A stretch of DNA of 58,218 nt from a virus. Made by a program: the position numbers and the translations under genes. Of this stretch, positions 1 through 58,218 are shown in pieces (the first letter of the stretch is position 1; the number at the start of each line of letters is the position of its first letter). The DNA is taken from positions 1 through 58,218 of the IMG/VR virus record IMGVR_UViG_3300025138_000046; one strand, written 5' to 3'. Under the pieces are notes generated by a model, which saw only the letters and a program-made list of their open reading frames with translations, searched no databases and was not told the DNA's origin.

Positions 1-243
1 AGGAGATGACTCGTAACCATGATGACGTCTATTTGCTTTACCAACAAATCTACTACCTGGAGTAATACCAATAGTTCCTAAGTTATTACTAAGGCCATAA
101 AAATCAGCCATATCATGAGCTGAGGTAGTGCCGACAGTTAAACCAATTTTATCTCCATACTCATTCATAGATATAGGGTTAGATCCCCCAAACTCCGTTT
201 GAAGTTGTAGAAAAGTTATTTGTCCTGATGATGGTAATGCCAT
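1..243 (-). CDS. Tail-fibre/structural protein, N-terminal fragment (runs off window)
   Basis: An open frame begins with ATG at 243 and continues without stop through position 1, so only about 81 residues are visible. The N-terminus (MALPSSGQI, then a TEFGGSNPISMNEY segment) is the short low-complexity motif that starts many structural and fibre-like proteins of marine T4-like phages. Its start overlaps the stop of the upstream gene (TAATG), and both proteins begin with the same SSGQ pattern, so they look like tandem relatives. Transcription should come from the late promoter at 1949. The exact virion role is not identifiable from the fragment. Confidence 0.7.
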   Translation of the reverse strand, partial: MALPSSGQITFLQLQTEFGGSNPISMNEYGDKIGLTVGTTSAHDMADFYGLSNNLGTIGITPGSRFVGKANRRHHGYESSP

Positions 244-1667
244 TATTCTAGCTCCAAGTAACACGAGGTGGTCGACGTACCAAAATACGTTGCGAGTGAA
301 TATGTTCCACTTAATGACCAGACTGCTGTTGCAGTGGTAGCGCCGTTATTGCTGACTGTAAATGTAGCTGCAGATCGATTCATAGTAAAAGTCGGAGTAC
401 CACTGTTATTACTCTGGCCAGTCCAAACTTTTAATGTAGTCCATCCGCTATTAGTCCAAGTTTTAGCAGAACCGTTAGTTTTAACTGAAAAGAATATAGT
501 ATTATTATTATTGTATAGAGTACTAATTACAGCATTGCTATGGCTTTGAAACGATGAAATAGTAGTATCAGTCATACTTGAATTAAATATCCAACTTGGG
601 TAGTATCCAGATGCATAGAAATATCCAGAGCCAGTAGTATAAGCTGATGTCCATGTTGTAGTATGAATAGTAGTAATAATATCTACTTTTGTTTTACTTA
701 AAAAATCTGAGAATTTAATCTCTCCGGAAGTCGGAATACCAGTCGTATTGTGAGCAAAGGCTCCAGCCCCTGGAGTTTTATAGTAATCTGATAATTTAAC
801 GTTTGAGCTATCTGCTCCACCAAACTCTTCAGCTATTCCATTATTAAGTGTAACACTAGCAGCAGACTTTACTTTAAATGTCCTTGATCCAGTTGTTCCT
901 ATACTAGTTAGTTCTGAATCAGAAATTTGGCCAGCAGACCATAACCATTCTCTATAATATCCTGCTCCGGTGCTATCGACTGTATTTGATGAGTTGGTAG
1001 TAGTAGTTTCTGTCACATCGCTTCTTAAATATTCTTGTCCATTAATTTCTATGCTATAAAAAGAATCATCCGTATTTGGCGGATTTGTTGATGTCCCCTT
1101 TAAAGTAAACATAAGCCAATTACCTTCAGCTTGAGTGTCTAGCACAGATCCGTTAGGATATGTATTACTTGCATTATTAAACCAACCTATATGATGGATT
1201 TCGTATGTGTTTCCGTCACCACCAGTAAATGAATCAGTGGTTATACTTCCTAAAGCAGCTGAATCAGATCCAAGGTGTACTCCAGAAACGTTTCTTGACG
1301 GAAACCAGGACTCACCAGAACCACCGAATTCAGGCCCATTGATATCAAACCAATCCTGATCACCCAAAAATCCTGATCCTTGAACACCGCCGCTAAAGGT
1401 TACACTAAAATTAGTATCATCAAATCCTCTACCAATCCTACCAGTACCAGAATTAGAAGTCTGTGATGTTTTGTATCCATATATAGTACCAGATAATGTA
1501 CTATCAAAGCCGTAAAATATATCTCCACCTTCTTGTGTTCTAGTTCCAACCCTTATACTAAGAGATGTACTTCCGGAACTCATATTAGTTTCTAAATAAT
1601 ATGAGGCACCTGACGCATTAGTTCCTGCATCTTGGAGAGCGAGTTGACCAGACGATATTATTGCCAT
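243..1667 (-). CDS. Predicted tail-fibre-like structural protein
   Basis: The 474-residue protein is rich in Ser, Thr, Gly and Asn with few charged residues, as expected for beta-rich fibre or adhesin proteins. It starts MAIISSGQLALQD, resembling the next gene's start. Internal segments such as the KLSDYYKTPGAGAF stretch around residues 290-305 and EIKFSDFLSKTK around 318-328 repeat a style common in marine phage neck and tail proteins. The last ~140 residues contain many aromatic and Thr residues (WTSAYTTGSGYF) and may be a receptor-binding or carbohydrate-binding domain, which is inference. It is translationally coupled to the genes on both sides and lies in a late operon. Confidence 0.65.
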   Translation of the reverse strand: MAIISSGQLALQDAGTNASGASYYLETNMSSGSTSLSIRVGTRTQEGGDIFYGFDSTLSGTIYGYKTSQTSNSGTGRIGRGFDDTNFSVTFSGGVQGSGFLGDQDWFDINGPEFGGSGESWFPSRNVSGVHLGSDSAALGSITTDSFTGGDGNTYEIHHIGWFNNASNTYPNGSVLDTQAEGNWLMFTLKGTSTNPPNTDDSFYSIEINGQEYLRSDVTETTTTNSSNTVDSTGAGYYREWLWSAGQISDSELTSIGTTGSRTFKVKSAASVTLNNGIAEEFGGADSSNVKLSDYYKTPGAGAFAHNTTGIPTSGEIKFSDFLSKTKVDIITTIHTTTWTSAYTTGSGYFYASGYYPSWIFNSSMTDTTISSFQSHSNAVISTLYNNNNTIFFSVKTNGSAKTWTNSGWTTLKVWTGQSNNSGTPTFTMNRSAATFTVSNNGATTATAVWSLSGTYSLATYFGTSTTSCYLELE

Positions 1668-1930
1668 TACTTAATTATCTCCGTAATTATATCTTCAAAT
1701 TGTTCTATTTTGGCGACTCTATTTGGCCAAAGTATATATTCCTTTTCAGGATTTTTCTTTAAATTTGTTAAAAGTGGAAGTATAGAATTATAAAGCTTAT
1801 TCAGCTTATCTTCTGCAATAGCAAGTTCTGCGGTTTTATTATCTGCAGTTTTTATAGTTGATTGTACTGCTTCGAGTTCAAGCTCGTCTACAGCCGTAAA
1901 TCCAAAATCGAAATCTAATAGATTTGTCAT
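1667..1930 (-). CDS. Small conserved protein at head of late tail operon
   Basis: This 87-residue acidic protein begins MTNLLDFDFGFTAVDELEL and ends with a YILWPNRVAKIEQFEDII segment. I recognise this pattern from small hypothetical proteins next to tail-fibre genes in many myoviruses, but no function is established to my knowledge. A helical, coiled-coil-like middle (residues ~15-60) is likely. The ribosome-binding site AAAGGAGAA precedes the ATG, and a late promoter (TATAAATA) lies about 19 nt upstream, so it is the first gene of the late unit. Its stop overlaps the start of the 474-aa protein (TAATG). A chaperone-like role for the fibre is only a guess. Confidence 0.7.
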   Translation of the reverse strand: MTNLLDFDFGFTAVDELELEAVQSTIKTADNKTAELAIAEDKLNKLYNSILPLLTNLKKNPEKEYILWPNRVAKIEQFEDIITEIIK

Positions 1931-1948
1931 ATAATTCTCCTTTACTGT

Positions 1949-1956
1949 TATTTATA
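1949..1956 (-). promoter_or_regulatory. Late promoter (TATAAATA)
   Basis: The minus strand reads TATAAATA, the exact T4 late consensus recognised by gp55-containing polymerase. It lies between a terminator (1961-1985) and the 1930 start codon, in non-coding DNA, and precedes structural genes. Confidence 0.75.
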
Positions 1957-1960
1957 CAAG

Positions 1961-1985
1961 TAAAAAAGCTAAAATGCGGTTTTAG
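1961..1985 (-). terminator. Intrinsic terminator after the SET-domain gene
   Basis: On the minus strand CTAAAA-CCGCA-TTTTAG forms a 6-bp stem followed by CTTTTTTAC. The hairpin overlaps the stop codon of the SET-domain gene (1982) and separates the early unit from the late promoter at 1949. Confidence 0.6.
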
Positions 1986-2311
1986 GAAGCTGTGTGGTAC
2001 TCAGGCATTTGATATGAAAGAGTTAATTCTTCACCAGGGTTTAGATCTCGTAATGTTTCAAGTGTAAAGAATCTGTCGCCATGATCGTTAATTCCTTCAT
2101 GATTAACACAACTTGGTGTGTCACTATGATTGGGGAATCCCCCTAATGGAGTTCTTATCCAAGAATCATGATATAAAATTCTTATGATTCCTAAATCTGT
2201 TCCTGCAGGGATATTGGTCTTTGCAAATAGACCTAGTCCGTCGATATCACTTTCTTTGACGGTCACTGTAGGTGGCAGTGGTCTCCAAGTGTTTCCAAAA
2301 TTAATCGTCAT
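1982..2311 (-). CDS. SET-domain protein (putative protein lysine methyltransferase)
   Basis: The 109-residue protein is a minimal SET domain. It shows the N-terminal signature GLGLFAKTNIPAGTDLG (residues ~26-42), the core NHSDTPSC motif (~61-68, matching the NHxxxPN SAM/lysine pocket motif) and a C-terminal PGEELTLSY (~92-100, matching GEELTxxY with the catalytic Tyr). SET enzymes transfer methyl groups from SAM to lysine side chains. The substrate could be a host or phage protein; nothing here identifies it. No pre- or post-SET zinc cysteines are visible. It ends an early operon and its stop sits in a terminator. Confidence 0.75.
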   Translation of the reverse strand: MTINFGNTWRPLPPTVTVKESDIDGLGLFAKTNIPAGTDLGIIRILYHDSWIRTPLGGFPNHSDTPSCVNHEGINDHGDRFFTLETLRDLNPGEELTLSYQMPEYHTAS

Positions 2312-2414
2312 CGATATTTCCTTTCAAGCGCTTTAGTATTTCTACTAAATCTTCAATTGTTTCTACATCAGTTTGATTTTCTGTATCAATCTCTACATTT
2401 ATCGTTATTTTCAT
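2301..2414 (-). CDS. Small hypothetical protein (37 aa)
   Basis: A 37-residue acidic peptide (MKITINVEIDTENQ..., ending GNIDDD). Its ATG overlaps the stop of the upstream 59-aa membrane gene (ATGA) and its stop overlaps the SET gene start, the coupling style used throughout this genome. The longer in-frame extension to 2495 would overlap the membrane gene heavily, so I prefer this start. No family recognised. Confidence 0.5.
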   Translation of the reverse strand: MKITINVEIDTENQTDVETIEDLVEILKRLKGNIDDD

Positions 2415-2590
2415 AATCCAATTAATGACCAGCCATGGTTGGCTATGGCATTTAAAATAATAAACCAACATGTTGCCATATGGGTTAACCACCAAACAGT
2501 TCTAATTCCGGCAATTGTATCAGCTTGAGTATCGGTTTCACCAATTTTTTCACCCAAGCTTTTAGCCCAAATTCTCCACCATTTATTCAT
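2411..2590 (-). CDS. Small conserved membrane protein
   Basis: A 59-residue protein starting MNKWWRIWAKSLGEKIGETDTQAD and containing one hydrophobic segment (residues ~30-52, WWLTHMATCWFIILNAIA). I recognise this WWRIWAKSLGEK family as a widespread hypothetical of marine T4-like phages; function unknown. An in-frame GTG at 2596 with an AGG 8 nt upstream could give two extra residues. It overlaps its downstream neighbour by ATGA. Confidence 0.65.
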   Translation of the reverse strand: MNKWWRIWAKSLGEKIGETDTQADTIAGIRTVWWLTHMATCWFIILNAIANHGWSLIGL

Positions 2591-2596
2591 ATTCAC

Positions 2597-2785
2597 TTAA
2601 ATAACCTGGCCTCTGCGAATAAACTCATTACGAATTTTCTGTTTTAATTTCGGTGTAGTACTACCTGCTTCATACATCTTTCGCATTTCTTCAATCGATG
2701 TGCTCTTAGCATATGTATGAGTTATTGTTTTTTTGTTTGTCTTTCTGTCGACATTAGTAACAGACGGTTTTAGTTTAGTAGGCAT
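2597..2785 (-). CDS. Small basic conserved protein (62 aa)
   Basis: A basic 62-residue protein (MPTKLKPSVTNVDRKT..., ending IRRGQVI) with a helix-rich C-terminal half. The pattern EEMRKMYEAGSTTPKLKQKIRNEF recurs, in my memory, in small hypotheticals of T4-like marine phages, without a known role. A GGAGAATTCTA ribosome-binding site precedes the ATG, which overlaps the stop of the HAD gene. Confidence 0.6.
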   Translation of the reverse strand: MPTKLKPSVTNVDRKTNKKTITHTYAKSTSIEEMRKMYEAGSTTPKLKQKIRNEFIRRGQVI

Positions 2786-3366
2786 TAGAATTCTCCAGTT
2801 ATATATTTATATATATCCTTCCACTTCCAATATCTCGGTATATCTCCATCATAATATGCATTGTGATCATGAGCAACTAGTATTGAATCTAACCCTAAAG
2901 CTTTTCCAACCTCTGCATTGTCTGGTTTATCTTCTACCCAGAAACATCCGGTTCCTTCATATTCACTTAGCGCTTTGTCTTTATCAGCACCACATGGTAA
3001 GTATATGAAATCATCCCATACTTCTTTACCAAATAATAATTCGAGGTTTTGCGTTCTTAATCTTTGTGCATATTTGTTTTCGCTTAAAGAAGTTACACAA
3101 TGGAATTTATACCCATGTAACATATTAAGTCTCTTCATATAATAAACCGCATCTCTCAAAGGTGGTAGAAACGCAATCACTGCTGATTCATTAAATTCTG
3201 CAACCATTGAACTACCTAGCTCTTTTGAGATTGCAAATCTTTTTCCAACATTATATTGCATGGCATCTTCTGTAGGATATCCTTTATGGTTCATCCATTG
3301 TGTAAATGAGTATTCCCAATCACACAAAACTCCATCACAATCTACTAAAATTATGTTCTCTTTCAT
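2785..3366 (-). CDS. HAD-superfamily hydrolase, 5'(3')-deoxyribonucleotidase-like
   Basis: The 193-residue protein has the HAD motif I at its N-terminus (VDCDGVLCDW; nucleophile Asp9 and acid/base Asp11), a CVTSLSENKY motif II region and a WVEDKPDN motif IV (Asp ligands for Mg). The cap-like middle and overall length resemble phage and bacterial 5'(3')-nucleotidases that remove phosphate from deoxynucleoside monophosphates; a polynucleotide 3'-phosphatase role is also possible. I start at ATG 3366, preceded by GAGAG, rather than the upstream in-frame TTG at 3378. It belongs to the early unit driven from 3619-3647. Confidence 0.75.
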   Translation of the reverse strand: MKENIILVDCDGVLCDWEYSFTQWMNHKGYPTEDAMQYNVGKRFAISKELGSSMVAEFNESAVIAFLPPLRDAVYYMKRLNMLHGYKFHCVTSLSENKYAQRLRTQNLELLFGKEVWDDFIYLPCGADKDKALSEYEGTGCFWVEDKPDNAEVGKALGLDSILVAHDHNAYYDGDIPRYWKWKDIYKYITGEF

Positions 3367-3374
3367 ATTATCTC

Positions 3375-3596
3375 TCAATGAAACACTCTTTCCTTTCCGT
3401 CAATCACTAACTGATCAACGTGAATATTACCTCTTAGATCCATAAACCCTTGGCTAATGATCAACTCACAAAGTTGATCCCAAGCATTATCTTCTTTAGA
3501 GACCGCTAAATCTACCATCTCTTTTGTGTACAATGGTACTTCGACTCGTACGTCTTCGTTGACGACAAGCCTTCCTTTTATAACATTTTTACTCAT
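3375..3596 (-). CDS. Hypothetical protein (73 aa)
   Basis: A 73-residue protein starting MSKNVIKGRLVVNEDVRVEVPLY. The ATG at 3596 has a GAGGAAAG ribosome-binding site and is the first gene after the promoter at 3619-3647. Beta-rich N-terminus, mixed C-terminus, no motif recognised. Confidence 0.6.
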   Translation of the reverse strand: MSKNVIKGRLVVNEDVRVEVPLYTKEMVDLAVSKEDNAWDQLCELIISQGFMDLRGNIHVDQLVIDGKERVFH

Positions 3597-3618
3597 ATCT
3601 TTCCTCATTTATAAGTAT

Positions 3619-3647
3619 ATTATACCACACTTTATAAGGAATGTACA
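3619..3647 (-). promoter_or_regulatory. Early promoter P1
   Basis: Minus strand: TGTACA, 17-bp spacer, TATAAT with extended TGG just before it. An A-tract (GAAAAAAAGTG) lies immediately upstream of the -35. It drives the genes from 3596 to the terminator at 1961. Confidence 0.85.
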
Positions 3648-3661
3648 CACTTTTTTTCACT

Positions 3662-3871
3662 TTATTTAAAATATTTTCGCAACATTTCAAGCTTATCGTG
3701 GTAATCTGCCATGTGGCCGAGTTCTTTTTCTAATGTTTCCATTTGATCAGAGTGCTCTCCAACAGAAACGTGATTACTTAAAATAATCTCAGCATTCATT
3801 AAATGCTTTTCAGCTTGAGCTTCCATATATTTAATAGAAGTAGTGACCATTTTATCTCTTAAGTTTTTCAT
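3662..3871 (-). CDS. Hypothetical helical protein (69 aa)
   Basis: A 69-residue, Met-, Glu- and His-rich protein (MKNLRDKMVTTSIKYMEAQAE...) predicted to be almost entirely helical. The start at 3871 is fixed by GGGAGATAAT just upstream; the ATG sits 2 nt beyond the stop of the exonuclease gene. It is the last gene of the unit that begins at 6015. No family recognised. Confidence 0.65.
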   Translation of the reverse strand: MKNLRDKMVTTSIKYMEAQAEKHLMNAEIILSNHVSVGEHSDQMETLEKELGHMADYHDKLEMLRKYFK

Positions 3872-3872
3872 A

Positions 3873-4556
3873 TTATCTCCCGAATAATTTTCTTCTTTTG
3901 TATTCAGCAATAGTTTCTAATAACTTATCGCTCCAATTGTCGCGATGTTCAACAAAGACCTGAGGTCCTTGATCTCCCGCTATTAAGGTTACCAATTGAG
4001 TTATTGGCATTCCTGTTCTTTCTTCCCACATAATTGCATAGGCTGTTTCTTGTACGAAGTAGCCTTCGCAATATGATTTTTTCTTTGGTTTAGCAGAGGT
4101 CTTATAATCGATAATAGAATTTTTACCATTCCATACACCAACACAATCTACTCGGCCAGCAACACCAAGATGCTCTGAGTAAAGCGGTGCTTCTTGAGCA
4201 TAAACTTTAGAAAGATTAGCGTCTAGAATTTCTTTTACTTCCATAAAATTAGATTTAACAACTAGATTTGCATCTAAGAAATAATCTTCTTCATTATCAA
4301 CATATCTTTCTAAAACCTCATGAACCGCAGTTCCGCGGGTTGAAGCTCTATGTGATACTCTATTTGCTTCTTCTTCTCCAACACGTGCTCTCCATCTTTG
4401 AATTGCTTCTTCGCTTAAGATCGAAAGTACTGTTGTAATAGAAGGATACTTAACACCATTAGGGGCGGCATATTTTCTGCCAGTACTAGTAGTGTTTGCC
4501 ACCATGTCAGTATAACCGAGGTCAATTGGCTCATGTTTAAAGTTTCCCATTTTCAT
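3873..4556 (-). CDS. PD-(D/E)XK exonuclease, MGME1/RecB-like
   Basis: The 227-residue protein has the signature of the Cas4/RecB/MGME1 nuclease branch. Visible are GVKYPSITTVLS (residues ~34-45, typical of MGME1-like proteins), RGTAVHE (His79), GRVDCVG (Asp137), IIDYKTS (Asp150 and Lys152) and a downstream Gln169 plus Tyr (QETAYAIMW). These are the two-metal active site of DNA exonucleases that degrade single-stranded ends. A role in recombination or host DNA degradation is inferred. It overlaps PhoH by 20 nt. An alternative ATG exists at 4550. Confidence 0.8.
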   Translation of the reverse strand: MKMGNFKHEPIDLGYTDMVANTTSTGRKYAAPNGVKYPSITTVLSILSEEAIQRWRARVGEEEANRVSHRASTRGTAVHEVLERYVDNEEDYFLDANLVVKSNFMEVKEILDANLSKVYAQEAPLYSEHLGVAGRVDCVGVWNGKNSIIDYKTSAKPKKKSYCEGYFVQETAYAIMWEERTGMPITQLVTLIAGDQGPQVFVEHRDNWSDKLLETIAEYKRRKLFGR

Positions 4557-5220
4557 ATAATTCCTTCGTCATAATAAAATCTCTTACAAAACCGCTTCGA
4601 ACAATGTCTTCCCATTTAAATTCAATGTGTTCAAAATATTTCATGTGTTTAATAATTTGTATAAAATCCTTAATACCGTCTTTATCTCCGGCACGTGTAA
4701 AGTCTGATTGATAATAATCACCAGACATGATGAATCTACAATCTTCACCTAGCCTTGTTATAACTGAACAAAGCTCGTGGTAGTTACAGTTTTGTGATTC
4801 GTCGACTATAACAACTGCATTCTTAATAGTTAATCCTCTAATAAAAGAAGTAGTAAGAAATTCTATTTGCTTTGCTGAAATCATCTTGTTCCATCCATCA
4901 GTATCTTCAAATAGATCATTAACAATCGCTTTATATGGAGCGGTATAAGCATCTTCTTTTTCCTCTTGAGTACCAGGAAGAAATCCCATATCTCTAGTAG
5001 GAACTGCCGAACGCACAATAATAACCTTTTGATACTCTTTTTTTAATACAGCTTCTAAAGCCAAATACAAAGATATAAAAGTTTTTCCTGTACCTGCAGA
5101 TCCATCTAAACACATATGACTACCATTTGCAAATGCGGTAAATGCTAGGTTTTGGTTTTGTGTGAGAGGCTCTAATTTTGTTAAGTGCTCTATCCTCAAT
5201 CTAGAAGGTTTCTTATTCAT
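4537..5220 (-). CDS. phoH: PhoH-like P-loop ATPase
   Basis: A 227-residue PhoH-family ATPase. Walker A is GSAGTGKT (residues 40-47) and Walker B is VVIVDESQN (~136-144), followed by a sensor-like FIMSGD. The order and spacing match PhoH, which is common in marine phages and often used as a marker gene. Its biochemical role in phages is unsettled (RNA-related ATPase or helicase-like; the phosphate-stress link is weak). The start overlaps the stop of the FmdB-like gene (ATGA), and its end overlaps the exonuclease. Confidence 0.9.
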   Translation of the reverse strand: MNKKPSRLRIEHLTKLEPLTQNQNLAFTAFANGSHMCLDGSAGTGKTFISLYLALEAVLKKEYQKVIIVRSAVPTRDMGFLPGTQEEKEDAYTAPYKAIVNDLFEDTDGWNKMISAKQIEFLTTSFIRGLTIKNAVVIVDESQNCNYHELCSVITRLGEDCRFIMSGDYYQSDFTRAGDKDGIKDFIQIIKHMKYFEHIEFKWEDIVRSGFVRDFIMTKELYENGKL

Positions 5221-5459
5221 TTTACGTCGATATTTCCTTTTAGTGCTGGCGGTAATCCGCTTTTAATCCTTGATTGTACTTCTTTCCATCCGTCTCCAGC
5301 CTTACGACCGACGGATCCAGATATTTCTCCAATAACCATAGGAGCAGAAATGACTTGCTGAACGTTTTTATCTTTAACGTATTCTTCCATATCAGCTATA
5401 GACATCATCTTAGTATACACTTCTCCAGAAGTTAAATCTTTAAAATCATATAACGGCAT
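5217..5459 (-). CDS. FmdB-like small protein lacking zinc cysteines
   Basis: An 80-residue protein beginning MPLYDFKDLTSGEVYTKMMSI. This resembles the N-terminus of FmdB-family zinc-ribbon regulators (MPxYxFxC...), but the cysteines that bind zinc are absent, as I recall for marine T4-like phage homologues. The C-terminal half (VGRKAGDGWKEVQSRIKSGLPP) matches the tail of those phage proteins. Function unknown. It overlaps the upstream gene by 14 nt and is coupled to phoH. Confidence 0.6.
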   Translation of the reverse strand: MPLYDFKDLTSGEVYTKMMSIADMEEYVKDKNVQQVISAPMVIGEISGSVGRKAGDGWKEVQSRIKSGLPPALKGNIDVK

Positions 5460-6015
5460 TAAACCACTCCGGTTGTTCTCTTTTAGTCCAAACCATTTTG
5501 AACCTGTTTTGTTTTGTCATATAGAAATTTCTATACGATTCTACTGCATTTGTACCACCTAAATCATTAACAACACATTCAGGATTAGAACTCATTGCTA
5601 ATTTATATGGTGTCCGTACTTGGGTATGGGTAATATTGTTAGGAAGAATTTTAAGAATTTTCCTTAACTTTGTATCTGTGGAATGAACTTTACCATACCT
5701 ATACGTGTATTCATCGCATAAGGCAATAAAGTGTTCGTAGTGCCACGTGTAATTACAACATCCTTCGCGTGTCCATACTGTTGATGGATGATTATAATGA
5801 CATGCTTTATATAGTATGTCTTCACGAGCATCGTCTAGTTTGAAATATTGTAACATAGAACCTGATTTAGATGGTCTACGTTCCATCACACCATCTACCA
5901 TTCTATGAACGGTCGATAACATTTGTGCAGATTCTACAATCATTTTTACGACATGTTTGTCGCATTGCAATTGTGCTGCTTCGATCGGATCTTCAGATAA
6001 AATAAATATATTCAT
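5446..6015 (-). CDS. Conserved phage protein of unknown function (CDKHVVKM family)
   Basis: A 189-residue protein recognised as a widespread phage family. The N-terminus has a QCDKHVVKMIVESAQML motif (residues ~16-32), then HYNHPSTVWTRE (~73-84), NYTWHYEHFIALCDEYTYRYGKVH (~87-110) and a conserved C-terminal YRNFYMTKQN. The invariant Cys, His and Asp residues suggest an enzyme or metal protein, but I know of no assigned activity. First gene after promoter P2; its start codon is 9 nt from the -10 hexamer, so the leader is extremely short or absent. Confidence 0.65.
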   Translation of the reverse strand: MNIFILSEDPIEAAQLQCDKHVVKMIVESAQMLSTVHRMVDGVMERRPSKSGSMLQYFKLDDAREDILYKACHYNHPSTVWTREGCCNYTWHYEHFIALCDEYTYRYGKVHSTDTKLRKILKILPNNITHTQVRTPYKLAMSSNPECVVNDLGGTNAVESYRNFYMTKQNRFKMVWTKREQPEWFNAVI

Positions 6016-6023
6016 AATGTATA

Positions 6024-6052
6024 TTATAACACAGTTTCAGTCAAAAGTAAAC
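6024..6052 (-). promoter_or_regulatory. Early promoter P2
   Basis: Minus strand: TTTACT, 17-bp spacer, extended TGT then TATAAT. The -35 abuts the terminator hairpin at 6053-6079. The start codon at 6015 follows the -10 by only 8 nt, predicting a leaderless or near-leaderless mRNA unless an upstream start is used. Confidence 0.8.
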
Positions 6053-6079
6053 CCCTCAGTAAAATTTTTACTGAGGGGC
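6053..6079 (-). terminator. Strong intrinsic terminator
   Basis: A 13-bp perfect inverted repeat (CCCCTCAGTAAAA / TTTTACTGAGGGG) with a one-base centre. On the minus strand it is followed by TTTACTTTT; on the plus strand by CAGTTTT, so it may work both ways. It ends the rnh unit immediately before promoter P2. Confidence 0.8.
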
Positions 6080-6083
6080 AGTT

Positions 6084-6254
6084 TTAATGTACCTTGCTTA
6101 ATGCCTCCATATCATCTAGGAAATGATTTAAATGCGCGATTTTTTTTTCTATCTTATACGCTAACACATCCTTTCCTTTTTTTAATAATTTTCTTTGATA
6201 GTATAATAGCTCATTTCTGTCCTTCTTAAGCTGTTCAATTTGAATATAACTCAT
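6084..6254 (-). CDS. Small hypothetical helical protein (55 aa or so)
   Basis: A lysine-rich, all-helical peptide (MSYIQIEQLKKDRNELLYYQRKLLKKG...). The start at 6254 has a CTGGAGATT ribosome-binding site; upstream in-frame Met codons lack one. It ends just before the strong terminator. No family recognised. Confidence 0.6.
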   Translation of the reverse strand: MSYIQIEQLKKDRNELLYYQRKLLKKGKDVLAYKIEKKIAHLNHFLDDMEALSKVH

Positions 6255-6320
6255 AAGCAATCTCCAGGTTAAAGTTAATTGAAAAACCATCATGATATAG
6301 ATTGTACCGTTGTCAGTCTC

Positions 6321-6746
6321 CTATTTTTGTATTAAATTTGGAAATGCGTCTTTAATTAATGTCTTTGTAATATATTTGTATTTAAGATTTTTATCTTTGG
6401 CATCACAAAAAAGTTGTGCATCGTCCGGGTGAATCGATTCAAGTAGCTCTACAAACTTTGTTTCTCTTTTAAATTGGTTTAAATTTGGAGAAGCTGCTTT
6501 AACGAAATTTCTGAATTTTGGATATTCAAACCTGAGCTCGCGTGGTTTTGATTGTCCTTCAACATTATACTTTTTAAAAGGCGGTGCACCTTCTGGTAAA
6601 GATAGTTGAATTGTTTCATCAAATCCTATACGCAATATGTCTTTAAGAGCTGTACAATCGTGCTCCTGTAAGTAAGCGACCCGTTTTCCTTTGGATCCTA
6701 ATTTGTTAGCGGCTGCTAATATTTCTGATATTAATGGTTTATCCAT
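6321..6746 (-). CDS. Conserved T4-like phage protein downstream of RNase H
   Basis: A 141-residue protein starting MDKPLISEILAAANKLGSKGKRVAYLQEH. I recognise this as a conserved family (remembered as DUF6433) that lies beside rnh in marine T4-like phages. The start at 6746 has an excellent GTGGAGGAATT site; it overlaps the end of rnh by 8 nt, indicating coupling. The middle PPFKKY...RELRFEYPKFRNFV and the C-terminal ITKTLIKDAFPNL are typical. The function is unknown; linkage suggests a role in lagging-strand processing or late transcription, which is inference. Confidence 0.65.
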   Translation of the reverse strand: MDKPLISEILAAANKLGSKGKRVAYLQEHDCTALKDILRIGFDETIQLSLPEGAPPFKKYNVEGQSKPRELRFEYPKFRNFVKAASPNLNQFKRETKFVELLESIHPDDAQLFCDAKDKNLKYKYITKTLIKDAFPNLIQK

Positions 6747-7593
6747 TATAAAATTCCTCCACACTTTCAATCAATAGATTGCATCTTTTTTTAATTAAAT
6801 AGTTTAATACTTTCATTTTCATTGGGACTTTTTGTCCGTTAAAAGTATTTATAACATTTTCTTGAATAGCTTCTGGGATTTTACCTAAATCGATTAGGGT
6901 AGTATTTCTTTGATAATTTCTATATTCTTCATGTGTCATCACACCCTTTAGATTATCAGAGTTCTCAGCCCAATATTGTATTTTTTTCTTAGTCATTGGA
7001 GTCTGGCGTATCTCATCCATGATAGCATTGTCTGGAGATAATATATTTGGTATACCGTCACCTTTATCGCCTCGACATATATGTTCAAAGCAATAAGTTC
7101 TAGGATTACTGTCTGTAACCATTTTCTTTTGAATAGGTGAGTATTGTTTTACATTGTTATATTTGTGAAGTTGAATAAAATCTTTATCTGAAGATATAAT
7201 CATAACTGGTTCGTGCTGACCAAATTCTTGAGTTTGCATTGTGAGTGTACCGATTACATCATCAGCTTCACAGCCTTCTAAGTGAATGACTTTGTACGGT
7301 AGGTTTTGACTGATCTCTTCTCTAATCAAATTTAAAATCCTAAAGATCTCATTCCAATCTTGAGTTGATTCAGCTCTATTCTTTTTACGATGTGCTTTGT
7401 ATAAAGGAAAATATTCTTTTCTCCAAGTATTCATTCCATCGACACAAATTACCATTTGGCCATATTCGTTACGATACTTTTTATTGTACATACGGATACT
7501 ATTAAGTATCATATGTCGTATCATGTTTTCATCATTAAGTTTTTGTACTATAATATTTGATAGTGCAATTTGACTATAGTCAAGTAAAATCAT
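6739..7593 (-). CDS. rnh: RNase H-like 5'-3' exonuclease (T4 Rnh family)
   Basis: A 284-residue FEN/5'-nuclease family protein that removes RNA primers from lagging strands. Acidic metal-binding motifs are visible: MILLDYSQ (Asp5), VICVDGMNTWRKEYFP (Asp53; with the basic helical arch after it), EGCEADDVIG (~106-115) and ISSDKDFIQL (~134-143), then a GDKGDGIPN helix-hairpin segment (~177-185). Length is close to T4 RNase H (305). It starts 4 nt into the end of the 110-aa gene (coupled) and belongs to the P3 unit. Confidence 0.88.
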   Translation of the reverse strand: MILLDYSQIALSNIIVQKLNDENMIRHMILNSIRMYNKKYRNEYGQMVICVDGMNTWRKEYFPLYKAHRKKNRAESTQDWNEIFRILNLIREEISQNLPYKVIHLEGCEADDVIGTLTMQTQEFGQHEPVMIISSDKDFIQLHKYNNVKQYSPIQKKMVTDSNPRTYCFEHICRGDKGDGIPNILSPDNAIMDEIRQTPMTKKKIQYWAENSDNLKGVMTHEEYRNYQRNTTLIDLGKIPEAIQENVINTFNGQKVPMKMKVLNYLIKKRCNLLIESVEEFYNG

Positions 7594-7922
7594 TGTTTAG
7601 TTTCCATTATTTGTTCATATATAACATCGAAGTAATCATGTAAAAAATGACTTACTCCTCCGTATCTCATTAGCATTGACGATATTAGGTTTATAATAAC
7701 AAACATATCCTTATATTCTGGATAGTTATTATCTCTAAAATCTATATCATCAAAAGAGCTACTTTCATTAAGCAATAGTTCTTCAATCATCAAATATGCC
7801 AATTGAGCTGTATCACGACATTCGTCTGTGAATTCTTCATACTCAAACAATGCATCTTCTTCCTCTTCAGCTATCTGCCGCTGACGTTCCTTGATTGGAA
7901 ATTGTATAATATTGTCTTTCAT
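7590..7922 (-). CDS. Conserved acidic protein (110 aa)
   Basis: A 110-residue protein that begins MKDNIIQFPIKERQRQ and continues with an acidic EEEEDALFEYEEF stretch. The C-terminal DMFVIINLISSMLMRYGGVSHFLHDYFDVIYE resembles a family always found upstream of rnh in marine T4-like phages; role unknown. It is the first gene after promoter P3, whose -10 is 8 nt from the ATG, so the transcript leader must be very short. Confidence 0.6.
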   Translation of the reverse strand: MKDNIIQFPIKERQRQIAEEEEDALFEYEEFTDECRDTAQLAYLMIEELLLNESSSFDDIDFRDNNYPEYKDMFVIINLISSMLMRYGGVSHFLHDYFDVIYEQIMETKQ

Positions 7923-7929
7923 AATGTAT

Positions 7930-7958
7930 ATTATAACACACTTTTAAGCCAATGTACA
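7930..7958 (-). promoter_or_regulatory. Early promoter P3
   Basis: Minus strand: TGTACA, 17 bp, extended TGT, TATAAT. It sits between the GIY-YIG gene and the 7922 start and drives the rnh unit. Confidence 0.85.
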
Positions 7959-7961
7959 CAA

Positions 7962-8387
7962 CTATTTTGAAAAGTTTTTAACTGAGTTGCCGCCAATTCT
8001 GCAATTAATAATACCGTTATAATAATCATCTGTTAATAGTACCTCTCTGTCAAATTGTTCTTTAGTTTCCATATATGCACATTCAGATTTAGTTTTGCAT
8101 AAATGAAGAATCTCCCTGTAAAAACACCCCTCTCCCATATTTTGTACGTCTTCTACTAAATGTTTATTTGAACCCCAATATTCTTTCCAATCGGATTCTA
8201 CTAATAACTTTTTACGTCTTTTTCTCGTCTTTGTTATCGGTAGTGTTTTCTGACTCCAGAAAAACTTCTTCCCTACGTACTTCTTGCCTGTAGCTCTGTT
8301 CGTTATCATGTATACAAAACCGTACACGTCTTTGTGACTGAGCTCTTCTGGCAGTTGCCATTCTTTGCCTTGATAATGCCATGTCAT
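7962..8387 (-). CDS. GIY-YIG nuclease-like protein
   Basis: A 141-residue protein with a GIY-YIG-like core: GFVYMITNRATGKKYVGKKFFW (residues ~23-44, in which the Tyr pair and Gly spacing match), then a Lys/Arg-rich strand (KTRKRRKK), a WKEYWGSN motif and a CAYMETKEQFDREVLL helix with the metal-binding Glu. Such proteins in T4-like phages are small free-standing nucleases, some of them homing endonucleases. No DNA-binding NUMOD domain is visible, so mobility is not shown. It is the last gene of the nrd unit. Confidence 0.7.
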   Translation of the reverse strand: MTWHYQGKEWQLPEELSHKDVYGFVYMITNRATGKKYVGKKFFWSQKTLPITKTRKRRKKLLVESDWKEYWGSNKHLVEDVQNMGEGCFYREILHLCKTKSECAYMETKEQFDREVLLTDDYYNGIINCRIGGNSVKNFSK

Positions 8388-8388
8388 A

Positions 8389-8529
8389 TTACTCGTTAAA
8401 GTCTAGTTCTTCTAGAGCTTCATCCTGTTCTTCACCACAATGCGGACAAAATAAAACAATCTCATCTTCGTTGTGACCTATTATAGTTCGATTATAACAA
8501 TATTCACAATTTACTATTGATCGTTTCAT
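8389..8529 (-). CDS. Small zinc-ribbon protein (46 aa)
   Basis: A 46-residue protein (MKRSIVNCEYCYN..., ending ELDFNE) with two CxxC knuckles, Cys8/Cys11 and Cys28/Cys31, spaced as a zinc ribbon, and an acidic tail. It resembles a small Zn-ribbon conserved near nrd genes of marine T4-like phages. The start overlaps the glutaredoxin stop (ATGA). A protein- or nucleic-acid-binding adaptor role is inferred. Confidence 0.65.
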   Translation of the reverse strand: MKRSIVNCEYCYNRTIIGHNEDEIVLFCPHCGEEQDEALEELDFNE

Positions 8530-8753
8530 ATGTGTTCCAATATTGATTTTAGTTTATCGTATCCACCAATTTTTTCTCCATCAACCGTAATTTGTGGGAA
8601 AGTTCGTGCTTGTGGAAAAGTTTCTAGCATCTGATCTCTTTCAAAATCTATTCCAAGTTGTCTATATGTATATCTCAATTCTCTGTGTTCAACTAATTGC
8701 TTTGCCATGTCACAATAGGGACAATTTGGCTTACCCCAAATTTCTATTTTCAA
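8526..8753 (-). CDS. Glutaredoxin
   Basis: A 75-residue glutaredoxin with the CPYC active site (Cys11, Cys14), a TFPQITVDG cis-Pro motif and a KIGGYDKL glutathione-binding end. It probably reduces the phage ribonucleotide reductase encoded in the same unit. I place the start at the TTG at 8753: a TGGAG lies 7 nt upstream, the TTG overlaps the previous stop (TTGA), and translation gives the canonical beginning MKIEIWGKPNCPYC. An extension to 8873 would add a sequence alien to the family and overlap the neighbour. Confidence 0.85.
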   Translation of the reverse strand: MKIEIWGKPNCPYCDMAKQLVEHRELRYTYRQLGIDFERDQMLETFPQARTFPQITVDGEKIGGYDKLKSILEHI

Positions 8754-8932
8754 TTTACTACTCCATTTATTGCCCCAAATGCTAAAAGCATAAATCCAAA
8801 TACAGATACTTGAATTATAGATGCCCAAAATATCTGTCGCATTGGGTGTATTTCTGTTAATTTTTCTATCCAATCTTCACTCGGTGCTAGATTGGCGACT
8901 TGTAACATTTTTTCTTCTGTTGTTTTTTTCAA
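8750..8932 (-). CDS. Small membrane protein (60 aa)
   Basis: A 60-residue protein with a polar, charged N-terminal half and one C-terminal transmembrane helix (residues ~36-57, SIIQVSVFGFMLLAFGAI). It sits between cytochrome c and glutaredoxin and is coupled to both (adjacent start, TTGA overlap). Unknown family; position suggests it could work with the membrane-anchored cytochrome. Confidence 0.55.
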   Translation of the reverse strand: MKKTTEEKMLQVANLAPSEDWIEKLTEIHPMRQIFWASIIQVSVFGFMLLAFGAINGVVN

Positions 8933-9412
8933 TTATAAACTTAATCCTTCAATATAATTAGATAAATCTATAATATTTTTTTTAGACAGAATAGAAGCTT
9001 GAGACCACATAATTTGAGATCGTTTTCCTCTTTTTTCTCTGTTTTGATATTGTATTAATGCTGCTTCTATATAGGATGCTTGTTTTCCGGCCAATGCGGG
9101 AAAAATTCCCATTCCTTCACCCTTTTGTCCATGGCAACCCGCGCATCCATTCCATGATGCTGGTGTAAGATCTACTTCAATTACTGGTGCTTTAATCACG
9201 CCTGTAGCAATTAATCTATTTTCTTCTAGTTTAGCAAGTCGTGTAAGCTCACGTCTTTCTTTTATTTTCTCATAACACTCATTTATACATGCGCTTTGTG
9301 GATTATGTCCTCTATATGGAGCATGACTAAATGCTATTAAAATAATAATTGCTGCACCACAACAAATTAAAAAAGGTATTAATATATGGAGATTTACATC
9401 TTTGTGACTCAT
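8933..9412 (-). CDS. Membrane-anchored c-type cytochrome (c553-like)
   Basis: A 159-residue protein: N-terminal transmembrane anchor (residues ~9-28), a helical linker, then a class I monohaem cytochrome c domain. The haem site is CAGCH (Cys90, Cys93, His94) in an NGCAGCHGQKGEG context, and the likely axial ligand is Met135 in SQIMWSQASILSKKNIIDLSNYI, as in cytochrome c553. It would act in the periplasm as an electron carrier, matured by the host Ccm system. It lies inside the ribonucleotide reductase operon, next to glutaredoxin. No frame damage. A phage-borne metabolic gene; physiological role inferred. Confidence 0.88.
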   Translation of the reverse strand: MSHKDVNLHILIPFLICCGAAIIILIAFSHAPYRGHNPQSACINECYEKIKERRELTRLAKLEENRLIATGVIKAPVIEVDLTPASWNGCAGCHGQKGEGMGIFPALAGKQASYIEAALIQYQNREKRGKRSQIMWSQASILSKKNIIDLSNYIEGLSL

Positions 9413-10485
9413 TATAAACTTAATCCCGATAGTGCATCACCATCTATATCTTGTTTTACTCCTCCGGTAATATACGAAGTAATTTCTGTTTCTTGAGGTG
9501 CTACTTGCACATCACCACCGCCAATCCATTTTTGAGTCCATGGTAATGGATTTGCCTGTGGTACAATATAAGGACAAGGCAATCCAATAGCTCTCATTCT
9601 TTTACAACCGATCCATTCAATATAATCAGATAGAATCTTTTCGTTAAGTCCAATCATCGAACCATTTTTAAATAGATATTTAGCCCAAGTTTTTTCTTGA
9701 TTAATTACTTCTTCATAAAGGGCAATTGATTGGCCTTCCATTTCCTTAGCAATTTTAGCAAAGTCTTTATCTTCTTTCTTTAATAGCTTTAACATAATTG
9801 TTGTTGAAGCTAAATGTAGATTTTCATCACGAGCAATAAGCTTAATGATTTTTGCATTACCTTCCATTTTTTTTAGTTCAGCAAAAGCCCATGAACAAGC
9901 AAATGATACATAGAACCTAACCCCTTCAAGAGCATTGGCACTCATCATAGCCATCCAAATTGCTCTCTTATGATCCATTTTATTTGTTGGTCCGTGATTG
10001 CACGTAATTAAATCGTCGTAATATTTTGCAATCGATTCACCGCAATCCATAATCTCTCTTTGATTTAATAAGTCATCAAATACCATAGATGGATCTGGAT
10101 ACACGTTTCTAATGATATGTGTGTATGATCTACTATGAATTGTTTCAGAAAATGACCAGGTTTCAATCCAGTTTTCTACTTCAGGTAATGATACGATGGG
10201 TAAGAATGCTAGGTTTGGAGCACGGCCTTGTACACTATCAAGTACTATTTGTCTTTTTAAATTACTTGTAAAAATGTGTTGCTCGTTTTTTGTTAGAGCG
10301 TGAAAATCTTTTTTGTCTTTAGATACATCAATTTCTTCAGGTCTCCAAAAGAAACCTAATTGCTTATCTGTAATTTTGTCTACCTGCGGGTATTTTACTT
10401 CATCATATCTTTGAATATCCACTGACTCATCTAAGAACATGCTTTTATTAAGATGAGACTTTTTATTCTTCTTCAATACTGCCAT
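9412..10485 (-). CDS. nrdB: Ribonucleotide reductase class Ia, small subunit
   Basis: A 357-residue NrdB that houses the di-iron/tyrosyl radical site and works with NrdA to make dNDPs. Ferritin-like metal-binding motifs include the WSFSETIHSRSYTHII helix (Glu and His ligands) and the IARDENLHLAST helix, with an LEGVRFYVSFA helix between. It starts at ATG 10485 (SD AGGAAAAA region) and overlaps the small 58-aa gene. The C-terminal tail (GDALSGLSL) resembles the NrdA-binding tail. Coupled to the cytochrome gene (stop/start overlap). Confidence 0.93.
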   Translation of the reverse strand: MAVLKKNKKSHLNKSMFLDESVDIQRYDEVKYPQVDKITDKQLGFFWRPEEIDVSKDKKDFHALTKNEQHIFTSNLKRQIVLDSVQGRAPNLAFLPIVSLPEVENWIETWSFSETIHSRSYTHIIRNVYPDPSMVFDDLLNQREIMDCGESIAKYYDDLITCNHGPTNKMDHKRAIWMAMMSANALEGVRFYVSFACSWAFAELKKMEGNAKIIKLIARDENLHLASTTIMLKLLKKEDKDFAKIAKEMEGQSIALYEEVINQEKTWAKYLFKNGSMIGLNEKILSDYIEWIGCKRMRAIGLPCPYIVPQANPLPWTQKWIGGGDVQVAPQETEITSYITGGVKQDIDGDALSGLSL

Positions 10486-10639
10486 TATCTATTTTTCCTT
10501 TTTTTCTAAATCGTTTGTTGTAGCCCCGCTTTATACTCTTGGTAACTCCAGGACTAGTTAAATACTTATACCATTTGCGAGCAGGTGTTAGAGCATCATA
10601 CTCTGACCCGCCTTTTAGAGGTATACGTTCCTTTTTCAA
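10463..10639 (-). CDS. Small basic conserved protein between nrdA and nrdB
   Basis: A 58-residue basic protein, MKKERIPLKGGSEYDALTPA then RKWYKYLTSPGVTKSIKRGY. I recognise the KGGxEYDALTxAR...YKYL...GVTKxIKRxYN pattern as a small protein conserved in marine T4-like phages. The start is TTG at 10639, overlapping the nrdA stop as TTGA; no ATG is available in a sensible place. It overlaps the nrdB start by 23 nt. Function unknown; the basic character suggests RNA or DNA binding. Confidence 0.65.
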   Translation of the reverse strand: MKKERIPLKGGSEYDALTPARKWYKYLTSPGVTKSIKRGYNKRFRKKGKIDNGSIEEE

Positions 10640-12951
10640 ATCTTACAGCTTTCGCAGTCTTCATCATCGTATGGAGTTTCAGCTTCTCCGTCGTACGCAT
10701 GATAAGTTTCGCCATCAGTCATTTCACCAGCACCATCAAAAGTGTTGAAGTAATAAAGCTGCTTCAATCCGTATTTGTAGGCTGTTACCAAATCAGTTAA
10801 CATAACTGACATTGGAATTTTATTATCCTCATAATGTTCTGGATTATAAGAGGTATTTACGCTAATGCCTTGATCTATATATTTTTGAAGTATAGCACAG
10901 ATCTTAAGATAACCATCAGGAGATTTTTGATCCCACAATAAGTCATACTTATTTTTTAGGTGATGGTAACCAGGAACTACTTGAGCCATGACTCCATCTT
11001 TACTTTGTTTGTAACTAACTAAAGCACGTGGTGGTTCAATACCATTCGTGCTATTAGATATTTGAGCGCTTGTTTCAGCAGGCATTAATGCCATCAGAGT
11101 TGAATTTCGAGGTCCCGTTTCTTTGAGTCTTTCTCTCAGCTCGTCCCACGGTAGTCTTTCAGTATGCTCTATTAAATTATTTAGCTCTCGTTTATATGTA
11201 TCAATTGGGAGAACTCCACCGGCATATTTTGTCTCGTTTTTTAACTTTATTTCACCTTTTTCTTCAGCTAATTTCTGAGATGCCTTAATTAGATAATATG
11301 ACCATGCTTCCGCGTATTCGTCTACGGTTTCAAATGCACCTTCATCGTATTTAAGTCCACGTTTGGCCAAGAAGTAAGCTAGGTTGATAATACCAATACC
11401 TAGCGGTCTACGATTCATAGTTCCTTTTTCTGCTGCTAATACGGGATACGATTGATAATCAAGTAGTTCATCTAGAGCTCTGACTGAAAGATCACAGTAC
11501 TTTTCGAATTCATTAGGATCATTAATAAGACCCCAATTAATAGCTGATAAAGTACATAAAGAAATTTCTCCTTCATCAGGGTTATCTGATAAAGGACTTG
11601 TTGGTAAGTCAATTTCACAGCACAGATTACTCATACGAATAGGAGCTAGTTTCGGATCAAACGATCCATGTTCATTGGCGTGATCTACATTCATTATATA
11701 GATTCTACCGGTATCTTTTCTTTGTTGTATTAATGTCGAAAATACATCAGTTGCTAATAGTGTCTTCTTGCGAACGGAGCGTGTCTTTTCATACTTTTCA
11801 TATAGTTCTTTAAACTTTTCTTGATCATCAAAGAATGATTCATATAGACCTGGAACATCATTGGGATCAAAAAATGTAATGTTACCACCAGTTAATAAAC
11901 GTTCGTACATTAATTTATTGACTTGGAATGCATAATCCATATGTCTTACACGATTTTCCTCTATACCTTTATTGTTTTTAAGTACTACAAGATCTTCGAA
12001 TTCGTAATGCCACATAGGTAGATAAACAGTAGCGGCTCCTCCACGAACACCTCCCTGACTGCAAGATTTAACTGCAGCTTGGAAGTATTTAAGGAATGGA
12101 ATAAGTCCAGTATGAACTACTGAACCATCACCGACTTTAGAACCTTCAGCTCTTATAGAGCCTGCTCCAATACCAATGCCGGCCTTTTTAGATATATATT
12201 TTACTATTGAAGTGGCAGTAGCATTGATAGAGTCGAGACTATCGCCAGATTCGATAAGCACGCAACTTGAAAACTGACGGGTCGGTGTACGAACACCTGC
12301 CATAATTGGCGTAGGTAATGATATATAGAATTGTGAGATAGCATCATAATAATCTTTGACATATTTAGTCCTGTTAAGTTTTGGATATTGTGCAAATAGT
12401 GTCGCTGATATCATCATATATAATATTTGCGGGGTTTCGTAATGTTGTTTAGTTCTTCGATCTTGAACTAAATACTTACCTCTAAATTGTTCCATACCAG
12501 CATAAGTAAATGAATCATCTCTATCATGCTTAATATAGGCATCGAGCTCTAATAATTCTTCGCGGGTGTAGTCTTGCATAATAGCATCATCATATACTCT
12601 ACGATCAATATTATTAATAACAACTTCAACTAAAGAATGTGGGGTATATTGTCCATATACTTCTTTACGAAGTTTATAGGATACTAATCTAGCAGCCACA
12701 AATTGGTAATTTGGAGTATGCTCAGAGATTAACTCTGCAGCGGATTTGATGAGAAGCTCGTGTATATCATAAGCCGGGATTTTATCGTATAGTTGTATAT
12801 TCGCTTTTATTTCTATTTCGGAAATAGAAACACCGGAAATATTTTCCGTAGCCCATTCTAAAACTTTGTGTACTTTTTCTAAGTCAAAGCCTTGTGATGT
12901 ACCGTCGCGTTTGGTTACGTGCATCGTCATAAGTGGTTGTCCGTCATTCAT
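10636..12951 (-). CDS. nrdA: Ribonucleotide reductase class Ia, large subunit
   Basis: A 771-residue NrdA. It has an N-terminal ATP-cone (VTKRDGTSQGFDLEKV, residues ~12-27), the catalytic barrel with RQFSSCVLIESGDSLDSI (first redox Cys), SNLCCEIDLPTSP (NLCxEI motif with the radical Cys and Glu), MALMPAETSAQI (MPTASTSQ-like loop), and a C-terminal CESCKI (shuttle cysteines CxxC). It reduces ribonucleotides to deoxyribonucleotides. It is the first gene behind promoter P4. Intact and close to T4 NrdA length (754). Confidence 0.95.
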   Translation of the reverse strand: MNDGQPLMTMHVTKRDGTSQGFDLEKVHKVLEWATENISGVSISEIEIKANIQLYDKIPAYDIHELLIKSAAELISEHTPNYQFVAARLVSYKLRKEVYGQYTPHSLVEVVINNIDRRVYDDAIMQDYTREELLELDAYIKHDRDDSFTYAGMEQFRGKYLVQDRRTKQHYETPQILYMMISATLFAQYPKLNRTKYVKDYYDAISQFYISLPTPIMAGVRTPTRQFSSCVLIESGDSLDSINATATSIVKYISKKAGIGIGAGSIRAEGSKVGDGSVVHTGLIPFLKYFQAAVKSCSQGGVRGGAATVYLPMWHYEFEDLVVLKNNKGIEENRVRHMDYAFQVNKLMYERLLTGGNITFFDPNDVPGLYESFFDDQEKFKELYEKYEKTRSVRKKTLLATDVFSTLIQQRKDTGRIYIMNVDHANEHGSFDPKLAPIRMSNLCCEIDLPTSPLSDNPDEGEISLCTLSAINWGLINDPNEFEKYCDLSVRALDELLDYQSYPVLAAEKGTMNRRPLGIGIINLAYFLAKRGLKYDEGAFETVDEYAEAWSYYLIKASQKLAEEKGEIKLKNETKYAGGVLPIDTYKRELNNLIEHTERLPWDELRERLKETGPRNSTLMALMPAETSAQISNSTNGIEPPRALVSYKQSKDGVMAQVVPGYHHLKNKYDLLWDQKSPDGYLKICAILQKYIDQGISVNTSYNPEHYEDNKIPMSVMLTDLVTAYKYGLKQLYYFNTFDGAGEMTDGETYHAYDGEAETPYDDEDCESCKI

Positions 12952-12979
12952 AGTCAGTTAATTAATTAATAATGTATAT

Positions 12980-13008
12980 ATTATAACACAAAACCTAAGC
13001 TTTGTAAA
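12980..13008 (-). promoter_or_regulatory. Early promoter P4
   Basis: Minus strand: TTTACA, 17 bp, extended TGT, TATAAT. It precedes nrdA and is the main promoter of the nrd-cytochrome-glutaredoxin unit. Confidence 0.85.
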
Positions 13009-13021
13009 CGTTTATTTTAGT

Positions 13022-13393
13022 TTATTTTGTTTTGCTTAAATGTTTTGCAATTTGTCGTGCATGTACTTCGTACAAGGTAAGCATATCTTCTTCAATAGAG
13101 TCTAGTCTATCTATCATAGGTTGATAGTCGTCAAAACCATCTAAACCGCATTTATGATGCGCCATGCTTTCTAATTTATCAAGCCTATCCGCAATAAGAG
13201 GATATTGTTTTCTAAATTTAGCGTCTTTTTTGGCTAATTCAACATCATACTTTACTGCAAGATATTGCATAAAGGTATCTACTTTCTTTTGGAACCAAAT
13301 ACCTATAGTAGTACCTTGAAACCATTGGTAGAATGAACTACCAATGATTGAAGATAATATTGATTTAAGTGAAAGTACTATTAGCCAATTCAT
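13022..13393 (-). CDS. Membrane-associated hypothetical protein (123 aa)
   Basis: A 123-residue protein whose first ~35 residues are hydrophobic (MNWLIVLSLKSILSSIIGSSF...), followed by a polar helical, coiled-coil-like domain with heptad-like DRLDKLESM and DRLDSIEEDML segments. Topology suggests N-terminal membrane anchoring. It lies at the end of the lysis block, directly after the lipase (TAAATG). A holin-like role is conceivable but unsupported by family similarity. Confidence 0.55.
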   Translation of the reverse strand: MNWLIVLSLKSILSSIIGSSFYQWFQGTTIGIWFQKKVDTFMQYLAVKYDVELAKKDAKFRKQYPLIADRLDKLESMAHHKCGLDGFDDYQPMIDRLDSIEEDMLTLYEVHARQIAKHLSKTK

Positions 13394-14155
13394 TTACTTT
13401 TCCTGCTTAACAAGTTTTTTTATTGCTTGTACGTAATTAGGCATTCCGTGATCTACAACTCCATCAAAGAATTTAAATCTTTTCCACGAGTTCCATATAC
13501 CATAAAAAGTATCTGCCCAAGTTGGTCCAACAGCTTTATTACCAAATCTATCAAAATAAATCATTTCGCCATGATGTCTAAATCCTAGCCATGCTGGAGG
13601 AATTCTACATACGATATCGTTATTATTCATAAATCTATAATGATCTGCGGATATATTCTTAATAAAAAGTTTACCGCCAACTCTTGGTGATCCAAATGTA
13701 AATAACTCTTCAGGTTGATATCTTGTAGTAGCAATTGTTGCCATTGCAGCACCTAAACTATGGCCTGTAAAATATACATCTTTTCTTACTTTTAGTTGAT
13801 CATTATGTTCAAGCTCTTTGACTATATCCATCCATACATCGTCTACTTCTTCTTGAAATCCACCGTGAACTTTACCACCAGCCTTTGCGGTGTTTTTAAT
13901 TATTTTTAGGTCAGCCATAACATCGTTTAGTTTGGAAGGTTCGGTTCCTCTAAAAGCAAACCATAGATCATTTCTATCTTTTGCAATGAGCACTTCGGCT
14001 CCATCCCTACTAATAATTTTGCCTGATGCAAAACCTAATTTTTTACAAGCTGTTTCAGCTGGTTTAGGATTCATGTAAGCAATTGCAGATAGTTTTGCTC
14101 CAACTTGCGCCCTCTCCCACACTGTCATTTGTTCTTTCATTCTAGTTGTCGCCAT
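13394..14155 (-). CDS. Class 3 lipase (alpha/beta hydrolase)
   Basis: A 253-residue class 3 lipase. The nucleophile elbow is GHSLGAA (Ser133), the oxyanion AFRGTEP is at ~67-73, and the other triad members are probably Asp180 (NNNDIVCRIP) and His236 (VDHGMPNY). No signal peptide is evident. The start at 14155 has a TGGAG site; the upstream ATG at 14200 would overlap the lipoprotein more. Being coupled to the spanin-like pair, it may help disrupt host membranes at lysis, or be a virion enzyme. The substrate is unknown. Confidence 0.82.
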   Translation of the reverse strand: MATTRMKEQMTVWERAQVGAKLSAIAYMNPKPAETACKKLGFASGKIISRDGAEVLIAKDRNDLWFAFRGTEPSKLNDVMADLKIIKNTAKAGGKVHGGFQEEVDDVWMDIVKELEHNDQLKVRKDVYFTGHSLGAAMATIATTRYQPEELFTFGSPRVGGKLFIKNISADHYRFMNNNDIVCRIPPAWLGFRHHGEMIYFDRFGNKAVGPTWADTFYGIWNSWKRFKFFDGVVDHGMPNYVQAIKKLVKQEK

Positions 14156-14642
14156 TTTTTTTCTCCAATTTAATTTCAACTGCTCCAGCATCTTCATCAT
14201 TTATTGTCACATTCCTATAGTAAACTATCACCTCACCGAGTTGATTAATATATCTTTTAATTTCTTGCGTATTATAAGACATTAGCTCATAATCAGCAAC
14301 ACTCATGGCAACAAAAACAATATCACCTCCGTGTTTCTTTTTAATATCATCGATAAACCTATCGAGATATGTATACCCTTCAGGGTACAAATCTTCTCTA
14401 CCTAATTTACAGTTTGATTTTTTAGTTTCAGGATCCTTAAGACAATTCTCAATTATTTTTGTATCTGAAACTACATACCATTTAGGTTCTTTTAAATCTA
14501 TTGCTCTTGGCATCACTGGCTGAACAATATCGATTTTAATTGGTTTTGTTATTATTTCAACTTCTCTAGGAGCCTGTTGAAGTAGTGAACAACCACTAAT
14601 CGTTAAGAGAGCTAATACGCTTGCTATCTGCTTCAATCGCAT
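14142..14642 (-). CDS. Lipoprotein, candidate outer-membrane spanin (o-spanin)
   Basis: A 166-residue protein with a lipoprotein signal peptide: MRLKQIASVLALLTISGC, lipobox TISGC with Cys18. The mature N-terminus is Pro-containing and would be anchored in the outer membrane. The start at 14642 has a perfect GGAGG site and lies inside the end of the i-spanin-like gene (47-nt overlap in another frame), a hallmark of Rz/Rz1 pairs. At 148 mature residues it is longer than typical Rz1, and the C-terminal domain (GYTYLDRFIDDIKKKHGG...) is not recognised, so the spanin call is moderate. Confidence 0.6.
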   Translation of the reverse strand: MRLKQIASVLALLTISGCSLLQQAPREVEIITKPIKIDIVQPVMPRAIDLKEPKWYVVSDTKIIENCLKDPETKKSNCKLGREDLYPEGYTYLDRFIDDIKKKHGGDIVFVAMSVADYELMSYNTQEIKRYINQLGEVIVYYRNVTINDEDAGAVEIKLEKKNGDN

Positions 14643-14988
14643 CAAAGACCTCCTTCGTTTGAGCGTTTGCTCGTGTTTCTATCATACCAGGTTTTGCACT
14701 AGCAAGTTTGGCAATATTATGTCTTCTAAATATATCTAGATAATCTGACATTTGTGTTTCGTATTGTTGATTTTGAACTTGAAGGCCTCTAAGAGAATTA
14801 GAAGTCTTTTCTAAATTGTTTTGAATTGATTCAATTGCCGCTTTTTGTTCTTGATCTCTTAAGTCTTGTGCTGCTATAACTTTGATTTGTTCTTCTAGTT
14901 TATTTTTCATGGGTACTACCGAGAACTGATAATACATAGATCCTGATATACCCATAGCAACAATAATCCCAATCAATATTTTTGACAT
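14596..14988 (-). CDS. Candidate inner-membrane spanin (Rz-like)
   Basis: A 130-residue protein with one N-terminal transmembrane helix (residues ~3-22) and a long periplasmic coiled coil (~30-95, rich in Gln, Glu and Lys), then NIAKLASAKPGMIETRANAQTKE. This layout and the overlapping downstream lipoprotein gene match the i-spanin/o-spanin arrangement that fuses inner and outer membranes at lysis. The C-terminal portion resembles Rz-like proteins of marine T4-like phages. Next to the lipase, it supports a lysis module here. Confidence 0.65.
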   Translation of the reverse strand: MSKILIGIIVAMGISGSMYYQFSVVPMKNKLEEQIKVIAAQDLRDQEQKAAIESIQNNLEKTSNSLRGLQVQNQQYETQMSDYLDIFRRHNIAKLASAKPGMIETRANAQTKEVFDAIEADSKRISSLND

Positions 14989-14989
14989 A

Positions 14990-15259
14990 TTATAACCTAT
15001 CGACGTCGATTCCTAGTACTTTTTTAATAGCAGCTTTAAGTTTCTTCTCGTCTGTTCCCCAATGCTTGCTCATATTATTAAACTTTACTGTGGTTCCTGA
15101 CACATTAACATCACGGCCTGATACATCGTATCCAGCTTTTTTAAATGCAGCTTCTACGTCACGGCCGTATGCTCGGTTTTTAAGCTCGAGTTCAGTTCCT
15201 CTCCAGTATCTAAAATCATATTTAGACAGTTCTTCTTTTAATTGTTTAAAAGTTTTCAT
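14990..15259 (-). CDS. Small basic protein with capsid-targeting-like N-terminus
   Basis: An 89-residue basic protein starting MKTFKQLKEELSKYD, similar to the T4 internal-protein targeting sequence MKTYQEFIAEA, with a possible LKE cleavage site at residues 7-9. The remainder (a possible YDVSGRDVNVSGTTVKF strand pair and a KKLKAAIKKVLGIDVD helix) is unlike any family I know. It is the last of the capsid-targeted block. Packaging and injection are inferred from the N-terminus only. Confidence 0.6.
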   Translation of the reverse strand: MKTFKQLKEELSKYDFRYWRGTELELKNRAYGRDVEAAFKKAGYDVSGRDVNVSGTTVKFNNMSKHWGTDEKKLKAAIKKVLGIDVDRL

Positions 15260-15274
15260 ATTTAATCCTTTATC

Positions 15275-15484
15275 TTAATTTTCTTTAACTTCTTTTTTAG
15301 ACTCAGCTGCTTTTCTTCTAGCAAGAATTCTTTCGACAAATCTACGGCCGGCTTTTGTTCTGCCATCGTAAATATCTTTCTTTTTCTTTTTCTTGTCGTG
15401 AACTGCGTCTGATGGCATGTTTACACCACCGCCCCCAACAGAGTTGGCTGCTGCGTCTTCCCATACGTCTCTAAATGTTTTCAT
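15275..15484 (-). CDS. Small basic structural/internal protein with CTS-like N-terminus
   Basis: A 69-residue protein, MKTFRDVWEDAAANSVGGGG then a strongly basic stretch (KKKKKKDIYDGRTKAGRRFVERILARRK). The combination of an MKTFxxxxxE(D/E) start and an ANSVGGG segment is one I recognise from several small virion-associated proteins of marine T4-like phages. It lacks an obvious LxE but has VWED at residues 7-10. It probably binds DNA in the head. Starts overlapping the stop of the next gene upstream. Confidence 0.6.
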   Translation of the reverse strand: MKTFRDVWEDAAANSVGGGGVNMPSDAVHDKKKKKKDIYDGRTKAGRRFVERILARRKAAESKKEVKEN

Positions 15485-16029
15485 TTTAGTGTTACCTTTC
15501 CTAATTTTTTACCCGCGGCTTTATTAACTTTTATTTTCTTTAATTTTTTACCTTGCGTTTTTACTTTTTGTACTATAGTTAAAAACTTTTTCCATATATT
15601 TTTTATTTTTTTACCATATTTTATATATAGTAGTACAAACATTAAAGTTCCTAATTTTAATTGCCCTGCGAGTGTTAATTTAGATAATATAGTTTTGGCA
15701 ATACCTATAGTAATTGGTATTGCGTGTTCAACACTAAATTCTATTACAAACGCAACCATAGATTCTGTAGTTGCCATTACGGCATCCATATCATAATAAG
15801 CAGCAGTACCATATATGCCAGCGGTGCTTACTACCGGTTTTGTTGCAATTATTTTTGCTGTACCCACGCCGGCCGTACCTACTGCCGTACCTACTGTACC
15901 TACTGCAGCACCTGGAGAGTTTATCGCTTTGACACCCCAGTTACCAACCGATCTTATAACTCCCCACACAACCGGAGCAAAAGCGACCTCATCCAACTGA
16001 GAATGTTCCTTGAATGTCATTACTGTCAT
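15481..16029 (-). CDS. Membrane-active protein with CTS-like N-terminus and basic tail
   Basis: A 182-residue protein. From the second Met it reads MTFKEHSQLDEVAF, a CTS-like segment with an LDE site. It then has a Gly/Ala/Val-rich repeat-like region (GAAVGTVGTAVGTAGVGTAK), hydrophobic helices (residues ~85-145) and a Lys-rich tail (QGKKLKKIKVNKAAGKKLGK). Such a protein could insert into host membrane after injection, which is inference. The first ATG at 16029 overlaps the previous stop (ATGA); the ATG at 16020 fits the targeting consensus better. Confidence 0.6.
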   Translation of the reverse strand: MTVMTFKEHSQLDEVAFAPVVWGVIRSVGNWGVKAINSPGAAVGTVGTAVGTAGVGTAKIIATKPVVSTAGIYGTAAYYDMDAVMATTESMVAFVIEFSVEHAIPITIGIAKTILSKLTLAGQLKLGTLMFVLLYIKYGKKIKNIWKKFLTIVQKVKTQGKKLKKIKVNKAAGKKLGKVTLK

Positions 16030-16622
16030 CTTTTTATATCCGCACTCGTAATGAGTATTTGTTGCTTAGTTAAAACGTGTTCAACTTGATAGACGTTTAA
16101 GCCAAATATAGAACCAGTAGGTTCTGTAAATTCTGAAACGTTTACCTTTGTATTTATATTTGCTATTATTTCAGCAGTATTTGGTGAGGCAATTTCTTGT
16201 ACTAATATATATTCACCAGGAGCAAGTTGGTTATTTTTATCAAACCAAGATGCACTTTCTGATATATCAATGGATCCATTAAAGTCTCCAAATATATCGT
16301 TTAAAACTTTTTGTAACTGATCATCATCTAAACCAGTTTCTTCTTTTACTAGGAACAACGCAGAAGCATATGTTGCTAACTTAGTACCTAATGAACCAGG
16401 AACTTTATTTAATAATCTTTTAATATTAAATACTAACCTATGAAAAATAGTAAACGCGGACTTTTCTTGAGGCGTTTTTCTGTCAGCCTTTTTCTTAAGT
16501 ATTTTACCGTTATTATCGATAATACCTAATCTATAAGCGTCCATACTTTCCCAAGGTGTTACTAATAGCTTTAGAAACCTAAAGGCATAAAATAGATCAC
16601 CAGTTCTTGAGATTATCCCCAT
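16026..16622 (-). CDS. Conserved T4-like structural-type protein
   Basis: A 198-residue protein starting MGIISRTGDLFYAFRFLKLLVTPW, with FTIFHRLVFNIKRLLNKVPGSLGTKLATYASALFLVKEETG around residues 57-97. I recognise this family as conserved across marine and Vibrio T4-like phages, where it lies among virion genes; biochemical role unknown. It has no capsid-targeting N-terminus, unlike its neighbours. It is coupled to genes on both sides. Confidence 0.65.
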   Translation of the reverse strand: MGIISRTGDLFYAFRFLKLLVTPWESMDAYRLGIIDNNGKILKKKADRKTPQEKSAFTIFHRLVFNIKRLLNKVPGSLGTKLATYASALFLVKEETGLDDDQLQKVLNDIFGDFNGSIDISESASWFDKNNQLAPGEYILVQEIASPNTAEIIANINTKVNVSEFTEPTGSIFGLNVYQVEHVLTKQQILITSADIKR

Positions 16623-16990
16623 TAAAATTTCCTTAATCTTTCGATTACGTTTTTGTCTAAAGGTATTTCTACCTTATAGTCTTCTTCTATATAATTCAAG
16701 AATACTAAAAATGTTTTTAGTACTGAGTAATGTTCGGGTTCAACTTTAAACCACATCATTCTATCAGCAGCTTTAATACCAAACACATTATATAATACAA
16801 TAATATGATTTAGTATAAGCCTTTCTTGTAAGTCTCCAGATTGTTCATAACGTCTAAGCAGTCTTTTCAGATACTTAAACCTTGTTAAATCATCTTTGAA
16901 CTCTTCTACCTCAATGCATTCCGGATTATTGTAGTGCTGTGCGGCGAAGAGTTCAAAGTTTTTACCAGTCAGTTTGTCAAATATTTTCAT
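16622..16990 (-). CDS. Conserved T4-like protein (MKIFDKLTGKNFELFAA family)
   Basis: A 122-residue helical protein starting MKIFDKLTGKNFELFAAQHY, with a very typical FKYLKRLLRRYEQSGDLQERLILNHIIVLYNVFG core (residues ~36-70). This family is conserved in T4-like marine phages with no known activity. Its stop overlaps the start of the 198-aa gene. No CTS; maybe a virion or regulatory component. Confidence 0.7.
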   Translation of the reverse strand: MKIFDKLTGKNFELFAAQHYNNPECIEVEEFKDDLTRFKYLKRLLRRYEQSGDLQERLILNHIIVLYNVFGIKAADRMMWFKVEPEHYSVLKTFLVFLNYIEEDYKVEIPLDKNVIERLRKF

Positions 16991-17015
16991 CATATATTAT
17001 CTATACTAGATAATT

Positions 17016-18263
17016 TTAACTGTATTCTTTTTGCAACTCTTTAAAGGTTTTACCTTCAAATCCCATAAAGTCTTGGAAATACTTAACTAGTTTTTTTTCA
17101 TCACCAGTAAATATACCAGCATCTGAACCCATCATTCCGTCACCTTTACCTTTTTTAAATGAGATTTTAATACCCATTTTCTTAGCTGCTTTGTCACCAC
17201 CAACATTTTTCATTTCATCTGATTCAAAAGATGTTTTGATTTGAGCTTCAGCAATAGTTTCTTCTTTAACTTCTTTCTCGTCATCATCAGTCTTTTTGCC
17301 ATTCTTTTTATCGATTGCTTTCTGAAGAGCAGGAGGTAAAGTTCCTTCATCTTTATCAGTTTCGTTATCAGCTTCATAGTTCTTATCAACGTAGTTAAAG
17401 AATTCTTTCTTCTTCTCGCCTTCTAATTCACCGGGTGAAGTAACACCAAACTTCTTAAGAGCGGACTTAAAGAATTTCTGATATCTTTCTTTATCTTCTT
17501 GCATCTTAGTCTTAACTTTGTTCATAGCATGAGCTTCATCAAGAACTTCTTCAGTAACAGATTCGTTTGCTAGTTGCAAAGCAGCAGCTACTTCGGTATC
17601 CTTAGATAAACCTTTAGCCATTTGCTCAATCTTTTTAATAGCACCAGTCATATTACCACCCATTTTTAAAGCAAGCGCAACAGCTTTTTTAACTTGTGGC
17701 TTTTGAAATTTAGACTTAGCTTCTAAAAGCTCTGGAAATAACTCTTCAATATCATCAGTATCCATAGAGTACAAATTAGATTGTAAAAATGCTAAGATGT
17801 TCTTTTTCTCTCCAGATACATCATAACCATCTCTTGAGTGCTTCTTAAACTTAAGCTTAAATTTCTTTTCAGCGGCAGGAATACCTTCACCAGTATGATC
17901 AATATCAACTTTTACTTTGCCCTTACCAGCTTTTAGTTTAGCTTCGTCAATAGTAATAGTTACTTCTTCTTTAACAACTGTACCGTCTTCTTTTTCACCA
18001 GATTTTTTAACTTTGTGAGCACCTTTAAAGTCTTTTTCGCCTTTAGCTTTTGGCTCACCAGCTTCATCAACTTCTGGTTTGTCATGGGTATAACCCTTAT
18101 CAGCAAGAGCTTTATGCTCTGCTTCGTCTTTGGCTACTTTCTTTTCGCCAGTTTCCGGATGAAACATATCATGTGGATATTTTCCTTCCTCTTTTACTTT
18201 ACCTTCAAGTACATCGCTAACAGCAGCAGCAATGCTCAAAGTAATATCATCTTTAAGTTTCAT
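17016..18263 (-). CDS. Highly charged scaffold/internal protein with multiple prohead-protease-like sites
   Basis: A 415-residue, extremely Lys/Glu/Asp-rich protein. Several possible prohead-protease sites ((L/I)xE) are scattered along it, for example LEG near residue 19, LLEA near 180, VLDEA near 244 and TIAEA near 336, which suggests processing into fragments. The KKFGVTSPGELEGEKKKEFFNYVDKNY segment (~267-293) resembles a small helical module found in T4-like head-associated proteins. The C-terminus has KMGIKISFKKGKGDG...DEKKLVKYFQDFMG. Probably a prohead core or packaged polyprotein. The SD TAGGAGAAT fixes the start. Confidence 0.6.
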   Translation of the reverse strand: MKLKDDITLSIAAAVSDVLEGKVKEEGKYPHDMFHPETGEKKVAKDEAEHKALADKGYTHDKPEVDEAGEPKAKGEKDFKGAHKVKKSGEKEDGTVVKEEVTITIDEAKLKAGKGKVKVDIDHTGEGIPAAEKKFKLKFKKHSRDGYDVSGEKKNILAFLQSNLYSMDTDDIEELFPELLEAKSKFQKPQVKKAVALALKMGGNMTGAIKKIEQMAKGLSKDTEVAAALQLANESVTEEVLDEAHAMNKVKTKMQEDKERYQKFFKSALKKFGVTSPGELEGEKKKEFFNYVDKNYEADNETDKDEGTLPPALQKAIDKKNGKKTDDDEKEVKEETIAEAQIKTSFESDEMKNVGGDKAAKKMGIKISFKKGKGDGMMGSDAGIFTGDEKKLVKYFQDFMGFEGKTFKELQKEYS

Positions 18264-18273
18264 ATTAATTCTC

Positions 18274-18573
18274 CTATTTTATGAAAAGCATTCCTGTAAT
18301 AGTCGTGGCCGCAGCTACTAATACTATCCAGAAGATTTTATTTATTACATTGACAGTAGTAGCATTATCGCGTACTGCCATTTCCAACCTATCAACTCTA
18401 TTTATAAGGGCTAATATTTGTTCTCCTTGTTGTTTGCCAAACTCTGCCATCGTGGCGATTTTTTCTTCAGCACGCGCCAAAGAAATGATCGCGTCTGACA
18501 TACGATCAATTTTTTCTTCAATTCTATCCAACCTGGCCGATTGCGCAGCTCTTTGCTCATTAGCTGTTGTCAT
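18274..18573 (-). CDS. Coiled-coil protein with C-terminal membrane anchor
   Basis: A 99-residue protein composed of amphipathic helices (DRIEEKIDRMSDAIISLAR, then EQILALINRVDRLEMAV) and a single C-terminal transmembrane helix (residues ~79-98, IFWIVLVAAATTITGMLF). The design resembles XhlA-like phage proteins of lysis or membrane-attachment systems. A TTTAAATATG start region and overlap with the next upstream gene suggest coupling. Role not established. Confidence 0.6.
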   Translation of the reverse strand: MTTANEQRAAQSARLDRIEEKIDRMSDAIISLARAEEKIATMAEFGKQQGEQILALINRVDRLEMAVRDNATTVNVINKIFWIVLVAAATTITGMLFIK

Positions 18574-18838
18574 GTTTAAATATCCTAATCTTTAAAGGCG
18601 TTACGCCTTTTATTATTCTATGGTATTCTTCTTTCTTAACGTCAAATACCATACCTTTCTTTAAAAGCCATGGCAAACATTTTTGTAACTGAAATTGCCA
18701 TCCTTCACCATCAAGGATTTCTATTTCCCTATCCTGAATATCACGATGCCATACAAATTCTGCATCATCGCGAGAAGGGTCAAATTCCCTTATATCCGCA
18801 TCTTCCCAATACGGTTTACCAAAAGTAAGATCCACCAC
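18560..18838 (-). CDS. Conserved small protein (FVWHRDxxDR family)
   Basis: A ~92-residue protein containing AEFVWHRDIQDREIEILDGEGWQFQ and LPWLLKKGMVFDVKKEEYHRIIKG. I recognise this as a conserved cupin-like small protein of marine T4-like phages (WHRD and YHRLIKG are the recurrent motifs); function unknown. No ATG is well placed: the frame extends upstream to 18961 but this would overlap the neighbouring coding region by 146 nt. I infer a GTG start at 18838 or 18835 near AAAGGTGGTG, coupled to the upstream stop at 18816. Confidence 0.55.
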   Translation of the reverse strand: MVDLTFGKPYWEDADIREFDPSRDDAEFVWHRDIQDREIEILDGEGWQFQLQKCLPWLLKKGMVFDVKKEEYHRIIKGVTPLKIRIFKHDNS

Positions 18839-19187
18839 CTTTAAGCCCCAAGTCTTTGGCGTATTTAGGCAATCTACATGCCCAATAGCCTGGTTTTGTT
18901 TTATCAGTCTTAGTATCACAGTTATGACGAGCTGCAAAGTTTCTTGCTGCATCTCTATCATTTATCTTAGATGTTAGACCACCTTTTTCGTCACCAAACT
19001 CAATCTTTTTTACATTTCCCGTCTTAGGGTTTTTTACGTAAACCACATACTTCTTTTTACCACTAGATCTTTTTGGTTTATTGAGTTCTTGCTCTTCACC
19101 AATTTCGATCATAGGTTGTTCTAAAGGTACGTGTTGACCTTCATACAATCCAAATCTTTCGTCAATATGTTCTAGAAAACTATGCAT
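18816..19187 (-). CDS. Capsid-targeted basic protein (VYVKNPKTGNVKKIxFGD family)
   Basis: A 123-residue protein. The N-terminus MHSFLEHIDERFGLYEGQH has a CTS-like form with an LYE cleavage site (LYE|G). The body has KKYVVYVKNPKTGNVKKIEFGD, DPDA-like NDRDAARNFAARHNCDTKTDK and GYWACRLPKYAKDLGL motifs, matching a family I remember as DUF5872, widespread in T4-like phages. Cys and His spacing could form a small zinc site. Start at 19187 because the upstream in-frame codon is TTG with its SD too close. Confidence 0.7.
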   Translation of the reverse strand: MHSFLEHIDERFGLYEGQHVPLEQPMIEIGEEQELNKPKRSSGKKKYVVYVKNPKTGNVKKIEFGDEKGGLTSKINDRDAARNFAARHNCDTKTDKTKPGYWACRLPKYAKDLGLKGGGSYFW

Positions 19188-19191
19188 AGTT

Positions 19192-19647
19192 TTATACAAA
19201 CTCCTTCCAAGTTCTTACTATTTTACTCATAACCATTTTAATAGCAGTAAAGTATGCCCATCCAAATCCATAAAATATATGGAATGTATGGTTCTTTTCA
19301 ATTTCAGACTTAGGTCCAAACTTTCTAGTCCAATTGTCAACATACTCACCTTTATATCTTAATACTGCATGAGTTACTTTCCACTTACTTGAACCAACAC
19401 AACAAATGCCAGCCTGGTGAGTTAATAACATCCACCACATTTTAAGATGGCTCTCTCCGCACAATCTGTAAAGTATTGATAAAGAATAATCTTCGCAATC
19501 ACCTACAAACTTACCTTCGGCATCCGGTGAATAAATAATTTTCCAAGAATCGGCGGAGCCGTATTGTGTTTTATCTTTGGCATACTTCCACTTACTAGTG
19601 AATGACCTAACTATTTTATCCCTTGCTTTTAATTCTTCTCTATTCAT
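19192..19647 (-). CDS. Transglutaminase-like cysteine peptidase
   Basis: A 151-residue protein of the bacterial transglutaminase-like cysteine peptidase type. Catalytic residues are visible in order: Cys51 in GDCEDYSLSI, His93 in VTHAVLRYKGEYVDNW and Asp104. It could cleave peptides or isopeptide bonds; the target is unknown. It has no CTS-like N-terminus even though it lies within the capsid-targeted block, so it may act in the host cell or be assembled in another way. Coupled to both neighbours. Confidence 0.72.
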   Translation of the reverse strand: MNREELKARDKIVRSFTSKWKYAKDKTQYGSADSWKIIYSPDAEGKFVGDCEDYSLSILYRLCGESHLKMWWMLLTHQAGICCVGSSKWKVTHAVLRYKGEYVDNWTRKFGPKSEIEKNHTFHIFYGFGWAYFTAIKMVMSKIVRTWKEFV

Positions 19648-20138
19648 AATTTTACTCCTTTTAATTTTTTCAAGCCCTTTAAAACTTCTGTATAAGCTTT
19701 ATCTAATTCCTTTTTAGCTTTTGCTATTTGAGCTTTTTTCATTGCTTTTTCATCTGCAGCTATGTTTGATAAACGATCCTTTTCGAATTCTATCGTTTCT
19801 TTTGCTGCGTATAAATCTTCTTTGGCTCGTCTAAGATCAGTCAATTTATCAGCTTTACTTTGAGCTTTATCTCGTTTTCTATTTGCAACGTTCTGCTTAG
19901 AATATCGGCTCTTAAGTTTTTTAGCTGCTTTTGCACCTTGCTTTCCACCAAACTTTGCGGCCATTGTACCGTATTTAAGTAAACCCGAAACAGCTTTTAC
20001 GCCTTGGTCAATTACTACAATCAAAGCAGCTTCAGCAGCTCCTTCATTCATATCTAATTGCATAGTAGCTTCATGTAAAGGCATATCTAGAATTTCATCT
20101 AAAGTTTTTGGTTCTATGTGTTCAGCAAATGTTCTCAT
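19644..20138 (-). CDS. Lys-rich coiled-coil protein with CTS-like N-terminus
   Basis: A 164-residue protein from ATG 20138 (SD AAAGGGA): MRTFAEHIEPKTLDEILDMP, then LHEATMQLDMNEGAAEAAL. There are at least two candidate cleavage sites, LDE and LHE|A. The remainder is a Lys/Ala-rich long helix with repeated KAKKELDKAYTEVLKGLKKLK-type segments. This composition matches DNA-binding internal head proteins. Coupled to the kinase gene upstream. Packaging is inferred. Confidence 0.62.
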   Translation of the reverse strand: MRTFAEHIEPKTLDEILDMPLHEATMQLDMNEGAAEAALIVVIDQGVKAVSGLLKYGTMAAKFGGKQGAKAAKKLKSRYSKQNVANRKRDKAQSKADKLTDLRRAKEDLYAAKETIEFEKDRLSNIAADEKAMKKAQIAKAKKELDKAYTEVLKGLKKLKGVKL

Positions 20139-20809
20139 CTTTGTCCCTTTATCCATTTTATTGCAATGGCGTTTTCTGGAGCTTTAGCAGCCCAGGTTTT
20201 TATTTTCTTAAAAGCGTTTAGTGCAGCACTATCAATATCAGATCCTTTCGAATTATCCACAACAATCATTCTTTGTCTAAATAAACCTTGAAACTTACCA
20301 ATATTCTTCTGTACATCTTTCCACATTTTACTTACCATATCATCTGGTAACGAGCGTGGTCGCATTTTATTTCTTTCTAATGCTGTATCTAAATCTGTAT
20401 TAACAAAAATCATATGTACAGAATATCCAATAGTTCTTAACATATCAACTTGCTTTTTAATTTTAGAATAGTCTTTACCAGTACCGTCAATAACAATACC
20501 CATTCTACCTTCTAAAGCTCTCATCATAATTCTACCAGTGATAGCTTTAGCTTTTGCTCTTACAGATTGGCCTTGAGCTGAGGCTATATCTTCTGGATCA
20601 GTAGTTAATTTAGCATTTTTTAATCCTTTTTCAAAAGCATCATCTGAATTTATCAATCTAAATCCAAGAGCTTTCAGTGCAGTCTTACCTACAACAAATG
20701 ATTTACCAGAACCTGGTCCACCTGCTAGGAATACTGCTTTAAAAATAGAAGGATCATTCACACCTTCCATTAAATCAAAGTGTTGTTTAAAGTTATCCAC
20801 CGAATTCAT
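20135..20809 (-). CDS. P-loop kinase (zeta-toxin/AAA_33-like) with CTS-like N-terminus
   Basis: A 224-residue P-loop kinase. Walker A is GGPGSGKS (residues 30-37), then LINSDDAFEKGLK, IVIDGTGKDYSKI (Walker B-like) and an ERNKMRPRSLPDDMV arginine-containing lid. It resembles zeta-toxin or AAA_33 phage kinases that phosphorylate small molecules or nucleic-acid ends. The first 16 residues (MNSVDNFKQHFDLMEG) are CTS-like with an LME|G cleavage site just before the catalytic domain, so it may be packaged and injected. It overlaps the 79-aa gene by 17 nt. Confidence 0.78.
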   Translation of the reverse strand: MNSVDNFKQHFDLMEGVNDPSIFKAVFLAGGPGSGKSFVVGKTALKALGFRLINSDDAFEKGLKNAKLTTDPEDIASAQGQSVRAKAKAITGRIMMRALEGRMGIVIDGTGKDYSKIKKQVDMLRTIGYSVHMIFVNTDLDTALERNKMRPRSLPDDMVSKMWKDVQKNIGKFQGLFRQRMIVVDNSKGSDIDSAALNAFKKIKTWAAKAPENAIAIKWIKGQR

Positions 20810-21032
20810 GTCCTGCGACTCTTTTCATTTGCTTTTTAAATTCAGCAAAATCTGGTTTACTTTTGTAAAGCTTAATAGAGATCTCATTTCTATCTTTACC
20901 CTTAATTCTCCACTTATAACCTTTATCTAAATGTTCTGGCTTTGTAGTCTTTACTACTCTACGTTTAAATCCATCTTCCCAAGGTTCACTCTTACCTGTA
21001 CCTTCAGTATAATATTCCGCAAAGGTTTTCAT
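20793..21032 (-). CDS. Small basic protein with CTS-like N-terminus (79 aa)
   Basis: A 79-residue basic protein starting MKTFAEYYTEGTGKSEPWED. The YTEG segment may be the processing site. The remainder (KGYKWRIKGKDRNEISIKLYKSKPDFAEFKKQMKRVAGHEFGG) looks like a compact alpha/beta domain of unknown family, with FKKQMKRVAGHEFGG at the end. Coupled to its neighbours; function unknown. Confidence 0.6.
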   Translation of the reverse strand: MKTFAEYYTEGTGKSEPWEDGFKRRVVKTTKPEHLDKGYKWRIKGKDRNEISIKLYKSKPDFAEFKKQMKRVAGHEFGG

Positions 21033-21316
21033 TTCTTTAAGTCGTACCTGTATGTTTTACCTTTTGCTTGGCCGTCCTTTGTAATTTTAAACTTAGCAAT
21101 ACGAGCTAGGTTGTTAACTACTTCTAATTTACCTTTAGACATATCCTTTTGTAACTCTGGTTTTACTTTCTTCCAGATAGTATCTAATATATCTGAATCA
21201 GACATTACTAATGGACCTTCGCTCATAGCAGATTCTGAAAGCTTTTTATCCTTGGCATTCTGAAGAGACTCGGTAGCAGCCTTTTGTCTTCTTAAAATTT
21301 CATGGAAAGTATTCAT
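21029..21316 (-). CDS. Small protein with CTS-like N-terminus (95 aa)
   Basis: A 95-residue protein starting MNTFHEILRRQKAATESLQNA. The beginning fits the MxTFxEx pattern, though a clean (L/I)xE is less certain (LSES near 26-29). The C-terminus (MSKGKLEVVNNLARIAKFKITKDG...YRYDLKK) is basic. No family recognised. It is coupled to the 79-aa gene (ATGA-like overlap). Confidence 0.58.
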   Translation of the reverse strand: MNTFHEILRRQKAATESLQNAKDKKLSESAMSEGPLVMSDSDILDTIWKKVKPELQKDMSKGKLEVVNNLARIAKFKITKDGQAKGKTYRYDLKK

Positions 21317-21317
21317 C

Positions 21318-21776
21318 TTACTTTTTTTCCTTGGCCATCATAGCAGCAATTTTCATTAACGTCTTTTTGTCTTTATCAGATATTTTATCTAATTGCTTTT
21401 TCTTAGCAATATCTTCTAGTGACTTTGCCCATGAAGCTGAGGATTCTTCAACGTTTTCAAATTTAAGCCTTAATGCTTTTAATAACTCTTTCTTGTATCG
21501 TGCAAATAAATCACTACCGGAATCTTTAAAGAAATCTGTCTTTACGCCTTTATGAAAAGGGCCTGGTTTGTGATATTTTTTAATAATAGTATATCCAGTA
21601 TCTGACATCCAATCATTAAAATCATCTTCCGTTTTAAGTTTACTTACAGATTTTTTTGCAGTTCTGATTAAATCAGATGCAGCCTTTTTACTATAAGGCT
21701 CGTCATCCATCCAATTTTCGTTAACCGATTCAGAATGAGTGTTATAGTTAGTTCTCAATTCTTTAAAATTTTTCAT
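21318..21776 (-). CDS. Hypothetical protein with CTS-like N-terminus (152 aa)
   Basis: A 152-residue, Lys- and Ser-rich protein starting MKNFKELRTNYNTHSESVNEN. The N-terminus matches the block's pattern; a cleavage site is not obvious in the first 20 residues. The body contains DDFNDWMSDTGYTIIKKYHKPG and ends with a basic helix (KISDKDKKTLMKIAAMMAKEKK). No family recognised. Single-gene spacing of 1 nt to the next gene. Confidence 0.58.
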   Translation of the reverse strand: MKNFKELRTNYNTHSESVNENWMDDEPYSKKAASDLIRTAKKSVSKLKTEDDFNDWMSDTGYTIIKKYHKPGPFHKGVKTDFFKDSGSDLFARYKKELLKALRLKFENVEESSASWAKSLEDIAKKKQLDKISDKDKKTLMKIAAMMAKEKK

Positions 21777-22024
21777 TTTACCATTCCTCTTACTTCTTTT
21801 TTAGATAACCCATATACGTCAACCAACCATTTTTCTAAACCTCTTTTATCTCTACTCATGACAACAAGTTCGTTTTCTCTCTTGTCCCAAGTATCGATAT
21901 AAACTCCATCAGATTCCCAATCATCAGCGTATTCTCTTGGATCACCCATGTCAAAATCCAACGCAACTTTAAAATTTCTTTCTAAAATTGTTTGGCTTTC
22001 TCTTATTTCTTTAAACGTTTTCAT
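21773..22024 (-). CDS. Hypothetical protein with CTS-like N-terminus (83 aa)
   Basis: An 83-residue protein starting MKTFKEIRESQTILERNFKV; ILE at residues 13-15 is a good prohead-protease site. The acidic middle (DFDMGDPREYADDWESDGVYIDTW) and RGLEKWLVDVYGLSKKEVRG end resemble a small alpha/beta fold. No family recognised. Overlaps its neighbour upstream by 1 nt (TAATG style). Confidence 0.6.
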   Translation of the reverse strand: MKTFKEIRESQTILERNFKVALDFDMGDPREYADDWESDGVYIDTWDKRENELVVMSRDKRGLEKWLVDVYGLSKKEVRGMVK

Positions 22025-23211
22025 TAACTTCCCCTTACTTTAGCGGCTAGGTCTTTATCAGCCCCGCCCCATGTTCCTTTTGATTTTGTCGCGAACGAAT
22101 TAACTCTTGCTAATCCCCACTGTGTTGGATTTGTTCCAGGTCTATGACTTGAACTCCAAGCTGCATATCCTCTATCGAATACTTTCTTCAATATACCATA
22201 TGGCATACCTGTTTTATCAGCTTTATTTTGAAGTGCTTTCTTTGCATCAGCTTCTTCTAAAGACTGAGAGAAGCTTTTCATTTCTCCAAACTTCTTTTTA
22301 AAATCTTTTGTGTGATCGCTTTCAGGAGCATTTGGTCTTGGCTTATCGTGTTTAGCCTTTTGTTTAGCATCCATATCAGAATACTTCTTTTCTCCTAAAT
22401 GCTCTACATCATCTAACCAAACTCGTTTCTTCCATTCACCGAATTCAACTACTAAAAAGTTAGTACCGCACCTTTGAATAACACCAACCTGATTTGTTTC
22501 TTTTAAAACGACTTCGTCACCTTCCTTAAACAGATTACCTTTTACAAACTTTTCTCTTTTCTCTGATACAGGTTCTAGTTGTGTATGCTTTCTAGCAGAT
22601 TCTTTTTTAAGGCCCATGCCTTTTCTTATAGCATAGTATAGAGTTTGTATTCCGTCACCTGGAATTTCTAACGATGCATCTGCAAAGCCTTGAAGATCAC
22701 CTGCAGCAACTAAAGCTCTAAGTTTAGAAGCAGACATTCCTTTAACACCTTCAGCTTCTGGATCTCTTTCTCCTGCAGAAACTACTTTTATTTCATTTTC
22801 AAAATTATAAAAGCCGTGTCTTGAATCTACACCATTATACTTATTTAAAAGCACTTCAAATTCTTTTAGTCTGTCTGAACCAGCAACCATTGTAACCGAT
22901 GTAAAACCTTGCTTATATAACTTAACACAAATGTCTAATGCTGTTCTTACATCGCTATCCGCCATAATGCTTCTTGCGTGTTTTGGAAACATTTTGCGCA
23001 AAAATTTAATTTTATCTTTAAATGTTAACGGATTCTTTTTAGCGTCTTGTGATTTTGAAGCATATACTCTATACGGATTACTTCCTGCGGTTTTCTTTAA
23101 TTTGTCAAATAACTTTGCATGACCTGGTGTTGGCGGATTAAACCTACCAAAGACGAAATAGACTTCGCCCTTTGCCTCGCTTAAATATTGACTAAAACTC
23201 TTAAATTCCAT
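22024..23211 (-). CDS. Nucleotidylyltransferase fused to a C-terminal phage domain; two CTS-like segments
   Basis: A 395-residue multi-domain protein. Residues 1-13 (MEFKSFSQYLSEA) are CTS-like with LSE|A. Residues ~15-200 are a nucleotidylyltransferase fold: FGRFNPPTPGHAKL (HxGH-like motif ending Gly30-His31) and GMSASKLR (ISSTxxR-like, ~158-165), as in NMN/NaMN adenylyl- or cytidylyltransferases. Residues ~225-272 look like a KOW/SH3 module (KEGDEVVLK...VIQRCGTNFLVVEF). Residues 311-321 (MKSFSQSLEEA) repeat the CTS with LEE|A, followed by a conserved C-terminal domain (TGMPYGILKKVFDRG...HRPGT, remembered as DUF5824). Looks like a fusion of two packaged proteins. Confidence 0.8.
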   Translation of the reverse strand: MEFKSFSQYLSEAKGEVYFVFGRFNPPTPGHAKLFDKLKKTAGSNPYRVYASKSQDAKKNPLTFKDKIKFLRKMFPKHARSIMADSDVRTALDICVKLYKQGFTSVTMVAGSDRLKEFEVLLNKYNGVDSRHGFYNFENEIKVVSAGERDPEAEGVKGMSASKLRALVAAGDLQGFADASLEIPGDGIQTLYYAIRKGMGLKKESARKHTQLEPVSEKREKFVKGNLFKEGDEVVLKETNQVGVIQRCGTNFLVVEFGEWKKRVWLDDVEHLGEKKYSDMDAKQKAKHDKPRPNAPESDHTKDFKKKFGEMKSFSQSLEEADAKKALQNKADKTGMPYGILKKVFDRGYAAWSSSHRPGTNPTQWGLARVNSFATKSKGTWGGADKDLAAKVRGS

Positions 23212-23595
23212 TTACTTCTCACCTTTATCTTTTAATTTTGCTCTGTCTTTTTTCTTAATTCCTGGTAACATTTTCTTAGCGATTTTAGAAATCATTCCTT
23301 TCTTATTGGCTAACTTTTTTTCGATACCAGCACGTGCTGCAAAAGAAAGATCAGCTTTACTTTTGCCTTTTAACATTTTTTTGATTAGGAATTCCCTGGC
23401 TGCCTTATTGGCACGGGATTTAAGTTTTTCTGGGGAGGCAAGTTTTTTCGCAGCTTTCTTTTTACCAAGTGCGATCTTTGCTTTGTTCTTGCGAAATGAA
23501 GCTTTCATTTTCATTCTGTGTGCTAATGACATAGCCTCCGAAAAGTCTACGGTTTCATTAGTTAGATCTGCGTCGTGTTCTTTAAACGATTTCAT
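23212..23595 (-). CDS. Very basic conserved protein with CTS-like N-terminus
   Basis: A 127-residue protein from ATG 23595 (SD CGAGGATAA): MKSFKEHDADLTNETVDFSE, with the possible cleavage FSE|A. The body is extremely Lys/Ala-rich with RMKMKASFRKNKAKIALGKK, LIKKMLKGKSKADLSFAAR and IAKKMLPGIKKKDR motifs; I recognise this as a conserved family of T4-like marine phages. A DNA-binding, histone-like internal protein is the natural guess. An upstream ATG at 23616 lacks a good SD. Confidence 0.68.
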   Translation of the reverse strand: MKSFKEHDADLTNETVDFSEAMSLAHRMKMKASFRKNKAKIALGKKKAAKKLASPEKLKSRANKAAREFLIKKMLKGKSKADLSFAARAGIEKKLANKKGMISKIAKKMLPGIKKKDRAKLKDKGEK

Positions 23596-23617
23596 TGTTA
23601 TCCTCGGTATCCCCATA

Positions 23618-24883
23618 TCAGTTAGGATTATCCCAACCTTTTATAATATCTTTGCTGAAGTTATTAGTAGAAAATTCTAATCTATCAACAAGCTTTACTG
23701 CTCCACCTTCCATACGATCTATAGCAACAAAACCCTCAGGGTTGGTCACTTTAAATCCGGACTTAGTCTTCACAAACGTACCAATTTTACTTAGTCTGTT
23801 TAGTTTATTTATAATAATTAATTTGCTATCCACAACTAAATTTTGTAAATCGAACACATTTTGTAAACTTTTTATGTTAGATTTGCTAAAAAATTGTAAT
23901 AATTGATCACGTTTTACTATTTGAATATCTTTACCTTTTTGACTGCTTCTCTTATCAATTTCTTTTTGGTATCTAGTATTTACCCACATTACTAATCCTG
24001 TTGCATGCTTCTTAGTATCGGTAATTCTCTGCCCTGATCTCACTTTAGTGTTATTATAAACGTTAATAAGTAAGTTTAATTCCCTGTTAGATTCTAATTC
24101 TTTCAGCGTAGAACCTGATATCTTTTTAAACATTTTACCAGCATCAGACAACTTTTTATTAAGCTCATCTGTTTCTTGTTTTGTTAATGTTGCTGTTCCG
24201 GAAAGATCATCTAGTGTTGCATCCTGCATCCAAACATCTTTCGACGGTTTAAGTTTAGTGACTATTGATCTGCCAAACTCAGCTCTCATTGTTTCAAATG
24301 TACCACCGTTATAAACCGTGTGCCATACGATACCGATCTTAGCTCTTGAAATTTCTTTTGCTAATGCAGTTGATGTTGGAACTGCATAAGCGATTGTATT
24401 AGGATGAAATACTATGTGCTTTACTCCACCAATATTTTCAGTTTTGAGGTCAGACTTATCAAACATGAAGTCACCTTGTATAACGCCTTTAATTCCTAAA
24501 GGCTGTAAATAATCAAAGGCCATTTTTAATTTTTTAGAAAGATCTCCAGAAGTATCAGCATCAATATCTGCATGAGATTTATATACCTTAGGATTAGAAT
24601 TAAAGATTCCTTTTTTAGCAACAAAGAATTGTCCATCTCTTGGATCTTCTCCAGCAAATACGGCGGGGGCACCGTCCCATTTTACGGTAACGTCTACTGC
24701 AGATTTTGCATTACCCGATAACATATCTCGCAACGACCTAAGCGCGAGGATAGCTTGGCGCGCCCCCTTAACTCCACCGTCAAGAATAAGATCCTCAATA
24801 TGAATCATATGAGTGTTCTTACCTGCGGCCTCCGATAATTGATTTTTAAATGATTTTATAACTTTCGTCAAATTTGATTTCAT
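23618..24883 (-). CDS. Ligase-like nucleotidyltransferase of marine T4-like phages, with CTS-like N-terminus
   Basis: A 421-residue protein belonging to a family I remember as DUF6267. After a CTS-like IKSFKNQLSEA (residues 9-19, LSE|A) it has AGKNTHMIHIEDLILDGGVKG and a motif I of covalent nucleotidyltransferases, KWDGAPAVF (Lys68-x-Asp-Gly), then VAKKGIF and a VIQGDFMF motif (Gln136-Gly-Asp) resembling the ligase motif IIIa/IV region. RNA ligases, capping enzymes and DNA ligases share this core. The substrate (RNA, DNA or protein) is unknown. Its neighbour on the upstream side is coupled by a 1-nt overlap. Confidence 0.72.
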   Translation of the reverse strand: MKSNLTKVIKSFKNQLSEAAGKNTHMIHIEDLILDGGVKGARQAILALRSLRDMLSGNAKSAVDVTVKWDGAPAVFAGEDPRDGQFFVAKKGIFNSNPKVYKSHADIDADTSGDLSKKLKMAFDYLQPLGIKGVIQGDFMFDKSDLKTENIGGVKHIVFHPNTIAYAVPTSTALAKEISRAKIGIVWHTVYNGGTFETMRAEFGRSIVTKLKPSKDVWMQDATLDDLSGTATLTKQETDELNKKLSDAGKMFKKISGSTLKELESNRELNLLINVYNNTKVRSGQRITDTKKHATGLVMWVNTRYQKEIDKRSSQKGKDIQIVKRDQLLQFFSKSNIKSLQNVFDLQNLVVDSKLIIINKLNRLSKIGTFVKTKSGFKVTNPEGFVAIDRMEGGAVKLVDRLEFSTNNFSKDIIKGWDNPN

Positions 24884-26256
24884 TATTGATATACCTTCAC
24901 GTACGCGCTAGAATCTTCTGATTTAGATCCCGCATAGTTTATAATTTTAGTTATCCAACGATTTGCTTTAGTGCCGCTGTTTTTATCAACGTAATATAAG
25001 ACATATAAACACGCTAGCTTTGAACCTATCCAATAAACGTCTTTTAATAACAATTCTTTTTCAAAGTTTTCATATGAATCATTTTTATAAAAATTGTTAT
25101 ACATTTCATAAAATATTTTAATAGATCTTTTATCTTTTTTAAGAATACTCTTAGCTATTTTATTAATGACTTTATTGTCGGGTATTTTCTTTCCAAAAAC
25201 CGACTTTATACCTTCTGCCATAATTCCGTATCCGGCACCGCCGCCTCTCGATGTTTTCATTCTGATTTCTGCTTTAATAGCTCCTCCAGCAGATCCAGCC
25301 CTTAGGTCAAGCTTACCAGCGTCAAATATAACAGTAGCACCTTTATTAGACCAAAAGGTTCCTCTAAGTTCTCCTTGGAACATTATAGTTTTTATCTTAT
25401 GGTCGTCAGTATCAGGCGGTAATTTAATATTGTACTCTTTAGCTTTAGCAGTTTTCTTAACAAGCTTTAATGATATTCCGACCAAGTCTCTATCAACAAA
25501 TGCTTGTAACAATGCTTTATTATAAGCTGCTATACTTTCGGTGCTAAGAGTTGACAATTTATAACTTTTATTAACGGCCCAGATATCTCCAGGGTTCCAC
25601 TTATCATCTTTAACAGGTTTTTGATCAGAATTTTTATATGCGACATTCTTCATTGCATATACTGTATTCATTAATTTACTTGCTCTATGAAATGTCTGCG
25701 ACTTATTTATGTAACCGTTTTTAATAAGAATTACTGCGGATTCATATGATGAATGGAACCATCCATCTTCGACTGATAATACTTCATCTAAAGTAGCATC
25801 GACATAAACTCTATTATATGCAGCTTTAAGAATATTGTGATTCATAAAGAATTCTTCGTCTTGCATTCCGTTGTCTAACATAGCTTGACACATAACACAT
25901 TGATGAGATTCTGTGATTTTAGTATTGAGAGTTCCGCCGCCAGCTCCACCTCCACCTCCAAATACTTTACTCTTTCCTAGATCGGAAGAGCTTATCATTT
26001 TATCGCCACCTATGAGAGTAAAGGGTTTTTTTAGTTTTTTGAATATTTCAATTGAAGTTATAGCATTTTCTATATCAGTTACTTTAAATACTCCGCCTTT
26101 AGCCAATTCAAGGGGCTTTCCGTCTTTTATAAGACGTGCTAAAATATCTATTCTGTCTATACCAGTATTAGCATTTGGTTTTAACAATTCGGATGGAGTT
26201 AGCTTTACGGCTTCTTGAAGTTCTTCGATTTGTTCGAAATATCTTAAGCTTTTCAT
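24883..26256 (-). CDS. Large conserved protein of unknown function with Gly-rich motif and CTS-like N-terminus
   Basis: A 457-residue protein, first gene after promoters at 26293-26333. It starts MKSLRYFEQIEELQEAVKL, a CTS-like segment with LQE|A. A signature KSKVFGGGGGAGGG lies at 95-108, then a CVMC pair (Cys120, Cys123), DDKWNPGDIWAV (~219-230), GISLKLVKK (~259-267) and FQGELRGTFWSNKG. I recognise the family from cyanophages and other marine T4-like phages; no activity is established to my knowledge. The conserved polar motifs suggest an enzyme. Conserved pairing with the ligase-like protein downstream suggests joint function. Confidence 0.7.
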   Translation of the reverse strand: MKSLRYFEQIEELQEAVKLTPSELLKPNANTGIDRIDILARLIKDGKPLELAKGGVFKVTDIENAITSIEIFKKLKKPFTLIGGDKMISSSDLGKSKVFGGGGGAGGGTLNTKITESHQCVMCQAMLDNGMQDEEFFMNHNILKAAYNRVYVDATLDEVLSVEDGWFHSSYESAVILIKNGYINKSQTFHRASKLMNTVYAMKNVAYKNSDQKPVKDDKWNPGDIWAVNKSYKLSTLSTESIAAYNKALLQAFVDRDLVGISLKLVKKTAKAKEYNIKLPPDTDDHKIKTIMFQGELRGTFWSNKGATVIFDAGKLDLRAGSAGGAIKAEIRMKTSRGGGAGYGIMAEGIKSVFGKKIPDNKVINKIAKSILKKDKRSIKIFYEMYNNFYKNDSYENFEKELLLKDVYWIGSKLACLYVLYYVDKNSGTKANRWITKIINYAGSKSEDSSAYVKVYQ

Positions 26257-26292
26257 ATTAGTATTATACCCTATTAATTATTTGATAAAAAT

Positions 26293-26321
26293 ATTATAAC
26301 ACCCTTATCAATAAATGTACA
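26293..26321 (-). promoter_or_regulatory. Early promoter P5
   Basis: Minus strand: TGTACA, 17 bp, extended TGT, TATAAT, 37 nt upstream of the 457-aa gene. It lies just downstream of a late promoter, so the capsid-targeted block has both. Confidence 0.82.
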
Positions 26322-26325
26322 ATAC

Positions 26326-26333
26326 TATTTATA
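26326..26333 (-). promoter_or_regulatory. Late promoter (TATAAATA) in tandem with P5
   Basis: Minus strand TATAAATA in non-coding DNA, 4 bp upstream of the TGTACA of P5. It would drive the capsid-targeted block late, consistent with head assembly. Confidence 0.65.
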
Positions 26334-26345
26334 CTATTTTTTAAC

Positions 26346-26522
26346 TCAATTTTTAGGATTATACAGCTTATTTGGAGTTACATTATCGTTATCATCGACA
26401 TTGATAATGCCAACCATCTCGAGCATGTCGATCATTTTAGCACCACCGTCTTTGACACCGATGAGATACGATGACCATGCTGCGCCAATCATTACTATGA
26501 AATACGCAGTGTATTCTATCAC
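26346..26522 (-). CDS. Small conserved membrane protein (58 aa)
   Basis: A 58-residue protein, (M)IEYTAYFIVMIGAAWSSYLIG then VKDGGAKMIDMLEMVGIINVDD. One N-terminal transmembrane helix followed by a GxKDGxxxMIDMLE motif that I recognise in small marine-phage proteins. The start is GTG at 26522 with AAGG 7 nt upstream, overlapping the previous stop as GTGA; no ATG is available. Function unknown. Confidence 0.65.
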   Translation of the reverse strand: MIEYTAYFIVMIGAAWSSYLIGVKDGGAKMIDMLEMVGIINVDDNDNVTPNKLYNPKN

Positions 26523-26674
26523 AACATAACCTTAAAGCATACTGTTTCGTAATCCTTGTTTATCATATCATTATAAAATGCCAAAGCTTCTTCTTTAATA
26601 GCAAATAAATATTCTGCTATTAAATTATTGTGTTTATCTACTGCAATAACTTTCCAACTATCCAAACGTTCCAT
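26519..26674 (-). CDS. Small hypothetical protein (51 aa)
   Basis: A 51-residue protein, MERLDSWKVIAVDKHNNLIA then EYLFAIKEEALAFYNDMINKD, with a simple beta-beta-alpha pattern. Its ATG overlaps the upstream stop (TAATG) and its TGA overlaps the downstream GTG, so it is embedded in a coupled chain. No family recognised. Confidence 0.6.
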   Translation of the reverse strand: MERLDSWKVIAVDKHNNLIAEYLFAIKEEALAFYNDMINKDYETVCFKVML

Positions 26675-26907
26675 TATCCGTTACTCATATATTTTTCGAC
26701 TGGTTTAAGTTCAATAAACTTCCTGCGCGATTTTGAAAACTGCTTCATAGGCTTACTAAACTCTTTGTATTTTTTAGTTTTTGTGGATCTAAATCCAACA
26801 CAATGACCTTGATTGTTTAAGATATAGGTGTGATTTAAAACAGGATGTTTACATTCATCCCAACTAGTGATTTCTTTAAAAGCTTTTAGCTCAGATTGTA
26901 TAGACAT
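26674..26907 (-). CDS. Hypothetical basic protein (77 aa)
   Basis: A 77-residue basic protein starting MSIQSELKAFKEITSWDECK; the ATG at 26907 has AAAGGA 9 nt upstream, better than the earlier in-frame Met codons. The C-terminal half is Lys-rich (TKTKKYKEFSKPMKQFSKSRRKF). No family recognised. Confidence 0.58.
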   Translation of the reverse strand: MSIQSELKAFKEITSWDECKHPVLNHTYILNNQGHCVGFRSTKTKKYKEFSKPMKQFSKSRRKFIELKPVEKYMSNG

Positions 26908-27217
26908 AAACATCCATCCTTTCTGCATGTCTTAACGGAAGAGACTGATCGTATTTTCTAGGATGTTTTCCGTCAGCTATTGCAGCTGAAGTCCTAGGTC
27001 CTCTACCTTGACATTTAACTCTGTATCTAGTAGATTTTACCGGTTCAACGTCTGTCCAACCGCTTTGAAACCTGTAATCGTTCATTTTGTCTTTCTGAGC
27101 AGCCATTTTGTTTATGGCTTTTACAGTTGACCTAACGGTTTCTAGTTCTAGCATATCTCCTGCGCTTTTAGTATACGCAGTCATTACGTAGCTATCACTT
27201 ATATTTCTATTTTTCAT
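26891..27217 (-). CDS. Hypothetical basic protein (108 aa)
   Basis: A 108-residue protein, first in the P6 unit. The central segment TRYRVKCQGRGPRTSAAIADGKHPRKYDQSLPL is Arg-rich and resembles a recurrent small-protein motif (RVKCQGRGPR) of marine T4-like phages. Possible nucleic-acid binding. The P6 -10 lies 35 nt upstream. Confidence 0.6.
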   Translation of the reverse strand: MKNRNISDSYVMTAYTKSAGDMLELETVRSTVKAINKMAAQKDKMNDYRFQSGWTDVEPVKSTRYRVKCQGRGPRTSAAIADGKHPRKYDQSLPLRHAERMDVYVYTI

Positions 27218-27251
27218 AATTTAATTCCTTATCAATTTTGTTTATGGTACT

Positions 27252-27280
27252 ATTATACCATACTTTTAAGGTTTTGTACA
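27252..27280 (-). promoter_or_regulatory. Early promoter P6
   Basis: Minus strand: TGTACA, 17 bp, extended TGG, TATAAT; A-rich DNA (GCAAAAAAGG) upstream of the -35. Its flanks partly resemble those of P7 and P14. Confidence 0.83.
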
Positions 27281-27319
27281 CCTTTTTTGCGAAAATAGTA
27301 TATAGATTCTATACGTATT

Positions 27320-27487
27320 TTATACACCGCTTGTCATGTGTACATAAGAATCTTTACATTCTTCTAGTTTGTCTCCACATGCACAAATCTCTGATTCTTC
27401 GATTGTTGGCGCTCCAACGATATCTCTTACTTGAGATTCGTTAAGTGTCACACCCACTAATTTTGCTATTACTTCTTCTAAATTCAT
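27320..27487 (-). CDS. Small acidic protein with CxC and Cys (55 aa)
   Basis: A 55-residue acidic protein, MNLEEVIAKLVGVTLNESQV then RDIVGAPTIEESEICACGDK. The CAC plus a later Cys could bind metal. ATG at 27487 has GGAGTAAATT upstream. It is the second gene of the P7 unit. No family recognised. Confidence 0.6.
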   Translation of the reverse strand: MNLEEVIAKLVGVTLNESQVRDIVGAPTIEESEICACGDKLEECKDSYVHMTSGV

Positions 27488-27496
27488 AATTTACTC

Positions 27497-27886
27497 CTAT
27501 TGAATTCCTGTCCATCTGACATTCGCTTGACTATATCCAGTCAATACGTTACCTCTTGCGAAGTTTGTAGATGGCGCGTTATATCCAGCGGCCATCAACA
27601 TATCCCCAACATTAAAAGGTTTGTTTGTTTTATTATCGATTGCTTTTGGACTTTTCTTTACAATGAATCCAACAACTCCAGATCTAAGAGATCCATCATA
27701 TTGATTCTCTTCAGACTTGAGCAACTTAATGTAATTCCTTCCTTCTTCGAAGTGATACGTGATACCTTCCATTCTATCTTTTATGTACTGCTCATCGGTA
27801 CAGAACTCACTGCGTGAGTACCATTGTTCTAAGTCATTAGACATAGTGGTTAGAAGTTCGTTGGTTTGGTCAATTAGTTGATTCAT
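27497..27886 (-). CDS. Hypothetical protein (129 aa), first gene of the P7 unit
   Basis: A 129-residue protein starting MNQLIDQTNELLTTMSNDLE; ATG 27886 with AAGGAACTA upstream. It contains a helical N-terminal half (EQWYSRSEFCTDEQYIKDRMEG) and a beta-rich C-terminal half (SGVVGFIVKKSP...FNVGDMLMAAGYNAPSTNFARGNVL). The latter resembles small phage proteins of unknown role with a GDMLMAAGWxxPAxNxARGN motif. Function not assigned. Confidence 0.6.
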   Translation of the reverse strand: MNQLIDQTNELLTTMSNDLEQWYSRSEFCTDEQYIKDRMEGITYHFEEGRNYIKLLKSEENQYDGSLRSGVVGFIVKKSPKAIDNKTNKPFNVGDMLMAAGYNAPSTNFARGNVLTGYSQANVRWTGIQ

Positions 27887-27895
27887 AATATAGTT

Positions 27896-27996
27896 CCTTA
27901 TCTTTAATATGGTACCATTATACCACACTTATAAGGCTTTGTACACCTTTTTTTGAAAAAAAGTGTATATTTTTTATATCTATTTGTTATATGTAA
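27896..27996. repeat. Direct repeat copy A (extended promoter region)
   Basis: About 100 bp that match 51763-51863 at roughly 87% by eye. The first 31 bases are identical. It contains promoter P7, a perfect palindrome ATGGTACCAT overlapping the end of the -10 and +1, and the A-tract upstream. Confidence 0.75.
27917..27945 (-). promoter_or_regulatory. Early promoter P7
   Basis: Minus strand: TGTACA, 17 bp, extended TGG, TATAAT, with A-tract upstream and the ATGGTACCAT palindrome at the -10/+1 junction. Confidence 0.85.
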
Positions 27997-28002
27997 TTAT
28001 GT

Positions 28003-28662
28003 TTATATAACGTCGTCAAGCGGGAATATTTGGTATATTGCCTCAGCACATGCCTTAGCTATCTCTTGATGTTCTTTCTGAGTACCATTAGCAGATCGTA
28101 ATTGTATATAATGAATCCAAGATCTTAGTGTTCCATTCACGTACATACGAGACATTGTCAAACCTTCAGGTAAAATTGCTCGTGCCTGTTCCTTTGCAAT
28201 ACCTGCGTTTATTGCCCAATCATATGCGTGTTTACAACGCTCAATAATGACTTCTTGATATGATTCCCATATATGATGTATAGAATCTTCCATAGGAATA
28301 TCAACGGAGTTTTGTCGATTTTTGTTATCTTGCATCCGAGCATCTCTCGTCACAAAGGTTAAATCTTTAGTAGGATCAGCATACCGCTGACTAAATTCCT
28401 GAAAAGAAAAAGATCGATGTCTAAGAATTTGTCTTGCGATATCCCGGGTTGTATCAATTTCCATACAGACACTGGCCATCTCAAGAGGTGACCAGTGCTG
28501 ATGTTTAATCAAATATTTAACTAATTTCTCTGCGGTTTCTTCATTATTTTGGTTACTAGGATTCGACACCCTAGCGCAATATGCTACCATTTGTAACAAA
28601 TCATCTTTCAAATCAACGCCAATTGCTGGCTTACTATACGAAACTACACGAACCTTAAACAT
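28003..28662 (-). CDS. thyX: Flavin-dependent thymidylate synthase
   Basis: A 219-residue ThyX that makes dTMP from dUMP with FAD and methylene-THF. The ThyX motif RHRSFSFQEFS (RHRx7S, residues 81-91) is intact, and the C-terminal NGTLRSWIHYIQLRSANGTQKEHQEIAK contains the substrate-binding Arg. A HWSPLEMASVCMEI helix also matches. It is the last gene in the UvsX-gp41 unit. The phage also has a ThyA-family enzyme (36844-37500), so ThyX is likely the true dTMP producer. Confidence 0.92.
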   Translation of the reverse strand: MFKVRVVSYSKPAIGVDLKDDLLQMVAYCARVSNPSNQNNEETAEKLVKYLIKHQHWSPLEMASVCMEIDTTRDIARQILRHRSFSFQEFSQRYADPTKDLTFVTRDARMQDNKNRQNSVDIPMEDSIHHIWESYQEVIIERCKHAYDWAINAGIAKEQARAILPEGLTMSRMYVNGTLRSWIHYIQLRSANGTQKEHQEIAKACAEAIYQIFPLDDVI

Positions 28663-28679
28663 GGTTTATCCTTGTTATA

Positions 28680-29309
28680 TTAGAAATTAAGAGTTAAGTT
28701 TATTGCGGCTGAATCCATAAATGTGCCTGATCTTACTCCATCCATTACCATTAATCCAATCGTTAGATTTTCTGTTACGGGCTTTGCGATCATCAACATC
28801 ACATGAGACATTTCAGTTTCAGCAACTTTATGTTCAGCATATCCAATTGACACATTAGCTGCTTTAATAAATGGCAATGCTTGTGATACTTCTAAATAAC
28901 TTAGATGTGCATCAACAGTATTGCGGTAATATTTCATACTTGTGTTTTTCCAAGAAGCTCCAAAATAAACTTCTTCGAAAGGATCATAATCACTACCATC
29001 AAAGTTATATTGAATAACACCCAAGTCTACACTAATATCGTCAGTTAAATCCGTGCTGTAACCAGCATAAAAATCATATTCAACATTAGCCGTGTCGCCA
29101 TAATCTACTTCACTGGCCCATGCTCCAGCATAAAAACCTGATTCATGGTTATAATCTATACCTGCTTGTAAAGCAACATTTCCTGCATTTTGTGACATGC
29201 CTCTCCAAAAATAATCTGAAGTGACCGAAACATTATATGAAGTATCTGCTTGAGCGGTAAACGATGTTACCATTAAAAGAGAGCATAAGAATGTTTTTAA
29301 ACTATTCAC
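28680..29309 (-). CDS. Outer-membrane beta-barrel protein (Gcw_chp/TorF-like)
   Basis: A 209-residue protein from a GTG at 29309 (SD AAGGAG, 7-nt spacer, overlap with upstream stop as TAGTG). The N-terminus is a Sec signal peptide (MNSLKTFLCSLLMVTSFTAQA, predicted cut before DTSYNVSV). The mature part alternates beta strands: NVSVTSDYFWRGMSQ, GFYAGAWASEV, EYDFYAGYST, NLTIGLMVMDGVR and the terminal ITLTLNF-like NLTLNF, matching bacterial Gcw_chp outer-membrane proteins. It would be exported to the outer membrane in infected cells. Possible roles: nutrient uptake or receptor masking (superinfection exclusion), both inference. Confidence 0.75.
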   Translation of the reverse strand: MNSLKTFLCSLLMVTSFTAQADTSYNVSVTSDYFWRGMSQNAGNVALQAGIDYNHESGFYAGAWASEVDYGDTANVEYDFYAGYSTDLTDDISVDLGVIQYNFDGSDYDPFEEVYFGASWKNTSMKYYRNTVDAHLSYLEVSQALPFIKAANVSIGYAEHKVAETEMSHVMLMIAKPVTENLTIGLMVMDGVRSGTFMDSAAINLTLNF

Positions 29310-29470
29310 TACGCTTCTCCTTTTACTAGAGTATATATACCCCACGCCAAACCTGCCCATGCTACTAGTTTAGCAATACCGCCAAACAACACGACTGAGC
29401 CGCATACCACGATGAGTGACACCCCATCCAAGGAAGTTCTTTCTTTGATTCTATCTTTTATCCAATTCAT
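29309..29470 (-). CDS. Small conserved membrane protein (53 aa)
   Basis: A 53-residue protein, MNWIKDRIKERTSLDGVSLI then VVCGSVVLFGGIAKLVAWAG. A basic amphipathic N-terminus is followed by one or two transmembrane helices. I recognise the WIKDRxKERTxxDGVSLI start from many marine phages; function unknown. The SD GGAGAAAAAT precedes ATG 29470, and the TAG overlaps the next GTG. Confidence 0.68.
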   Translation of the reverse strand: MNWIKDRIKERTSLDGVSLIVVCGSVVLFGGIAKLVAWAGLAWGIYTLVKGEA

Positions 29471-29479
29471 ATTTTTCTC

Positions 29480-30868
29480 CTATACTTTGAATTCCGCAAA
29501 CGTATCTTTATTTTCTCTATCTCCCCACGTTGCGATTGGTTTATCGGGGATACTCATATCTGACATTATATCAGATTGAGCTGATTCTTCTACATCGTAC
29601 AATTTCATTCTTGCACGATCAATACCGACCACAAATCTTTTATATTTCGTCGGATCGTTATATCTGTTTTTAAGTTGTTTAACCATAACTTGGTTTAGTT
29701 CATCTAATTCTTCTGTTGCAATAAGAGCAAACATTAAATCAGCCGTGGCAGGTAATCCAAAAGATTCTGAAGTATCTTCTAGTCCTACATCAGTATTACT
29801 AAAGCCGGATCTTGTCGTTTGAGTTGCTGTCATAATTGGAACATTAAACTCAATTGCCAAACCACGTAATTCTTCAGCAATAGCTTTTATGTAAGTGTAA
29901 CTATTTATACTTCCACCCATTGCTTTCATACGAGAAGATGAACATATGTTCAGGTAATCTATGTATATGATATTAGGTTCAAACTTCTTCTTCATCTTTA
30001 ATTCATTTAATAATGCCCTGAAATGGCCGGAATGTGCAGCACCAGTAGGATACTCTTTAATAAGTAACTTGCCGATAGTGCCTTTTGCTATTTTTTGTAT
30101 TTTTTCAGCAAACACATTTTTAGGTAACGATTCAAGTTGTTGAATAGGTAGATCCATTAGATTCGCATCAATACGTTCAGCGATTCTTTCTTCTGCCATT
30201 TCCATTGTAATATATAGAACATTCTTACCTTGTTGTAATACTGAAGCTGCATTGTGACACATGAATAATGATTTACCAACACCAGTACCAGCCAAACACA
30301 CATTAAGAGTTTTATTTGGAATGCCGCCTTTAGTAATCTTATTAAAGTATTCAAGATCCCAGGGAATTCTTTCTTCTGTTTTATTGTAAAAATCAAAACG
30401 AGCATCGGAATCATCAATGTAATCATGACCAATTGCTTGATCAAATGAAACTCCTAATGCAGTAGATAATATCTCGGGGATTGCACCTTCGCTTTTTTCT
30501 TCATCTTTACCATCAATAATGCCAATTGACTCCATAATAGCAATATAGACCGCTCTATCTTTGCACCACTTCTCAGTTTCGTTTATAAGGTAATCAGTGT
30601 CTAAATCAGTTTGTGTATTAATCTCGTTAATTAACATCGAAGACTGATTTAATATGTCGTCTGGTGCTGAAACTTTTTGTAGCTCAATATCTAATACTCT
30701 ACCTGTTGGTAGTTTATTATGTGTTGCTACGAATCCTACAATCAAATCGAATACTACTTTATGACAACCTTCGAAATAATCTTTCTGAAGGTATGGTATT
30801 ACGCGACGGCAGTATTCTTCGTTATTTAGTAGATGACTTAGTACGTGTGTTGGTATCTCGTTCTGCAA
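29480..30868 (-). CDS. 41: Replicative DNA helicase (T4 gp41, DnaB family)
   Basis: A 462-residue DnaB-type helicase that unwinds DNA ahead of gp43. Walker A is AGTGVGKS (residues 193-200); then YITMEMAEERIAERIDANL (H1a region), Walker B-like IIYIDYLNICSS and TATQTTRSGF (H3/H4). The N-terminal ~150 residues form the primase-interacting domain. Length matches T4 gp41 (475). Its start overlaps the 109-aa gene by 47 nt. Confidence 0.92.
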   Translation of the reverse strand: MQNEIPTHVLSHLLNNEEYCRRVIPYLQKDYFEGCHKVVFDLIVGFVATHNKLPTGRVLDIELQKVSAPDDILNQSSMLINEINTQTDLDTDYLINETEKWCKDRAVYIAIMESIGIIDGKDEEKSEGAIPEILSTALGVSFDQAIGHDYIDDSDARFDFYNKTEERIPWDLEYFNKITKGGIPNKTLNVCLAGTGVGKSLFMCHNAASVLQQGKNVLYITMEMAEERIAERIDANLMDLPIQQLESLPKNVFAEKIQKIAKGTIGKLLIKEYPTGAAHSGHFRALLNELKMKKKFEPNIIYIDYLNICSSSRMKAMGGSINSYTYIKAIAEELRGLAIEFNVPIMTATQTTRSGFSNTDVGLEDTSESFGLPATADLMFALIATEELDELNQVMVKQLKNRYNDPTKYKRFVVGIDRARMKLYDVEESAQSDIMSDMSIPDKPIATWGDRENKDTFAEFKV

Positions 30869-31151
30869 GTTTTGTTGTCCCTTCGTTAATAATATGTGTT
30901 AATAAATCGCCGAGATAATTATTAAATTTCTCGTCTTCTTTCAATGTGTCGTGGTCAAAATCACCTGGATCGTTAATGTTATAAGTAAATGACAAAGTTG
31001 CCATATCTAGCTCCGGAGATTCTTTAATAGAAACTGTTCCATAAATAAACCTTACTCCATCATAAGGAGAATTCTCATTTAAATGTATAGCATAAAAGTC
31101 CGATTCTGGGTGTTCTACAGTTATATAATGATTATCCATATTTTTTATCAT
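30822..31151 (-). CDS. Conserved hypothetical between uvsX and gene 41
   Basis: A 109-residue acidic protein (MIKNMDNHYITVEHPESDFYAI..., FIYGTVSIKESPELDMATLSFTYNI). It resembles a family always found between uvsX and the helicase in marine T4-like phages; role unknown, presumably in replication or recombination. The ATG overlaps the uvsX stop (ATGA). A second ATG at 31139 is possible. Confidence 0.62.
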   Translation of the reverse strand: MIKNMDNHYITVEHPESDFYAIHLNENSPYDGVRFIYGTVSIKESPELDMATLSFTYNINDPGDFDHDTLKEDEKFNNYLGDLLTHIINEGTTKLAERDTNTRTKSSTK

Positions 31152-32200
31152 TGTTCTTGCTCTATATCTAATTCTACGTCTAATAATGGTTTATGTCCTA
31201 TTTGGTAGTGGCCAATTAAGAACTCTTTAAAGTTGGTAGTTTCAAATATTGGTTTCCAGAAATCCTCGTTTAGCGTATCTTTCTCTCTTACCTTCGGCTG
31301 AACAAGTTCACCAGTTTCCATGTCTACTCTACAATACCAACCTACATTTGGTTTTTGAACATATCCACCAGCTAATGCTACATCTAGTAGTCCAGAGTAT
31401 GGCGCGATGCCTCCTTCCCATGTTACTGTAATTGGAATCTTAGATTTTTCTTTTACAAATCTAGACTTTTCTACATTGATTACAAAATTGTAACCTTTAA
31501 TTTCTGTACCAGTCTTTTGTTGCTGTCTTCCGATAATCCAAATGTTATCTGCTGAATAATAAATACCAGTACCACCTGAAACAATCGCTTTAGGAAATAA
31601 TCCGATTTCTTGATACGTATGATTAACAGCAAGCAAAGGAATATTCTTCATAGCCAGATAAGGAGTGACCATTCTGAATAGACCTTTAAGTGCTTTAGCT
31701 CTTGACATGTCAGCAACTGACTTTTCGTTCAGCGCATCTTCTAATTCTTTCTTAGAAGCTAAGTTACCAATAGAATCTATAACAACAATAACTTTGTCGT
31801 TACGATCTAAATTTTCTAATTGGCCAACAATATCAAATTTTAATTGTTCGACATCTGTTATTGGAGTGTGTAATACTCGTTGCGTATCTATACCAAAAGA
31901 TTCAAAGTATGATTGAGGTGAACCGAATTCAGAATCATAAAATAACAATACTGCATCGCTATGTTCTTTTAGATATGCACCTGCCATTAATAACGCAAAT
32001 GAAGTTTTAAAATGCTTCGATGGGCCTGCTAGTACAGTTAAACCTGGACTTAAGCCTCCATCGGGATCTCCAGATAACGCAACGTTTATCATTGGTACTT
32101 CTGTTGCAGTCATTTCTTTTTCGCTAAAGAACACTGAATCTGCTAATATGTCCGATGTTTTAATTTTCGAATTCTTTTTTAGTTTATCCATCACTGACAT
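31148..32200 (-). CDS. uvsX: UvsX recombinase (RecA family)
   Basis: A 350-residue strand-exchange ATPase. Walker A is GPSKHFKTS (residues 59-67), Walker B VIVVIDSIGNLA (~138-149), and the VNHTYQE motif (~194-200) is the Gln-switch region. The N-terminal ~40 residues carry the polymerisation motif, and the C-terminal acidic tail (DVELDIEQEQ) is typical. UvsX drives recombination-dependent replication with UvsY. Coupled to bS21. Confidence 0.93.
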   Translation of the reverse strand: MSVMDKLKKNSKIKTSDILADSVFFSEKEMTATEVPMINVALSGDPDGGLSPGLTVLAGPSKHFKTSFALLMAGAYLKEHSDAVLLFYDSEFGSPQSYFESFGIDTQRVLHTPITDVEQLKFDIVGQLENLDRNDKVIVVIDSIGNLASKKELEDALNEKSVADMSRAKALKGLFRMVTPYLAMKNIPLLAVNHTYQEIGLFPKAIVSGGTGIYYSADNIWIIGRQQQKTGTEIKGYNFVINVEKSRFVKEKSKIPITVTWEGGIAPYSGLLDVALAGGYVQKPNVGWYCRVDMETGELVQPKVREKDTLNEDFWKPIFETTNFKEFLIGHYQIGHKPLLDVELDIEQEQ

Positions 32201-32478
32201 TATCTTTTTCTCCTTCCGAATTGTGTTTGTTCCATAGACCTTAATTGTCTTTTATGGCGCGATATAGCTTCGGCTTTTTTACGCTTACGCTTTGCTGTTG
32301 GCTTTTCGTAGAATTCTTTTTTACGGACATCTTGTAAGATACCTGCAGCTTCTACAGCCTTTTTAAACTTTCGTAAAGCAACATCAAACGGCATATCTTG
32401 TGGCGGACGATCGTCACGTTTTCCTTTCCGATTTTTGTTAAACTTTCTTGGTTGTGCTTTTAAATTAATACTTGGCAT
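32200..32478 (-). CDS. rpsU: Ribosomal protein bS21 homologue
   Basis: A 92-residue very basic protein whose centre matches bS21: [42 protein letters not shown] in positions ~30-71, with the conserved RKFKK, LxDVRKxExYEKPxxKRKRK pattern. bS21 sits near the anti-Shine-Dalgarno on the 30S subunit, so a phage version could replace the host protein and bias initiation. Phage bS21 genes are known in marine viruses. It has an extra N-terminal basic extension ([18 protein letters not shown]). First gene of the P8 unit. Confidence 0.9.
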
Positions 32479-32509
32479 AGTTCCTCTTCTTTTATTTTGT
32501 ATATGGTAT

Positions 32510-32538
32510 ATTATAACATGAAATCTGTCAATTGTACA
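32510..32538 (-). promoter_or_regulatory. Early promoter P8
   Basis: Minus strand: TGTACA, 17 bp, extended TGT, TATAAT, overlapping the last codons of the upstream SGNH-like gene. It drives bS21, uvsX, gene 41 and thyX. Confidence 0.83.
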
Positions 32539-33464
32539 CAGTTAATTGCCCAATTTTTTCTTCGATAACATTCTGGTGATAGATGCACCGAAGAGACACT
32601 TTCCATTTTGTCTTTGGCGTATTGCTCACTATTCATAGTAAGCCATTCTTCAGGGTATTTGACTCGCGTCATACCCAGTTCATCCATGCAAGATATCCAT
32701 TCAGATAAGGCTTGCATTCTTTCTTCTCGGGATCCCCAAAAAGGCTGGCCTTTATAATAGCCAGTTTTTGGCAATTTACGCTCTTCAAACTCAATGGGCC
32801 ATGGAGTAGAATACTCTACCTTTATACCCTTTTGCTCTAGTTCATCACCAAATTTTTTCCATGATTGTAACATAGGCTTTATATCAGCCTTTAGTCTGCA
32901 AACATGATGTCTAATATCTATATTTCCGAATGACATAGTAATACCCCTTGGAAAACATTCTTCTATATGCTGTATAACATATTCAAAATCTGTTTTTATT
33001 TGACCATTAAGAGTTAAGCCATCCGTTTTAATTACAAGTGAATTTTCTTTTGCGTATGCTGCAGTATGTGAGTCGCCTATTGTTAACCATTTGATATCTA
33101 CAATATCTGTAGATTTTAATCTTTTTGCAGTTTTACATTTCTCAGTTACTTTATCGCACCAATCTTTATCGGTAACATCTTTACGTTTCTTTAGCATTTC
33201 GCCATAGTCAGGCATATCGATGTCTAATGAATATATTACTTTAGCTTCTAAAAAGTTATTTATTCTATCTTTTAATTCATCATTGAATCCTGAAAATAAA
33301 TTTAGAGATCCACCGAAGTTTACTCCATGATCTAAATATAATACTTCGACATAATCTCCGTTATGATTAATGTCAACTCCAAGGTTTTCTGACCAGGTTC
33401 TAGCCCACCCAAAACCGTGGCTATTTTTTTTCTTTGGTATTTTATTAAATGTTCCTGTTATCAT
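32511..33464 (-). CDS. SGNH-hydrolase-like protein
   Basis: A 317-residue protein with SGNH/GDSL-type blocks: block [12 protein letters not shown] (~127-137, putative Ser), block [14 protein letters not shown] (~178-188, FGxIDxRxH type) and block [10 protein letters not shown] (~294-302). The Pro-rich [13 protein letters not shown] segment also fits. The expected Asp of the DxxH block appears to be Ser, so activity may differ. This gene is coupled to the PLP enzyme and overlaps promoter P8 at its end. A role in trimming a base modification or a glycan is inference. Confidence 0.6.
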
Positions 33465-34336
33465 AAATTTTTATCCCAGTCTCTATAACTATCAATTGTT
33501 TCATATATCATTTCATTATCTAATGTAGGCTCTGGCCCAACATTCCAAAATAAAATATCTCTTCCTGTATTTTTTGGTATGTACTTCCACACCTTTCCGT
33601 CATATGTGTCGATACACGGGAATGGTGGAAGGTTCTCTGTTTTTTCTGAAGCCATGAATTGTTTAGGTTCACTTATAACAGCAGCCCTTCCTAATTCTCC
33701 AGCTTTCATGTTTCTAGACACTGCAACAGATGTAAATTTTGCATTTGGCCATGCAATCTGAAGCGCTCTGGTTAGCACACCTGTAGAAGTGGCTACATAA
33801 ACTTCGTTTGGTGCGCGTAGGGCACTCGCAACCTTCACCATTCCAGCAGTAACCATCTCATGTTTTAAACCTAATGGTACGAAATAATATCCGTTTTTTC
33901 TTGCATCTTCTAAGGCTATTTTGTTTAAATTTGGCATTGCTGCTATTCTATGGAAACTAACATCGGCTCCTTGCTCAATACAACAAGCTTGATGATGAGA
34001 TATTCTCTTGCTAGATGGCATGTATAGCCTTACTTTTTTGTTATGTCTTTTAGCGGCATCTAATATACTCACACCAGCTAAACCGGTTCGTGGTTGAACA
34101 TATGCGATTGTTTCTTCCTTAATAGTACTTATTAAACAATCTCCACCTCTAGTTTTAGACCCTACAATTAAGTCATCTCTAATAACTCTAATACCGTCAT
34201 GTATAACCTCGACTGGAGCTGGATTTGGATCTTCCCAATTCTTGGCTAATTCTAAATAATATTCCTTAGCTTCCTCCGGTTGCATTAGTCCGATGTCTTT
34301 ATTGAATCCGTCTTCTACGTGATTATTATGAGGCAT
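33461..34336 (-). CDS. PLP-dependent enzyme, fold type II (ACC deaminase/tryptophan synthase beta-like)
   Basis: A 291-residue PLP enzyme of fold type II. The presumed Schiff-base Lys is in RDDLIVGSKTRGGD (~53-66), followed by the YVQPRTGLAGVSILDAAKRH segment (~80-99) and a Gly-rich phosphate-binding VYVATSTGVLTRALQ (~175-189). FWNVGPEP near the C-terminus resembles homologues in phage base-hypermodification clusters, where PLP enzymes decarboxylate or remodel amino acids attached to pyrimidines. Context agrees: neighbours are a possible amino acid:DNA transferase and a hydroxymethylase-like enzyme. Start at 34336 with SD AAGGAT. Confidence 0.72.
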   Translation of the reverse strand: MPHNNHVEDGFNKDIGLMQPEEAKEYYLELAKNWEDPNPAPVEVIHDGIRVIRDDLIVGSKTRGGDCLISTIKEETIAYVQPRTGLAGVSILDAAKRHNKKVRLYMPSSKRISHHQACCIEQGADVSFHRIAAMPNLNKIALEDARKNGYYFVPLGLKHEMVTAGMVKVASALRAPNEVYVATSTGVLTRALQIAWPNAKFTSVAVSRNMKAGELGRAAVISEPKQFMASEKTENLPPFPCIDTYDGKVWKYIPKNTGRDILFWNVGPEPTLDNEMIYETIDSYRDWDKNL

Positions 34337-35501
34337 TGCGTATATCCTTATCCATCATCAAATGTTGTACCATAGCCTTATAATCATTTGCTGTTAAATT
34401 ATTATCGTCTAACACTTTTAAATCTGAAGGATGTGATTTCATTCCATTGAACGTTTCTATTAAACCAAGTTCTAACATTGGTTTTTGTCTACCTCTCGGG
34501 TGATCTTTAATGTCGCTACTAGACCATAGGTTATCATAATCAAGATGAGCATAATCATTACCAGGTCTGACATAATTTTCTACCCATCTAATGTAGTCAC
34601 AACAAACATCTTCTGCATTATAAGGAACACTTCCAGTGTCACTATAAATTTGCATCATAACTTCATCTAAAAAATCTTCTTTCTTTAATTTATTATTGTT
34701 GATTCCTAAATATGAGATGCATTCAACCGCATTAGTTCCGTAATAAAACATACTCTCAGTATTAACCAAATGTGGAAACCAATCTGCTATATCAGCTACG
34801 ACTGCAGCATATTGAAATGCGTATCGTCTTAAACCGTTTTCAACATTCCATTTTAACATGAATTCACCAACTTCTCTAAGATCTTTTTTGCCTGGAATAG
34901 CCAAGAAGTGAGATAATTTTTTTGCCAGTATCGGAGCATATTCACATAAGAAATAGTCTCCGCCCTTTTTATAATCAGATGTTGGTTTTGGAAATGCTGG
35001 GAATTGATATCCAATTGAAGTATAAAATGGCTTTCCTAATTTACCTTCAGCTTTAATAATCTTTTTCATATCGTTAATGTCTTCAGCTAGGTGTAGCTTA
35101 AACAATAGCGTATTGTGATATCCAGAAGGCTTGGTTCCGTAATTAATCGCAGAGCCCGTAACTCTATGTAGAATAAACAAATATAACCAAGTTTCTAATG
35201 AATGTGTTTTTCCAGTCCAGTTTTTTGCAACAAGCTCTCTTTGTGCTGTTGCCTGGCCAGCTTGCATTCTGTCCCAATACGGATGTTTATCAGTCCAACC
35301 ATAAAATATATCGTTAATAATCTGAGAAAATCCGGCATATTTACGCTCGACTACATCATATAGCTCAACGTTTTCCATTAGATCATCATTCATACAGCTT
35401 TCCATATGAGGCATGAAATTAGGAACATTACACTTTATCTGTTGATCTTTAGCCAACTCAAAGTACTTTAAAAAATCGTAATAGTATTCAGTTTTTTTCA
35501 T
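34326..35501 (-). CDS. Possible amino acid:DNA transferase (aGPT-Pplase-like)
   Basis: A 391-residue protein with recurrent motifs LYLFILHRVTGSAINYGTKP (~104-123), GYHNTLLFKL (~125-134), YNAEDVCCDYIRWVENYVRPG (~295-315), and HPRGRQKPMLELGLIETFNG (~337-356). These resemble, to my memory, alpha-glutamyl/putrescinyl-thymine pyrophosphorylase-like proteins of phages with hypermodified pyrimidines, in which a phosphorylated hydroxymethyl base is replaced by an amino acid or amine. I cannot verify the family without a search. It overlaps the PLP gene by 11 nt. Confidence 0.5.
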   Translation of the reverse strand: MKKTEYYYDFLKYFELAKDQQIKCNVPNFMPHMESCMNDDLMENVELYDVVERKYAGFSQIINDIFYGWTDKHPYWDRMQAGQATAQRELVAKNWTGKTHSLETWLYLFILHRVTGSAINYGTKPSGYHNTLLFKLHLAEDINDMKKIIKAEGKLGKPFYTSIGYQFPAFPKPTSDYKKGGDYFLCEYAPILAKKLSHFLAIPGKKDLREVGEFMLKWNVENGLRRYAFQYAAVVADIADWFPHLVNTESMFYYGTNAVECISYLGINNNKLKKEDFLDEVMMQIYSDTGSVPYNAEDVCCDYIRWVENYVRPGNDYAHLDYDNLWSSSDIKDHPRGRQKPMLELGLIETFNGMKSHPSDLKVLDDNNLTANDYKAMVQHLMMDKDIRNAS

Positions 35502-35785
35502 AATATAGTAAACAGATTCCTTAGCAAAAATAATAAACCTACGCCATTAAGTAAAATAAGCGCGCGATCTTGCCAGATAATAGATACCCACAGCCAAAGG
35601 GAAATACCTGTAGCCGATAATACAACATCGTAATATTGATATCCGTCAATGCCTCTAATTGACATTGCACTTAATACAAAAACCGATGCGATCCATTTAA
35701 TGTACCAATCTAATGTATATTTCGGTGTAGCACTTTTAAATATTCGCTTACTGTTTTTGATTTCGTTCGGATCAAAATCTGCCAT
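35498..35785 (-). CDS. Conserved small membrane protein
   Basis: A 95-residue protein, MADFDPNEIKNSKRIFKSAT then PKYTLDWYIKWIASVFVLSA and two or three further transmembrane segments ending LFLLRNLFTIL. I recognise this family (remembered as DUF6552) in marine phages with a KRIFKSATPKYTLDWYIKW signature; function unknown. The start at 35785 is just past the upstream stop. Confidence 0.65.
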   Translation of the reverse strand: MADFDPNEIKNSKRIFKSATPKYTLDWYIKWIASVFVLSAMSIRGIDGYQYYDVVLSATGISLWLWVSIIWQDRALILLNGVGLLFLLRNLFTIL

Positions 35786-35786
35786 A

Positions 35787-35987
35787 CTATTCATCGCTAT
35801 GTAATGTTTTATGTTTTTCGTTACGTTCATATTTGCTTTTGTCTTTGTGAACTTTAGTAGAACCGTGATCTGGTGTAGTCTTTCTCACTTTAGGTTTACC
35901 AAATATAGCATCCCAATTATCTCTACCTTGCTTAGATAGGGATTTTGATCGTATACTATCTCCAGTTATATCGTTTTTAGTTACCAT
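35787..35987 (-). CDS. Small basic conserved protein (66 aa)
   Basis: A 66-residue protein, MVTKNDITGDSIRSKSLSKQ then GRDNWDAIFGKPKVRK, with a basic tail. The start NDITGDxIxSKxxSxxxRDNxDxIFGK is a pattern I recognise in many phages, no function known. Probably disordered. Third gene after the tRNA. Confidence 0.62.
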   Translation of the reverse strand: MVTKNDITGDSIRSKSLSKQGRDNWDAIFGKPKVRKTTPDHGSTKVHKDKSKYERNEKHKTLHSDE

Positions 35988-35999
35988 AATATTACTTAA

Positions 36000-36278
36000 T
36001 TAAATTCCAACTTGATACATTGGTAGGTCAATTGGTAATTCTAGTTGCAATTCCTTTTCAGCACAACTAGAACATTTAACTTCAGCTCCGTCAATAAGAA
36101 TATCAACCTTTTTAAAAAATAGACATCCTTCTGAATTGGTTGTTAACAAAAATGTATCACCAATATTAAATGGAGTTTGGTTGATTTTTAATAGACAGTT
36201 TGGTTCTAGTTTACTGTCTACATCTGTAAAAGTTAATCCTGCTTGGTTCATTTCAAATTTGTAATCTACATATAACAT
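36000..36278 (-). CDS. Small protein with CSSC motif (92 aa)
   Basis: A 92-residue mostly beta protein (MLYVDYKFEMNQAGLTFTDV..., with FNIGDTFLLTTNSEGCLFFKKVD). The CSSC at ~69-72 may be redox-active or bind metal. SD GAGGAAAGAAAA precedes ATG 36278. Similar short proteins with the M(L/Y)VDYK(F/W)E start occur in other T4-like marine phages, role unknown. Confidence 0.58.
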   Translation of the reverse strand: MLYVDYKFEMNQAGLTFTDVDSKLEPNCLLKINQTPFNIGDTFLLTTNSEGCLFFKKVDILIDGAEVKCSSCAEKELQLELPIDLPMYQVGI

Positions 36279-36296
36279 TTTTCTTTCCTCTTTTTT

Positions 36297-36373
36297 TGGC
36301 GCGTCCTGGAGGATTCGAACCTCCGACCTACGGCTTAGAAGGCCGTTGCTCTATCCAGCTGAGCTAAGAACGC
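36297..36373 (-). tRNA. tRNA-Arg (anticodon UCU)
   Basis: The minus strand folds into a complete cloverleaf: acceptor GCGTTCT/AGGACGC, D-arm TAGCTCAGCTGGATAGAGCA, anticodon stem CGGCC/..., loop CTTCTAA with anticodon TCT, T-loop GGTTCGAATCC. The CCA end is encoded after discriminator G. It reads AGA, an Arg codon favoured in AT-rich DNA, so it probably supports phage codon use. It lies within an early operon between protein genes. Confidence 0.97.
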
Positions 36374-36380
36374 TTCATTC

Positions 36381-36842
36381 TTAGTCTATGAAGTCATAAG
36401 TTATACCGGCTTCGGTAAACAGCTTTTTAGTTAACTCTGTTGATTCAACCCACCTTTCTGGCATTGAATCGTCAATTTCTTTTGTTACTACTCTGGTTAC
36501 TCCAACTTGTATAATGCCTTTAGCGCATTCTGAACAAACCGGTAATCCGTGTATATACAATGTTGCACCGTCTAGTGATGTTCCATTATATGTCGCATTG
36601 TAAATACAATTCATTTCCGCATGTACTACATGTTGATATTTAGTAACTTTATTTTGATACATAGTATCGCTATCAGATATTCCACGTGGAAATCCATTGT
36701 AACCCTGGGCTAAAACTTGCCCCTTAGATCCTACTGCAATTGCTCCTACTTTTCTTGATGGGTCTTTTGACCACAACGCAATGTGTTGGGCCAAAGCTAT
36801 ATATCTTTTATCCCATTTGTAAATTTTAGTTGATTCCCACAT
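36381..36842 (-). CDS. dCMP deaminase
   Basis: A 153-residue zinc deaminase converting dCMP to dUMP. Zinc ligands are visible: His74 and catalytic Glu76 in HAEMN, and Cys103 and Cys106 in PVCSECA. The NGFPRGISD motif (~49-57) and SKDPSRKVGAIAV are typical of the dCMP deaminase family. It adjoins the ThyA-family enzyme, so its product, or hydroxymethylated substrate, could be channelled to nucleotide modification. One base separates the two genes. Confidence 0.92.
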   Translation of the reverse strand: MWESTKIYKWDKRYIALAQHIALWSKDPSRKVGAIAVGSKGQVLAQGYNGFPRGISDSDTMYQNKVTKYQHVVHAEMNCIYNATYNGTSLDGATLYIHGLPVCSECAKGIIQVGVTRVVTKEIDDSMPERWVESTELTKKLFTEAGITYDFID

Positions 36843-36843
36843 A

Positions 36844-37500
36844 TTATACTACTAAATCAAAATGACGTTCGTAAACGTGTAGGTTTTGTACTTGCCAATG
36901 GATTTGACCAACGTCAACTCCGAGCTCATCGGCTAATTCCCCAAGAACATATTCTTGCCAAGCATAATCATTGCGGTAACCAAATATTACATCATTAGAT
37001 CTCATTTGAACTACACATTCTAATACATCGTCTCGTATATAATACGTAACTGCATTAGTGCATATAAAATCGTTCTTTTCATTTTCATACCACTCGTGCC
37101 AAATAGAAGGTCTTTGATATACCATACTAGCTCTACGCGAATCTCTATTTCTAGTAAGTTCTAGTACAACTTGTTCAAATTGATTATGATACTTTTCACT
37201 GAAAATTAAGTGTCCGTAATTTGAATTAATTTCGCCATGATCATTAGCAGTCATTTTCCATGCTTCCGGTGGTTCACGCTCACCACGATAAATATCGTTA
37301 ATATTTGTAGATTGATGTATATACCAATCTATTTCAGCGTCGATGTAATGTTTGTTGGGTTTGCCAAAAATAGCAGGTTCGTCAGCAACAAAGGATGCAC
37401 CGATTAACTCAATAGTTTTACCGCCATTTCTGTCTTCGGTAAACATTTTGTTTAAAAGTCTGGCTTTAAATAAACCTCGAATTTCGCTTATACTATTCAT
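36844..37500 (-). CDS. ThyA-family enzyme, probable dCMP (or dUMP) hydroxymethylase
   Basis: A 218-residue ThyA-family protein. Conserved positions include Glu56 (AEIDWYI), the Arg pair 122-123 (SRRAS), Tyr95 (NSNYGH), Cys147 (DFICTNAVTYYI, nucleophile), and QMRSNDVIFGYRND (165-178). Position 178 aligns with the Asn of thymidylate synthase (Asn177 in E. coli) but is Asp here. In T4 gene 42 and related enzymes this Asn-to-Asp change switches pyrimidine preference to dCMP and accompanies hydroxymethylation. Since ThyX also exists, this is likely not a dTMP synthase. It is shorter than E. coli ThyA (264). Coupled to the dNTP hydrolase gene. Confidence 0.78.
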   Translation of the reverse strand: MNSISEIRGLFKARLLNKMFTEDRNGGKTIELIGASFVADEPAIFGKPNKHYIDAEIDWYIHQSTNINDIYRGEREPPEAWKMTANDHGEINSNYGHLIFSEKYHNQFEQVVLELTRNRDSRRASMVYQRPSIWHEWYENEKNDFICTNAVTYYIRDDVLECVVQMRSNDVIFGYRNDYAWQEYVLGELADELGVDVGQIHWQVQNLHVYERHFDLVV

Positions 37501-37802
37501 TTTTTATACCTATCGTCGAGTTCTGGATGTTCTGCGCAATGCATCATTAAGATCATTAATTGAGTTGCGGCATGAGATAAATGTGTTTTACCAGATTCTG
37601 GATCTAGGTCTTCACCTGCATGCCAAGCGTTAAGATGTCGTTGGATTGAAGAATAAGTTCGCAACTTGCTCGTTGAATCGCCGTCATCACGCCAGTTGTT
37701 TACACCATACTTTTCGGCGCCGAAGCCAAAGACTTCTGCGATTTCTAATAATGCTTCTGGTGGTATTAAAGCTAATGGAGCTTTGCCTTCATCGAATTTC
37801 AT
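37497..37802 (-). CDS. dATP/dGTP diphosphohydrolase-like protein
   Basis: A 101-residue all-helical protein matching a phage family formerly called DUF5664 and now linked to dATP/dGTP diphosphohydrolase N-terminal domains. Motifs: FGAEKYGVNNWRD (~27-39), RHLNAWHAGEDLDPESGKTHLSHAATQLMIL (~55-85), with conserved Glu, Asp and His for metal. It could shape the dNTP pool. First gene after promoter P9 and coupled to the hydroxymethylase-like gene. Confidence 0.75.
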   Translation of the reverse strand: MKFDEGKAPLALIPPEALLEIAEVFGFGAEKYGVNNWRDDGDSTSKLRTYSSIQRHLNAWHAGEDLDPESGKTHLSHAATQLMILMMHCAEHPELDDRYKK

Positions 37803-37831
37803 AATAATGCCTTTTTGATTTTGATATGGTT

Positions 37832-37860
37832 ATTATAACACAAGTAACTTAGAATGTACA
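37832..37860 (-). promoter_or_regulatory. Early promoter P9
   Basis: Minus strand: TGTACA, 17 bp, extended TGT, TATAAT; upstream A-tract TTAAAAAAAGTG. Drives the nucleotide-modification operon (37802 to 32511). Confidence 0.85.
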
Positions 37861-37872
37861 CACTTTTTTTAA

Positions 37873-38331
37873 TTATTTTAATGGAAATTTAAACCTTTGT
37901 TTACCATCTACATATTCTAGATTGTCTACAGCTTCTTTCGCGTCGACAACCCCTAAAATTTCGTATGATACTGGTGTATTTTCATTTAAATCTGGAGCAA
38001 AATTATTAGGCCACCATTTCCAGATGACTAGTTTTTGTGTGTGGCCTGACAAAATTGATCTTTTTATAAATGGAGAAATATGTACACCAGACTTAGCATA
38101 TTGTTTATAATCTAAAGTAACATTATCAACAAGATGCATTGTGTCATACCGCATCTCTCCGTCCTTAGATAAAACTTGGTTTGGATCCATACTAGCCTGA
38201 TCATGTTCAGGAAATTCACAGTTTGCTCCACGAATTCCTGCATCTAAGTGTTCTACCATTTTATCCCTACGAGCTATAAACTCCGGAGTAACTATAGCGC
38301 TATAACATCCTTTGAGATCTTCAAGCTTCAT
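37873..38331 (-). CDS. Hypothetical protein (152 aa)
   Basis: A 152-residue protein starting MKLEDLKGCYSAIVTPEFIA; ATG 38331 has AAGG 8 nt upstream. It contains HLVDNVTLDYKQYAKSGVHISPFIKR and LVIWKWWPNN segments and ends in KQRFKFPLK. No recognised family. It ends the P10 unit, overlapping SNase by 11 nt. Confidence 0.6.
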   Translation of the reverse strand: MKLEDLKGCYSAIVTPEFIARRDKMVEHLDAGIRGANCEFPEHDQASMDPNQVLSKDGEMRYDTMHLVDNVTLDYKQYAKSGVHISPFIKRSILSGHTQKLVIWKWWPNNFAPDLNENTPVSYEILGVVDAKEAVDNLEYVDGKQRFKFPLK

Positions 38332-38740
38332 ATACAATACCTTGCTCGTTCAATGCTTTTCTATTAGCCATGTGATGTTCTTCAGTCAATTCTTTAGAAT
38401 CTCCATAGTATGGAACTGCATGGAAATTATTAATCATAATTTGATTTACCGAAGTATTAAAATCTCCGTCAATAAATAATTCACCGAGAATTCTACCAAA
38501 CTTGCCTTTATCATGTGATATCAATGAGACATTTTGACCATCTAATAAATCTTCTAAGTAATACTTGCTTTGCTTACCATAGAATTTTTCTTCTAGATCT
38601 CGAGTTCGTGACTCAGGAGTATCAATGCCCATCATTCTAACTCTTTGCTTTTTGTAAACCATTCCAAAGCCTAAATCGACATTAACATCGATCGTGTCTC
38701 CGTCAACTACTCTTGTCACTTCTACATTATACGTATACAT
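38321..38740 (-). CDS. Staphylococcal-nuclease-like (thermonuclease) protein
   Basis: A 139-residue SNase-fold nuclease. VVDGDTIDV (Asp13, Asp15), RVRMMGIDTPESR (Arg35, Asp40, Thr41, Glu43) and KFGRILGELF (Arg83) match the calcium and catalytic residues of micrococcal nuclease. No signal peptide, so it would act in the cytoplasm, on host or phage DNA/RNA. Coupled to the next gene and 1 nt from the co-chaperonin. Confidence 0.88.
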   Translation of the reverse strand: MYTYNVEVTRVVDGDTIDVNVDLGFGMVYKKQRVRMMGIDTPESRTRDLEEKFYGKQSKYYLEDLLDGQNVSLISHDKGKFGRILGELFIDGDFNTSVNQIMINNFHAVPYYGDSKELTEEHHMANRKALNEQGIVYEA

Positions 38741-38741
38741 A

Positions 38742-39011
38742 TTATTCTCCTATTATTGCTTTAATGTGTTCAACATCAATAATTGCTGCAGCTTCACCGT
38801 CAATATCAACCGGCATAGATTTGCTCCAATCAAGGAATACTCTATCTCCTGTTGATACACATAATATTGCACCGGTGCTAACAGCCAAAACTAAAGCCGG
38901 CTTTTGGCCTTTAGTAATTTCTTTTGTAAGTATGATACCACCACTAGTGGTTTCTTCTCGTTCAACAGAGGTTACTAGAACCTGGTTATGTAACATTTTT
39001 TTAACATTCAT
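38742..39011 (-). CDS. GroES-like co-chaperonin (gp31-type)
   Basis: An 89-residue GroES-fold protein. NQVLVTSVEREETTSGGIIL (~8-27) contains the mobile-loop region, followed by KGQKPALVLAVSTGA, VSTGDRVFLDWSKSMPVDIDGEAAAIIDVEHIKAII, matching the GroES barrel and C-terminal strand. It would pair with the host GroEL to fold phage proteins (the T4 counterpart is gp31 for the capsid protein). SD GGAGAAAAAA precedes ATG 39011. Confidence 0.85.
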   Translation of the reverse strand: MNVKKMLHNQVLVTSVEREETTSGGIILTKEITKGQKPALVLAVSTGAILCVSTGDRVFLDWSKSMPVDIDGEAAAIIDVEHIKAIIGE

Positions 39012-39020
39012 TTTTTTCTC

Positions 39021-39527
39021 CTATTTGTAAAATGTGTGGTTATTAATTATAACCGTTTCTTCTAGTGAATCTGCCCAATAAGGATAAACACTATCTGCAT
39101 GATAATGCGTAGATCCTTCAGTAATATCTCCATATTCACCTAAAAATATTGCCCAAGCCAAATAATACGAAGTTTCCCAAGTATAACTGTCTTCGGGTGT
39201 ATCGGATTTGCCATCACAAAACCAACTAAACTGGCACATATGTCTTTGCGGAACAACTTTGCCATTATCATTAACTTCATATTTAGCTTGGTATATAACA
39301 TCGCATATAGTACTTGGATAATTTGGATTAATTACTCGGTTTTGAACTACGTGAGATACTGCGATTTTACCTGCCATTGGTTGATTACCAGCCTCAAAAT
39401 ACATATTTAATGCTAAACAATATACTTCGCCATTTTCATCTGAAGCTTTAACTTCCTGAGCAATTACTGCATATGCGAAAAATGCAAGTGCGGATAATCC
39501 GAATGCTAATTTTATTTTTTTAATCAT
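39021..39527 (-). CDS. Cell-wall hydrolase (SleB/Hydrolase_2 family), candidate endolysin
   Basis: A 168-residue protein. A hydrophobic N-terminus (residues ~7-24) acts as signal peptide or signal anchor; then a Hydrolase_2 (SleB-like) domain with catalytic Glu in NMYFEAGNQPMAGKIAVSHVVQNRV (~42-65), CQFSWFCDGKSD (~102-113) and THYHADSVYPYWA (~142-154). It should cleave peptidoglycan glycan strands. A secreted endolysin would suit the spanin pair at 14 kb. It is transcribed in the P10 early unit, overlapping the primase-like gene by 4 nt. Confidence 0.82.
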   Translation of the reverse strand: MIKKIKLAFGLSALAFFAYAVIAQEVKASDENGEVYCLALNMYFEAGNQPMAGKIAVSHVVQNRVINPNYPSTICDVIYQAKYEVNDNGKVVPQRHMCQFSWFCDGKSDTPEDSYTWETSYYLAWAIFLGEYGDITEGSTHYHADSVYPYWADSLEETVIINNHTFYK

Positions 39528-40441
39528 ATATTATTTCGGAACACAAAGTCAATTGCTCTTTCCGCCTCTTTAGTCATATCACGTTTTCCATACCATCCGC
39601 CAGTGTCATTATCTAAATCTGAACATATCCATGCTACTTCGCGAGCGGAGATTGGATAACCTCGCTGCATCGCGTTGCCCGCGGTTGATACCATAATTTT
39701 ATACATTTGTAAATACCATCCTGAACCGGTAATGCCCTTATATTCTTCAACTTGTTTTTTGTTTACAAAAGGGCAGTCTCTATATCCAGTCCATGAAAAG
39801 TCAGTGTTGTTAAGTTTTGCTTTTCTATGTTCGATGATTCCTGTTCTGATAGATTCTGGAAGCTTATCGAAAAACGATTCATTTGTGACAACGTATCGGT
39901 GTCTTTCCATGAGCTCATTCGGATCCATGATTGATCCGTCGTGTGTGAATATAAAGTTGTACCCACCTTGATATTGTGAGGGGACGTAATACATTCTACT
40001 GAGGTCTTTTGTTTGAGCATCTGCGATGTCTCCTATTTCTTTGTTTAAAGCAAACCAAAAGTGTTTAATTTTATCAGCCGGAACTGATTCAGTTAATGGA
40101 AATACCAATCTAAACTTTGGATGTGCCTTGGTTGAGCTTGCCGTAGAATAGCAAACATATTTATATTTTGAATATTTTTCATGAATATCTTCAATTGAAC
40201 CTTCATAGTCATCTACATCGACAATGCCGAAACCACCCCAACTAATGACATTCGTATTAGCTCGAGTGGTTCCGGTCTTATATGTGGCAGGTGATATTAA
40301 GGGAGCATCAGCTTTCTTTTGATACTTATCACTTTTTGCCAATTTGTATAACACTTTTTCAAAATCATCAAATGAATTGTAATCAACTCGCTTGATTGTT
40401 TTGTTGTCGTATATACTATCGAATATCGTTAAAGATACCAT
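39524..40441 (-). CDS. Archaeo-eukaryotic-type primase-like protein
   Basis: A 305-residue protein with AEP-superfamily features: motif I FGIVDVDDYEG (Asp75, Asp77), motif II STASSTKAHPKFRLVFPLTE (~99-118, containing the conserved His) and a SRMYYVPS motif III-like segment. These resemble PrimPol/Rep-type primases rather than the TOPRIM primase of T4 gp61. The C-terminal ~100 residues (YPISAREVAWICSDLDND...) may bind template or helicase. As no gp61 homologue is seen here, it may be the replication primase. Coupled to both neighbours. Confidence 0.65.
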   Translation of the reverse strand: MVSLTIFDSIYDNKTIKRVDYNSFDDFEKVLYKLAKSDKYQKKADAPLISPATYKTGTTRANTNVISWGGFGIVDVDDYEGSIEDIHEKYSKYKYVCYSTASSTKAHPKFRLVFPLTESVPADKIKHFWFALNKEIGDIADAQTKDLSRMYYVPSQYQGGYNFIFTHDGSIMDPNELMERHRYVVTNESFFDKLPESIRTGIIEHRKAKLNNTDFSWTGYRDCPFVNKKQVEEYKGITGSGWYLQMYKIMVSTAGNAMQRGYPISAREVAWICSDLDNDTGGWYGKRDMTKEAERAIDFVFRNNI

Positions 40442-40829
40442 GGTTTCCTGCGTGTGATGGAGCTTTCCAACCTTCGGGTTTCATGAGATCTGGAAGTCCT
40501 AGTGGATTTGGTCGGCCTTCTTTTACACCAACCTGCTTTGACATATTAGCTTTAAGAACCTCGTCCCATGCTTTATGAGCATCTATTCCGAACGCGTCTA
40601 AGGTTCCGATGGCTACTACGCATAGATCAATTAATCCATCTACTAGTTCTTCACCATCTAAAGTATCAAATGCCTTTTTGGTTTCGTCAAGTTCTTCCTG
40701 TAAGAAGTTAATGCGAAACTCTAAAAAAGTTTTTAGTTTTGCTTTATCTGTTTTATTATCAAAAATCCAGTCCAAAGTGCCGAATTTGTCTTGCATCGTT
40801 TCGATGTCTTTTACCCAGTTATTACTCAT
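40416..40829 (-). CDS. MazG-like NTP pyrophosphohydrolase
   Basis: A 137-residue all-alpha NTP-PPase of the MazG/PRA-PH type. The metal-binding pattern is FLQEELDETKKAF (EExxE) followed by ELVDGLIDLCVVAIGTLDAFG (ExxDxxxD), typical of the fold. The extension NPLGLPDLMKPEGWKAPSH is recurrent in phage members. It hydrolyses nucleoside triphosphates or ppGpp-like molecules; exact target unknown. Start codon coupled to the Sm-like gene. Confidence 0.78.
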   Translation of the reverse strand: MSNNWVKDIETMQDKFGTLDWIFDNKTDKAKLKTFLEFRINFLQEELDETKKAFDTLDGEELVDGLIDLCVVAIGTLDAFGIDAHKAWDEVLKANMSKQVGVKEGRPNPLGLPDLMKPEGWKAPSHAGNHGIFNDIR

Positions 40830-41101
40830 TATACTATAATTCCTTGTTTAGCTGTTACTATACCGCTTCTCATAGATCTGATTTGATCTACTAATTCGTC
40901 TACAGGTTCTAAAATCATCATTACAAATTGACGTTGAATTACGATCCTTTCATCTTTGGCGTATGCCATAAATGGAATAAATCCGATTTTACCTGGTTCT
41001 GTCGATACCATAGAATACGCTTCGCTAATTGCGATTGTATTTTCTGATTCTTCGACTTGACCGATGATTTCCTCTCCCGAGGTTAGTCTTACTAATTGCA
41101 T
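40829..41101 (-). CDS. Sm-like small protein, conserved in T4-like phages
   Basis: A 90-residue protein, MQLVRLTSGEEIIGQVEESE then NTIAISEAYSM...GKIGFIPFMAYAKDE...FVMMILEPVDELVDQIRSM. The short beta-strand pattern (LTSGEEIIGxV) and length resemble Sm/LSm-like folds found widely in marine phages; RNA binding is inference. The P10 promoter lies 24 nt upstream. A similar paralogue lies at 55398-55784. Confidence 0.65.
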   Translation of the reverse strand: MQLVRLTSGEEIIGQVEESENTIAISEAYSMVSTEPGKIGFIPFMAYAKDERIVIQRQFVMMILEPVDELVDQIRSMRSGIVTAKQGIIV

Positions 41102-41124
41102 TTTTTTTCTCCGTTATGTGGTCT

Positions 41125-41153
41125 ATTATAACACACTTTGCATATAATGTACA
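41125..41153 (-). promoter_or_regulatory. Early promoter P10
   Basis: Minus strand: TGTACA, 17 bp, extended TGT, TATAAT, between gene 43 and the 41101 start. Drives the 41.1-37.9 kb unit. Confidence 0.85.
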
Positions 41154-41161
41154 CAGTTATT

Positions 41162-43672
41162 TTAAAAGAATTCTTCGAGTGTCGCAATCTCTTTCGAGTT
41201 CCAGCCTACGGCTGATAGAATCGGATCGATAACATCTAAGAAGGTTTTGTTGAATTGTTTATCAAAATCAATATAGCGATGTAAACCAAACTCTTCAGGA
41301 AGATAATCAAGGAACGATATTACATTTTCCTTGATGTGATTTGGTGTACGCAAATAGATAAACTTGATCTTTTCGCCATTTTGAATTTTGTTGTATTGCT
41401 GTCCTAAAGACATATCCTTTAAAAGCTTATTGTATAGAATTCCACCGCGTGCATGAATCGGCGTACCTTTTCGATATATCGTTTGTTTATCTTGAAACTG
41501 AGTCAAGTTAGTAATTCCTCGAGGGAATGCGATTTCGTTTGGTGGTAGAGTTTTAAAATGTGTTCTAAAGATTTCTATGTTACTTTGAACTTCTTTCTCA
41601 GAACCGGCTATTATAGTCTTGAAGATCTGCTTTAGTGCTTCACGGCACGGTGCTGGTGTTGATGATTTAATAGCCTCAATCCCCATGATTTTAAGTTTAG
41701 GCTCCGCGTATCGTACACCTTCGTTATCAAGTACATTTAAGATGTAACGCTTTTTTGCTGTCCAGATGCCACGATCAGCAATTGCTTCTCGTTTCATTAC
41801 CATTCGGTTTTCAATACCACCCATAATATTAAACAGTGTTCCATAACTTTCTTCTAATACAGCTTCTAGTTTTTCTTTACAAACAGTATCTACGAATTCT
41901 AATGGATTTTTAGGCTTAACTGCAGATACAAGATCGTCAAGGACTACATAGACAGAATCTGTATCGATTGCTAATACATAATCTTTTTTAGTTTTAAGAA
42001 CTGATTGCAGGTATTTATTAATTGCTTCTTCAGCCCAACGAATAGTCAACTGACCCGATAAAGTAATTCCTTCTGCAATACGCTGATCAAAGAATCTAAA
42101 ATACTTATTGCCTAAAGCACCATAAAGTGAGTTAAGTAGAATCTTAATAGACATCTGCTGATTTTCTGCAATTGCAATATCGCGTTGAACTCTGTATAAT
42201 TCTTGCTTGTCATTCTTATCGACTCTTTCTAATTCTTTTTGAGATGTAATCATTTGTCTTTTAATGACAACACGTTCACTATACATTTCATTAATTATTT
42301 TAGGTAAAATGCCAAGTTCATCGGTTTTAAAGTATTGGCCAGAAGCTGAACAACATTCGCCGTCTTCTATTTTAGGTTTTAGTTGTCCTGTAAGTAAATT
42401 GTCAACATTCACATTTGCAACTTTGCCACTAATAATAGTTTCTGGAGACATATTGTATTGCATAATAAGCGATGGATATAGTGAGTTTAAATCAAATGAA
42501 ACTACCCATTCATGCATACCAACTTGAGGATCTTTTACATAACCACCAGGATATGGTGATTTAAACTTTTCCTCAGCAAAAGGAATAATTACATTATTTG
42601 CATAAAGATTTCTAAAGATGATAGCATCCCATATCGCAGTAGTTCCCATAACATCGCTGTAATTTACTCCGCCGCGATAAGCCATAGTTAATGCTAAAGT
42701 AATAAGTCCCATCTTATCTTCAAAGCGATCTACTAAATCTACGTCTTTAATATTATAGTCAATAAACTTTTGATGATCATATTTGTAAAGAGTGTGTAAG
42801 TTGCCATGCTCTTCGTACGAAAGCTTACGTTCATCAAGAACAACATTTGCAATGTGATCTAGCTTGTATGATTCCTGAGGACCATATGAATATCCAAATT
42901 TGCGAAACAAATCAAGGTAATCCATTTGAGCAATACCTTGAATATCGTATGCCATTTGTTTACGTTGCATTGTATTAACATCGCGACGGTCTATTAATCC
43001 CCAAGGCGATAATCTACGAACAAACTCTTCACCATGTATCTTAATGATTCTGTTTATTAAGTATGGCATATCAAAAAACCTTGAATTCCAACCGGTAATA
43101 ACATCTGGACATTGCGAAGGTAAAGCCCAATGCGCAATATACTCGAGTAGTAGTTGAGATTCTGATGCGCATTGTTTGTAGACAACACGGTTTTCTTGCA
43201 TTAAGCTATTTTCTACATCATAAGGTTTTAGACCCCAGACATAGAATGTATTATCAATATTATTTTTCATACAGATTGCCGTTACTTCATGCGCTGCATG
43301 TTCAGGATCCGGAAATCCAGCGTCAGATTGTACTTCAATATCAATTGTTGTTACGTTAATTAAGTTACGATCAAACTTAATTTCTCCAGGGAATTCGTCA
43401 TTAATAAATGCTGGGATATGTTTATTGTTCCCAAAGATATGCCTTCCAGCGGTTTGTTGATTTGTTTGTAACCAATCCTTAGCATCGCGCATAGAATCAA
43501 ATTGTATTGGTGATACTTTCGTGCCGTCAAGTGCCTTAAAGGGAGTTGGTTTAGGAGTGTTAACAAAATACGTAGGTTGATATTTTATTTTAGTTTGAAT
43601 TTTTTTGCCGTTTTTGTACCCACGATATAGGAGTGAGTTCCCGTAACGAGAAACGTTCGTGTAGAATTTCAT
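41162..43672 (-). CDS. 43: DNA polymerase, family B (T4 gp43)
   Basis: An 836-residue replicative polymerase. Exonuclease motif I is VTTIDIEVQ (~107-115), Exo II NSRFFDMPYL, Exo III YNIKDVDLVD; polymerase motif A is SFDLNSLYPSLIMQYNMSPE, motif B KILLNSLYGALGNKYFRF and motif C AIDTDSVYV. The C-terminal end (LEEFF) has a sliding-clamp-binding hydrophobic tail. T4 gp43 has 898 residues. Start is ATG 43672 or 43678; neither has a strong SD. Driven by P11. Confidence 0.95.
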   Translation of the reverse strand: MKFYTNVSRYGNSLLYRGYKNGKKIQTKIKYQPTYFVNTPKPTPFKALDGTKVSPIQFDSMRDAKDWLQTNQQTAGRHIFGNNKHIPAFINDEFPGEIKFDRNLINVTTIDIEVQSDAGFPDPEHAAHEVTAICMKNNIDNTFYVWGLKPYDVENSLMQENRVVYKQCASESQLLLEYIAHWALPSQCPDVITGWNSRFFDMPYLINRIIKIHGEEFVRRLSPWGLIDRRDVNTMQRKQMAYDIQGIAQMDYLDLFRKFGYSYGPQESYKLDHIANVVLDERKLSYEEHGNLHTLYKYDHQKFIDYNIKDVDLVDRFEDKMGLITLALTMAYRGGVNYSDVMGTTAIWDAIIFRNLYANNVIIPFAEEKFKSPYPGGYVKDPQVGMHEWVVSFDLNSLYPSLIMQYNMSPETIISGKVANVNVDNLLTGQLKPKIEDGECCSASGQYFKTDELGILPKIINEMYSERVVIKRQMITSQKELERVDKNDKQELYRVQRDIAIAENQQMSIKILLNSLYGALGNKYFRFFDQRIAEGITLSGQLTIRWAEEAINKYLQSVLKTKKDYVLAIDTDSVYVVLDDLVSAVKPKNPLEFVDTVCKEKLEAVLEESYGTLFNIMGGIENRMVMKREAIADRGIWTAKKRYILNVLDNEGVRYAEPKLKIMGIEAIKSSTPAPCREALKQIFKTIIAGSEKEVQSNIEIFRTHFKTLPPNEIAFPRGITNLTQFQDKQTIYRKGTPIHARGGILYNKLLKDMSLGQQYNKIQNGEKIKFIYLRTPNHIKENVISFLDYLPEEFGLHRYIDFDKQFNKTFLDVIDPILSAVGWNSKEIATLEEFF

Positions 43673-43708
43673 GTTCATAGTATAACCATATTAAATTAAC
43701 GTGTACAT

Positions 43709-43737
43709 ATTATATCACAGTTTAAACATAATGTACA
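43709..43737 (-). promoter_or_regulatory. Early promoter P11 (gene 43)
   Basis: Minus strand: TGTACA, 17 bp, extended TGA, TATAAT, starting directly after the terminator at 43744-43765. Confidence 0.85.
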
Positions 43738-43743
43738 CATAAA

Positions 43744-43765
43744 AATGGGGGACGAATCCCCCATT
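43744..43765 (-). terminator. Intrinsic terminator after the Hsp20 unit
   Basis: AATGGGGGA-...-TCCCCCATT inverted repeat with a short loop; on the minus strand it is followed by TTTTA. It insulates the polymerase promoter from read-through. Confidence 0.8.
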
Positions 43766-43778
43766 CAGTCTTCACACA

Positions 43779-43907
43779 TTAAAACGAATTCATCTGCAGG
43801 TAGATAATGACCGGGGATATTAATAAAATTCCTATCCCTATCATTGCAAATTCTACAAGTTCGAATCCAGCCCTAATGTCATCTTTGTGCTTACGTATGT
43901 AACCCAT
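43779..43907 (-). CDS. Small membrane protein (42 aa)
   Basis: A 42-residue protein, MGYIRKHKDDIRAGFELVEF then AMIGIGILLISPVIIYLQMN. Basic N-terminus plus one transmembrane helix. ATG 43907 has TGGAG 8 nt upstream. It lies between Hsp20 and the terminator, so is late-expressed from the 44484 promoter. Confidence 0.62.
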   Translation of the reverse strand: MGYIRKHKDDIRAGFELVEFAMIGIGILLISPVIIYLQMNSF

Positions 43908-43965
43908 TTTATGACTCCAGTAAATTGTTAAAACAATCCACTGAGTTTTCGCTGCTCACCGGAAT

Positions 43966-44421
43966 CTATTCTTGAATAAATTCCTTCTTCTTTGATGCCC
44001 CAGCAGACCCGATTTCGATCTTCCTAGGACGCCTTTCTTCTGGAATTTCTACTCTGGCTTTAACCACAAGTATTCCATTCACAAGATCGGCCCCGTCTAT
44101 TACGACAAATTCTGAGAGTCGGAAGGACTTCTCAAATTTGCGGGATGAAATCCCTTTGTGCGCATAATCGCGATCATCATCATGAGACTTTTCACCTTTT
44201 ACTAAAAGAATGCCATCCTTGACTTCTACAGATATATCATCATCTGCGAAACCGGCAACGGCGAGCTCAATGTTGAAATTTTCAGCATCGACCTTTACAA
44301 CGTTATGTGGTGGATAATTATCTTGAGCTCTTCCAGCTGTGTGGATTCTTTCAAGTTCGTTTAGTATTGGATCAAACCCAATAAATAGTGAACGCGGTAC
44401 GTTCATAGTATTTCTTACCAT
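43966..44421 (-). CDS. Small heat-shock protein (Hsp20/alpha-crystallin)
   Basis: A 151-residue sHSP. The alpha-crystallin domain runs from NYPPHNVVKVDAENFNIELAVAGF (~32-55) through KDGILLVKGEKS, a GISSRKFEKSFRLSEFV segment, to an VNGILVVKARVEIPEERRP end (I-x-I/V tail-like). Marine T4-like phages often carry Hsp20; it prevents aggregation of folding or capsid proteins. Start at 44421 with a perfect AGGAGG; an earlier in-frame ATG at 44445 has no SD. Transcribed from the late promoter at 44484 with a structured leader. Confidence 0.92.
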   Translation of the reverse strand: MVRNTMNVPRSLFIGFDPILNELERIHTAGRAQDNYPPHNVVKVDAENFNIELAVAGFADDDISVEVKDGILLVKGEKSHDDDRDYAHKGISSRKFEKSFRLSEFVVIDGADLVNGILVVKARVEIPEERRPRKIEIGSAGASKKKEFIQE

Positions 44422-44457
44422 TTTAGTTCCTCCTATATATAGCAAGGTTAATATATG

Positions 44458-44477
44458 GACCCGACCTATTCGGCATC
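44458..44477 (-). ncRNA. Leader hairpin element of the Hsp20 late transcript
   Basis: The minus-strand sequence GATGCCGAATAGGTCGGGTC contains CCGA-ATAGG-TCGG, a 4-bp stem with 5-nt loop. A near-identical element at 47323-47342 has CCGG/CCGG instead of CCGA/TCGG, a compensatory change. It lies in the late-transcript leader just upstream of the Hsp20 SD. Confidence 0.6.
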
Positions 44478-44483
44478 CACAAT

Positions 44484-44491
44484 TATTTATA
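44484..44491 (-). promoter_or_regulatory. Late promoter upstream of Hsp20
   Basis: Minus strand TATAAATA in a non-coding gap, ~63 nt upstream of the Hsp20 ATG; matches the T4 late consensus. Confidence 0.75.
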
Positions 44492-44591
44492 CAAGTTTTT
44501 TAACTGGTTTAAATAAATTTTTTAAATTATTGAAACATTCTCCATACGTTTTGTATTCTGTTACACTTCAATAGTTCGTGTATTTTCTTCA

Positions 44592-44972
44592 TCATTCTTT
44601 GTTACTGTTCCCGATATTATATTTTGGACATAGTTGCCATTGGCTTTTTTCCTTATAAGGAATAACTTTAATCTGCCTTAGCGGTGCGATGTCTTTAGCT
44701 TGATCAGCAGTCACAAAAGTGACTAGGCCCCAATCTGCAAGTAAAGTAGCAATCGTGTTTCTACGTTGAATATCGTTCAGCAATAAATTAGATGGCTTTC
44801 CATCTAATAAGAATAACTCTTTAAAGTGCACAATAAAGTATCTTCCTTGTTTGTGCAGTATGTGACATGATTGATATAGCTTCTGATCTTTTCGTGAAGC
44901 TACTCCAATTCTGGTTAACGTTTCTCGTATTTTAAGAAAGTCGTCTGGTTCGTTAAGCGTGATTTCCAGCAT
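44592..44972 (-). CDS. regA: RegA translational repressor
   Basis: A 126-residue RegA homologue. MLEITLNEPDDFLKIRETLT aligns with T4 RegA's start, followed by YQSCHILHKQGRYFIVHFKELF, RRNTIATLLADWGL and QWQLCPKYNIGN, all RegA hallmarks. RegA binds AU-rich translation initiation regions of early mRNAs to repress them. The ATG at 44972 matches the T4 N-terminus; a longer form from GTG 45020 (overlapping the gp62 stop) or ATG 44993 is possible. No strong SD. Follows gp62 as in T4. Confidence 0.9.
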   Translation of the reverse strand: MLEITLNEPDDFLKIRETLTRIGVASRKDQKLYQSCHILHKQGRYFIVHFKELFLLDGKPSNLLLNDIQRRNTIATLLADWGLVTFVTADQAKDIAPLRQIKVIPYKEKSQWQLCPKYNIGNSNKE

Positions 44973-45003
44973 AGAAGCCGGGGTCCACTGAACCATCTCT
45001 ATA

Positions 45004-45384
45004 TTATTTTCGTTTTCCACCTTTATACATCCTCAATTTCAATTCGTTTATTTGCTCATTATTTAATAATGACAATACAGATTTAGCCTTTTCGTTACTA
45101 TATCCATAATATTCTTTTATCAATTCTAAGTTCTCTATATTAATAGGTTTTGCCCATTTAGAGAATCTTTTCTTCTTCTTAATTATATTTATAAAAAAAT
45201 CGAATTGAAGACGATGATCTATGTGGTGATTAATATTCATTTCATTAGCGAATAATATAGTATCCGGAAAATAAGACAGTCCGCGGTTAACCATAAATGG
45301 TGTATACGCTTTTTCAGAAAAGTCATCAACCATTATATCTTTCTTGCTCGTATTAATAGCGTTTAAATAATCAAATGGATTCAT
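45004..45384 (-). CDS. 62: Clamp loader small subunit (T4 gp62)
   Basis: A 126-residue gp62 homologue. MNPFDYLNAINTSKKDIMVD and AYTPFMVNRGLSYFPDTILFANEMN are the family signature; the rest is helical and basic. It works with gp44 as a 1:4 complex loading gp45 on DNA. Shorter than T4 gp62 (187) as in other marine relatives. Order gp45-gp44-gp62-regA matches T4, with a membrane gene inserted. Confidence 0.85.
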   Translation of the reverse strand: MNPFDYLNAINTSKKDIMVDDFSEKAYTPFMVNRGLSYFPDTILFANEMNINHHIDHRLQFDFFINIIKKKKRFSKWAKPINIENLELIKEYYGYSNEKAKSVLSLLNNEQINELKLRMYKGGKRK

Positions 45385-45753
45385 CTAAGCTTCCTTGTCG
45401 AGATCCCAAAGGATTCTTTTTTTTACATCTGGTAATTTTCGCATCCATTGATTTTGTCTAAATTCAACGTACCATTTAGCATTAGTGTTTTCCGCTTGAT
45501 AGAAAGCAATATTTGTAAATATGATCGGAACTAAAATTGATAAGTGAATAGCTATTGATGTTACTATGCTGTATTCAATCCAACCGATATAATATATAGC
45601 CACAAGACCAAAAAAGGCCGACCACATAACAAATAGAACTAGTGTAATATATGTTTGAAACGGCTTATCCGTAATAAATCTTAGTGGGTTATATCTATTA
45701 TCCATGACTGCTCGCCACGAATCAACTACCCAAAACGCAAATTTCTTTATCAT
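45385..45753 (-). CDS. Membrane protein inserted between genes 44 and 62
   Basis: A 122-residue protein with two to three transmembrane segments (FQTYITLVLFVMWSAFFGLVAIYYIGW and SIVTSIAIHLSILVPIIFTNIAF). The N-terminus MIKKFAFWVVDSWRAVMDNR and the end KWYVEFRQNQWMRKLPDVK are distinctive; I think similar proteins occur at this position in marine relatives. Function unknown. Coupled to gp44 by 4-nt overlap. Confidence 0.62.
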   Translation of the reverse strand: MIKKFAFWVVDSWRAVMDNRYNPLRFITDKPFQTYITLVLFVMWSAFFGLVAIYYIGWIEYSIVTSIAIHLSILVPIIFTNIAFYQAENTNAKWYVEFRQNQWMRKLPDVKKRILWDLDKEA

Positions 45754-46685
45754 TTAAATCGCACTCCTGCCATAACTTCGGTTAAACACGCAACCGTATT
45801 TAGTTCGTGATCTGCGACAAAGGAATTCTTGTATTGATAATCAGCAAGTATAAGCACTAACTGTGGTATACTTGAGGGATCAACATAGTCATTCATGTTG
45901 TCATAGACTTTACGATATATTGCCGCTGGCTCAGAATCAATGTTGTTACTTACCCATTGTCTCATGCCCTTAAAGTTTTTTTCCTTAAGATGTATCATAA
46001 GATCATTAAGGGAAACTTCAGATAAAGAAACAAGAATACCGGTATCGATAACGCCGCTACTTCCGTAGCGCTGTAGTTCATTAAGAACTTTACGCCAATC
46101 AGGCATATGTTTCATTATAAGTTCAGCAACAACTTTACGATCGTAATCAATATTTTCTTTATTTAGGATTACCTCGCATCGATGCAAAAAGTCACCACAT
46201 AGCGGTGCTGCATCTTTCTTTGAAACATTAAATTCAATTGTAGTACAACGAGAATGTAATGGATCAATGATCCTGTTTTTAAAATTGCATGTAAGAATAA
46301 ATCTGCAATTACCACTAAACTCTTCGATAAAACCACGTAATGCTGGTTGCGTCGATTGAGCATTTAAATAATCTGCCTCATCCAAGATGACTACTTTGTA
46401 GCCACCTTGAAGAGAAACAGAAGACGCAAATTGTTTAATCTTATTGCGTAGTGTATCAATACCAGATTCTTCGGATCCATTAATCAAAAGAAAATCTAGG
46501 TTAAGTTCATTACACAAAGCTTTCGCAACTGTAGTTTTACCTAAGCCGGCTGTTCCGGTAAGAAGCATATTGTGTAGGTCACCTCCTTTAACAATATCTT
46601 CAAAAGTCGTTTTAATATTTTTAGGTAATACACAATCTCGAATTTTTTGTGGACGATATTTTTCAACCCAAAGAAATTCTGACAT
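45750..46685 (-). CDS. 44: Clamp loader large subunit (T4 gp44)
   Basis: A 311-residue AAA+ clamp loader ATPase. Starts MSEFLWVEKYRPQKIRD (SD GGGAGGTAC), Walker A GTAGLGKTT (~43-51), Walker B VVILDEADYL (~99-108), sensor 1 FILTCNFKNRII with the Arg finger in HSRCTTIEF. T4 gp44 has 319 residues. Loads sliding clamp with gp62. Start chosen over 46700 because of the SD. Confidence 0.93.
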   Translation of the reverse strand: MSEFLWVEKYRPQKIRDCVLPKNIKTTFEDIVKGGDLHNMLLTGTAGLGKTTVAKALCNELNLDFLLINGSEESGIDTLRNKIKQFASSVSLQGGYKVVILDEADYLNAQSTQPALRGFIEEFSGNCRFILTCNFKNRIIDPLHSRCTTIEFNVSKKDAAPLCGDFLHRCEVILNKENIDYDRKVVAELIMKHMPDWRKVLNELQRYGSSGVIDTGILVSLSEVSLNDLMIHLKEKNFKGMRQWVSNNIDSEPAAIYRKVYDNMNDYVDPSSIPQLVLILADYQYKNSFVADHELNTVACLTEVMAGVRFK

Positions 46686-46942
46686 TATAGTACCTCCCAA
46701 CCAAGAACTGTTTCAACGCGAAAAGATCTCCACGCACTCTTATCAATAGACCATACGGCCAAGTGATCAGAATCCGGATTGACGCTTTCGATTACGGCTT
46801 TTACACCGTTAGCTTTTAAAACAACTGAGTTAAGAGTTGATGGCATGACTCGTATTTCATCCGAGTCAATTTTTTGAAAGGTAACTGTAACAGTTCCTTT
46901 TTTTAATGCTTCGATTAAACGAGCACATTCATTGCGATCCAT
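46685..46942 (-). CDS. Small conserved protein (VTVTFQKIDSDEIRVMPSTL family)
   Basis: An 85-residue protein: helical start MDRNECARLIEALKKGTVTV, then beta strands VTFQKIDSDEIRVMPSTLN. This resembles a small phage family remembered as DUF2693 (short, SH3-like) often near replication genes. The C-terminal HLAVWSIDKSAWRSFRVETVLGWEVL resembles a WYL-like end. Function unknown. Coupled to gp44. Confidence 0.6.
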   Translation of the reverse strand: MDRNECARLIEALKKGTVTVTFQKIDSDEIRVMPSTLNSVVLKANGVKAVIESVNPDSDHLAVWSIDKSAWRSFRVETVLGWEVL

Positions 46943-47008
46943 AATATATCCTTCATAATAAAATTAAATGTGTGGAGGAGCTACCTCCACGTTAAGCTAA
47001 TGGGTTGT

Positions 47009-47287
47009 TTAAGCTTCTTCGGCTTCAACAGTTTCCGGAAGATCAGCACCTGCTGGCACCATTCCTTCTGGAGTTTCTTTGCCTTGAGCTTCAGATGCAG
47101 CATTTAAAAATGCGACTGTTCTGTTTCTCAATCCCCCGATTGACTCCATTTCTGGACCTTCAAAACCACCTCTTTTAGAACAGATATCGATAATCTGTAC
47201 GAATGTTGAGATGTCTTGAAGTGAAAGCTGTGGAGCTTCCGCCTGTGTGCCTTCCTGTGGAAGGACTTTATCTTGTAGTTCAGTCAT
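47009..47287 (-). CDS. Conserved late protein (92 aa)
   Basis: A 92-residue acidic protein, MTELQDKVLPQEGTQAEAPQ then LSLQDISTFVQIIDICSKRGGFEGPEMESIGGLRNRTVAFLNAAS and an acidic tail. A pattern ISxxVxxIDxxxxRGxFxxxExxxIGxLxxxVxxFLxA recurs in marine T4-like phages; function unknown. It has its own late promoter (47391) and the covarying leader hairpin (47323), which suggests a virion or assembly role even though it is embedded in replication genes. SD AAAGGAGAAAC. Confidence 0.68.
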   Translation of the reverse strand: MTELQDKVLPQEGTQAEAPQLSLQDISTFVQIIDICSKRGGFEGPEMESIGGLRNRTVAFLNAASEAQGKETPEGMVPAGADLPETVEAEEA

Positions 47288-47322
47288 TTGTTTCTCCTTT
47301 GCAAAGTAGACTAATTATAAGA

Positions 47323-47342
47323 GACCCGGCCAATCCGGCATC
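47323..47342 (-). ncRNA. Leader hairpin element of the 47287 late transcript
   Basis: The minus-strand sequence GATGCCGGATTGGCCGGGTC contains CCGG-ATTGG-CCGG, a 4-bp stem with 5-nt loop. It differs from the 44458-44477 element by changes that keep the pairing. Confidence 0.6.
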
Positions 47343-47390
47343 TTCTTTTATTATCCTCATATTATAATGAGAATTTTTTCTGTGCATAGT

Positions 47391-47398
47391 TATTTATA
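47391..47398 (-). promoter_or_regulatory. Late promoter overlapping the gene 45 stop
   Basis: Minus strand TATAAATA covering the TAA of gene 45. About 100 nt of leader precede the 47287 start, containing the hairpin element and a second TATAAT-like site near 47360 that could be another promoter. Confidence 0.7.
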
Positions 47399-48059
47399 CA
47401 CCGAAACTTGATGATTTCTCTAAAGCGATAAAATAATCTAAAGGATTATCCGCATTTCTCCAGTTGGAGATAAGCCTAGATGAAATCGAAAGTTTGTAAT
47501 CGCCTTGAAGCATTTTTAAATTCGAAATGCTAAAGACATAATTGAATGTTTCAGTAGAGGTAGTACCTAGATCAATATCGAAGGTATTTGCTGTAGCGTC
47601 TTTGTCGTTAAACACAGATGCAACAACCGGTCCGCCCTGGCTACTAAAAGCTAATTCCGAATGGCCTAGCACGGCAGCTGCTTTTCGGATCTTATCTAAA
47701 TTATCAGCTGATAGATCTAAAACAACCTCGCATTCAGGCATATTGATATCTTTACTTGGTTGTGTAAGGATTTCAATTTCAGAATAGTAGTATTTAATCC
47801 TCTGAGATCCGTCAGCCATAGTGAGATGTTTATCACTAAAGTCTAATTCCGGACTGTCCATTAGATTGTATAAAGACAAAAATTCATTAAGATCGTATAC
47901 ACCGAAGTCGACTGGAAAGTCTTCCAGGATAGATGCACTTGCCATAATGGTTTTTGCTTCAGAAATAGTCTTTAGTTCCTTTCCAGGTTTAAAGACTAAA
48001 TTTGCGTTGATTCCTGAAAAGTTTTTCAGGATGTTAATAGTTTCACTTGAGATTTTCAT
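47394..48059 (-). CDS. 45: Sliding clamp (T4 gp45)
   Basis: A 221-residue processivity clamp. MKISSETINILKNFSGINANLVFKPG, SAKTIMASASILEDFPVDFGVYDLNEFLSLYNL and IKYYYSEIEILTQPSKDI are gp45 motifs, and length matches T4 gp45 (228). It tethers gp43 to DNA and, in T4, activates late transcription through gp33 and gp55. Driven by P12. Confidence 0.93.
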   Translation of the reverse strand: MKISSETINILKNFSGINANLVFKPGKELKTISEAKTIMASASILEDFPVDFGVYDLNEFLSLYNLMDSPELDFSDKHLTMADGSQRIKYYYSEIEILTQPSKDINMPECEVVLDLSADNLDKIRKAAAVLGHSELAFSSQGGPVVASVFNDKDATANTFDIDLGTTSTETFNYVFSISNLKMLQGDYKLSISSRLISNWRNADNPLDYFIALEKSSSFGV

Positions 48060-48086
48060 AATTTACCTTTTTAGATTGTTACCAGT

Positions 48087-48115
48087 ATTATAACATACTT
48101 TTAGATGTTTGTACA
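48087..48115 (-). promoter_or_regulatory. Early promoter P12 (gene 45)
   Basis: Minus strand: TGTACA, 17 bp, extended TGT, TATAAT; SD for gene 45 follows (AAAAAGGTAAATT). Confidence 0.83.
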
Positions 48116-48118
48116 TAG

Positions 48119-48403
48119 TTATTTTGAATTTGATCGATCGTGCTCGTATAGCGCAAGCAATCCATAATGTAAGACTTTCATAAGATCTTTTCTATGATCA
48201 TCTGAACTTCCTTTCTTACCATACCTAGCATTGTACTTGTCAACATTACCTAGGAAAAATCCTAGGCCATGTCCACGATCAATAATAACTTCAGAAGATT
48301 GCAATCCTCCTTGGCCATAATGCTGATTATATGTAGAATCAATATACGTTTGGAACTCTTTAATAAGAGCTCCTTCGTTAAATTTATAATTAGGCTGTTT
48401 CAT
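48119..48403 (-). CDS. DUF3310-type phage protein
   Basis: A 94-residue protein from ATG 48403 (SD GAGGAGGAAT). MKQPNYKFNEGALIKEFQTY, then QSSEVIIDRGHGLGFFLGNVDKYNARYGKK and HRKDLMKVLHYGLLALYEHD match DUF3310 phage proteins, sometimes annotated as nucleotide kinase-like without firm activity. Overlaps the end of the AAA+ gene by 14 nt. Confidence 0.72.
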   Translation of the reverse strand: MKQPNYKFNEGALIKEFQTYIDSTYNQHYGQGGLQSSEVIIDRGHGLGFFLGNVDKYNARYGKKGSSDDHRKDLMKVLHYGLLALYEHDRSNSK

Positions 48404-49529
48404 ATTCCTCCTCGTTAGCAGCTTCGCCGTCAGCAAGGATTACACCCGCGTCAACTTTGCTGTAGAGATCTAAGAAAGCAGACTTTGTATCTTCGTCAAA
48501 TCTTGCGATACATAAATCAATTGCTTTAGCTCTATTCTTAAAGATTGAGAACGTTTGTGCTATATGACACAACCTTCTTGTTGAAATAACTTCGTCAACA
48601 CCTTCATCATAAAACGTCTTTCTGATAATATCTGCCCATGTAACTAGCTTTTCGACGAAGTCAGTATCTTCTGTACCGAACTTAGTCATATGGTTATTAA
48701 GTATTTTCGTTTCTACAGAAGGAGACGGGAACTTCTGATCAATAGCAACTGTGAACCTTTCTAAGAAAGCCTCATCGATGATTGAAGCAGCAGTAAACCT
48801 GCCATCTTCAGAACCCTTACCTTTCGTATTAGCCGTAGCTATAACATTGAAGCCAGGCGCAGGAGATATTGTTTCACCAGTTTTCTTAACGAGAACAGGT
48901 TTACCTTCAAGTATACCTTGAAGACACATAATTTTATTTGTAGCTCTATCAATTTCGTCGAGCAATAAGATTGCACCGTTTTCCATTGCTTTAAGAACAG
49001 GACCTTTAGAGAATACTGTTTCTCCATTAATAAGCCTGAAACCTCCAAGCAAATCATCTTCGTCTGTTTCTGGATTAATTTGAACACGTATGAACTCCCT
49101 ATTAAGTTTTGAACATGCTTGCTCTACCATAAACGTTTTACCGTTACCAGATAAACCTGATACGTAAACAGGATAGAACATTTCTGATTTGATCATTTTG
49201 ACAACATCAGCAAATGCTCCCCACGGAACAAATGTAGGATCCGCCTTTGCGAACGTTTTTTCTTGATTAACAATTGATTGCATTCTAACCGCTGCGCCAA
49301 TATCGACTACTGTATTATCAATTTCGATATTCTTTAAAAACAGACCTAAGTCATAGGTACCGATTTTAATTCTGTTATCTGTAGTAAGCAAAGGATAAAA
49401 GTCCTTGCCAGTGTAGCCCATAGCTCGAGCCGTTGTTTCTATAACATTCTTCCTGAATGCAGTCTGATCTGGGTAATTTTTGGCCAGTTCTTTTAATAGA
49501 TTTGTTGTTGAGATTTTCATGTCTTTCAT
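48390..49529 (-). CDS. AAA+ ATPase, MoxR/CobS-like
   Basis: A 379-residue AAA+ protein. Walker A is GLSGNGKT (residues 125-132), Walker B ILLLDEID (187-194), then IATANTKGKGSEDGRF (sensor 1) and FLERFTVAI (Arg finger). This is the MoxR/CobS branch annotated as cobS in marine phages, likely unrelated to cobalamin synthesis here. It pairs with the adjacent vWA protein, as MoxR-vWA systems remodel proteins or insert metals. SD AAGGA 10 nt before ATG 49529. Confidence 0.8.
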   Translation of the reverse strand: MKDMKISTTNLLKELAKNYPDQTAFRKNVIETTARAMGYTGKDFYPLLTTDNRIKIGTYDLGLFLKNIEIDNTVVDIGAAVRMQSIVNQEKTFAKADPTFVPWGAFADVVKMIKSEMFYPVYVSGLSGNGKTFMVEQACSKLNREFIRVQINPETDEDDLLGGFRLINGETVFSKGPVLKAMENGAILLLDEIDRATNKIMCLQGILEGKPVLVKKTGETISPAPGFNVIATANTKGKGSEDGRFTAASIIDEAFLERFTVAIDQKFPSPSVETKILNNHMTKFGTEDTDFVEKLVTWADIIRKTFYDEGVDEVISTRRLCHIAQTFSIFKNRAKAIDLCIARFDEDTKSAFLDLYSKVDAGVILADGEAANEEEYETA

Positions 49530-49563
49530 AATATAATTTTCCTTATCAATTGTTTATGTGTAT

Positions 49564-49592
49564 ATTATACCACAGTTGAGGGTGTTTGTACA
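49564..49592 (-). promoter_or_regulatory. Early promoter P13
   Basis: Minus strand: TGTACA, 17 bp, extended TGG, TATAAT, with A-tracts upstream (GAAAAAAACTG). Drives the AAA+ and DUF3310 genes. Confidence 0.85.
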
Positions 49593-49649
49593 CAGTTTTT
49601 TTCATTTATTTTCACTTTTTTTGACCATGTCTTTAAATACGGTCATATC

Positions 49650-51755
49650 TTACGCTACTATCCTCCCAAACGTAGTCATAAGAACTTTGTTTTGTTTCTT
49701 ACTTTTTGAGTATTTTTTAAACGCAGTAGCCATTTGATTTTTTGTTTGATCAGAGCTAACTCCAAATTCGTCTTCTTCAGCTGAAAGATTATTTCCGCCT
49801 TTAACTAAGTAAAATTCAGTATAACCTAATACATCTTTTTTAACAACGCATTTATTTTTTCTATATTCTTTCGAAGCTTCGTGTCTAGCTTCTGATCTGT
49901 AGTCGCCATTTATTTCATCTATTTTAAAATTAAATGCTCTGTTGTCATCAGCCATAAAGAATCCAATGCAGTTAGTATTGTATCTAGATCTAATATTTTC
50001 TAAGAGGCTTTTTGTCACATTTCTGTTACTTGGAGCCGCTAGTAGTTTACCGTCAACCATGAGATTAACTCCTCTATAAGAACCTCGGTTGTCGAATTTG
50101 TTATCACGTATGCTACTATCTGAATACGCGTGAAGAGGATTAGAGTCTCCGTCAGAGAAGACCACGAGATTCATCTTTTCAATTTGATGCTTAATCTTAA
50201 ATGATTTAACTAAATGTGTTGCTACAATGAGAGCTTGATGCAAAGGCGTTGATCCAAACTCTTCAGATGAACCAATTACTGCTCTAGAAGACCAGGTGGA
50301 CATAACAGCTCTAGCATGAAGAGCTTTTAATGATTCATCAAAATCTGATTTCTTTAGCTTCGAAGATGTTAATAAAGGCATAGACAAATCATCTAAATCG
50401 ATATCGCCATCAAATAATAATCCTTGGTTTCTTAAGTCGTAAGAATTTAGATTTTTGTTTCCAGTAGTAAATGCGTATACATCAAAAGGAATATTAACTT
50501 GCTTACAAAACAACACTAAATGTATTAGCTGCTCTAAGACTTTAGGCAACGAATCATACATTGATCCTGAGTAGTCTATAAGCATAATCATTCCATGGCT
50601 TTGTGCGTCATGTAACCTAGTAGTTTGTTTGAATATATCTTCGTTAGTTTTATAAGAAAAAAGCTTATTGACGTCAATCACACCGGTTTTTGCTGTCGTA
50701 GCTTTTGCCCACTGCGTTGCAGCCTTTCTCATTTCGAACTCTTTAACCGCAACTCCAACACTTCTCTTAACACCTTTGATATAAGCAGAATAAGCTAGAT
50801 TAGCATTATTAAGTTCTTCGATTTGTTCTTCATGTAAGTATTGAATTCTAGAATCTCTCTCGAGCTTAAGATCTTTATAATCAACTATTACCCTTTTTCT
50901 AATTTCTTTATTAATATCTGAGACAGTGAGAGTCTGTGTTCCATAATCGTCAACATCTAAGAGTGATTCTTCATTCTTTCTAAACGCATCATCGGTTAAG
51001 GAAGTATTTCCATCGTGTCCGTTAGAAGCGGAAGTTGTTTCTCCGTCTTCTTCTAATTCTTCTTCTTCGTCTTGTTGAGATGGTGAAGGAGCATTATCGT
51101 CTTGTGCGCTTGATTCGTCAGAATCATCGTTTGAGCTCGATGTATCTCCTTCTTGTTGTTCTTGGTTTTCATCAGTATCTGGAATATCTTCTTCTTCTTT
51201 ATCTTCTTCGAACTGCTTATCATAAGCTACAATGTCTTTAACTAATTGTAAAACTTCAGGAAAGTCTTCAGTAGTCATTGCTCTATCCATAAAGACTTGT
51301 TCTTCGTCATTAAAGTCAAGTTCTACGTGAGCTCCGACTTTAGCTTGCAAATTAATTTTATCTATTATTCTAAGTTCTGTAAAATCTAGATCGTCAGTTC
51401 CAAAAAAGTTATCGTCAAAAAGCTTTCCATAAGCTCTTGAGAAAGGACCGACGAGTCCTGGATATGTGTTTTTGACTACCCTTTCAATCCTTGCATCTTC
51501 AATAACATTGATGTAAGATCTTGGGCAACCTTGTAATTTTTCTGGACTATCGTGCCAGCCTTCATATGGAGTTGCAAGTGCATGACCAACTTCGTGGCCG
51601 ACAAATAGGTCGTAAATGTCTTTACCCATATCTTTCCATAAAGGTAAACCAAGGACACGATTCTTAATATCGAACCATGGGGTCTTGTAATTACCATGTC
51701 TTATGGAAATGTTTTCTTTTGCCAGTAACTTGGGCAGACTTGAATTGTTGTACAT
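49650..51755 (-). CDS. vWA-domain protein with N-terminal HExxH metallopeptidase-like motif
   Basis: A 701-residue protein. The N-terminal region has FVGHEVGHALATP (His54-Glu55...His58, a zinc metallopeptidase HExxH motif) and NVIEDARIE (candidate third ligand Glu86). An acidic, Ser/Glu-rich linker spans ~180-250. The C-terminal half is a von Willebrand A domain with MIDAS motif MLIDYSGSM (Asp394, Ser396, Ser398) and a later LVVFSDGDSNP. It resembles CobT-like partners of MoxR/CobS ATPases. The HExxH part suggests a metalloprotease; substrate unknown. First gene behind P14. Confidence 0.75.
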   Translation of the reverse strand: MYNNSSLPKLLAKENISIRHGNYKTPWFDIKNRVLGLPLWKDMGKDIYDLFVGHEVGHALATPYEGWHDSPEKLQGCPRSYINVIEDARIERVVKNTYPGLVGPFSRAYGKLFDDNFFGTDDLDFTELRIIDKINLQAKVGAHVELDFNDEEQVFMDRAMTTEDFPEVLQLVKDIVAYDKQFEEDKEEEDIPDTDENQEQQEGDTSSSNDDSDESSAQDDNAPSPSQQDEEEELEEDGETTSASNGHDGNTSLTDDAFRKNEESLLDVDDYGTQTLTVSDINKEIRKRVIVDYKDLKLERDSRIQYLHEEQIEELNNANLAYSAYIKGVKRSVGVAVKEFEMRKAATQWAKATTAKTGVIDVNKLFSYKTNEDIFKQTTRLHDAQSHGMIMLIDYSGSMYDSLPKVLEQLIHLVLFCKQVNIPFDVYAFTTGNKNLNSYDLRNQGLLFDGDIDLDDLSMPLLTSSKLKKSDFDESLKALHARAVMSTWSSRAVIGSSEEFGSTPLHQALIVATHLVKSFKIKHQIEKMNLVVFSDGDSNPLHAYSDSSIRDNKFDNRGSYRGVNLMVDGKLLAAPSNRNVTKSLLENIRSRYNTNCIGFFMADDNRAFNFKIDEINGDYRSEARHEASKEYRKNKCVVKKDVLGYTEFYLVKGGNNLSAEEDEFGVSSDQTKNQMATAFKKYSKSKKQNKVLMTTFGRIVA

Positions 51756-51762
51756 ATTAACT

Positions 51763-51863
51763 CCTTATCTTTAATATGGTACCATTATACCACGATTTAG
51801 AGGCCTTGTACACCTTTTTTTAAAAAAAAGTATACTATTTTTATATCTATTTTTTATATGTAT
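51763..51863. repeat. Direct repeat copy B (extended promoter region)
   Basis: About 100 bp matching 27896-27996 (roughly 87% by eye), carrying promoter P14, the palindrome ATGGTACCAT at the -10/+1 junction and the A-tract. Confidence 0.75.
51784..51812 (-). promoter_or_regulatory. Early promoter P14
   Basis: Minus strand: TGTACA, 17 bp, extended TGG, TATAAT, in repeat copy B, driving the vWA gene. Confidence 0.85.
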
Positions 51864-51877
51864 TTAGCTTTTTATAA

Positions 51878-53593
51878 CTATTTGATCTTTGAAAAGTTGC
51901 GTTCTTTGATGAATTCTATCTTAGATCTAAACTTGTTTTCTAGGATATCTCCCTTGTGTGATATAATAAACACATTAGTTCCGTCTTCAAGGGTGTTTAA
52001 AATCTTTGTTAGATTATCGATACCATCATGATCTAATGAAGAATCAAAGGTTTCATCTAGCACTAGCAAGTTAGTCGATGCAGAGTTTTTCATTTTTGCG
52101 ATTTGTCTCCAGGTGAATAGTAAAGATAAATCAATTCTTTGTTTTTCGCCTTCACTAAATGACGCATAATTAAATGCATCGCGATGTCTAGATCTAATAG
52201 TCTCATTAAAGCTTTCATCTAAGTGAAATGCAACAAAGAAATCTAAAACCTGTAAGTATTGATTAATAAGTCTATTCATGACTGGAAGATATTGCTTAAT
52301 GACCTTAGTCTTTATTCCAGTATCTTTTAGCATTTCTCCGATAACTTCGTTGTATGTTCTTTCTTCAACGTATTGTAGTTTCTTTTCAGTGACGATATCT
52401 TTGTTATCTCTTAGATCGTTTAATTCGATTTTAGCAGCCTTTATATCTCCAGAAGATTGCAATAATGAACTAATTTCTTTTTGTATCTTTTCGATTTCTT
52501 TTTGTATTAGATTAATTTTATCGTTATTTGAATTAATGTTTCGTTGCCTATCCAACAAATCTTTCATATTGCCTTGGCATTCTTTAAGAAGTATTGCATT
52601 AGTATCGCACTCGATTGCAATATCAGACATACCTTTTTGTATGTCAGCAGCTGCCTTTTTAATTTTAGTCAATTTAGTTTCTTTAATACTAACATCTATA
52701 TCTTGATCGCATGTAGGACAACGCTCATTATCTTCAAAAAACTTAGCTTCATTAACTAAATCTTTTATTTTAGATTTAAAAACCATATCTCGTGATTTTA
52801 TATCGGAAGTTTTCTCAGAAAGTTCATCGTGCTTTAAAGTTTCAATGTCAGTTAGCGCGGTGAGGTTTTTACCTAATATATGAGATTCTGATACTAATGT
52901 CTTAACGTCTTTTTCATAATCCGTAATAGACTCTTCTTTAGATGTTATCATGTCTTTATTGATAGCTTGTAAGTCTTTGACATACTTCGATTGAGTGTCC
53001 ATCTTCGCTTTATATAGATCTAGCGAATGATTAATTTCGCTTAGTTCTTCTTTAATCTTAGAATTGCGCTCTTTCAACAATGTATTCATTTTACTAAAAA
53101 TATTAATATCTAGTAAGTCTTCTATAACAGATCTGCGGGACCATGCTGGCAATTGCATAAATGGAATAAACGAACTACTACCTAGAACTACTACTTGGTG
53201 AAACGATTTATGATTTAATTTAAGTATATTCTGTTCTAAGAACTTCTGATAATCTCTAGCATTAGATGCTTGATTAATCATATTACCGTTCTGCCATATC
53301 TCGAATTTATTAGGTTTAATGCCTCGCAAAATTTTAAATTCCGAATTTCCTATGTTGAACTCAACTTCAACTATAGTGCCTTTCTTATTAATGCTATTGA
53401 TCAATTGATCCTTTTTAATATCTCTATGAGGCTTGCCGAATAGGCCGAATGAAAGAGCATCTAGCATTGTAGATTTTCCTGCACCGTTAGAGCCGACAAT
53501 AAGCGTCGACGGAGTTTTATCTAATTGTATTTTTATTGTGTCATTTCCGGTCGAAAGAAAATTCTTCCATGAGACCGATTTAAAATATATCAT
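51878..53593 (-). CDS. 46: Recombination nuclease subunit (T4 gp46, Rad50/SbcC-like)
   Basis: A 571-residue SMC-like ATPase. Walker A is VGSNGAGKSTMLDALSFGLFG (~33-53), a CPTCDQDI zinc hook (~291-298) divides two coiled coils, and the C-terminal part has the signature FSEGEKQRIDLSLLF (~472-486) and Walker B NLLVLDETFDSSLD (~513-526). It forms the gp46/gp47 complex that resects DNA ends. T4 gp46 is 560 residues. Coupled to gp47 by 4 nt. Confidence 0.94.
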   Translation of the reverse strand: MIYFKSVSWKNFLSTGNDTIKIQLDKTPSTLIVGSNGAGKSTMLDALSFGLFGKPHRDIKKDQLINSINKKGTIVEVEFNIGNSEFKILRGIKPNKFEIWQNGNMINQASNARDYQKFLEQNILKLNHKSFHQVVVLGSSSFIPFMQLPAWSRRSVIEDLLDINIFSKMNTLLKERNSKIKEELSEINHSLDLYKAKMDTQSKYVKDLQAINKDMITSKEESITDYEKDVKTLVSESHILGKNLTALTDIETLKHDELSEKTSDIKSRDMVFKSKIKDLVNEAKFFEDNERCPTCDQDIDVSIKETKLTKIKKAAADIQKGMSDIAIECDTNAILLKECQGNMKDLLDRQRNINSNNDKINLIQKEIEKIQKEISSLLQSSGDIKAAKIELNDLRDNKDIVTEKKLQYVEERTYNEVIGEMLKDTGIKTKVIKQYLPVMNRLINQYLQVLDFFVAFHLDESFNETIRSRHRDAFNYASFSEGEKQRIDLSLLFTWRQIAKMKNSASTNLLVLDETFDSSLDHDGIDNLTKILNTLEDGTNVFIISHKGDILENKFRSKIEFIKERNFSKIK

Positions 53594-54651
53594 ACTACCT
53601 CTAAGTTCTGCGCTTCAGTATAAAGCTTTCTTAATTCAATTTTTAAATGATCTTTGTCTAAGTCAGTGTCGACTGCTTCAACATAAGAGTCTAACAATTC
53701 GGTTGTATCCTCAAGAGATACTTTATTGTCTTCGACGCTTTCTCCTAAATACTCTTCAAAGCTTTCTGCTATCTTAAGTTCGTAGGTTTCTATGCTTTGC
53801 AGTTTGTCAACAAATTTATCAAACATATACAAGTCAGTTTTATTTAATACAATTAGTTTTATAAATTTGTGTTCGCATTCGCTAAAGTCAAAGTTATTAT
53901 AATCATTTTTTGTATCATCATATATAATCTTTTTAAATATAGTAATAGGATTACGCACTGGAGTAACTTCCCTAGTATCGGTATCTAGTATGTGGAAGTA
54001 TTTAGGATCATCAACATCAGCCCATGTAAATTCGAATTGACCTCCAAGATAGTCGACGTTCTCTCGACTTGATTTAGTATGAAAATGACCGGACAATACT
54101 CTTTCGAATCTCGAGAAAATATCTGCGTTCATACCATGCGGATTTGTAATGCCGGCCATCATCTCAAAACCTGCTAGTTCTAAGTGAGCACCTAATATAG
54201 GAGCCTTGCAATTTAAAGCAAAATCTACATATTCCTGATAGTTGCTATTATTGATCCATGGTATAACTGCAACACTTAGACCGTCGTAGTCTAAGACTGT
54301 TGGCTTCATTATAATATTAACGTTGGATGTGAAATAACCGAGAAGCTCTTTAAGTGAACATAATTCGTTCGTATTCTTGAAATATACGTCGTGGTTCCCA
54401 GGAATAATGTCCATTGTGATGCCCATATCACGCATAGGCTCAAGAAAATGCTTGCGGTTCGCGTGGAGAGCTTTAAAGTTAACGAACTTTCTATGCTCAT
54501 AGTAATCTCCTAGATGCAAAATAGTATTTATATCGTTTTCTTTGAGATATGGAAAAAATATTTCTTCGTAAAATCTAGCTTGATAATTTAAAAATATATC
54601 AGAAGAATTCCTTACGCCACAATGTGTATCATTCAATATTGCTACTTTCAT
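53590..54651 (-). CDS. 47: Recombination nuclease subunit (T4 gp47, Mre11/SbcD-like)
   Basis: A 353-residue calcineurin-like phosphoesterase. Metal-binding motifs: ILNDTHCG (Asp8, His10), HLGDYYEHR (~46-54), PGNHD (~89-93), GAHLE (His) and SGHFHTKSSR (~172-181). Mre11-type nuclease acting with gp46 in recombination and host DNA degradation. Close to T4 gp47 (339). Confidence 0.94.
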   Translation of the reverse strand: MKVAILNDTHCGVRNSSDIFLNYQARFYEEIFFPYLKENDINTILHLGDYYEHRKFVNFKALHANRKHFLEPMRDMGITMDIIPGNHDVYFKNTNELCSLKELLGYFTSNVNIIMKPTVLDYDGLSVAVIPWINNSNYQEYVDFALNCKAPILGAHLELAGFEMMAGITNPHGMNADIFSRFERVLSGHFHTKSSRENVDYLGGQFEFTWADVDDPKYFHILDTDTREVTPVRNPITIFKKIIYDDTKNDYNNFDFSECEHKFIKLIVLNKTDLYMFDKFVDKLQSIETYELKIAESFEEYLGESVEDNKVSLEDTTELLDSYVEAVDTDLDKDHLKIELRKLYTEAQNLEVV

Positions 54652-54653
54652 AA

Positions 54654-55229
54654 TTATACCATAAATAATTCTAGTTTTTCTTTTTCTTTTTCGATCTTAG
54701 CAAACTCTTTGATTTTATCATCCTTAGTTCTAATTTGATCGATGCGTTGTCTGAGTGTATCTACATACTGCATAGTTTGTTGTGCGCCAGCATCATCCAT
54801 ACCCATAGCAGCAAAATCTTCAATACCCATTTTCTCAATGAATTTAAATTTAATGTCTTGTTGCTTTTTCTCTTTTGTTATTCTTCTAATAAAGGCGAAG
54901 TAACATATTTGAGTAAAGTAAGAGAATGCATTAGGATTGCCTGTTCTTGTGGCAGTCTCAATCTTATAGTTGTTGATTGCTCTTAAACAATTTTCAACAC
55001 CATCCATCACCATCTCTTCACGATAAGTGTACCGAACAAAGTTCGGTCTGTGAGACAGGCCTTCAGATATTTTCATGAAACATGTAGCAATATAATCGGT
55101 TACTTTAGGAACGACTCTATCAGCTTCTTTTGCTTCGTGAACACTTTTAACATACTCTACCACTGAATTAGAAAAATCTCTATTGTTCACGTAATGTGGT
55201 TTAGCTTTAGGTTTAATTTTGTTTGTCAT
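54654..55229 (-). CDS. 55: Late transcription sigma factor (T4 gp55)
   Basis: A 190-residue sigma-70-like factor with region 2 recognition: YTYREEMVMDGVENCLRAINNY...AFSYFTQICYFAFIRRITKEKKQ. It directs polymerase to TATAAATA. The C-terminal ELFMV tail resembles the hydrophobic clamp-binding end of T4 gp55. The start at 55229 has CGGGAGAAAT; the in-frame Met at 55283 lies inside the promoter region. First gene behind P15. Confidence 0.88.
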   Translation of the reverse strand: MTNKIKPKAKPHYVNNRDFSNSVVEYVKSVHEAKEADRVVPKVTDYIATCFMKISEGLSHRPNFVRYTYREEMVMDGVENCLRAINNYKIETATRTGNPNAFSYFTQICYFAFIRRITKEKKQQDIKFKFIEKMGIEDFAAMGMDDAGAQQTMQYVDTLRQRIDQIRTKDDKIKEFAKIEKEKEKLELFMV

Positions 55230-55251
55230 GTATTTCTCCCGATGATAGTAT

Positions 55252-55280
55252 ATTATAACACAGTTTACTAGAAAAGTAAA
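55252..55280 (-). promoter_or_regulatory. Early promoter P15
   Basis: Minus strand: TTTACT, 17 bp, extended TGT, TATAAT, driving gp55, gp47 and gp46. It is divergent from P16. Confidence 0.8.
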
Positions 55281-55324
55281 CAATTATTTTAATTAATTTA
55301 TTTTAGTTTTTTTGCATAAAAAGG

Positions 55325-55353
55325 TGTACAAATGATCAAAAGCGTGATATAAT
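55325..55353 (+). promoter_or_regulatory. Plus-strand early-type promoter P16
   Basis: Plus strand: TGTACA at 55325, exactly 17 bp, TATAAT at 55348 with extended TGA, and an AAAAAGG tract upstream of the -35. It has every feature of the minus-strand promoters but points into the 3' end of the 55398-55784 gene, so its transcript would be antisense to this gene and perhaps to iscU. No convincing plus-strand ORF follows. Confidence 0.7.
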
Positions 55354-55397
55354 ATAAGAGTCAACCGGTGAGGTGGAGGTATACTAAAGTAAGTAAT

Positions 55398-55784
55398 CTA
55401 GTGAATGGTTCTACTTTTCGCATTAAGGTCATATGAATCAATATCCAAATTGTCTAGTTCATCACCGATTAAATCATTATAGTCGGCGTCTTTTATCGTA
55501 TCTCTGATAATTTCCTCTTGTAAGGAATATTTAATGTAAGACTCCTTTGTCTCATTTACTACTTCTGTGTGGTTAATAACAAATCGCTTCATTATTTTAA
55601 ACACTTTCTTATCTGAAAACGGAAACCAATCAGTAAAAGCCCATGCTCCTGCAGGTGAAACATGCACGGCCGCAGGCCGTTCAACAATGTAAGCATGTTC
55701 TGTCGAGTTTTGAACATAACAAATGACGTCATCGCCATTAGTAAGTTTAAAGTGTCTTATGTCAACGTTTGTAATTGATTCCAT
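55398..55784 (-). CDS. Sm-like/conserved phage protein (128 aa)
   Basis: A 128-residue protein. The N-terminal part (RHFKLTNGDDVICYVQNSTEHAYIVERPAAVHV, then AFTDWFPFSDKKVFKIMK) is a short beta fold like the 90-aa protein at 40829-41101, with an acidic C-terminal extension (GDELDNLDIDSYDLN). These small proteins are widespread in marine T4-like phages, Sm-like by pattern; RNA binding is inference. No SD precedes the ATG; TATAAATATATAA lies directly before it. Plus-strand promoter P16 fires toward its 3' end. Confidence 0.62.
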   Translation of the reverse strand: MESITNVDIRHFKLTNGDDVICYVQNSTEHAYIVERPAAVHVSPAGAWAFTDWFPFSDKKVFKIMKRFVINHTEVVNETKESYIKYSLQEEIIRDTIKDADYNDLIGDELDNLDIDSYDLNAKSRTIH

Positions 55785-55818
55785 TTATATATTTATAGCC
55801 TTAGCTGGTTTAAAGTTT

Positions 55819-56223
55819 CTATTGTTTTGATTCATAATCTTGAATTGCTTGTTTAATAGAATCTTCTGCTAGAACAGAGCAATGTATTTTTATTGGTGGC
55901 AATTCTAGAGCATCTACTATTTGCTTGTTTTTTATTTCTTTAGCTTCTTCTAGGGTTTTACCCATAAGCATTTCAACTAGCTCGCTTGATGATGCAATGG
56001 CTGAACCACAACCATAAGTTTTAAACTTAACATCTTTAATAATATGCGTATTACCTTTTTGCTCACATTTTATTTGAAGCTTCATTACGTCCCCACACGC
56101 TGGAGCTCCAACCATTCCAGTACCTATATTTAATCCTTTTGGATCAAATCTTCCAACTTTAAATGCCTGAGGATTATTTAAAGTGTTCTCAAACTTATCT
56201 ACCACTTTTTTACTATATGCCAT
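55819..56223 (-). CDS. iscU: Iron-sulfur cluster scaffold protein (IscU)
   Basis: A 134-residue IscU. All key residues are present: Cys43 and Asp45 in GAPACGD, Cys72 in YGCGSAIASSS, Cys115 in IHCSVLAED, and the LPPIK chaperone-binding motif (108-112) recognised by HscA. The N-terminus MAYSKKVVDKFENTLNNPQ is like bacterial IscU with a short insertion. It assembles 2Fe-2S/4Fe-4S clusters with host IscS. No other isc gene is nearby; probably an auxiliary metabolic gene. No SD; TATAAATATATAA directly before ATG. Confidence 0.93.
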   Translation of the reverse strand: MAYSKKVVDKFENTLNNPQAFKVGRFDPKGLNIGTGMVGAPACGDVMKLQIKCEQKGNTHIIKDVKFKTYGCGSAIASSSELVEMLMGKTLEEAKEIKNKQIVDALELPPIKIHCSVLAEDSIKQAIQDYESKQ

Positions 56224-57732
56224 TTATATATTTATATCATGAACTTTGTAGTCAAATTTTTCTTTACTATAAATTCTAATCCGCTCTGCGGCGTGTTCTA
56301 ATGTGTAATTCTTTTTTGTTTTCCAATGCAAGTCGTCAGCAATATCATATACCTTAGTATCTATACCGTCTGCAGACTTTCTTAATCCTCGGCCGATACT
56401 TTGCAAAACCCGAATTTGCGACTTACTTGGTGAAGCAAAGACAATGTTATGTAAACGCTTAATATTAATACCTGTAGAAAAAGTGCCCATGCTAGCGACA
56501 ATAATCGCATCATCCTGCTTTTCTGTAATAGCTCGAATCTCTTCCCTCGTATCCACGTCGGTTTCACCTGAGACATAAAACAACCTCCTAGTATTTCTCG
56601 GCAATTTATTAAATTTTTCTTGTAACATATTATGTAATGGTTTGCCATGTTTCTCTACAAACTGAAATAATATTAAAGTATTCCCAGACTGGTCCATAGC
56701 CAGGTTAGATATAAAGTTATTCCTAGGGCCATACCTAACAATAAAATCAATTTCTTCTTGATATTTCATTTTTGATACTGCCCTGCAATGCTCTTCACTG
56801 TATTTTAATAATAAAACAAATATATCTAATTGCGATAATGATTTTTCTTCAATTAGCTTTTTAGTAGTAGTTACTTTATGAACCGGACCAAATAAACCCT
56901 CTAGTACTAGTTGGTGTGTTGCTGTACCATCTAAAGTTCCTGTGGTTCCTAAGCGGTATTGAGCATTCACACACTTTTCGAGAATAGCGGTTAATGATTT
57001 AGCTTTAAAGTTGTGAGCCTCATCTCCGATTACCATGCCGTAATCTTTAAACCAGCTACTTTGCAACTTGTAAATAGATTGCCATGTAGTGATTATAATT
57101 CTCTGTTTAATGTTGTACTTCTCTTTACCAGAGTATATTTTATGGCAGTTATCCGCTGCATTCCACGTATCTTTACTAGAATAGTCGTCAAAGTCCGAAT
57201 ACATTTGCTCAACGAGCGAAGTTGTAGGCACAATTAGTAGTGCATTGCCATCATACATGTCTAAATAGTATCTTACGGCTAAATAAATAATCAAACTCTT
57301 GCCAGATGCTGTAGGACTTAACAATAAAGAGCGCTTAAACGATAGCGCGTGCCAGAGCGCATCTAATTGGTAATCTCTAGGTGTTATATCATCTCTGTTA
57401 ACAGAAAGCGCGATTTCCTTTAAGAAGCTTTCTAAATCATGAAGCTCCTCAGTATCGGGCCTTCCAAACATAGAGTTATCTTCAACTATGAGCTCATATG
57501 ACCTGGCATCAGCAAATTCCTTTAAATACTTAAATAATCCACCGTATATTACTTTTTTCCTAAGATCGTATAGTCTTATTTTACCATCCCACATACGATT
57601 TTTATATGAAGGCATAAACTTATAGCCAGGAACATAAAAACAAAAGTGCTCTGATAACTCCATCTCTATTCCAGGTTCGGTTACCACACTCAAAAATACT
57701 TCGTTCTTTTTCTTAACGACTAATTTTTCCAT
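56224..57732 (-). CDS. uvsW: UvsW helicase (superfamily 2)
   Basis: A 502-residue SF2 helicase. RDYQLDALWHALSFKRSLLLSPTASGKS (~118-145) includes motif Q and I, IGDEAH (motif II DEAH, ~236-241), GTTGTLDG (motif III-like), VSGETDVDTREEI, FSTGINIKRLHNIVFASPSKS (motif V) and QSIGRGLRK (motif VI). It remodels recombination intermediates and resolves R-loops, switching T4 replication modes. T4 UvsW has 587 residues. Confidence 0.93.
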   Translation of the reverse strand: MEKLVVKKKNEVFLSVVTEPGIEMELSEHFCFYVPGYKFMPSYKNRMWDGKIRLYDLRKKVIYGGLFKYLKEFADARSYELIVEDNSMFGRPDTEELHDLESFLKEIALSVNRDDITPRDYQLDALWHALSFKRSLLLSPTASGKSLIIYLAVRYYLDMYDGNALLIVPTTSLVEQMYSDFDDYSSKDTWNAADNCHKIYSGKEKYNIKQRIIITTWQSIYKLQSSWFKDYGMVIGDEAHNFKAKSLTAILEKCVNAQYRLGTTGTLDGTATHQLVLEGLFGPVHKVTTTKKLIEEKSLSQLDIFVLLLKYSEEHCRAVSKMKYQEEIDFIVRYGPRNNFISNLAMDQSGNTLILFQFVEKHGKPLHNMLQEKFNKLPRNTRRLFYVSGETDVDTREEIRAITEKQDDAIIVASMGTFSTGINIKRLHNIVFASPSKSQIRVLQSIGRGLRKSADGIDTKVYDIADDLHWKTKKNYTLEHAAERIRIYSKEKFDYKVHDINI

Positions 57733-58178
57733 TACATTCCGCTAGTAAATTTATTCCATTCTATAATATTTTTAATTGTTTGATGTCTCCACTTAACGTT
57801 ATCTAGTATTTCTTTTAACGTATCAATCAATTCTTGTGTGTAATGCATTTTAGCTTGATGCTCTTGTATCAACGGATCTGCGTCATACCACTTATCCATA
57901 TCACCTTTTAAGACGGTTAGTCCATTGAGAGGGTCATAACCCCAACCTCTTTTATCCATTTCTTCTTGGCTCAACTTTCCGTTGTAATGCATAAATTTAT
58001 CTCGGAGCAAAACCTTAAACTCAAGGTCTAGCTTTTTAAATCTAAGTTTATTAACAGAGTATAGTTCTAAGTACTTCGAATGAAGCTTTGCTGAGTCTCT
58101 AGCAGATTGATCTAATTGAAGTTCATCAATAATAGAATCCTTTTTCCACATCTCAAGTATTGTTTCTAGGTTATTCAT
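57732..58178 (-). CDS. uvsY: UvsY recombination mediator
   Basis: A 148-residue UvsY homologue. MNNLETILEMWKKDSIIDEL, LHSKYLELYSVNKLRFKKLDLEF, HYNGKLSQEEMDKRGW and WRHQTIKNIIEWNKFTSG match the family, T4 UvsY being 137. It loads UvsX onto gp32-covered ssDNA. Adjacent to uvsW as in T4. Start overlaps with a short direct repeat upstream. Confidence 0.88.
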   Translation of the reverse strand: MNNLETILEMWKKDSIIDELQLDQSARDSAKLHSKYLELYSVNKLRFKKLDLEFKVLLRDKFMHYNGKLSQEEMDKRGWGYDPLNGLTVLKGDMDKWYDADPLIQEHQAKMHYTQELIDTLKEILDNVKWRHQTIKNIIEWNKFTSGM

Positions 58179-58183
58179 AATGT

Positions 58184-58218
58184 ATCCAGTAATGTATATT
58201 CTAATGTATATTCTAATG
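58184..58218. repeat. 12-bp tandem repeat upstream of uvsY
   Basis: The minus strand has two copies of ATTAGAATATAC followed by a degenerate ATTACTGGATAC and then ATTATG (start). It resembles the TATAATATACATTATG downstream of other promoters here. The window ends before any -35 could be seen. Confidence 0.5.

Follow-up and report, generated by a model that had tools for sequence, protein, structure and literature searches.

Why a probable late operon of a marine T4 relative should hold about 14 genes, several of them encoding enzymes, whose products share a short N-terminal tag is the question raised by the block at 14990-26256 of the window, the whole 58,218 nt stretch that was analysed (IMG/VR record IMGVR_UViG_3300025138_000046). 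We consider it very likely (probability roughly 0.87) that the block is a T4-type operon of capsid-targeted cargo trimmed by the phage gp21 prohead protease, with cleavage, injection and early function being inferred. In this view, the operon would supply internal head proteins, and the N-terminal 10-20 residues of about 14 products, with Phe near position 4, would be a T4-type capsid targeting sequence (CTS) that joins each protein to the assembling prohead core. The gp21 protease would cut at an (L/I/V)xE/(A/G) site after the CTS, and the freed enzymes and small basic proteins would remain in the DNA-filled head, most likely to enter the host along with the DNA.

A preliminary description, made from the window alone, had listed 14 ORFs with N-termini of this kind, and all are present on the minus strand. 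Two of its starts, 23595 and 20138, are ATGs internal to ORFs opening at 23616 and 20156, and a third, 19187, falls within the 19199 ORF; comparison with relatives favours all three. The late promoter that it had placed ahead of the block corresponds to a box listed in Table 1, all 15 matches to which in the window lie on the coding strand, seven of them no more than 80 nt from a start (about two expected). Six genes within the block coordinates (19192, 18560, 18274, 17016, 16622 and 16026) lack the motif, and the block is therefore mixed. The possibility that every block gene is cargo was rejected, given these six untagged genes and the spanins that come next.

Table 1. Features in and around the block; a slash marks the predicted gp21 cleavage point
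Feature	Coordinates	Strand	Tag and remarks
Late-promoter-like box TATAAATA	26326..26333	-	exact match; 70 nt ahead of first block gene
phrog_1462 family, 457 aa	24883..26256	-	MKSLRYFEQIEELQE/AVKL; no function assigned
DUF6267, candidate ligase-type nucleotidyltransferase	23618..24883	-	...IKSFKNQLSE/AAGKNTH; start codon uncertain
Very basic protein, pI 10.6	23212..23616	-	MKSFKEHDADLTNE; start probably 23595
Nucleotidylyltransferase (NMNAT/cytidylyltransferase-like) fused to DUF5824	22024..23211	-	MEFKSFSQYLSE/AK
Second, internal tag	22252..22281	-	MKSFSQSLEE/A; aa 311-320, fusion joint
83 aa tagged protein	21773..22024	-	MKTFKEIRESQTILE/R
152 aa tagged basic protein	21318..21776	-	MKNFKELR
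95 aa protein	21029..21316	-	MNTFHEIL...MSE/GPLV
79 aa protein	20793..21032	-	MKTFAEYYTE/GTG
P-loop kinase (AAA_33/zeta-toxin/polynucleotide-kinase-like)	20135..20809	-	NFKQHFDLME/GVNDP
170 aa basic protein	19644..20156	-	MRTFAEHIEPKTLDE; start probably 20138
127 aa protein	18816..19199	-	MHSFLEHIDE/RFGLYE; start probably 19187
Lys/Glu-rich protein	17016..18263	-	N-terminal tag absent
182 aa basic protein with hydrophobic stretches	15481..16029	-	MTFKEHSQLDE/VA
69 aa basic protein	15275..15484	-	MKTFRDVWEDAA
89 aa basic protein	14990..15259	-	MKTFKQLKEELSK
Spanin pair	14142..14988 (14596-14988 and 14142-14645)	-	phrog_739 and phrog_812; directly downstream; no tag

In the T4 CTS, residues 4 and 7 target the protein and residues 8 and 10 govern processing (PMC9026906). 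The tag described here has both of these features, namely an aromatic residue at position 4 with an aromatic residue, His or Leu at position 7, and a closing gp21-type (L/I)xE site; the 'short acidic stretch' of the preliminary description was replaced by K-[ST]-F-x-[EQDNS]-[FYHLI] followed by (L/I/V)xE. MEFKSFSQYLSEAK is a tag sequence containing the Phe and the Glu. A position-specific model, trained on T4 and named marine phages only and using no data from the window, was applied at a threshold of p<=0.01 against a background of 1031 interior stretches. It matched the N-termini of 10/20 block genes, whereas no window gene outside the block was matched (0/76; Fisher p=1.6e-8). The named genes 26256, 21316, 20809 and 20156 score weakly in the window itself, and it is the sequences of relatives that bring them into the tag class (MKNFKDFKTITEA, MKSFKEQQGIEEAPLV, MKTFKEHFDLMEG and MKSFSEYTEPKTLDE). 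The best interior match in the window was the one within the nucleotidylyltransferase-DUF5824 protein (Table 1). The T4 tag as an exact DNA pattern had no match in the window, and a near-identity DNA search among phage records also returned none. A match in Melnitz at 139555 was discarded as a probable false positive, an internal start of a clamp loader as judged from its sequence.

The motif could instead arise in AT-rich late genes from translation initiation or base composition, given that ATG AAA ACN TTY is both AT-rich and start-proximal. This explanation can be almost entirely dismissed: the motif is missing from all 76 window genes outside the block, the spanin genes (tagged in 0/27 and 0/24 relatives) and three further core genes of the operon are untagged in relatives, a fourth being tagged in only 3/34, and the motif recurs inside a fused protein.

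Among 80 metagenomic relatives, the tags of block genes are kept in 72/72 (the nucleotidylyltransferase), 64/79, 52/53 (23212..23616), 44/46 (18816..19199) and 26/29 (15275..15484). At the cleavage site, P1 is invariably Glu in relatives (14/14, 15/15 and 15/15, including 14/14 distinct sites for the P-loop kinase), P3 is Leu, Ile or Val, P2 is the most variable position and P1' is mostly Ala, Gly or Ser, a pattern that is the signature of the T4 gp21 protease. In the 24883..26256 protein F7 and E15 are invariant in 18 relatives, and in the 21029..21316 family the propeptide varies in length ahead of (L/I)xE/(A/G)PLV. The propeptides are disordered in both models. The window and 240 fetched loci together contain 540 tagged ORFs, 537 on the coding strand and three on the opposite strand, and behind the tag lie mature bodies of 43 different families. 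A common N-terminus might also be a relic of one duplicated ancestor, with its targeting role now absent, as a single operon holds all the genes and duplication is common in phages. This is very improbable, since the tag spans those 43 families, the Glu and the flanking hydrophobic positions do not change although the residue lying between them does, and the site survives in fused copies.

The window, a fragment, contains no head genes, and its own gp21 is for this reason not seen. Two large contigs of the clade (G001 and G002) encode gp21 and their capsid-protein propeptides hold a matching ISE/A site; for the 128-kb relative, which encodes gp21, ISE/A is in the gp23 propeptide. Nine of the ten tagged genes of the 128-kb relative lie between helicase and ribonucleotide reductase (RNR). 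Targeting and trimming are thus strongly supported by sequence, because of the position-4 aromatic residue, the invariant-Glu site, the presence of the tag on bodies unrelated to one another and the gp21 of the clade, though cleavage itself is inferred.

The enzyme content first proposed (a nucleotidylyltransferase, a ligase-like protein, a P-loop kinase and very basic proteins) is supported, the ligase type remaining a candidate. The 22024-23211 product belongs to the NMNAT/cytidylyltransferase superfamily, matching CTP_transf_like (PF01467) above cutoff and containing the HxGH-type motif FNPPTPGH; its substrate was not assigned. Its second tag lies at the joint of two fused genes. This internal tag is retained in relatives, and C48C1 encodes the DUF5824 domain in a gene of its own, with the tag MITFKKYLEE. 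The fusion protein is likely to be cut in two by gp21, a cleavage inferred from its sequence. In Methylophilales phage Melnitz, which like Pelagibacter phage HTVC008M is an isolate with this block, the counterpart of 18816..19199 is fused into the enzyme.

Ligase- and capping-type nucleotidyltransferases carry a KxDG nucleophile motif, EGxV and later Lys-containing motifs, and all of these are present in DUF6267, in which KWDG, EGxV and VKL are invariant (K68, D70, G71, E383, G384, V386 and K397 in 43 sequences). In a fold search with DUF6267, RNA, tRNA and NAD+ ligase domains recurred but only weakly (E about 0.5-3), and comparison of this protein and the nucleotidylyltransferase with sequences of solved structures gave spurious matches or none. 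That DUF6267 is tagged everywhere was rejected, as the S-SZBM1 copy begins directly at the domain; this untagged copy is also undetected in virions. A fold search with the 24883-26256 protein found nothing, and a PADLOC scan gave marginal matches only.

Packaging is well supported by orthologues reported in virions, without virion proteomics for the phage itself. The orthologous nucleotidylyltransferase was detected by mass spectrometry in virions of S-SM1 (as family T4-GC190, cytidylyltransferase/NMNAT), S-SCSM1, S-CREM2 and S-SZBM1. The N-termini of cyanophage orthologues are MKSFLQFLKEA, MKNFSSFLTEA, MRFRQFIIEA and MKKFSAFLSEA, the first three being tags of virion-detected orthologues where the N-terminus was read. 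A virion label is attached to S-SCSM1 gp89-93, 95 and 97, so that most of the syntenic block is covered; they include gp90, a distant homologue of the 24883..26256 protein, and both gp90 and gp92 lack a clear tag. The small tagged S-SZBM1 proteins 191 and 192 and S-SCSM1 gp30 were undetected in virion data. These detections could reflect abundant late proteins adhering to particles, as the S-CREM2 and S-SCSM1 authors noted that CsCl virion preparations can contain contaminants and RegA is likewise labelled virion in S-SCSM1. Sticking is nevertheless a very weak explanation: the same family was detected in four phages in separate studies, tagged where N-termini were read, and the abundant DNA polymerase, UvsX and RNR are not virion-labelled in the S-SCSM1 tables examined. 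In the literature searched, no paper linked a capsid-targeting sequence to cyanophage virion enzymes.

A further alternative is that packaging and cutting do take place but that the tagged proteins serve mainly to assist the core or scaffold and as filler that neutralises DNA, without being injected effectors, the enzymes being aboard by chance. A small size and a very basic character are frequent among the tagged proteins, T4 core proteins are for the most part expelled after cleavage, and the Lys/Glu-rich 17016..18263 protein, possibly a core protein, has six (L/I/V)xE(A/G/S) sites against 1.5 expected. Nevertheless, we regard this as unlikely, given the strict conservation of the enzyme motifs (KWDG and EGxV, above), the ejection into the host of T4 IPs and Alt, which are CTS-loaded by the same route, and the fast turnover of tagged bodies, which fits host-facing roles. 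Some small basic members may still be head filler and not effectors.

Returning to the cargo reading, targeting and trimming, as originally proposed, are supported by sequence, and packaging by the orthologous nucleotidylyltransferase and several neighbours reported in cyanophage virions, whereas delivery into the host and activity from the onset of infection stay inferences by analogy with T4. The claim of a much larger cargo than in T4 holds as a count of tagged genes (about 14 here and 10 in the 128-kb relative), copy numbers aside. The tag offers a testable reason for the recurrent nucleotidylyltransferase in purified cyanophage particles, makes dozens of anonymous small ocean-phage genes candidate injected effectors recognisable by 10 residues, and provides naturally occurring versions of a signal with which foreign proteins have already been loaded into T4. 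A bolder and only tentative reading is that marine T4-like phages preload an enzyme kit for NAD synthesis and nucleic-acid end repair (kinase and ligase-like) that would enter along with the DNA and counter NAD-depleting or RNA-cutting defences before phage expression, and that arms-race selection acts on the exchange of its modules and on their fusion into polyproteins cut by gp21.

Among known systems, the phiKZ/SPN3US ejection proteins resemble the proposed cargo in being carried in the head, trimmed by a protease and passed to the host, but their propeptides are often >100 residues with AxE-like cleavage (AQE cited), a pattern that the block does not show, where propeptides of about 10-35 residues end in (L/I/V)xE. 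The cyanophage T4-GC190 protein, the reason for whose virion presence was left open in the reports, is an orthologous enzyme with a T4-like tag (where read), found in virions and, in S-SCSM1 and S-SZBM1, in the same helicase-to-RNR setting as in this clade. Here, however, the enzyme forms a fusion with DUF5824, and tags also occur on neighbours including DUF6267. T4 IPI-III and Alt (MKTYQEFIAE/A, gp21-processed) share with the block the 10-20 residue tag, the position-4 aromatic residue, the (L/I)xE/A site, basic mature proteins, rapid turnover, a gp21 in the clade and, judging by the promoter-like box, late expression signals. The mature bodies here are unrecognisable as T4 IPs, one fused protein bears a second internal tag, and in place of the few tagged genes of T4 a single block holds about 14, including NMNAT-like, ligase-like and kinase enzymes.

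All fourteen N-termini that the preliminary description had read as capsid-targeting-like sequences (tags) are present in the window, and this claim held. N-termini were scored against 1031 interior stretches using a 10-column motif model trained solely on T4 and named marine phages, and p<=0.01 was reached by 10 of the 20 block genes versus 0 of the 76 other window genes (Fisher 1.6e-8). Training sequences were picked from the named phages by eye, so the test owes nothing to the window itself but still depends on the analyst's idea of the motif. As to whether matches occur only at N-termini, the two best interior matches in the window, at aa 311 of the nucleotidylyltransferase and at the C-terminus of the 17016 protein, also lie inside the block.

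The 58-kb window represents part of a T4-like marine myovirus genome and includes genes for DNA polymerase, clamp, clamp loader, RegA, UvsX, UvsY, a UvsW-type helicase, late sigma gp55 and ribonucleotide reductase (RNR); head and tail genes are absent from these 58 kb. The closest annotated records are Phage C48C1, the Methylophilales phages Melnitz and Pelagibacter phage HTVC008M; cyanophages are more distant. In these phages the block lies, as here, between the replicative helicase and RNR. Two proteins of this one fragment (28003-28662 and 36844-37500) match different thymidylate synthase families (phrog_85, phrog_160). All 15 TATAAATA boxes are on the gene-carrying strand, several 6-40 nt upstream of starts (55790, 56229, 1949, 2804, 44484), and late promoters may thus be spread over the replication region too.

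Block proteins discussed in the text
Product	Coordinates	Strand	Remarks
NMNAT/cytidylyltransferase-like enzyme	22024-23211	minus	PF01467
DUF6267	23618-24883	minus	KWDG, EGxV, VKL invariant; ligase-like by motif, fold support weak
P-loop kinase	20135-20809	minus	AAA_33/zeta/PNK group
24883 protein	24883-26256	minus	fold unknown
17016 protein	17016-18263		Lys/Glu-rich; many (L/I/V)xE sites; C-terminus tag-like (GKTFKELQKEYS)
19192 protein	19192-19647		weak BTLCP match (PF06035, bacterial transglutaminase-like cysteine peptidase); flanked by tagged genes, untagged in nearly all relatives

In 80 IMG/VR loci, all nucleotidylyltransferases (72/72) retain the tag, as do 64/79 DUF6267 proteins and 52/53, 44/46 and 26/29 members of the basic 23212, 18816 and 15275 families; it is near-absent from the 19192 (2/30) and 16622 (3/34) families and was found in no spanin and no 16026, 18274 or 18560 protein. 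In alignments a fixed Phe precedes a variable linker and then the site, which is LME↓G, LYE↓G, LSE↓G or IDE↓G in the kinase family and QLSE↓AA, YVPLQE↓AA or YVPLTE↓S in DUF6267 (arrow, inferred gp21 prohead protease cut). Propeptides of the 21029 family vary in length, and every one ends (L/I/M)xE↓(A/G)PLV. When three families were anchored solely on the mature start, every distinct site had Glu at P1 (14/14, 15/15 and 15/15); P3 is hydrophobic, and P2 is the most entropic position save in two families (one a tie, one with P1' highest). The only invariant propeptide columns among 18 aligned 24883-family sequences are F7 and E15. A fixed Phe, invariant P1 Glu, hydrophobic P3 and free P2 are the pattern expected under selection by an (L/I)xE protease.

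The window and 240 fetched loci yielded 540 tagged ORFs (537 on the coding strand, 3 opposite). Grouped by mature sequence, these form 43 families, of which 22 have >=3 members, and the upstream neighbour of DUF6267 is one of several unrelated tagged proteins, depending on the locus. C48C1 encodes DUF5824 as a tagged gene of its own (MITFKKYLEE); in the window it is fused, with MKSFSQSLEEADA retained at the joint; more divergent fusions have LTFEDFxVDE-like joints, and in Melnitz the 18816 family is additionally fused on. Tags thus persist within fusions, and from sequence alone we infer polyproteins cut by gp21. The annotated start of the C48C1 cytidyltransferase (63448-64857) is probably 66 nt too late, a GTG start yielding the tag MIKNFSQYLLEE.

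Two large contigs of the window's clade, G001 and G002, encode gp21 (67-70 % identity to that of C48C1). Their gp23 propeptides carry ISE↓A, at the place corresponding to LSE↓A in Melnitz and LAE↓A and LTE↓A in cyanophages, ahead of the mature capsid protein, and by homology gp23 would be cut there. Ten of the 162 G001 genes are tagged, nine within the block; the tenth (71037-71642; MKKFNEFLAERAGKGLTIFDIDDTMF) has a DIDDT/HAD-phosphatase-like start.

Virions of S-SM1 contain T4-GC190, a cytidylyltransferase (PMC3037559) that in S-SM2 begins MKSFFQFLSEA. S-CREM2 gp154-156 and 160 (PMC10665884), S-SZBM1 136, 139 and 140 (PMC9146016) and the S-SCSM1 NMNAT gp91 (PMC9602691) were also detected in virions, and in the GenBank record of S-SCSM1 gp89-93, 95 and 97 bear the label 'virion protein'. 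Virion-detected enzymes begin MKNFSSFLTEA, MRFRQFIIEA and MKSFLQFLKEA. The S-SZBM1 DUF6267 has no tag and is absent from the detected virion proteins, a single agreeing negative. Whether such enzymes are carried or are contaminants was left undecided by the authors of the S-CREM2 and S-SCSM1 studies. The only paper in the literature searched that joins the tag and cyanophages is a T4 review, which proposes that T4-like phages may carry various proteins by this means (PMC9026906).

Of the ten tagged proteins besides the first four in the table, nine have pI >9 and one is acidic. A cargo role in NAD synthesis and RNA repair is possible, an inference that claims no substrate. Proteins similar to the 17016 protein occur in relatives, and the virion-labelled S-SCSM1 gp89 and gp92 come from the corresponding region; the 17016 protein could be a core protein cut to pieces.

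Packaging of the block proteins through a T4-type tag is very likely and was strongly supported, though there are no virion data for the window's phage. Trimming, also claimed in the preliminary description, is strongly supported by sequence and very likely, cleavage itself being inferred and not observed. Injection into the host is likely by analogy only, and the proposed early action is an inference from T4. Tagged head cargo is a kind of system already known in T4; new in the window's phage are the size of the set, its enzyme content and the internal tags.
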